A DNA stretch of 26,327 nucleotides from a virus, in IMG/VR virus record IMGVR_UViG_3300018421_000170, positions 1 through 26,327 of that record. The stretch is one strand, 5' to 3'. Below are positions 1 to 26,327 of this stretch, in pieces. Every line of letters begins with the position of its first letter. Position 1 is the stretch's first letter. Under the pieces are notes generated by a model. It was given only the letters and a program-made list of their open reading frames with translations, made no database searches and had not been told where the DNA came from. A program made the position numbers and the translations under genes.

Positions 1-2
1 GG

Positions 3-173
3 ACCCTGCGCCTGAACCCTATCACGGGAACTGCCCGCGTCCGTTGGTTCGGCACCCCCCTGACCGAATACCGCCACACTGGTGTGTCGCGTCGTGCCAT
101 CCTTAAAATGCTTTGGTTCTCAGGGGACACCTCCAAGGGACAGTGGGTAAACTGTCACTGTCTGGCACAGTGA
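3..173 (+). CDS. C-terminal part of a KTSC-like small protein (5' end outside window)
   Basis: The frame is open from the left edge to TGA at 171-173, giving 57 visible residues with no start codon in view. The pattern is a beta-hairpin with VRWFG, then EYRHTGVSR, then SKGQWVNCHC near the end. This resembles the KTSC domain, in which a short strand is followed by 'Y.Y..V' and a late 'SkGk.vN'. KTSC domains are small and often stand alone in phages and bacteria; a nucleic-acid-related role has been suggested, but no function follows from the sequence. Codon use (GCC, CGT, ACC, CTG) matches the two genes after it. It could be the end of a larger protein. The coding call is moderately sure and the family call tentative. 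Confidence 0.5.
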   Translation, partial: TLRLNPITGTARVRWFGTPLTEYRHTGVSRRAILKMLWFSGDTSKGQWVNCHCLAQ

Positions 174-218
174 CCCCCTCCGACCCCTTACAATACACAC
201 AACACACACAAACGACCA

Positions 219-554
219 ATGCGTAAGATCGAAACCCTGATGAACGCCGCCATCACCGACAACGCCACGTGGGCGATGGCAAACACTCAGGTTACTCTGA
301 ACCCTGAGGGTGAGTCTGAGGTCTTCCTCCATGGCAACCTGATCGCCCGCATCGGTGAGAACTTCGTTCAACTCTTTGACGGTGGTTATCAGACCCCTAC
401 CACTAAGTCCCGCCTAAACGCCATCTGCACCGCTCACGCCGTGGAAGGTGAGGGCGTCTTTCAGAAAGCAGGCGAATGGTTTGTCCGTCAGTATGACACC
501 GCCGCTAAGACCTGGCAGACGGTGCCTTTCGTTGATGGCATCATGCTGGTGTGA
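219..554 (+). CDS. Conserved phage hypothetical protein (LHGN/TTKSRLNA type)
   Basis: A 111-residue protein of unknown function. The first ATG in the frame is used, preceded by an AC-rich leader without a Shine-Dalgarno sequence. Visible blocks are VFLHGNLIARIG (about 36-47), FDGGYQTPTTKSRLNAI (about 53-69) and FQKAGEWFV (about 80-88). From memory, small hypothetical proteins of many cyanophages and other aquatic phages share the same order: an LHGN-I-A strand, a GG(W/Y)-TTKSRLNA helix and a FQK...WFV strand. No catalytic residues, signal peptide or membrane segment are visible. The frame is GC-rich with C-ending codons, like its neighbours and unlike the baseplate genes. Confidence is good that it is a gene; no function is proposed. 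Confidence 0.75.
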   Translation: MRKIETLMNAAITDNATWAMANTQVTLNPEGESEVFLHGNLIARIGENFVQLFDGGYQTPTTKSRLNAICTAHAVEGEGVFQKAGEWFVRQYDTAAKTWQTVPFVDGIMLV

Positions 555-571
555 CACCTGAGGCACTGGTC

Positions 572-594
572 CGGGGGTATTGACCTGCCCCCCG
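572..594 (+). other. GC-tract stem-loop after the 219-554 gene
   Basis: CGGGGG (572-577) pairs with CCCCCG (589-594) across an 11-nt loop, 18 bases after the stop codon. No T-tract follows, so it is not a standard intrinsic terminator. It may be an mRNA 3'-end stabiliser or a partial transcription barrier. Confidence 0.45.
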
Positions 595-652
595 AAATGC
601 TTTATCTTACATACATCGGGAGGCAACGGACCTTCCACACTCCTAAAGACTC

Positions 653-1108
653 ATGACTGCTCTGACCGCCGACCAACTCACCGCCATTGAGTTCTATCAG
701 GAAAACCTCTCCTATGTTGAGGGGTTTGGTCTGGCAAACCTGGACCGTGAGGACCGCCTTATGTTCCGTAAGGGTAAGCGCCTCATTGAAGACGCCATCG
801 CCCTTCAGGGTAAGACTGAGCGTATCCCCTTCACTGAAGAGGAAATCTTCCCCGTGCTTGAGGAGTATCTTTCCTCTTACTCCGACGATGGTCAAGTTAA
901 GGTCTTTGACCGTCACCGTGCCGCCGTTGGTATGGCGTCTCACCGTAACGACCCCATCGCCTCCGCTATGGGTCTTCATGGTCAGATAGTCTTTATGGAC
1001 AACGCCAACGACACCATCGTTAAGTCGTTTGACCGTATGGGTAAGGTTCTCAAGGGTATGTTGAAAGACTACAATACCGCCAACGGGGTTGACCGCTTCA
1101 ACGTCTGA
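653..1108 (+). CDS. Hypothetical protein, mostly helical
   Basis: A 151-residue protein that I do not recognise. It starts at the first ATG. The N-terminal two thirds is rich in acidic and helical residues (EFYQENLSYVEGFG, then a charged RKGKRLIEDAIAL helix, then EEEIFPVLEEYLSSY at about 63-77). The C-terminal third carries FDRHRAAVGMASHRNDP (about 85-101) and ends in FDRMGKVLKGMLKDYN plus a short tail. Cysteines, a signal peptide and membrane spans are absent. Codon choice is strongly GC-ending (GCC, GAC, CGT), matching the two upstream genes. The minus-strand frame over the same region is a shadow. It is very probably a real gene because codon use and length agree, but its role is unknown. 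Confidence 0.7.
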   Translation: MTALTADQLTAIEFYQENLSYVEGFGLANLDREDRLMFRKGKRLIEDAIALQGKTERIPFTEEEIFPVLEEYLSSYSDDGQVKVFDRHRAAVGMASHRNDPIASAMGLHGQIVFMDNANDTIVKSFDRMGKVLKGMLKDYNTANGVDRFNV

Positions 1109-1283
1109 GGTCTCAGGGGGGACACCCCCCCTCCGCCTTATGTGTTCGTGCTTCGGCAGTGCCCCCGTTGTGGGGGCGTCGCCGTCGGGGCGCGTTATAT
1201 AAAACCCATGGGTCCCTCTAAGCTATAAAGTGTTACGATCGACAGATCTATATAAAACAAAAAAGCAAACTCAAATACCTGCA
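1109..1283. other. Intergenic stretch with two GC-tract hairpins at the composition boundary
   Basis: A 175-bp gap with no supported gene. AGGGGGG (1115-1121) pairs with CCCCCCT (1126-1132) around a 4-nt loop. GCCCCC (1161-1166) pairs with GGGGGC (1172-1177) around GTTGT. Neither hairpin is followed by a T-run. From about 1195 the sequence turns AT-rich abruptly, with TATATAAA-like words at 1194-1205 and 1249-1258. These could be promoter elements, but no convincing -35 partner or exact late motif is present. Confidence 0.45.
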
Positions 1284-1457
1284 ATGCAAAAAAATCCCGG
1301 AGAAAATTTAACGACTGTAGAGGTTGACCCTGTAACTGGGGAGTATTATGTGACGTTACCTGAGTGGGTAATGAGTGAGTTTGGGTGGTATGAGGGCACG
1401 GAGGTCAATATGGAGGTTGACGGAGAGTCTATTATGATTACGGAAGTGAAGGGTTGA
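1284..1457 (+). CDS. Small AbrB/MazE-like swapped-hairpin protein
   Basis: A 57-residue protein starting at ATG 1284; an upstream in-frame GTG at 1230 would add 18 residues of poor, non-conserved-looking sequence. The order is beta strand, turn, YYVTLPEWVMSEFGWYEGTE, then VNMEVDGESIMITEV. This matches the SpoVT-AbrB/MazE pattern, in which a strand is followed by 'lP..v...lg...G..v....' and a final strand around a short acidic turn. Members of this fold are dimeric DNA-binding transition regulators or antitoxins. No toxin gene lies next to it, so an antitoxin role is not supported. It ends 16 bp before the -35 box of the promoter for the glycosyltransferase gene. The fold call is moderately sure; the function is inferred. 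Confidence 0.6.
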   Translation: MQKNPGENLTTVEVDPVTGEYYVTLPEWVMSEFGWYEGTEVNMEVDGESIMITEVKG

Positions 1458-1477
1458 TGCACAATCCGAAGGGTTGA
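1448..1477 (+). repeat. 10-bp direct repeat, offset 20 bp, abutting a promoter
   Basis: GAAGGGTTGA occurs at 1448-1457 (including the stop codon of the AbrB-like gene) and again at 1468-1477, where its last four bases begin the -35 box. The 20-bp offset is close to two helical turns. It may be a regulator-binding site or coincidence. Confidence 0.4.
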
Positions 1478-1502
1478 CTGCCTTCATAAATTATTGTATG
1501 AT
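1474..1502 (+). promoter_or_regulatory. Sigma70-type promoter for the glycosyltransferase gene
   Basis: A -35 box TTGACT (1474-1479) and a -10 box TATGAT (1497-1502) are separated by exactly 17 bp, each one mismatch from consensus. Initiation would be near 1509, leaving a leader of about 16 nt before ATG 1525. A near-late motif CATAAATT sits in the spacer at 1485-1492. The position between two same-strand genes fits early or middle transcription by host-type RNA polymerase. Confidence 0.7.
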
Positions 1503-1524
1503 AGTTGAGTAACAACACATTCTT

Positions 1525-2289
1525 ATGGCTAAAGGATTTACTGTAAAAGCAAAGGCACCTGCACCGAACTCGAAGGATTCAGAGACGGAGTGGGATTATG
1601 ACAAAGCACGGGAGATGATCCGTGGGAAGTCCATTGTATTCTGTCTCCCAGGGCGTGGAGTTTCCTACACGTATCTGAAAAATTTCGTACAATTGTGTTT
1701 TGACATCGTACAGGCAGGGGGAAGTATTCAGATTAGTCAAGACTATTCTTCCATGGTAAACTTTGCAAGATGCAAGTGTCTTGGAGCGAATGTCTTGCGT
1801 GGACCTGATCAGATTCCCTGGAACGGTAAGTTGAAGTATGATTATCAATTGTGGATTGATAGTGATATTGTGTTTAATACGGAGAAGTTCTATCAGTTAA
1901 TTCTGATGGATAAGGATATTGCAAGTGGTTGGTATTGTACGGAAGACGGGCAAACGACCTCAGTAGCACACTGGATGGAGGAGGATGACTTCCGAAACAA
2001 TGGTGGTGTTATGAATCATGAGACACTGGAAACGATGTCACGACGTAAGAAGCCATTTACTGTTGACTATGCAGGATTTGGTTGGTTAATGATTAAGCAT
2101 GGAGTCTTCGAGCACGAAGAGATTAAGTATCCATGGTTTGCACCAAAGATGCAAGTCTTTGAATCTGGAGAGGTTCAGGATATGTGTGGAGAAGATGTAA
2201 GTTTCTGTCTGGATGCAATCGCAGCAGGTTTTGAGATTTGGTGTGATCCACGTATCAGAGTCGGTCACGAGAAGACAAGAGTTATCTGA
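1525..2289 (+). CDS. Glycosyltransferase-like protein (GT-A type fold)
   Basis: A 254-residue protein predicted to transfer a sugar from a nucleotide-sugar donor. After a charged N-terminal tail (1-33) come a strand and loop at KSIVFCLPGRG (35-45), a helix at about 49-64, and YQLWIDSDIVF (107-117). The DSD at 112-114 fits the metal- and donor-binding DxD of GT-A enzymes. Later AGFGWLMIKHGVF (183-195) and GEDVSFCLDAIAAGFEIWCD (222-241), followed by VGHEK, fit the acceptor-side acidic residue and closing His of family 2-like enzymes. No membrane segment is visible. It starts at ATG 1525, close behind its own promoter and without a Shine-Dalgarno. Possible roles are glycosylation of a virion protein or modification of DNA or host surface; the sequence does not decide. 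Such genes are common in cyanophages. Confidence 0.7.
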   Translation: MAKGFTVKAKAPAPNSKDSETEWDYDKAREMIRGKSIVFCLPGRGVSYTYLKNFVQLCFDIVQAGGSIQISQDYSSMVNFARCKCLGANVLRGPDQIPWNGKLKYDYQLWIDSDIVFNTEKFYQLILMDKDIASGWYCTEDGQTTSVAHWMEEDDFRNNGGVMNHETLETMSRRKKPFTVDYAGFGWLMIKHGVFEHEEIKYPWFAPKMQVFESGEVQDMCGEDVSFCLDAIAAGFEIWCDPRIRVGHEKTRVI

Positions 2290-2293
2290 TATA

Positions 2294-2455
2294 ATGACAG
2301 AGGTATATACGATTCTCCACAAGAACAAAGTTTTACATAAGAACTTGACGGAGACTGAGTATTTTGATATGATGGAGGACCTGTCGATAGAGTTTTATCA
2401 GACAGGTTTTCCAAGACCACAAGATCTTGAGACTAAAATTACTAAGAGGTATTGA
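2294..2455 (+). CDS. Small conserved cyanophage protein
   Basis: A 53-residue acidic protein beginning at ATG 2294, four bases after the glycosyltransferase stop. An earlier in-frame start at 2213 would overlap that gene by 77 bases with sequence that reads as a shadow, so the later start is chosen. Visible blocks are MTEVYTILHKNKVLHKNLTE, EYFDMMEDLSIEFYQTGFP and PQDL near the end. From memory, very similar short proteins with 'YTILHK' and 'DMMEDLSIEFYQTG..P.P' occur beside glycosyltransferase genes in other cyanomyoviruses. The function is unknown. The 2-bp gap to the next gene suggests co-translation. Confidence 0.7.
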   Translation: MTEVYTILHKNKVLHKNLTETEYFDMMEDLSIEFYQTGFPRPQDLETKITKRY

Positions 2456-2457
2456 TT

Positions 2458-2595
2458 ATGGCTATACGTAAGGGTGGCGGTTATGTGGAGGGTGCTCCGA
2501 AGAAAACTCGTCAAGGAGCAGGTATGAATACGAAGTACGCGGCGACTTCTCGCAATAAAGCGCGAAAGAAGTATCGCGGTCAAGGTAAAGGATGA
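2458..2595 (+). CDS. Tiny, strongly basic conserved cyanophage protein
   Basis: A 45-residue protein from ATG 2458 to TGA 2593-2595. It contains eight Lys and five Arg against one Glu, and many Gly (YVEGAPKKTRQG, TSRNKARKKYRGQGKG). From memory, short proteins with 'Y..GkP.KtkQG...tkYaaTSRN...KkYRGQGK' are shared by many T4-like cyanophages. The charge suggests nucleic-acid or other polyanion binding, which is inference only. It is the last gene before a strong intrinsic terminator, so it closes the operon that begins with the glycosyltransferase gene. Confidence 0.7.
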   Translation: MAIRKGGGYVEGAPKKTRQGAGMNTKYAATSRNKARKKYRGQGKG

Positions 2596-2600
2596 TAGTC

Positions 2601-2628
2601 AAGGAGGGGGGTATATGCCCCCTTTTTT
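2601..2628 (+). terminator. Rho-independent terminator
   Basis: AGGGGG (2605-2610) pairs with CCCCCT (2618-2623) around a 7-nt loop, and the run of six T (2623-2628) follows directly. It lies 5 bp after the stop of the 45-residue gene, the textbook position for ending the glycosyltransferase operon. Confidence 0.85.
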
Positions 2629-2634
2629 CATGAA

Positions 2635-2642
2635 AATAAATA
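2635..2642 (+). promoter_or_regulatory. T4-type late promoter (AATAAATA)
   Basis: AATAAATA matches the cyanophage late consensus NATAAATA. It follows the terminator directly and precedes the 2702 gene, with expected initiation near 2648 and a leader of about 54 nt. Confidence 0.6.
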
Positions 2643-2671
2643 ATGATAAGGGATAGCAACCCCTCTAAAAG

Positions 2672-2693
2672 TTCTGTTTTTTATAAAACAGGA
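2672..2693 (+). promoter_or_regulatory. Hairpin overlapping the ribosome-binding site of the 2702 gene
   Basis: CTGTTTT (2674-2680) pairs perfectly with AAAACAG (2685-2691) around the tetraloop TTAT, and T2673-G2692 and T2672-A2693 extend it. The 3' arm carries most of the AGGAG Shine-Dalgarno (2690-2694), which lies 7 nt before ATG 2702. Folding would hide the ribosome-binding site. No T-run follows, so a terminator is unlikely. Confidence 0.5.
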
Positions 2694-2701
2694 GCTAAAA
2701 A

Positions 2702-2962
2702 ATGGGTAATTCACCTGTAGATAGGGATGAGGACTATATGAAGGAGATGTGGGGCACGAATCGTCTCATCTCAGACTATGGTTCTATGCAAAAAATCAAC
2801 GTACATGAAGAGAAGAAGCAGTTTCTTCAAGAGATTATGGACTATGAGAAGACTCATGACTTGAAGAAGCAATCACAACTTCATGAGAAGATTAGAAATG
2901 ACGATGATTATGATGATTGGGAGTATGGTACAGAGCCAAATTACGGAAACCCTTGGAAGTAA
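2702..2962 (+). CDS. Small highly charged hypothetical protein upstream of gene 25
   Basis: An 86-residue protein with a strong Shine-Dalgarno (AGGAG, 7 nt spacing). The N-terminal part is acidic (DRDEDYMKEMWGTN). The middle (about 38-68) is a helix dense in Lys, Glu and Asp, with coiled-coil-like spacing (EEKKQFLQEIMDYEK, then DLKKQSQLHEKIRND). The end is acidic and aromatic (DDDYDDWEYGTE, then NYGNPWK). No known domain was recognised. It lies between two late promoters, so it is probably expressed late, possibly as a minor virion or assembly factor; this is inferred from position only. Confidence 0.65.
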   Translation: MGNSPVDRDEDYMKEMWGTNRLISDYGSMQKINVHEEKKQFLQEIMDYEKTHDLKKQSQLHEKIRNDDDYDDWEYGTEPNYGNPWK

Positions 2963-2963
2963 A

Positions 2964-2971
2964 TATAAATA
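2964..2971 (+). promoter_or_regulatory. T4-type late promoter (TATAAATA) of the baseplate operon
   Basis: An exact TATAAATA directly after the stop of the 2702 gene. The expected start, about six bases downstream near 2977, lies inside the left arm of the hairpin at 2973-2993, giving a leader of only about 18 nt to gene 25. Confidence 0.85.
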
Positions 2972-2972
2972 A

Positions 2973-2993
2973 TGTCAAGAAAACTTCTTGACA
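2973..2993 (+). promoter_or_regulatory. Perfect 9-bp inverted repeat directly before the gene 25 start
   Basis: TGTCAAGAA (2973-2981) is the reverse complement of TTCTTGACA (2985-2993), with loop AAC. One base separates it from ATG 2995. Only a transcript entering from upstream contains both whole arms; one initiated at the late promoter would lack about four bases of the left arm. The arrangement suggests a block on gene 25 translation in read-through mRNA that late initiation relieves. Confidence 0.55.
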
Positions 2994-2994
2994 C

Positions 2995-3396
2995 ATGGCA
3001 GTCACACGGATATCAAGAGCATTTAAGGACATTAGTTTGTCTTTTGATCCACATCCAGTGACGAAAGACCTGCCTGTACTGAAAAATGCGAATGCAATCA
3101 GTAGATCTGTACGTAATTTAGTAGAAACTATCCCAACTGAGCGTTATTTTAACTCTCTTTTGGGATCTGATGTACGTTCTAGTCTGTTTGATTTCGTTGA
3201 TTTTGGTACTGCAGCAGAAATTGAAGAGCAAATTACAACAACAGTAGAAAATTTTGAACCAAGAGTTGAAAATTTACAGGTAGAGGTCAATCCACAACCT
3301 GATAATAACACTTTTGAGGTCACAATTTACTTTGATATCATCGGTCAAGAGATTCCAACACAAGAATTTACATTTTTACTAGAGGCAACCAGATAA
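2995..3396 (+). CDS. 25: Baseplate wedge subunit gp25
   Basis: 133 residues, almost the same length as T4 gp25 (132). gp25 is a small wedge-core protein that binds the sheath-initiating surface next to gp6, gp7 and gp53, and is the relative of TssE in type VI secretion. Here the N-terminal half shows SLSFDPHPVTKDLPVLKNA, then AISRSVRNLVETIPTERYF, the family's 'v....ai..si.nll.T..geR' helix. The second half has a conserved ENFEPRV (about 86-92) matching the EPR motif of GPW/gp25 proteins, then strands ending in FTFLLEATR. It is the first gene of the baseplate block. It has no Shine-Dalgarno, and the initiation region lies against a hairpin. The next gene starts 3 bp after its stop. Confidence 0.93.
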   Translation: MAVTRISRAFKDISLSFDPHPVTKDLPVLKNANAISRSVRNLVETIPTERYFNSLLGSDVRSSLFDFVDFGTAAEIEEQITTTVENFEPRVENLQVEVNPQPDNNTFEVTIYFDIIGQEIPTQEFTFLLEATR

Positions 3397-3399
3397 ACA

Positions 3400-5280
3400 A
3401 TGCCTTTTACTAAGTTTACCAACCTCGATTTTGACCAAATAAAGGCGTCCATCAAGGATTATCTCCGTGCAAACTCAAATTTCACGGATTTTGACTTTGA
3501 GGGGTCTAACTTTTCTGTCTTAATCGACACTCTAGCGTATAATACGTACATAACAGCGTTCAACTCGAACATGGTTGTCAATGAATCCTTCCTGGATTCG
3601 GCAACTTTGAGAGAAAACGTCGTTTCTTTGGCAAGAAATATTGGTTATGTACCTCGTTCTAGAAGCGCCTCTAAGGCAACTGTAAGTTTTAGTGTAGAAA
3701 CAGACGCAACAACGCCAACACTGACCTTAGAAGCGGGTTTAGTGTGTGTAGGAACAACGAATCAGTCGAATTATATCTTCTCATCGCCAGAAAATATCAC
3801 AACTACTGTCAGTGACGGCACTGCAACATTTTCTGACATCAATATCTACCAAGGAACGTTCTTAAGAAATACTTTTACTGTTGATGGTTCACTCGATCAG
3901 CGCTTTATTCTCAATAATTCGTTCATTGACACCTCTACAATCGTTGTAAATGTAAGAGGAGTTGGTGAAAGTGGTCTTGGTAAGGAATATTCGTTAGTTG
4001 ATAACATTCTCAACATCAATGCCAACTCTGAGATCTATCTTTTACAAGAAGTTCAGGATGAAAAGTACGAACTCTTGTTTGGTGACGGATATTTTGGCAA
4101 AAAATTAGAAAATGGTGCTGTAATTACCGTTTCATACATCGTTACTGACGGCACTGAAGGAAATGGAGCAGCAAGTTTCGCATTTTCTGGTCGATTCTTA
4201 GATAATCTCAATAATACAGTAGTACCAACCAACACAATTAACGTTACTACTGTTAATAGTGCCTCAAATGGTGGTGATATTGAGAGTGTTGACTCAATTA
4301 AGTACTTTGCACCAAGAATTTACTCTTCACAGTACCGTGCAGTCACTGCTCGTGACTATGAAGCGATCATTCAACTCGTTTATCCTAACACTGAGTCGGT
4401 ATCTGTTGTCGGCGGAGAGGAATTAGATCCTCCACAATTTGGAAATGTTGTCATTAGCATCAAACCAAAGAATGGTGACTACATTTCTGACTTTGATAAG
4501 CAGACCATTCTGACAAAACTGAAGAATTATGCACTGTCTGGTATCAACCAACAGATCGTTGACCTGAAAGTTCTTTATGTTGAGATTGATACTGGAGTCT
4601 ACTACAACTCTTCACAGGTATCGAACGTAAATAATCTGAAGACTAGAATTAGTGATACTCTGACTACATTTTCTTCGTCTAATATCAATAAGTTTGGTGG
4701 TAGATTTAAGTATAGTAAGGTATGTCAAACTATTGATAATGTTGATAACGCTATCACATCAAACATTACCAGAGTTATCATTAGAAGAAACCTGAAGGCA
4801 CTTGTTAACCAGTCGGCTCAGTATGAACTGTGCTTTGGTAACCAGTTCTACTACAAACCAGAAGGATTCAATATCAAGAGTACTGGTTTTACCCTTGGTG
4901 GTAGAACAGGAACCTTCTACTTCACCGATGTTCCCAACGGAGACGGCACTGGAGTCCTCTCTATCGTTAGAGAGTCTACCTCAGAGGGCAAATACATTGT
5001 TGAGGTAAAATCTGCTGGTACAGTCGATTATACGAAGGGTGAGATATTAATCAATACAATCAATATCACATCGACAACCGCACCTAATAATATTGTTGAG
5101 ATACAAGCGTATCCACAGTCGAATGATGTAATCGGTTTGAAGGACCTTTACCTAAGTTTCTCCGTTGCCGATAGCACGATAAATATGGTTAAGGATACTA
5201 TTACGTCTGGTGAACAGATATCCGGCGTCGGATATAAGACTACTTCTAGCTACTTAAACGGAGAACTAAAGAGGGTATAA
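3400..5280 (+). CDS. 6: Baseplate wedge subunit gp6
   Basis: 626 residues against 660 in T4. gp6 dimers join the six wedges into the ring around the hub; the fold belongs to the baseplate J family. Landmarks are the N-terminal FTNLDFDQIKASIKDYLR helix, DTLAYNTYITAFNSNMVVNE (about 47-66), RENVVSLARNIGYVPRSRSA (about 71-90), the J-type YSSQYRAVTARDYEAIIQLV (about 308-327) with VYPNTESVSVVGGEE after it, and the C-terminal block YPQSNDVIGLKDLYLSF (about 571-587). A weak AGAGG lies about 13 nt upstream of the start and inside gene 25. The 3-bp gap from gene 25 and the 1-bp gap to the next gene fit translational coupling. The assignment is secure from motif order and synteny. Confidence 0.92.
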   Translation: MPFTKFTNLDFDQIKASIKDYLRANSNFTDFDFEGSNFSVLIDTLAYNTYITAFNSNMVVNESFLDSATLRENVVSLARNIGYVPRSRSASKATVSFSVETDATTPTLTLEAGLVCVGTTNQSNYIFSSPENITTTVSDGTATFSDINIYQGTFLRNTFTVDGSLDQRFILNNSFIDTSTIVVNVRGVGESGLGKEYSLVDNILNINANSEIYLLQEVQDEKYELLFGDGYFGKKLENGAVITVSYIVTDGTEGNGAASFAFSGRFLDNLNNTVVPTNTINVTTVNSASNGGDIESVDSIKYFAPRIYSSQYRAVTARDYEAIIQLVYPNTESVSVVGGEELDPPQFGNVVISIKPKNGDYISDFDKQTILTKLKNYALSGINQQIVDLKVLYVEIDTGVYYNSSQVSNVNNLKTRISDTLTTFSSSNINKFGGRFKYSKVCQTIDNVDNAITSNITRVIIRRNLKALVNQSAQYELCFGNQFYYKPEGFNIKSTGFTLGGRTGTFYFTDVPNGDGTGVLSIVRESTSEGKYIVEVKSAGTVDYTKGEILINTINITSTTAPNNIVEIQAYPQSNDVIGLKDLYLSFSVADSTINMVKDTITSGEQISGVGYKTTSSYLNGELKRV

Positions 5281-5281
5281 G

Positions 5282-8200
5282 ATGATAAAAACTGGATTTG
5301 AGACGAGGGTAAAAGTTCAGCAAGTTATTGAGAACCAATTACCAGAGTTTTTACGTTCTGAAAGTCCTAAAGCGGTAGATTTTCTCAAGCAATATTATAT
5401 TTCTCAGGAATATCAAGGTGGTCCTGTTGACATTGCAGAGAATCTGGACCAGTATTTAAGGTTAGATAATCTTTCGCCAGAAGTTATTTCTGGATCTACC
5501 ACATTGAGTGGTGATATTACAGATTCGTCCGATACCATTAGTGTCAATTCCACTAAGGGATTCCCAGCACAGTATGGTTTGTTCCAGGTTGATAATGAAA
5601 TTATCACCTACACTGGTATCACAACCAACTCATTCACTGGTTGTATCAGAGGTTTCAGTGGTATTACCACGTATCGCTCCGATTCAAATCCAGAAGAACT
5701 CGTCTTCTCCACATCCAGTAAAGTATCTCACACCTCTGGTTCCTCAGTCAAGAACCTGAGTGCAGAGTTCTTAAAGGAATTCTATAAGAAATTAAAGTAT
5801 ACATTTACTCCTGGTCTGGAGGATGTTGATTTTGTTTCTGATCTCGATGTCAGTAACTTCATCAAAGAAGCAAGAACTCTTTATCAGGCAAAGGGAACCA
5901 AGGAATCATTCAGAATTCTTTTTAATGTTCTCTATGGAGTAACCCCACAGGTTGTAGATCTTGAAGATTACCTTATAAAACCTTCAAGCGCACAGTTCTT
6001 AAGAAGAGAAATTGTTGTTGCTGAGAGAGTTTCTGGTGATCCAAACAAACTGATCGGTCAAACGATCAAAAAGTCAAGCGATACCACGACTCAGGGTTCT
6101 GTATCTGAAGTTGAGATCTTTACAAGAGCAGGCATATCCACATACTATAAGATTGGTCTGTTTGTTGGGTATGATGATAAGGACCTGATTGAGGGTACTT
6201 TCAACATTCAACCAAAGGCATATGCTGTCAATGCAGTTTCTGCAGGTTCTTCTGTAATTACTGTTGATTCTACTATTGGATTCCCTAGCAGTGGAACCAT
6301 TGTATCTGGAACCGACAGCATTACCTATGGTAGCAAGACCGTAAACCAGTTCTTAGATTGTAGTGGTATTGATAATGATATTGCTATCAAGGATGAAGTA
6401 AGAACTGATGAAGTCTTCTTTGGATATGAAGATGGAGATATAACCAAAAAAGTTGAGATTCGTGTCACTGGCGTCTTGTCTGAGTTTAGTCAGATTGGAG
6501 ACATCAAACTTTCAAGTGAAGGGCAGAAACTTTACGTCAAGAACGTTGGTGAAAAGATCTTAAATCCAGAGAGTAATAAGACAAGAAAGCAGATATTTGC
6601 AAACTCCTGGATCTATAATACAAGTTCCAGATTTGAAGTTGAGGATGTCAGTGGTTCTACTTTTGAACTCAAGGGTAATATTGACAGATCAACTCTGAAA
6701 GTAGGTGATACCGTTGATATTCTTGAAGGGTCTACAGAGACTGTAGCACACACTGGGGCAACTGTAGCAACTATTTCTGGTAGACAGATAACCCTAGACA
6801 ACTTAACAGGGTTTACTGAAAATACTTCGGTAAATTATACCATCAGAAGAACTTTAGAGACTGTAACAAGTTCTGGAACGCCCATCATTTACGGCAACAA
6901 TGTTCTAACATCTGATACTCAGAATGTTTACAGCAGTGGTGATGAGTATTTCTATGTTGCTTCAAACTCATTACCTTCTTACGACATAACAAAGAACGTT
7001 GTAAAAGCAACTCTTGCGTCTGCAACTGGAACTGCTCTGAAGGGATATGATATCAATACTGAGAAGTATTCTATTCTCTCATTCAGTTCAAGTGTTCCAT
7101 TCTTGACTGGCGATGAAGTTTATTACACTGCTTCTGATGACACCCTTATCGGTGTTCCTGAAGGTACATATTATGTAAAGGTTCTGTCCCCAGATAACCA
7201 AATAAAACTATATCTTTCAAGATCTCTGATCGTTACTGACAGTCCTGTTGAGTTTACTTCAGCATCTGCAGATGGTTCGCATACTTTCGTTCTGGCAACT
7301 CAGAAAGATGAGAAGATCAGACCACAGAAAGTACTGAAGAAGTTCCCAACAGAGAAGAATATTAAGACTGGTAATAATACTCCAACGATTCCAGGATCTA
7401 CTGGAATGCTTATCAATGGCGTAGAAGTAATAAATTACAAGTCTTTAGACAAAGTTTACTACGGTCCCGTCGATTACGTTACTCTTTATAATAAGGGTAA
7501 GGATTATGATGTTGTAAGTCCACCATCCGTAACCGTATCATCTCCAGGAACAGGAACAACTTCTTTGATTAGACCAGTTGTAACTGGTACTATTGAGGAC
7601 GTTATCGTTGATCCGCAAAATTTTGATATTAAGAGAGTTATTTCTGCAACAGTAACTGGTGGTAATGGTAGTGGAACTGTTCTGCAGCCAGTTGTAGAAG
7701 AAAGATTTAGAGAAGTTGAGTTTGATGCTCGTCTCACTGGTGATGGTGGTGGCATTGATATGGTGAATGAAACCATCACATTCTTAGAAGATCACAATCT
7801 CAGGGAAGGTGATGCTATTGTCTATAACAGAAATGGCAATAGTCCTGTTGGTGTTGGATCTTTTGGTGGCAACAATAACTACCTTGGCGATGATTTAAGC
7901 AGTGGTTCTGTTTATTACGCTGAGATTGTAAACACCTCTACAATTAAGTTATATCCAACAGAGGCTGATTACAATAGTGGTATCAATACTATTGGATTTA
8001 CTACATCAGTTACTCAAGGTATTCATAACTTTAGAACCTTTGAAGGTAAGAATACCCTCAGATCTATCAAGATCCTTGAGGCTGGTAGTGCTTATCAGAA
8101 CAGAAGACTTATTGTAGAACCAGAAAATATTTCATCGATTGACAATATTATCACTTTTGAGGACCATGGATTCAATGATGGAGATATTGTAACCTATTCT

Positions 8201-11200
8201 ACTGACGGAACTACGATTGGTGGTCTCTCTGCTTCCAACAGATACTACATTCTGAAGCAAGATGATGATAGATTCAAACTTGCCAATGCAGGTGTCGGTG
8301 GAACAATAACCACAAACTATGAAAGAAGGGAGTATGTAAACCTGACTTCCTCTGGTACTGGGTATCAGAATTTTGCATATCCCGATATTCAAATTAATTT
8401 GGATGTCGAATATGATGGAGTTACAGGAACTATAACAGCAACTCCTATTATCAGAGGAGAAATATCACATCTATATCTCTATGAGAAGGGAACTGGATAT
8501 GGTTCGGACGTTATCAACTTCCATAAGAGACCAAAAATTACCATTCAAAATGGTAAGGATGCTGAGATACAACCTATTGTATCTGGTGGGAAGATTGTTG
8601 CAGTACAAGTAACCAATGGTGGTAGTGAGTATACTTCAGCACCACTTCTGACTGTTAATGGTGTTGGTGTTGGTGCTAGACTGAGAGCAGTTGTAAATGC
8701 TGACGGAGAAATAACCAGCGTAGTCATTATCAATGCTGGTGTTGGATACGATTCCAATACTACTGTAACTGCTACTCCGAACGGCAGAAATGCTTTTGCT
8801 GAGGCATCTGTAAGACATCTGACACTTAATAACGTAGACAGATTTGACAATGAGATTCTGGTAGAGAATCCAGATAATTCTCAGGGTATTGAGTATGGTA
8901 TTGTTGGTTATTCTACTGATATTGGTTCAAACCTTCTCGACGATGGAACCGAACACTCACCAATTATTGGTTGGGCTTATGATGGAAATCCAATCTATGG
9001 ACCATATGCATACACTGATCCATATGATTCCGACTCAACAATTAAGACTCTTGATTCTGGATATACGCTTTCCACTTCGAATGTTGTTGATAGACCATCA
9101 GGATTTTCAAATGGATTCTTTGTCGAAGACTATACGTACGACAACTCTGGCGACTTAGACCAATATAACGGAAGATATGGCAAGACTCCAGACTTCCCTA
9201 ATGGCGTCTATGCATATTTTGCAACGTTAGACTCGTCATTGGACGCAGAGTTCCCATACTTTGTTGGAGATACCTACAGAAACATTCCACTGGTTCAAGA
9301 TGTAAATCAAGATTTTGATTTCAATAACTCTAATCTGACGAGAAACACACTTCCATACAATGTAGCAGAACCATTCTCTGACAACGATTTCATTTCCGAA
9401 CCCAATGAAATCCTTACTCAAACAGCAACTATTGAGTCAACCGCAAGAGGAAGAGTTACTCAACTGATTATCAATCAGGCAGGTTCTGGATATGCTGTTG
9501 GCGATGTAGTAAACTTTGATAATACTGGCACTGACGGTTGCTGTTTGAATGCTGATATTAAAACTGTTACAGGAAAAACCATCTCTGATGTAACATCTAC
9601 TACAGTTTCTTTCCCAGCAACCAAACTTATCTGGGAAGATGATAACAAACTGTCACTGCATGTAAGTCCCATCAACACCTTGGTTGATGGCGATAGCGTA
9701 TTCATTTCTGGTCTGACAACTGATATTCAGGGTATCAGTGGTCTCTCTAAGTCTCATAAGATTGGTATTAAGAGTGATACCACTTCTGTGATGAAGGAGA
9801 TTTCAACAAACGCAACTGCTGGAGTTGTAACTGATATCTATGTCTCCAGAATACCTTCTATTGTATCTGTAGGATCTTCAATAGGCATTGGAACAGAGAT
9901 ATTCTCCGTTCTTAATGTATTCCCCCAAAATAAAGTTCTAAGGGTCTCCAGAGGCGTTACAGGCACCGCTCACACGGTATCTACTGAAGCTTCAGTATTC
10001 GATGGAAAACTTACACTGAACTTCAGTACACAATACTTTAATTCCAAACTTGACGATAAAGTATACTTCAATCCAACACAATCTGTTGGTATTGGAACAA
10101 CGACTGGTATATCTGTATCCAAGAGTTACTCGATTGGCGATCTCACATCTACAATCTCCGTTCCAACTCAGAGCATTTATCTTCCAAATCATCCCTTCAA
10201 GACTTCACAAGAAGTTTCCTTTACAAGGGAGAGTGGTTCAAACACACTTTCAGTATCAGATACTGAAACGAGTTCGCCTTTCAACTTACATTCTGGTTCA
10301 GATACTCAAACTGTATATGTAATCAGTAAGTCTAAAGATTATATCGGTTTAGCAACTGAGGTTGGTCTCACTACAAGCACTGATGGATTGTACTTCAGAT
10401 CCTTCACCGCAAATGGAGATTCTGATGATTACAAATATGCATTTGAGTCAAACTTTACACAAGTTACTGGTGAAGTTAAGAAAGTAAGTACAACAGTTTC
10501 TGTTGGTTCTTCTCACTTAATGAATAATGGAGATTCTATCACTCTGACTGTAGAACCTAACCAATCAGTTGGTGTTGGAACTTCAACTGGAATTGTCGTT
10601 AAGTATAATTCCACATTCGAAAAACTGTTGGTAAATCCAGTCGGATTTAATTCAACTGGAGTAAGCACAACTGCAAATACGATTACTCTCACATCACATA
10701 ACTTTGAAACTGGCGATAAAGTATTCTACAATTCGACAGATACTCTTATCTCTGGTCTGACTACTGGAGCGTACTTTGTTTATAGAGTAGATAGTGACAA
10801 TATTAAACTGTCAAATACTAAGTTCTCTGCAGAAAGTCTTCCCCCAACTGTTGTAAGTTTTGCTTCAACTGGTGGCGCAAGTCAAGAGTTGTCTAAGATC
10901 AATCCAAAGATCGAAGTTATCAGAAATAATAACCTAGTATTTGACGTATCTGATACTTCACTTAATGGATTCAACTTCAAGATATTCAAGGACAAAGACT
11001 TCTACAACGAGTTGGTTTCTACTGGATCTACCACTACATTTAGTGTAACTGGGTTTGGTACAGTTGGTGTTACCACTAATGCTACAGTTACATTGGATTA
11101 TAGTGAAGGGTTGTCAACAAGACTTTATTATGCTTTAGAAAAGGGTGGATACATTAGCACGTCTGATACTGAAGTATCCAGTAATGCGGAGATTGCTTTT

Positions 11201-14200
11201 GTAGATAGTGCTTACAATGGTTCCTATAAAATCTCTGGCATAACTTCAAATACATTTAATATTTCACTTTCATCTATCCCAGAAGTATCAAATTATACTT
11301 CAAGCAATACCGAGACTCTGAAGTATTCATCTTCTTCTCCAACTGCTCGTGGTGGTGTAGATTCACTGAAAGTTATTTCTTCTGGTAATAACTACAAGAA
11401 ACTTCCAAAGTTTGTAAATATCACCTCTGCTGCAGGTGTAAATGCTGATATCATTCCACAATCTACAGAAATCGGTAGAATCAATGAAGTCACTATCATC
11501 GATCAAGGTTTTGATTTCTCTGCAGATAAGACTCTGAACCCAGAGGTTTATATCTCACCTATCGTCAATGTTATCAACAAGAATACTATTTCTGGTATCA
11601 GTATTGTATCTGGAGGTTCAAATTATACAACAGCACCAGATCTCGTTATCGTAAATCCAGATAATGGAACTGCTTACGATACTGGTTTCTTAGAGGCAGA
11701 ACTTCAAGGTTCATCTATTGCTAGTGTTTCAATCCAGGAAACTCCTAAGGGACTGTCGGAAACTGTCAACAAAGTATATGCTATCAACAACAGCAATGGT
11801 GTTGCAATAAGCACGATCAGATCGTCTTCTTCTGGAATTGTAACTTGTACTCTCGTAACACCTCTCACTGGGTTCAGCACGGATGTATTTAGTGTCGGTG
11901 AAGAAATCTTTGTTGAAGGAATTCAAAAGTACGGTACTGATGGCGAAGGATTCAACTCTGAAGACCATGAGTATAATTTCTTCACCGTAACTTCATATAC
12001 TAATACAAACCCTGCTATTGTAGCATTTGATATTTCAGACTTCACCTCAAATGCAGGTATTGCAGTAACGAATCAGAATTCTTTTGCTTCTATCATTAGC
12101 AAGTCGAACTATCCTGTATTTACAGTAACTCAGACAAAGAATAACTTTATTGTTGGCGAAACTTTATACACCAAGAATGGTTCCACTTATACTGAAAGAG
12201 ATTTGGTTATTACTGAAGATAGTGAAGACTTTATCAAGGTATATGGAACATACACACTTGAAGAAGGTGACGTTATCCTTGGAAAGGATTCTGGAACATT
12301 AGCAACCGTCAATACAACCACTGAAAATAGAGCTATATTCAGAGTAGACTATTCACTCAGAAAAGATATCGGATGGGCTGACGATGTTGGTAAACTCAAT
12401 GAAGATTATCAGGTAACTCCAGATAACGACTACTATCAGAATCTCTCTTACACAATCAAGAGTCCAATTGAGTGGGAAGATCTTGTAACGCCTGTTAATA
12501 GACTCCTCCACACATCCGGTCTCAAGAACTTTGCAGATACTGGTATAACCAGCACAGCAAGTGTATCTGGAGCATCTACTGCATCAACTACTCCTCAGTC
12601 TGCAAGTAGTTTGGCATTGCTTGATATTATTGAGAGTAAGAGAGTTGACACTATCAACAACTTTGATAGAGTCATTGATCTTGAAGTTGAGTCTAATAAG
12701 TCTAAGTTCCTCAAGTTTGAGAATATCAAACTTTCAGACTACATCAAATGCCTGACAAACAGAGTACTGGAAATAGACCAGATAAATGATGAGTTCCTCA
12801 GTGGAAGAAGTGGCAGTGATCTGTTTGTTGACGTTGACGAATACAATGTTGCTGACGGATATAGTCGTTTCTTGGTTCAGATTTCAAATCCAAGTTCAGA
12901 TGATCCAGATAGACAAACAATCGAACTTGTTACCTTACCTTCACCAGACGGAAATATTTTAACACTCGAAAAGGGCACTGTTGTCAGTGAAAATGAAGAT
13001 CTTGGAGAGATTCGTGGATTCATTGGTCCAGATGATGGTCTGAGTCTGAGATTCACTCCAACCGATAGTTTCGATTCTGATTACGATATTAAAGTAATCA
13101 AGAATAACTTCTCTTCAACCCTTGCTGGTGTTGGAACACAGTCTATCGGATTTATCAATCTCACTGGTTCAAACGTATCCGTATCTTCTGGAACTACAGA
13201 ATCTATTATTAGTGCAAATGTTTCTTCAACCGAAGCATTCTTTGCTAATGTAGAGGTTAGAAATACTGCAAACAATGAAAGAAATTATGTTGAAATTTAT
13301 GTAGATCATGATGGAACTGACACCTACATTTCGGAATATTTCTTCGATAATGCTGATACATATCAGACTTCTGGAAACTTTATCGGATCATTTGCTGCCA
13401 ATATTGATTCTGGCGTTCTTTCTATTGACTTCACTAACGACGAGTCTGATACTGTATTCATTCGCTCTAAGATCGTTGGCTTTGGAACCACTGCTTCGGG
13501 CATTGGAACTTACAGATTTGCAGCAACAGGTCAACCTGCAGATAGTGTAAGAAGTGCAAGAATTCAAAGTAACTTTGTAGTTGCTTCTGGAGTATCTACA
13601 GTATTCACAGTATCGTCTTCCGATGTTACTTCTATCAAGTCTATTGCAAAAGTAAGTTATGGAAGCACCAGTGCGCTGCACCAGATGCTGATAACTCACG
13701 ATGGAACAGATTCATATCTGGTCCAGTATCCATTCCTTGCTGTAGAAAATACAACAGGAATCGGAACATTTGGTTCTGTCCTTTCAGGTTCAAACTTAGA
13801 ACTTCAGTTCTTCCCTGAGTCTGGTATAACCGATGTTATTACAGTACAGACACAAAGTGAAATCATTCAAACTGAACTTGATTTTGTCAACACTCCTCTT
13901 GATCTGGTTTATGGACCTATGAGTGAGAGTGTTCTTATCTCTCAATATGATGCAATCAATGGAGATAGAATCAATAAGACTGCGTTTGATTTGGAATATT
14001 CAGGTACTCCAATCTTCCAGAAGACATTCAATCCATCAGATACTGATGTTCTTGAACTTGGAACTGGTACATTTACCATTGACGATCACTTCTTCAACAC
14101 TGGAGAGAAACTGTTCTATGCTTCAGGAACTTCATTTGAAGGTCAAACTTCAAGTGATATGCAGGATTCTGGTGGAACTGGTATCGGAACCACAGTCTTT

Positions 14201-17185
14201 GCTATCAGAGTCAATAACAATCAGTTCAGAATCGCATCAAGTCTTGCAAATGCAAATGCTGGAACTGCAATCACTTTCAGCTCTGCAGGAGATGGTAACG
14301 CACACACTCTTGAGATGGAGAAGAAGATGGAGAAATCCATTATCTCTATCGACGGTATCGTTCAATCTCCTATAACCTATACTTCAGTAGCATACACTCT
14401 GCAAAATAATATCAGTGGAAGTGTTTCTGCTGGTGCAACATTCTTTGCAATGACTGGCATTGCCACCATCTTCCCAGGAGATCTTCTCAGGATTGAAGAT
14501 GAATATCTTAAGGTTGAATCAGTTGGTCTTGGTACGACATCTGTTGGACCTATCACTGGAACTGGATCATTCAATGTCGTTAAGGCACAAAGAGGATTTG
14601 TTGGTTCATCCGCAACTTCTCACACAGATTCAACTGAAGCAAGAGTTTATATTGGATCTTTCAATATTGTTGGTTCTAAGATTCACTTTACCGAACCACC
14701 TACAGGAAGCGGATCATCCGAACCTGTAGATGCAGGAAACTTAGAGTTCCCAAGATCCACCTTTGGTGGTAGAGTCTATCTGAGACAGGATTATTCCACA
14801 AACCAAATATATGATAATATCTCCAGAGAATTTACTGGAATTGGTGCTACTTACACCTTGACTGTTGGTGGAGCAAATACAACTGGTATTGAAACTGGAA
14901 GTGGCGTCCTCTTCCTCAATAATATATTCCAGACTCCAACAACATCGAACAATAGTGGAAACAACTATAGTTTCTCTGAGAACTCTGGCATTTCTAGTGC
15001 AGTATTCACTGGTATAACTGACAATAGTGGAGACATTATTAATTCCGAATATGATGTAAATATCAATCAACTTCCAAGAGGTGGAGTTATTGTTTCTCTC
15101 GGATCAACACCTGGACTTGGTTATGCCCCTCTCGTAGGCGCATCAGTAACTGCAGTCGTCGGTGCTGGCGGTTCTATTGTTTCGGTTGGTCTCGGAACAA
15201 CAGATATTGTTGGATCTGGTTATAACGGAATCGTTTCTATCGGCATTTCGGTATTCGAAGAAAATCACGTTGGCGACGTTGCTTCTATTACAGCAACAGT
15301 TGGTGCTGGCGGAACATTATCCTTCTCTGTTGGTGCTGGTGGTACTGGATACAGCAATCCTGCAATTCTGGTATCTGAACCTTCTTATGAAAATCTTGAA
15401 GTTGTTGGTGTATCCAGACTTGGAATTGGAGCAACAACAGATACTGGAACTGGTCTCTTATTGTCGGTTGAAGTTGGAGAAACTTCTACTACAGGTATTG
15501 GATCTACCTTATTTGAAGTTAAGACGTTCAACATAACCAGACCTGGATATGGATTTAAAGTTGGTGATGTATTCACTCCAGTTGGTTTGGTTACAGACAG
15601 AAATCTGTCTGGAGTAACTACACAATTCGAACTTACGGTTCTTGATACCTTTACTGATGGATTCTCTGCTTGGCAGTTTGGTGAACTTGATTATATTGAT
15701 TCTATTGCAACCTTACAAGACGGAACTAGACAGAGATTCCCACTTTATTACAATAATCAACTATTGAGTTTTGAAATTGATGAAGATGATGCAGATTCAG
15801 CACAGATTGACCTCAATGCAGTATTGCTGATATTCGTCAACGGTGTTATCCAGAAACCTGGTGAAGCATATACATTTGAAGGTGGTACTTCATTCAGATT
15901 CACTGAACCACCAAGACCAGAAGATAATGTTAGCGTCTTCTTCTACAGAGGTACAAGAGGAACTGATAGTTTAACTCAAGATATAACTGAGACTGTTAAA
16001 GTTGGTGATACTCTCACGGTTCGCAAGAATCCTGCAAATGAGGATACTGTCGGACAAGATCCAAGAGTCGTACATAAAATTTCAGAATCAGATAGAGTAG
16101 AAACTAACATTTATACTGGTCTTGGTATTGATGAAGATAACTATAAACCAGTTGATTGGACTAAGCAAAAGTCTGATTTGATTATCAATAATGAAGTTAT
16201 CTCCAAGGCAAGAGATTCTATCGAAGCACAAGTTTATCCAACTTCTAAGATTATTGGCGATTTCTCAACTACAGACACTCAACTCTTTGTCGATAACGCA
16301 CAGTTCTTCAACTATGAAGAGAATGAAAGTTCTATTGTAATCGCTGATGTAGATGGAATTATCGTTCAGGGTACAGATCCAGTAGCAGCAGCAATAACTG
16401 CAGTTGTTTCTGCTGCAGGAACTATCAGTAGTTTGACTATTAATGATGGTGGTTCTGGATACACTGGTTCTTCCGTTAGCGTCTCTATTGCTGCACCAAA
16501 AGCAATTGGGGTTGGAGTTGGAACAACTGCTACTGCAACGGTATCGGTTACCAACGGTGCTCTCGATACTGCAACGATAACTAATCCTGGATTTGGATAT
16601 ACCCAAACAAATCCACCTCAAGTTCTTGCACCAACAACCAATACATCATACGAAAACATTACTGGAATTGATGATGTTGAAGGATTCTCTGGTATTATCA
16701 CAGGAATTACAACCACAACGGGTACAGGCGGTCATCCACTTGCACTTCAGTTCTTCCTCCATTCACCAGACTTCAATGCCGACTTACTGGAAGGTTATCC
16801 AATCTTAATTAAGAATACTTCTATTGGTTCTGGCGTGACTTCCGTTGATAGTGGTAACTCTGCAGTTGTTGGAATTGGTACAACATTCCTCGATAACGTC
16901 TATATCATTCACACTCTCAACCACCCAGGTGCTGCAAATGCAGACATAATCGTCAACATTGATTCTGGCACCGATACAACTGGATTATCAACGGTTGGTG
17001 TTGGTACAACAAATCCAGTTGGAAGATTCTCCTGGGGTAGATTGTCAGGATTTACTAGAGATGATTCACCAATTTCTATTGGTGTCACTGGATTGACTGT
17101 CAATCTGGGTCTGACGACGTTCCCTTCAATTCAAAGAAGAGGATATGGTTTGAGAGATTCTGGAAGTCTCAGGAAGAAATTCTGA
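5282..17185 (+). CDS. Giant baseplate protein at the gp7 position, with gp7-like core and beta-module array
   Basis: 3,967 residues, nearly four times T4 gp7 (1,032). The N-terminal ~330 residues resemble the C-terminal wedge-core part of gp7: a mostly helical section, then YQAKGTKESFRILFNVLYG (about 201-219) and LIGQTIKK (257-264), matching as I recall 'YsTKGieaSYkFLFkVLY' and 'LVGQTIY' of T4. The rest is a chain of beta modules: about seven 'H..f..Gd.V.Y' units (near 605, 837, 960, 1636, 1744, 1805, 2934), GxGY units (near 738, 1113, 3720), a degenerate YHYH-like domain (about 1200-1345), a helical island (about 2383-2517), a tandem duplication (about 2627-2873) and three NG..Q.P units (near 3025, 3209, 3516). 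The C-terminus has FSWGRLSGFTRDDSP and RRGYGLRDSG blocks common in cyanophage giants. An AGAGG lies upstream of the ATG. Wedge role probable; outer role inferred. Confidence 0.85.
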   Translation: MIKTGFETRVKVQQVIENQLPEFLRSESPKAVDFLKQYYISQEYQGGPVDIAENLDQYLRLDNLSPEVISGSTTLSGDITDSSDTISVNSTKGFPAQYGLFQVDNEIITYTGITTNSFTGCIRGFSGITTYRSDSNPEELVFSTSSKVSHTSGSSVKNLSAEFLKEFYKKLKYTFTPGLEDVDFVSDLDVSNFIKEARTLYQAKGTKESFRILFNVLYGVTPQVVDLEDYLIKPSSAQFLRREIVVAERVSGDPNKLIGQTIKKSSDTTTQGSVSEVEIFTRAGISTYYKIGLFVGYDDKDLIEGTFNIQPKAYAVNAVSAGSSVITVDSTIGFPSSGTIVSGTDSITYGSKTVNQFLDCSGIDNDIAIKDEVRTDEVFFGYEDGDITKKVEIRVTGVLSEFSQIGDIKLSSEGQKLYVKNVGEKILNPESNKTRKQIFANSWIYNTSSRFEVEDVSGSTFELKGNIDRSTLKVGDTVDILEGSTETVAHTGATVATISGRQITLDNLTGFTENTSVNYTIRRTLETVTSSGTPIIYGNNVLTSDTQNVYSSGDEYFYVASNSLPSYDITKNVVKATLASATGTALKGYDINTEKYSILSFSSSVPFLTGDEVYYTASDDTLIGVPEGTYYVKVLSPDNQIKLYLSRSLIVTDSPVEFTSASADGSHTFVLATQKDEKIRPQKVLKKFPTEKNIKTGNNTPTIPGSTGMLINGVEVINYKSLDKVYYGPVDYVTLYNKGKDYDVVSPPSVTVSSPGTGTTSLIRPVVTGTIEDVIVDPQNFDIKRVISATVTGGNGSGTVLQPVVEERFREVEFDARLTGDGGGIDMVNETITFLEDHNLREGDAIVYNRNGNSPVGVGSFGGNNNYLGDDLSSGSVYYAEIVNTSTIKLYPTEADYNSGINTIGFTTSVTQGIHNFRTFEGKNTLRSIKILEAGSAYQNRRLIVEPENISSIDNIITFEDHGFNDGDIVTYSTDGTTIGGLSASNRYYILKQDDDRFKLANAGVGGTITTNYERREYVNLTSSGTGYQNFAYPDIQINLDVEYDGVTGTITATPIIRGEISHLYLYEKGTGYGSDVINFHKRPKITIQNGKDAEIQPIVSGGKIVAVQVTNGGSEYTSAPLLTVNGVGVGARLRAVVNADGEITSVVIINAGVGYDSNTTVTATPNGRNAFAEASVRHLTLNNVDRFDNEILVENPDNSQGIEYGIVGYSTDIGSNLLDDGTEHSPIIGWAYDGNPIYGPYAYTDPYDSDSTIKTLDSGYTLSTSNVVDRPSGFSNGFFVEDYTYDNSGDLDQYNGRYGKTPDFPNGVYAYFATLDSSLDAEFPYFVGDTYRNIPLVQDVNQDFDFNNSNLTRNTLPYNVAEPFSDNDFISEPNEILTQTATIESTARGRVTQLIINQAGSGYAVGDVVNFDNTGTDGCCLNADIKTVTGKTISDVTSTTVSFPATKLIWEDDNKLSLHVSPINTLVDGDSVFISGLTTDIQGISGLSKSHKIGIKSDTTSVMKEISTNATAGVVTDIYVSRIPSIVSVGSSIGIGTEIFSVLNVFPQNKVLRVSRGVTGTAHTVSTEASVFDGKLTLNFSTQYFNSKLDDKVYFNPTQSVGIGTTTGISVSKSYSIGDLTSTISVPTQSIYLPNHPFKTSQEVSFTRESGSNTLSVSDTETSSPFNLHSGSDTQTVYVISKSKDYIGLATEVGLTTSTDGLYFRSFTANGDSDDYKYAFESNFTQVTGEVKKVSTTVSVGSSHLMNNGDSITLTVEPNQSVGVGTSTGIVVKYNSTFEKLLVNPVGFNSTGVSTTANTITLTSHNFETGDKVFYNSTDTLISGLTTGAYFVYRVDSDNIKLSNTKFSAESLPPTVVSFASTGGASQELSKINPKIEVIRNNNLVFDVSDTSLNGFNFKIFKDKDFYNELVSTGSTTTFSVTGFGTVGVTTNATVTLDYSEGLSTRLYYALEKGGYISTSDTEVSSNAEIAFVDSAYNGSYKISGITSNTFNISLSSIPEVSNYTSSNTETLKYSSSSPTARGGVDSLKVISSGNNYKKLPKFVNITSAAGVNADIIPQSTEIGRINEVTIIDQGFDFSADKTLNPEVYISPIVNVINKNTISGISIVSGGSNYTTAPDLVIVNPDNGTAYDTGFLEAELQGSSIASVSIQETPKGLSETVNKVYAINNSNGVAISTIRSSSSGIVTCTLVTPLTGFSTDVFSVGEEIFVEGIQKYGTDGEGFNSEDHEYNFFTVTSYTNTNPAIVAFDISDFTSNAGIAVTNQNSFASIISKSNYPVFTVTQTKNNFIVGETLYTKNGSTYTERDLVITEDSEDFIKVYGTYTLEEGDVILGKDSGTLATVNTTTENRAIFRVDYSLRKDIGWADDVGKLNEDYQVTPDNDYYQNLSYTIKSPIEWEDLVTPVNRLLHTSGLKNFADTGITSTASVSGASTASTTPQSASSLALLDIIESKRVDTINNFDRVIDLEVESNKSKFLKFENIKLSDYIKCLTNRVLEIDQINDEFLSGRSGSDLFVDVDEYNVADGYSRFLVQISNPSSDDPDRQTIELVTLPSPDGNILTLEKGTVVSENEDLGEIRGFIGPDDGLSLRFTPTDSFDSDYDIKVIKNNFSSTLAGVGTQSIGFINLTGSNVSVSSGTTESIISANVSSTEAFFANVEVRNTANNERNYVEIYVDHDGTDTYISEYFFDNADTYQTSGNFIGSFAANIDSGVLSIDFTNDESDTVFIRSKIVGFGTTASGIGTYRFAATGQPADSVRSARIQSNFVVASGVSTVFTVSSSDVTSIKSIAKVSYGSTSALHQMLITHDGTDSYLVQYPFLAVENTTGIGTFGSVLSGSNLELQFFPESGITDVITVQTQSEIIQTELDFVNTPLDLVYGPMSESVLISQYDAINGDRINKTAFDLEYSGTPIFQKTFNPSDTDVLELGTGTFTIDDHFFNTGEKLFYASGTSFEGQTSSDMQDSGGTGIGTTVFAIRVNNNQFRIASSLANANAGTAITFSSAGDGNAHTLEMEKKMEKSIISIDGIVQSPITYTSVAYTLQNNISGSVSAGATFFAMTGIATIFPGDLLRIEDEYLKVESVGLGTTSVGPITGTGSFNVVKAQRGFVGSSATSHTDSTEARVYIGSFNIVGSKIHFTEPPTGSGSSEPVDAGNLEFPRSTFGGRVYLRQDYSTNQIYDNISREFTGIGATYTLTVGGANTTGIETGSGVLFLNNIFQTPTTSNNSGNNYSFSENSGISSAVFTGITDNSGDIINSEYDVNINQLPRGGVIVSLGSTPGLGYAPLVGASVTAVVGAGGSIVSVGLGTTDIVGSGYNGIVSIGISVFEENHVGDVASITATVGAGGTLSFSVGAGGTGYSNPAILVSEPSYENLEVVGVSRLGIGATTDTGTGLLLSVEVGETSTTGIGSTLFEVKTFNITRPGYGFKVGDVFTPVGLVTDRNLSGVTTQFELTVLDTFTDGFSAWQFGELDYIDSIATLQDGTRQRFPLYYNNQLLSFEIDEDDADSAQIDLNAVLLIFVNGVIQKPGEAYTFEGGTSFRFTEPPRPEDNVSVFFYRGTRGTDSLTQDITETVKVGDTLTVRKNPANEDTVGQDPRVVHKISESDRVETNIYTGLGIDEDNYKPVDWTKQKSDLIINNEVISKARDSIEAQVYPTSKIIGDFSTTDTQLFVDNAQFFNYEENESSIVIADVDGIIVQGTDPVAAAITAVVSAAGTISSLTINDGGSGYTGSSVSVSIAAPKAIGVGVGTTATATVSVTNGALDTATITNPGFGYTQTNPPQVLAPTTNTSYENITGIDDVEGFSGIITGITTTTGTGGHPLALQFFLHSPDFNADLLEGYPILIKNTSIGSGVTSVDSGNSAVVGIGTTFLDNVYIIHTLNHPGAANADIIVNIDSGTDTTGLSTVGVGTTNPVGRFSWGRLSGFTRDDSPISIGVTGLTVNLGLTTFPSIQRRGYGLRDSGSLRKKF
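13159..13900 (+). repeat. Protein-level tandem duplication inside the giant baseplate gene
   Basis: Two consecutive units of about 131 residues. Each has a strand-rich start, a core with an aspartate-rich turn (VDHDGTDTYISEYFF at about 13300, ITHDGTDSYLVQYPF at about 13692) and a similar tail (GSFAANIDSGVLSIDF; GSVLSGSNLELQFFPE). The key turns lie 393 bp apart. Nucleotide identity is much lower than the protein pattern, so the duplication is old. Confidence 0.65.
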
Positions 17186-17196
17186 TTGAACCTACT

Positions 17197-17204
17197 TATA
17201 AATA
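17197..17204 (+). promoter_or_regulatory. T4-type late promoter (TATAAATA) for gene 8
   Basis: An exact TATAAATA in the 37-bp gap after the giant gene. The expected start near 17210 leaves a leader of about 13 nt before ATG 17223, without a Shine-Dalgarno. It gives gene 8 and the gene after it an independent late transcript. Confidence 0.85.
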
Positions 17205-17222
17205 TAGAAAAAAGCTATTAAG

Positions 17223-18776
17223 ATGGCGGCAATTGTAACAGATCAATTTAGAATATTAAATGCGGGTAATTTTGTAGATTCCGTCACTAGTGATTCCAAC
17301 TCGTATTATGTTTTTGTTGGTCTTTCAAATCCAAAGGCTAGCGGATATGAGAGGCAGACGGATTGGGATACAAATACACCAGCACCTACAGATAATATTG
17401 ATTACACTAACTTTGTTAGTGACAACGCTCTTTATGGAAAGAGAGTTTCTTCCACTAATGTGAGAAGACTTGTTAGAAGAATAGACTGGACTCAAGGCAC
17501 TAGATACGAAATGTATCGTCATGACTACAGTTCCTCAAACCTTTCTCCAATTACCAAGTCTTCTAGACTTTATAATTCAAACTATTATGTAATGAATAGT
17601 GAGTTTAAGGTTTATATTTGTATAGATAATGGTTCTTCAGGAATCAATACCAACGGTAATGCATCTCTCGACGAACCAACTTTCACAGATTTAGAACCCT
17701 CTGCTGCTGGCGTTAGTGGTGATGGTTATACTTGGAAGTATCTTTATACTGTTTCTCCAAGTGATATCATCAAGTTTGACTCTACCGAGTACATTTCACT
17801 TCCTAGTGATTGGGGAACTTCCACAAATACTCAGGTAAAGGCGGTAAGAGATAATGGAAATTCTGATGATAATGAGAATCAACTGAAGAAAATTTATATT
17901 GAAAACCGTGGTGTTGGATATTCTGAAGGTTCTCATGAAGTTGATATCCTTGGCGACGGTACTGGTGCAAAAGCAGTCATAGAAGTTAATAGTTCTGGCA
18001 ATATAACCAACGCAATCATCTCTGCTGGTGGAAGTGGATATAGTTACGGAATAGTTGATCTTGGTTCTATCAACTCAAGTTCATCAACTAAAGCAGAGTT
18101 GATACCTATCATTCCACCTTCAAAAGGTCATGGATATGATATCTACAGAGAACTGGGATCTGACAAAGTTTTAGTCTATGCAAGATTTGATGATTCTACA
18201 AGAGACTTCCCAATAGATACCAACTTCGCACAGATTGGTATTATGAAGAATCCAACTTCTATTGGATCTACTGCAGTATTCACTGAGAATCAGTTCTCCT
18301 CACTGAACGCCATCAAGTTTACTGGAACTCCTTCTGGCACTTTGTCAGTTGGAGATGAGATCAGTCAAACAGTTACTGATGGAACTGCCAAGGGATTTGT
18401 TGCTTCATATGATGTTGAGACAAAGGTTGTCAAGTATTTCCAAGACAGATCTCTGTTCTTGAATCAAACTACATATGACAACGTAGACTATGTTGGTATT
18501 TCTACCAGATCAAAAGTTCTTGCTTTTGAATCAAGTTCTACAAATTCGGTAACAAGCAATAACAACTTCTCAGGTTCTGTAGATACCAACTTTACTGGTA
18601 TTACTACAAATCCAACAGGTAACAAATTGATCGCTCTTGGTACGCAGTTCACAAACGGACTTGCTTCTCCTGAGATAAATAAAGGGTCGGGAGATATTAT
18701 CTACATTGATAACCGTCCTGAAATATCAAGAAATTCTAGACAAAAAGAAGACGTTAAAATTATCCTGGAATTTTAA
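17223..18776 (+). CDS. 8: Baseplate wedge subunit gp8, enlarged by an internal insertion
   Basis: 517 residues against 334 in T4. gp8 is a dimeric peripheral wedge protein that binds gp7, gp6 and gp10 in T4. Evidence is the N-terminal AAIVTDQFRILNAGNF with YYVFVGLSNP, then VRRLVRRIDWTQGTRYEMYR (T4 has a similar 'IPRRDWGDTRY'), DGYTWKYLYTVSPSDIIKFD (about 167-186; T4 'DGYVWEYLFEI') and the C-terminus SGDIIYIDNRPEI through IILEF (about 489-517; T4 'GEMIYMENRPPI...NILFTF'). The extra length lies mainly at about 225-480. It contains a GxGY beta module (NRGVGYSEG ... SAGGSGYSYG, about 226-275) of the type used in the giant protein, plus a 'tAkGfV' unit near 390. The next gene begins 3 bp after the stop. 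Confidence 0.9.
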   Translation: MAAIVTDQFRILNAGNFVDSVTSDSNSYYVFVGLSNPKASGYERQTDWDTNTPAPTDNIDYTNFVSDNALYGKRVSSTNVRRLVRRIDWTQGTRYEMYRHDYSSSNLSPITKSSRLYNSNYYVMNSEFKVYICIDNGSSGINTNGNASLDEPTFTDLEPSAAGVSGDGYTWKYLYTVSPSDIIKFDSTEYISLPSDWGTSTNTQVKAVRDNGNSDDNENQLKKIYIENRGVGYSEGSHEVDILGDGTGAKAVIEVNSSGNITNAIISAGGSGYSYGIVDLGSINSSSSTKAELIPIIPPSKGHGYDIYRELGSDKVLVYARFDDSTRDFPIDTNFAQIGIMKNPTSIGSTAVFTENQFSSLNAIKFTGTPSGTLSVGDEISQTVTDGTAKGFVASYDVETKVVKYFQDRSLFLNQTTYDNVDYVGISTRSKVLAFESSSTNSVTSNNNFSGSVDTNFTGITTNPTGNKLIALGTQFTNGLASPEINKGSGDIIYIDNRPEISRNSRQKEDVKIILEF

Positions 18777-18779
18777 AAA

Positions 18780-21700
18780 ATGCCACAAAAAACGAATCTC
18801 AATATAAGTCCCTATTATGACGATTTTGATAAGGACAATAATTTTTATAGGGTCTTATTCAAACCAGGATACCCAGTTCAAGCCAGAGAACTGACAACTT
18901 TACAATCGATTCTTCAAAACCAAGTAGAATCGTTTGGAAGTCACGTTTTCAAAGAGGGATCGATGGTTATCCCCGGGAACGTAAATTATGATCCAGAATA
19001 TTACTCAGTAAGGTTGAGTGAGGATCATCTTGGTATTGATATTTCAGTTTATGCTAGCAACTTAGTTGGTAAGAGAGTTAGAGGTCAAACCTCTGGAGTT
19101 GTAGCAGTAGTTGATAAGTATTCTAATGTTTCTGAGGTTGATGGGATTACTGATCCCACAATCTTTGTTAAGTATCTGAACTCTGGAACAAGCACCACTG
19201 CAGAATACTTTGATGATGGCGAAGTTCTTATTACAGAAGAAAGTTTTACTTACGGAAATACCACAATCAACGCTGGTGATACCGTAGCAAATCTTGTAGG
19301 TACTAACTCTTGTGCTAGAGGAACTGCAGTTTCTATTGGTGCTGGAGTTTACTTTATCAGAGGCACTTTTGTAGACGTTGCTGAAGATAAGTTAGTATTA
19401 GACCCATACTCTGCAAGTCCATCTTACAGAGTAGGTTTGACTATTCTTGAAGAAACTATTTCTGCTAAGGATGATTCTTCACTCTACGATAACGCAAAGG
19501 GATATTCCAACTATTCTGCACCTGGTGCAGATAGACTTAAGATTACTACAGTCTTATCTAAGAAGTTTTTAACTGATTTCAGTGATAAAACATTTGTAGA
19601 ATTAATTAAGATTGACAATGGAGAAATCAAGAAACTCCAAAACAAGAGTGAATATAGTATTATTAGAGACTATTTCGCACAAAGAACTTATGAAGAGTCT
19701 GGCGATTATAGTGTAGGCAGATTTGATGTTGAAGTAAAAGAATCACTCAACAATGGTCTGTCGAACGAGGGTGTATTTACATCTTCACAAAAGACTGACG
19801 AAGGAAATACTCCTTCAGAAGACTTGGCATCTATCAAAATTTCTCCAGGCAAAGCATATGTCAGAGGATATGATATTGATGCAACAGGAACGACTATCCT
19901 TGATGTAGAAAAACCAAGAGATAAGAACACTGTCTCACAATCATTAGTTCCATTTGAATTTGGAACACTCTTAAGGGTAAATAACGTCGAAGGAACTCCA
20001 ATTCTTGGGGTCAATAATAACTCCAACACAGTAAAACTCCATAGCGAGAGAGTTAGTTCTAGAGCTGCTGGTAACGGTCATCTAATTGGTGAAGCAAGAA
20101 TATATTCATTCAGCTTGACAGATGCATCATATACGGATGCAACAACAGACTGGGATCTGTATTTGTTTGACGTTCAAACTTATACAGAAGTAACTACAAA
20201 TGGAGGATTGAGTTCAGCACAGTGTCCCGCATCTTCATTCGTTCGTGGCGTAAGTAGCGGTGCTTCTGGTTATGTTGTAACTGCTCCAGGTGGATCATCA
20301 GTTCTCACACTGGATCAAACATCTGGAACATTCATTGCTGGAGAGCAACTTCTAATCAACGAGACTACTGAAGTTTCAAGATCGGTTGTATCTGTACGCA
20401 CATTCGGTATTAAGGATGTAAAATCTGTATATCAAAATAGTGATAACGGAACTGACTACCAGCACGACTTTACTGGTGATACCGTCCTTCAGAGATCACT
20501 TCCAAAGAACTTCAGCATTTCAGATAGAATTAGAATCACTTCTGGGGGTAACGTAACTTCTCCAGGCAAATCATTTAGTGGTATTAAGACTGATACCATT
20601 ATTAGATATCAGATTGCTGGTTTATCAACAGAAACTTATAATAGAGTTTCTGCAGTTGCTGCCGATGGGTCTTCAATGACCGTTTCTGCAATTACTCATG
20701 TCGATGGTGTTAACAGCGGTAATCTGCCTGGTGCAGATGTAGAAGTTCCATTTACAATCGGTTCACCATTAGCAAGAGACAATGGTGGATTATATGCAAA
20801 GATTGATAATAGCAACATTGCATCTGTAGATCTTGCAGATTCTACTCTGCTTGTCAAGAAAGATATTCTCTTAGAATCGACAGATGCATCTGGTAATTTA
20901 ACTATTCCTATTTCTTCGGTTGGAATCAGTAGCGCACTGTTTGAATCCTTTGATTCTGAGAGATATGGAATCTTCTATAGTGATGGTTCTATTGAGGATC
21001 TTACTTCAGATCAGTTTAGTTTAAGTGGTGGCGGATCTAGCGTTACATTCACAGGTTTGACTGCAAGCCAAACAAACAATGTTACCGTTACCGTAACTGT
21101 CAAGAAAAATAATATCAAGAACAAAAAGAAAGAGTATACTAGAAGTGAAAAGGTAGAAGTCACTAGAACGGTATCTGGTGTTTCTACTAGTACGACTGGT
21201 CTGACTGAAAGTAAGTTCTATGGAACTAGAGTTGAAGATAGAGAAATCTCTCTCAATCATCCAGACGTAGTAGAAGTCATTGCAGTTTATGAGTCATATA
21301 ACTCAAGTGCTCCTACTTTAGATTCTCTTGAATTCCCATCTGGTCTTGGTTTAGATACGAATTCAATTCTTGGTGAGAGAATTGTTGGTGCAACCTCAGG
21401 TGCTATCGCTCAGTTAGTAACCAGATCTTCAGCAACAAAGGTTGAAATTGTATATCTCAACTCCAATAAGTTTGTTGTTGGTGAAAGTGTAACTTTTGAG
21501 GAATCAAATATCACTTCACTGTCTACCGCAGTCAATGAAGGTAACTATCAAGATATTACAAATAAATTCTCTCTTGATAAGGGACATAGAGAGCAGTATT
21601 GCGATTATTCAAAACTCGTAAGAAAGAGTGATGGATATGTCCCAACTAATAAGATTACTGCAATCTTTAATCGCTACACTATTCCAACAAACGACACTGG

Positions 21701-24700
21701 TGACGTATACACTGTAAACTCTTACGATCAGGAGAGATACGGTAAAGATATTCCAATCCTTGCTGATGGTATTAGAGCATCAGACACACTTGACTTTAGA
21801 CCAAGAGTCGCTCCATTCACTTCAACAACTTCATCACCATTTGCATTCTCAAGCAGAACCTTTGGTGCTTCAACCAACCCAGCGTTGGTTCTTGCTCCTT
21901 CAGAAAGTTCATTGATAGGTTATGATTATTACTTACCTAGAATTGATAAGGTTGTATTAGATAAACTTGGTAAGTTCTCCGTTATCAAAGGCGTATCTGC
22001 ACTTAATCCAAAGGTTCCTACCAATGTTGAGGAAGCAATGGATATTGCAACTATTGAATATCCAGCATATCTTTATGATACTAGCGACGTAGTTATCAAA
22101 CTCGTCGATAACAGAAGATATACGATGAGGGATATTGGTAAGATTGATGATAGGGTTTCTACTCTTGAAGAGTTGACCTCTCTCAGTCTTCTTGAACTTG
22201 ACACAAAATCTCTACAAGTTAGAGATGTTGATGGTCTTGATAGATTCAAGTCTGGTTTCTTTGTTGACGACTACAAGGACGTAGCAAGACTTGATGGAAG
22301 ACTTTCTACCGTAAACGTAGATACTGAGAAGAAGGAATTACTCTCTCCTATCGATTTCTATTCTATCAAACCAGAAATCGCACTCAAGACTACAATTGAT
22401 GCAACAACTGCAGACTTCTCAGCAAATCTTGACCTCTTAGATTCTAACGTACAGAAGACTGGAGATCTGATTACACTGAAGTACGATCAGAAAGGATGGA
22501 TCGAACAACCTCTCGCTTCTAGAGTTGAGAACGTCAATCCATTTAACATGATTGAGTTCAATGGTACAATTCAACTGACACCAGCATCTGATAACTGGGT
22601 TAGAAACATTTATGTCAATGGTGGCGAAAGATCTATCACTGGCGATTTTGACGGTTCATTTGTTGAAACTGTCAGAATCTCTAGCGTACCTGACAGACAC
22701 ATCAGATCCAGAAACGTAACGTTTGCTGCTTCAGGTCTCAAGCCACTCACAAGATACTATCCATTCTTCGATGGTACAAGTGGAATTGATATTATTCCAA
22801 AACTGATTCAAATTTCAATGACCTCTGGCACATTTAGTGTTGGAGAGACCGTACAAGGATTTATTGGTAGCACAAGACTCTTTAGTGGAAGAGTTGTTAG
22901 ACCAAATCATAAGTCTGGTCCATTCGATGATCCAGAAACCACAATTTCACTGAATCCATATAATAAGGCAGTAACCTTATCATCTTCATACTCAGCATCA
23001 TCTACTGTACTGAATATTGATATTGAATCCCTCTCTGATGAAGTTGTTGGTAGATTCAACGGATACTTGACCGTTGGCATGGTTCTTCTCGGTCAGACCA
23101 GTGGAGCACAAGCATCGGTTTCTGAAATTAAACTGGTAACAGATACTTTTGGTGATCTTCTTGGATCATTCTTCTTCAGAAATCCACTTGCTACACCACT
23201 GCCTCCTCTAAGATTCACTACAGGGTCTAAGACATTCAAGTTGACTTCTAGTTCAACAAATGCTGAACCACTGCCAGGAAGTCTCCTGATTAGTAGTGGT
23301 GAAACAACCTATAGTACCAGCGGTAGAGTTGATACTTACAGACAGACACGAGTTATTGTAAGAAGACCACCCCCACCACCACCGCCAGCACCCCCAGCTA
23401 GACCTGCTAGAAGGGATCCTCTCGCTCAGTCATTTACTGTCGATGAAACTGGCGCATTCCTTACTTCCTTAGATCTTTTCTTTGGAAACAAAGATGAAAA
23501 TGAAAAGGTAACAGTTGAGATTAGAACTGTTGAGTTGGGTACACCAACAAATCAGGTTGTAGCAGACTATGCTCGCGTAACATTAGAACCTTCACAAGTC
23601 AATACTTCAACTGATGGTTCTGTTGCTACTAGAGTTACATTCCCATCTCCAGTATATCTGCAACCAGATACTGAGTATGCAGTTGTAATCCTCTCACCAT
23701 ATTCCGATAATTATGAGACTTGGATTGCTAGAATGGGTGAGAAGACCGTTAACACATCAACTCTCCCAGATGCAGAAAGCGTTATTGTAACCAAGCAATA
23801 CGTTGGTGGAAGTCTCTTCAAGTCTCAAAACGGGACTATTTGGACTGCAAACCAGTTTGAAGATCTCAAGTTCAAACTTTATAAGGCAGAGTTTGCAACG
23901 ACTTCTGGAACCGCATACTTCTATAACCCAACTCTTGGTGTTGATGAGGCATCTTCAGATCTTCCAGAGAATCCTATCAGAACACTTCCAAGAAAGTTGA
24001 GAGTTGGTATTACTACCACAACTGCTCTGAACTCTGAACTGGTTGTTGGTAGAAAGGTCAGTGATACAACTACTGCAGGTGGACCACACGGTTACATCGA
24101 ACAGGTTGGTGGAAGAATAGGTAACCTGGTTAATTCACTGGTCGGTGCAGGTTACAGTGACGGAACCTTCAGTTCTGTACCTTTCTACTCCATCACTGGT
24201 TCTGGAACTGGTGCTGTTGGTGTTGTCACATTCAGTGGCGGTGCTCTCACAGGAAATCCTCACATTACAACTTTTGGTAATGGATATGTAGTTGGCGATG
24301 TTCTTGGTATTACCACAAGTAACGTTGTCAAGGGATCTGGAGCACAAATCTCAGTTAACTTACTGAATGGATTTGATACTCTGTATCTGACTAACGTTCA
24401 GGGTGAAGAACTCACTGCAAATCAGGATCTGGTCGTTTATGATGGATCGACTGCAGTTTCTTATGCCAATACTGATATCCTTTCTTCAGCGACAGTAAGT
24501 GATCTTTACGATGGTAGAGTTATTGAGGTTACTCAATTCAACCATGGTATGCACGCAGACAATAATGTCTTGACGCTTGCTAACATTGAACCAAATACAA
24601 TTCCAACAACACTTGATGCTGCTCTTAGTATCAATGATACTACAATTTCTGTTGCAAATACATCAATCTTTGCAACCTTCGAAGGTATCTCAACTTCAAC

Positions 24701-25850
24701 TGGATATCTGAAGATTAATAATGAAATTATCTTCTACAACAGCATTACTGCTGGTTCTGGAGGAGCAGGAACTCTTGGTATTGGTACAAGAGGTGTTGAT
24801 AGTAGCATTACTAGAACACACTCTATTGACGACAGAGTTTATCCTTATGAGTTGAATGGTGTATCACTTACCAGAATCAACAGAAATCATAGTTTGACAA
24901 ACAACACAACTCTGAAGGCAGCAGGAGATCTTGATAAGTACTATCTACAAATTGATCGTAGTCCCAGAGGATCTGGCGATACTCAACTCAGTTTCACTGA
25001 TGAGAATTCAGTTGGTGGAAAGAATGCTTCCGCTTCCAGAAACATTCAGTTCAATACTGTCATTCCACAGTTTAACGTTATAACTCCTGGAGAAACAACT
25101 AATATCTCCGCACAGGTTAGAACGGTTTCTGGAACCAGTGTTGGTGGATCTGAGACATCATTCTTGGATCAAGGTTTTGAGTCTGTTGAGATTAATAATC
25201 AAAACGAACTCCCAACACCAAGACTTGTTGCATCCGAAAGAAATGAGTCTACAAGACTTACAGATCTTCCAAAGAATAAGTCATTCACCGTTGGTCTGAC
25301 ACTGAATTCATTAGATTCAAACCTTTCACCTGTTATTGATACACAAAACTCTGCTATCGTTTATGGTAGAAATAGACTCAACAAACCAGTTGAGGATTAC
25401 ACATTTGATGGTGATGTCAAGTTGGTTGAAGGAGATTCGCACTCTGCAGTCTACGTCACTAATAAAGTAATGTTGAGACAACCAGCAACTTCTCTGAAGG
25501 TTCTGATTGGTGCGTATAGACACTCCTCTGCAGACTTTAGAGTTCTCTATCAACTCTTTAGAGCAGACTCTAGTGATGTGGAGCAGTCATTCGAACTGTT
25601 CCCAGGTTACGATAATTTAAGAGATACTGACGGTGACGGTTTTGGAGATACAATAATCGATGAAACCAAGAATAGCGGTAGAGCAGACGCATTCGTTTCT
25701 TCCAACAGAGACGGCGAGTTCTCCGAGTATCAGTTCAGTATTGATGAATTGGAACAGTTCACTGGATTCAGAATCAAGGTTGTTATGAGCGGAACCAATG
25801 AAGCAAAAGCACCTAGATTCAAGGACTTCAGAGCAATTGCCCTTGCTTGA
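18780..25850 (+). CDS. Large DUF4815-like virion structural protein
   Basis: 2,356 residues. The N-terminus has NISPYYDDFDKDNNFYRVLF, GYPVQARELTTLQSILQNQV and FGSHVFKEGSMVIPG, which I recognise as the start of the DUF4815 family of phage tail and baseplate proteins. A long beta-rich region holds several 'TSGA.A.V' units (near 105, 495, 880, 1440). It is followed by a helical block (YTMRDIGKIDDRVSTLEELT, about 1117-1136, then LDRFKSGFFVDDY) and QPLASRVENVNPF (about 1242). A Pro/Ala/Arg linker (about 1528-1546, seven consecutive prolines) joins the second part, DPLAQSFTVDETGAFLTSLD and further beta modules. A DTDGDGFGD loop (2282-2290) resembles a calcium-binding loop. It lies where T4 has genes 9 and 10, so a baseplate-periphery or fibre-attachment role is inferred. 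No Shine-Dalgarno; probably coupled to gene 8. Confidence 0.85.
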   Translation: MPQKTNLNISPYYDDFDKDNNFYRVLFKPGYPVQARELTTLQSILQNQVESFGSHVFKEGSMVIPGNVNYDPEYYSVRLSEDHLGIDISVYASNLVGKRVRGQTSGVVAVVDKYSNVSEVDGITDPTIFVKYLNSGTSTTAEYFDDGEVLITEESFTYGNTTINAGDTVANLVGTNSCARGTAVSIGAGVYFIRGTFVDVAEDKLVLDPYSASPSYRVGLTILEETISAKDDSSLYDNAKGYSNYSAPGADRLKITTVLSKKFLTDFSDKTFVELIKIDNGEIKKLQNKSEYSIIRDYFAQRTYEESGDYSVGRFDVEVKESLNNGLSNEGVFTSSQKTDEGNTPSEDLASIKISPGKAYVRGYDIDATGTTILDVEKPRDKNTVSQSLVPFEFGTLLRVNNVEGTPILGVNNNSNTVKLHSERVSSRAAGNGHLIGEARIYSFSLTDASYTDATTDWDLYLFDVQTYTEVTTNGGLSSAQCPASSFVRGVSSGASGYVVTAPGGSSVLTLDQTSGTFIAGEQLLINETTEVSRSVVSVRTFGIKDVKSVYQNSDNGTDYQHDFTGDTVLQRSLPKNFSISDRIRITSGGNVTSPGKSFSGIKTDTIIRYQIAGLSTETYNRVSAVAADGSSMTVSAITHVDGVNSGNLPGADVEVPFTIGSPLARDNGGLYAKIDNSNIASVDLADSTLLVKKDILLESTDASGNLTIPISSVGISSALFESFDSERYGIFYSDGSIEDLTSDQFSLSGGGSSVTFTGLTASQTNNVTVTVTVKKNNIKNKKKEYTRSEKVEVTRTVSGVSTSTTGLTESKFYGTRVEDREISLNHPDVVEVIAVYESYNSSAPTLDSLEFPSGLGLDTNSILGERIVGATSGAIAQLVTRSSATKVEIVYLNSNKFVVGESVTFEESNITSLSTAVNEGNYQDITNKFSLDKGHREQYCDYSKLVRKSDGYVPTNKITAIFNRYTIPTNDTGDVYTVNSYDQERYGKDIPILADGIRASDTLDFRPRVAPFTSTTSSPFAFSSRTFGASTNPALVLAPSESSLIGYDYYLPRIDKVVLDKLGKFSVIKGVSALNPKVPTNVEEAMDIATIEYPAYLYDTSDVVIKLVDNRRYTMRDIGKIDDRVSTLEELTSLSLLELDTKSLQVRDVDGLDRFKSGFFVDDYKDVARLDGRLSTVNVDTEKKELLSPIDFYSIKPEIALKTTIDATTADFSANLDLLDSNVQKTGDLITLKYDQKGWIEQPLASRVENVNPFNMIEFNGTIQLTPASDNWVRNIYVNGGERSITGDFDGSFVETVRISSVPDRHIRSRNVTFAASGLKPLTRYYPFFDGTSGIDIIPKLIQISMTSGTFSVGETVQGFIGSTRLFSGRVVRPNHKSGPFDDPETTISLNPYNKAVTLSSSYSASSTVLNIDIESLSDEVVGRFNGYLTVGMVLLGQTSGAQASVSEIKLVTDTFGDLLGSFFFRNPLATPLPPLRFTTGSKTFKLTSSSTNAEPLPGSLLISSGETTYSTSGRVDTYRQTRVIVRRPPPPPPPAPPARPARRDPLAQSFTVDETGAFLTSLDLFFGNKDENEKVTVEIRTVELGTPTNQVVADYARVTLEPSQVNTSTDGSVATRVTFPSPVYLQPDTEYAVVILSPYSDNYETWIARMGEKTVNTSTLPDAESVIVTKQYVGGSLFKSQNGTIWTANQFEDLKFKLYKAEFATTSGTAYFYNPTLGVDEASSDLPENPIRTLPRKLRVGITTTTALNSELVVGRKVSDTTTAGGPHGYIEQVGGRIGNLVNSLVGAGYSDGTFSSVPFYSITGSGTGAVGVVTFSGGALTGNPHITTFGNGYVVGDVLGITTSNVVKGSGAQISVNLLNGFDTLYLTNVQGEELTANQDLVVYDGSTAVSYANTDILSSATVSDLYDGRVIEVTQFNHGMHADNNVLTLANIEPNTIPTTLDAALSINDTTISVANTSIFATFEGISTSTGYLKINNEIIFYNSITAGSGGAGTLGIGTRGVDSSITRTHSIDDRVYPYELNGVSLTRINRNHSLTNNTTLKAAGDLDKYYLQIDRSPRGSGDTQLSFTDENSVGGKNASASRNIQFNTVIPQFNVITPGETTNISAQVRTVSGTSVGGSETSFLDQGFESVEINNQNELPTPRLVASERNESTRLTDLPKNKSFTVGLTLNSLDSNLSPVIDTQNSAIVYGRNRLNKPVEDYTFDGDVKLVEGDSHSAVYVTNKVMLRQPATSLKVLIGAYRHSSADFRVLYQLFRADSSDVEQSFELFPGYDNLRDTDGDGFGDTIIDETKNSGRADAFVSSNRDGEFSEYQFSIDELEQFTGFRIKVVMSGTNEAKAPRFKDFRAIALA

Positions 25851-25855
25851 TAATT

Positions 25856-26074
25856 ATGAGAGTTGAAGGACATAAGCACCTGTTTCGTGAAGAATCAGGT
25901 GCCATTGTAAATAATGATACTCAACAATATAATGAGTACATTAGAATGAAGTCGGAAAGAAGGAGACAAAGAGAAGAAATAGATGGTCTAAAACAAGATA
26001 TCAGTGAAATTAAGTCCCTACTTATGGAGATTATCAATGGACCCAAACAGCATCAAACTAGAAACAATGACTAG
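25856..26074 (+). CDS. Small coiled-coil cyanophage protein
   Basis: 72 residues from ATG 25856, six bases after the preceding TGA. A TTG at 25847 would overlap that stop and add three residues; the ATG is preferred because MRVEGHKHLFRE is the start I recall for related cyanophage proteins. The N-terminal part holds HKHLFREESGAIVNND. The second half is a charged helix (RMKSERRRQREEIDGLKQDI, then SEIKSLLMEII) with heptad-like hydrophobic spacing. Function unknown; its place between structural genes suggests a minor structural or assembly role. Its last 38 bases overlap the next gene in another frame, and its TAG lies inside a perfect stem-loop. Confidence 0.75.
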   Translation: MRVEGHKHLFREESGAIVNNDTQQYNEYIRMKSERRRQREEIDGLKQDISEIKSLLMEIINGPKQHQTRNND

Positions 26075-26222
26075 AATGTTTGAGTATGAAAAACATTCTA
26101 GGCTTATTGATGAATTAAATCTTGATGAGTTAAGAGAATGTGCCAAATCTTACTGCAAACTTTATTTGAAGCAGCAAGAAGTTGTCAGTAGTTTTGGTCT
26201 TCTCGATTCTGGTTTGACATAA
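26037..26222 (+). CDS. Small conserved cyanophage protein overlapping its upstream neighbour
   Basis: 61 residues from ATG 26037. A GTG at 26004 would add eleven residues that read as a shadow of the upstream gene, and an internal ATG at 26067 is possible. The protein reads MDPNSIKLETMTRMFEYEK, then LIDELNLDELRECAKSYC and KLYLKQQEVVSSFGLLD, a two-helix pattern. From memory, short proteins with 'FEYEK...I D....D.L...AK.YCKLYLKQQE' are frequent in T4-like cyanophages at this site. The function is unknown. It overlaps the preceding gene by 38 bases, and its stop codon lies within the late promoter of the next gene. Confidence 0.75.
   Translation: MDPNSIKLETMTRMFEYEKHSRLIDELNLDELRECAKSYCKLYLKQQEVVSSFGLLDSGLT
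26071..26101 (+). other. Perfect 11-bp stem-loop around the stop codon of the 25856 gene
   Basis: CTAGAATGTTT (26071-26081) is the exact reverse complement of AAACATTCTAG (26091-26101), with a 9-nt loop. The left arm contains the TAG stop (26072-26074) of the upstream gene, and the whole element is also coding in the 26037 frame. No T-run follows, so it is not an intrinsic terminator. Confidence 0.6.
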
Positions 26223-26225
26223 ATA
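26218..26225 (+). promoter_or_regulatory. T4-type late promoter (CATAAATA)
   Basis: CATAAATA fits the NATAAATA cyanophage late consensus and contains the TAA stop of the 26037 gene. The expected start near 26231 gives a leader of about 16 nt to ATG 26247, again without a Shine-Dalgarno. Confidence 0.75.
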
Positions 26226-26246
26226 CTTCTAAAGACCAACTTTACC

Positions 26247-26327
26247 ATGGCAGTTTACGTCAGTAATATTGTTATCAATACCAGCACGACATTCGCTCAG
26301 TCATATACCCTGGAAAATATCAATACA
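26247..26327 (+). CDS. N-terminus of a probable virion structural protein (3' end outside window)
   Basis: 27 residues are visible from ATG 26247 to the right edge: MAVYVSNIVINTSTTFAQSY followed by TLENINT. The start is well supported by the late promoter just upstream and by the lack of any other gene. From memory, cyanophage structural proteins after the DUF4815-like gene often begin with a similar 'MAVYVSNIVI..G..F.Q.f.L' strand pattern. Too little is visible to assign a family, so the structural role is inferred from context. Confidence 0.6.
   Translation, partial: MAVYVSNIVINTSTTFAQSYTLENINT

Follow-up and report, generated by a model that had tools for sequence, protein, structure and literature searches.

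Does the hairpin that abuts the start codon of gene 25 in a T4-like cyanophage guard the translation of that gene, as a leader hairpin does at gene e of T4? In T4, the late RNA of gene e (lysozyme) lacks the 5' strand of a start-codon hairpin whose helix is reported to sequester the Shine-Dalgarno sequence and/or the AUG (PMC3014915); soc, 49 and I-TevI belong to the same kind. The DNA analysed here, called the window throughout, is a 26,327-base IMG/VR record, which its gp25 relatives place among the T4-like cyanophages. The open reading frame at ATG 2995 (2995-3396, plus strand) had been taken in the preliminary description for gene 25, at the start of the baseplate genes. Profile matches agree, with a hit to phrog_261, the baseplate wedge subunit (E 8.8e-54), a gp6-like gene next and more baseplate genes downstream of gp25. 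The baseplate region includes one ORF of 3967 codons (5282-17185). Elsewhere in the window, an ORF of 2356 codons lies at 18780-25850, and the 75-aa protein encoded at 1230-1457 resembles the antitoxin MazE at a level below the Pfam threshold (E 0.00032; 21 bits, the cut-off being 24.7).

Upstream of gene 25, an exact late-type promoter box, TATAAATA, stands at 2964-2971 on the plus strand, one base before the hairpin, just as had been described. The hairpin itself (2973-2993, plus strand) has the arms TGTCAAGAA (2973-2981) and TTCTTGACA (2985-2993) around the loop AAC, and is followed by C at 2994 and the ATG at 2995. Direct reading of the letters confirmed that it is a perfect 9-bp inverted repeat ending one base before the start codon, and a repeat search returned arms that are 100% complementary. 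Two perfect stems of at least 9 bp with a loop of 3-8 occur in the window as a whole; shuffling it 30 times gave 1.2 on average, and the presence of one at some place in the window is therefore unremarkable. Within the gene 25 leader, 7 of 20,000 shuffles of 2972-2994 with the box held fixed yielded such a stem. The piece 2960-3010 folds at -9.3 kcal/mol, the shuffled mean being -3.86 and none of 200 shuffles as low; for the longer piece 2950-3040 the total energy is ordinary (47 of 200 shuffles as low), and the 9-bp stem is part of the predicted fold. When RNA is folded from 2973, the minimum-energy fold pairs differently and the 9-bp stem is found in the centroid only.

The published late motif of S-PM2, NATAAATA, has since been reported in all of the cyanophage genomes that the work cited there examined (PMC2984593). 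In the window the word TATAAATA is not enriched (2 found, 1.12 expected); both copies directly precede a gene. Among gene 25 leaders, a late-type box lies no more than 60 nt from the start in 267 of 273, as NATAAATA in 230 and as N[CG]TAAATA, accepted only where NATAAATA was missing, in 37. The box is absent from the other six leaders, five of them Syn9-type plus L284, and these were excluded from the leader set, for which L078 and L100 gave no start codon; one phage may count twice among these loci (S-PM2, for example, is both L091 and L173). AGAAAAC was tried as a general late-leader motif and rejected: S-SKS1 has a single NATAAATA-N2-8-AGAAAAC, at gene 25, S-PM2 likewise has one but at another place, and three other genomes have none. 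T4 late boxes are numbered from -13, about one helical turn upstream of the start (PMC2988020, available text). If the box-to-start spacing is the same here, +1 is predicted at 2977 on the plus strand. A late start near 2977 that cuts four bases from the left arm had been proposed, and on T4 spacing the predicted start does fall inside that arm, which upholds the proposal as far as the letters of the DNA can carry it.

The energetics of the start region were computed as an opening cost, the energy needed to open -14 to +15 around the start codon. For gene 25 this cost is 11.4-12.2 kcal/mol over four read-through lengths. From a late start it is 6.8 kcal/mol at 2977 or 2979 and 7.3 at 2975, and with a start at 2973 it is 11.1, so that a start at or before 2973 abolishes the effect. 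The claim that read-through RNA folds the full stem beside the start codon agrees with the predicted costs, about 11.4 kcal/mol against 6.8 for late RNA. T4 gene e, computed likewise as a positive control, goes from 17.3 to 6.4 or 2.6 kcal/mol from its two late boxes. In these models the relief at gene 25 is of the same sign as at gene e and half the size or less, about 4.6-5.4 kcal/mol against 10.9-14.7. As at gene e, the late box TATAAATA of the window is set so that a late RNA would lack the 5' strand of the hairpin. Unlike gene e, the window's gene 25 has no Shine-Dalgarno sequence, and its stem ends one base before the AUG. As to sequestering of the start site in the long RNA, the predicted opening cost is about 5 kcal/mol higher there, but the AUG lies beyond the stem and the search for a Shine-Dalgarno sequence gave none.

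Compensatory change in the arms had been set as a check on the hairpin, and here the result was largely unfavorable. Among 26 distinct leaders of the clade, five of the nine pairs are broken, mostly without compensation, at frequencies that range from 11 of 25 sequences to 12 of 14. As the arms change mostly without compensation in the clade alignment, we rejected the idea that a hairpin is conserved at gene 25 by compensating changes. The perfect 9-bp stem is found in 2 of the 79 relatives listed, both of them contigs whose gp25 is identical to that of the window, and an 8-bp stem in 3 of the 79, so the structure is not kept in close relatives. Gene e-type leaders, in contrast, are predicted in close relatives of T4 in the available text of PMC3014915. 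The clade for the stem tests was picked by an AGAAAAC-type pattern and comprises 29 of the 39 distinct leaders at 74% or higher gp25 identity; invariance of the AGAAAA-type motif among the 29 is no evidence, since the motif was required by selection. In alignment A2 (26 distinct leaders, with the window in place of L001, and L042, L044 and L045 omitted as their register differs), 63.1% of cells pair in the window's stem against 59.1% in column shuffles (0 of 500 as high) and at most 45.8% in slid controls, both sides are changed in 7 cells against 3.3 in shuffles (7 of 500 as high), and among the 29 distinct leaders native arms average -2.77 kcal/mol against -2.16 for swapped arms (an average so low came up in 37 of 5000 swaps), all three kinds of control leaving the relatedness of the leaders in. 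TGAC is retained in most of the clade and its partner letters drift; the outer left arm varies freely (GTC, CTC, GGC, CCC, GCT). At least six pairs form downstream of the box in 13 of the 29 distinct leaders, often through a shifted or bulged stem, and 9 of the 29 fold there at -3.5 kcal/mol or lower. The alignments thus suggest that the gene 25 stem is under weak constraint at best.

Gene 25 leaders were also compared with those of other late genes. Fold p values of 0.05 or less against shuffles were obtained for 9 of 44 gene 25 leader clusters (2.2 expected), each cluster being tested through one representative and the window's own leader not being used, and for 18 of 161 other late-box leaders from five genomes. 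A p of 0.056 was obtained for the representative of the 46-locus cluster to which the window's leader type probably belongs. Median predicted relief was 2.61 kcal/mol for 121 gene 25 leaders and 1.45 for 158 other late leaders, exceeding 3 kcal/mol in 50 and 42 of these, respectively, and 5 kcal/mol in 25 and 27; the control leaders were chosen by our own rule (ATG, at least 80 codons) rather than by annotation, and some gene 25 leaders are among them. Folding predictions indicate that hairpins between late box and start codon are recurrent in cyanophages of this kind. They are modestly more frequent at gene 25, although for strong hairpins the difference is not clear. The gene 25 leaders of S-SKS1 and S-SRM01 show weak folding or none. 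Three individual leaders may be recorded here. In S-SRM01 (L336:2214-2247), a 10-bp hairpin precedes a 193-codon ORF with the same geometry of box, hairpin and ATG. At L044:2475-2503 the late box itself pairs with a stretch ending in the start codon, in a predicted 12-bp stem of -8.2 kcal/mol; this stem takes in the late box, so it would be formable only by read-through RNA. In the gene 25 leader at L171:1031-1070, a Shine-Dalgarno-like word, AGGAG, is masked by pairing with CTCCT immediately ahead of the ATG (p 0.10 for the fold).

What RNA would read through into gene 25? A terminator-like hairpin with a T run lies 5' of the small gene that precedes gene 25 (2601-2628, plus strand; fold -16.5 kcal/mol). 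The terminator scan did not list it, and by a simple rule a hairpin of its type occurs in 12 of 31 distinct relatives. Next comes a late-type box, AATAAATA, at 2635-2642 on the plus strand, with a predicted +1 at 2648; relatives have boxes at a like distance. A sigma-70 scan found no sigma-70-like site between the 2601-2642 region and 2964. Given the terminator-like hairpin and late-type box upstream and no sigma-70 site between, the RNA that reaches gene 25 is most likely itself late, starting at the 2635 box, rather than early. The hairpin and box of 2601-2642 may keep transcripts that start further upstream out of the small gene and gene 25. The preliminary description had the hairpin guarding against premature translation of early read-through RNA; with these elements ahead of the upstream gene, early read-through is not evident at the window's gene 25, which is a further difference from T4 gene e. 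A block on premature synthesis is thereby weakened, and an effect on gp25 dosage is still possible.

Of the gene e-type plan as a whole, then, the anatomy and the predicted energetics stand, whereas conservation is weak, gene 25 is not clearly special among late genes and early read-through is doubtful. Tentatively, we would read the hairpin as a lineage-specific, weak-to-moderate start-site guard acting like the T4 gene e leader. RNA reading through from the small gene, which the sequence makes possible, would carry both arms, fold the 9-bp stem before the AUG and presumably be initiated poorly. Late RNA from the box at 2964-2971 would begin near 2977, without the outer four bases of the left arm; such RNA loses the stem on folding, and would be translated from an 18-nt leader without a Shine-Dalgarno sequence. 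The main effect would be on the dose of gp25 per transcript and not the prevention of early synthesis, because the incoming RNA is likelier to come from the late-type box at 2635 than to be early. If the guard is true, the gene e trick would be in use at a different gene, in a cyanophage lineage and at a gene that has no Shine-Dalgarno sequence. About as likely is an accidental match of the two leader halves, and we hold this reading just as tentatively. Here selection would act to maintain the late box together with a short leader rich in A, which has AAGAAAAC from about +1 and TGACCA-ATG after it, and in a few genomes the two halves would be complementary by chance, leaving the stem incidental. 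The retention of TGAC in most of the clade beside a free outer left arm fits such an accident, as do the weak conservation of pairs, the share of AGAAAA-type leaders among those with gp25 at least 74% identical (29 of 39 distinct leaders) and the similar frequency of strong reliefs at other late genes. It sits less easily with the rarity of a 9-bp stem under shuffling (7 of 20,000), with swapped arms that pair less well than native ones, and with the six or more pairs retained in 13 of 29 distinct leaders.

It is very unlikely that the hairpin is a translation enhancer that brings a distant Shine-Dalgarno sequence near the AUG, as a split ribosome-binding site. There is no match of four or more bases to the Shine-Dalgarno word AAGGAGGT, which was used for matching, in 2941-2994, and a T4-type split site at the window's gene 25 was rejected because the upstream Shine-Dalgarno sequence is missing. 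The idea has its appeal in that T4 gene 25 has a hairpin of its own that enhances translation (PMC3014915, available text), and the window's hairpin lies 5' of the homologous gene in a similar position. T4 gene 25, however, has an upstream Shine-Dalgarno sequence and no NATAAATA within 200 nt upstream, whereas the window's gene 25 has a late box and no Shine-Dalgarno sequence, and the same available text says that distant T4-related phages are without the split arrangement. A layout resembling the T4 split site was seen in P-SSM2-type gene 25 leaders (L084:1446-1503, L093; a 17-locus cluster), where GGGAG or GAGAG is followed by a CTAAAT/ATTTAG hairpin abutting the ATG; its fold is no better than shuffles (p 0.36). 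Equally improbable is a 3'-end or termination element, either a stem lying 3' of the small gene with a stabilising effect or a terminator that acts on antisense RNA. The stem does start 10 bases past the stop codon of the small gene, and the scan lists a terminator-like site on the minus strand at 2994-2972, but the tail on that strand, instead of a plain T run, consists of the complement of the late box, which is AT-rich, and the plus strand has no T run after the stem. The hairpin therefore lacks the pattern of an intrinsic terminator, a G+C-rich stem and then a T run on the coding strand.

A better lead, with a stronger signal than the gene 25 hairpin, lies upstream. The small gene (2702-2962, plus strand) encodes an 86-aa protein that matches phrog_1414, a family with no function assigned, and has no Pfam match. 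We put at roughly three in four the probability that it is the leader of this gene (2648-2701), an undescribed cis-regulatory RNA of T4-like cyanophages, and not the gene 25 hairpin, that acts as the regulator where the baseplate operon begins. The modelled parts of this RNA are a compensating stem, P1, with a AUAGNAAC loop, a linker, a AAAAGUUCU box and a second stem that would hide the Shine-Dalgarno sequence of the small gene. The window reads AAGGGATAGCAACCCCTCTAAAAGTTCTG at 2648-2676. On its plus strand, P1 (AGGG/CCCT) with its AUAGCAAC loop occupies 2649-2664, the AAAAGUUCU box, invariant in alignment A1, 2667-2675, and the predicted hairpin P2, holding the Shine-Dalgarno sequence AGGAG (2690-2694) and showing a compensating fourth pair, 2670-2696. 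Model R1, whose alignment includes the window, matches it at 2648-2677 with 52.1 bits.

A pattern scan together with the gp25 loci gave at least 259 places, which include some records more than once, and at least 182 distinct copies. Copies needed at least three Watson-Crick pairs beside the loop, for which L460 was dropped, and the first three P1 pairs are paired by selection. Within that limit, the second P1 pair is G-C in 122 and A-U in 60 of the 182 distinct copies among the matches listed. The fourth pair, which was unselected, is A-U in 79, G-C in 50, C-G in 48, U-A in 1 and unpaired in 4, again among the matches listed. In 53 distinct cores, P1 has 50 cells in which both sides are changed, where shuffles give 21.4 and none of 500 comes as high. 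Its covariation score is 0.447 against at most 0.269 for slid controls; the fifth pair is poorly kept, being unpaired in 21 of the 53. Alignment A1 takes one locus per distinct core and includes the window; of the 53 cores it omits one, the GTDB core L462. The P1 loop is AUAGNAAC in 180 of the 182 distinct copies among the matches listed, the search expression having required loop parts and a AAAGTTCT box, so that the invariance of both is partly by construction.

A second stem follows the box in 181 of the 182 distinct copies among the matches listed, by our own classification, class 'B' of which includes a few probable chance stems (CTGGAAA, ATTTTT). Among these matches the Shine-Dalgarno sequence is at the 3' foot of the stem in 129 and mostly in its loop in 36; 13 stems pair back to the linker or the P1 strand, and 3 have other layouts. 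The fourth pair of the commonest layout (137 leaders among the matches listed) is split evenly between A-U and U-A, with 66 each, the remaining 5 being unpaired. Predicted pairing of the Shine-Dalgarno sequence exceeds 0.5 in 171 of the 177 elements that have one, five being without, among the matches listed. Two partners are conceivable for the GUU of the box: the AAC of the loop, giving a pseudoknot, and, in leaders of the commonest type, the strand of the Shine-Dalgarno sequence, an alternative that would make the element a switch; both the GUU and the AAC letters were required in the searches, so their pairing could not vary among the copies collected.

The context of the element is narrow. 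Among the matches listed, 180 of 182 elements are followed by a small-family ORF, the other two contigs ending within 160 bases, and gp25 is next in all 177 loci that could be judged, three contigs ending too soon, at a median of 34 nt past the stop of the small ORF; many of these loci were fetched for holding gp25, while for L340-L459 the RNA pattern was the sole criterion. By model R1, S-SKS1, Syn9 and S-SRM01 have one copy each (all but the last 842 bases of S-SRM01 searched). The model finds none in P-SSM2 or S-PM2, where the best chance scores are 17 bits or less, and none in 60 gp25 loci picked because the pattern was not seen there, some of which have short flanks. In genome_contigs the pattern matches three contigs of metagenome-derived genomes, two of which model R1 confirms. 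A 60-base query matches 145 records of the phage collection, of which 114 are Synechococcus phages, the limit having been set loosely enough to let in chance matches; no RNA feature is annotated under the match among the 60 of 145 matches listed.

Rfam at the gathering threshold gave no match for the leader RNA in seven sources, and on window 2400-3100, with E up to 10, the 11 matches were all below threshold. Two cyanophage studies that searched Rfam name other RNAs in their available text (PMC9964418, PMC10665884), and no description of this leader RNA was found in the accessible text of the open-licence literature. The cyanophage cis-regulatory RNAs glnA, manA, wcaG and PhotoRC-II are, in the available accounts, structured leaders in T4-like cyanophages, a class that would take in the 2648-2701 element. 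Unlike them, the element has no Rfam match at threshold, and the copies found precede one gene family.

What might the leader RNA do? Because the copies collected always stand before the same gene, and the Shine-Dalgarno sequence is predicted to be hidden in most, its role would be translational control of the small gene. Control by the gene's own product is the simplest reading of the narrow context. With a median net charge of -6 in 142 distinct sequences, however, the small protein is acidic, which does not speak for direct RNA binding. A metabolite switch is possible, although metabolite-switch RNAs often serve several genes. Among the matches listed, a late-like box is present at 112 of 181 leader RNA loci (NATAAATA at 55, NBTAAATA at 57) and absent at 69; it lies mostly 5-8 nt before P1, which would place the 5' end of a late transcript at the element or slightly ahead of it.

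In sum, many cyanophages carry a structured leader RNA at the head of the baseplate operon, unmarked in the annotated records listed. This RNA offers a handle on the translational control of a widespread small gene next to the baseplate genes, and with the cultured isolates Syn9, S-SKS1 and S-SRM01 among its carriers, both the leader RNA and the gene 25 guard are directly testable.
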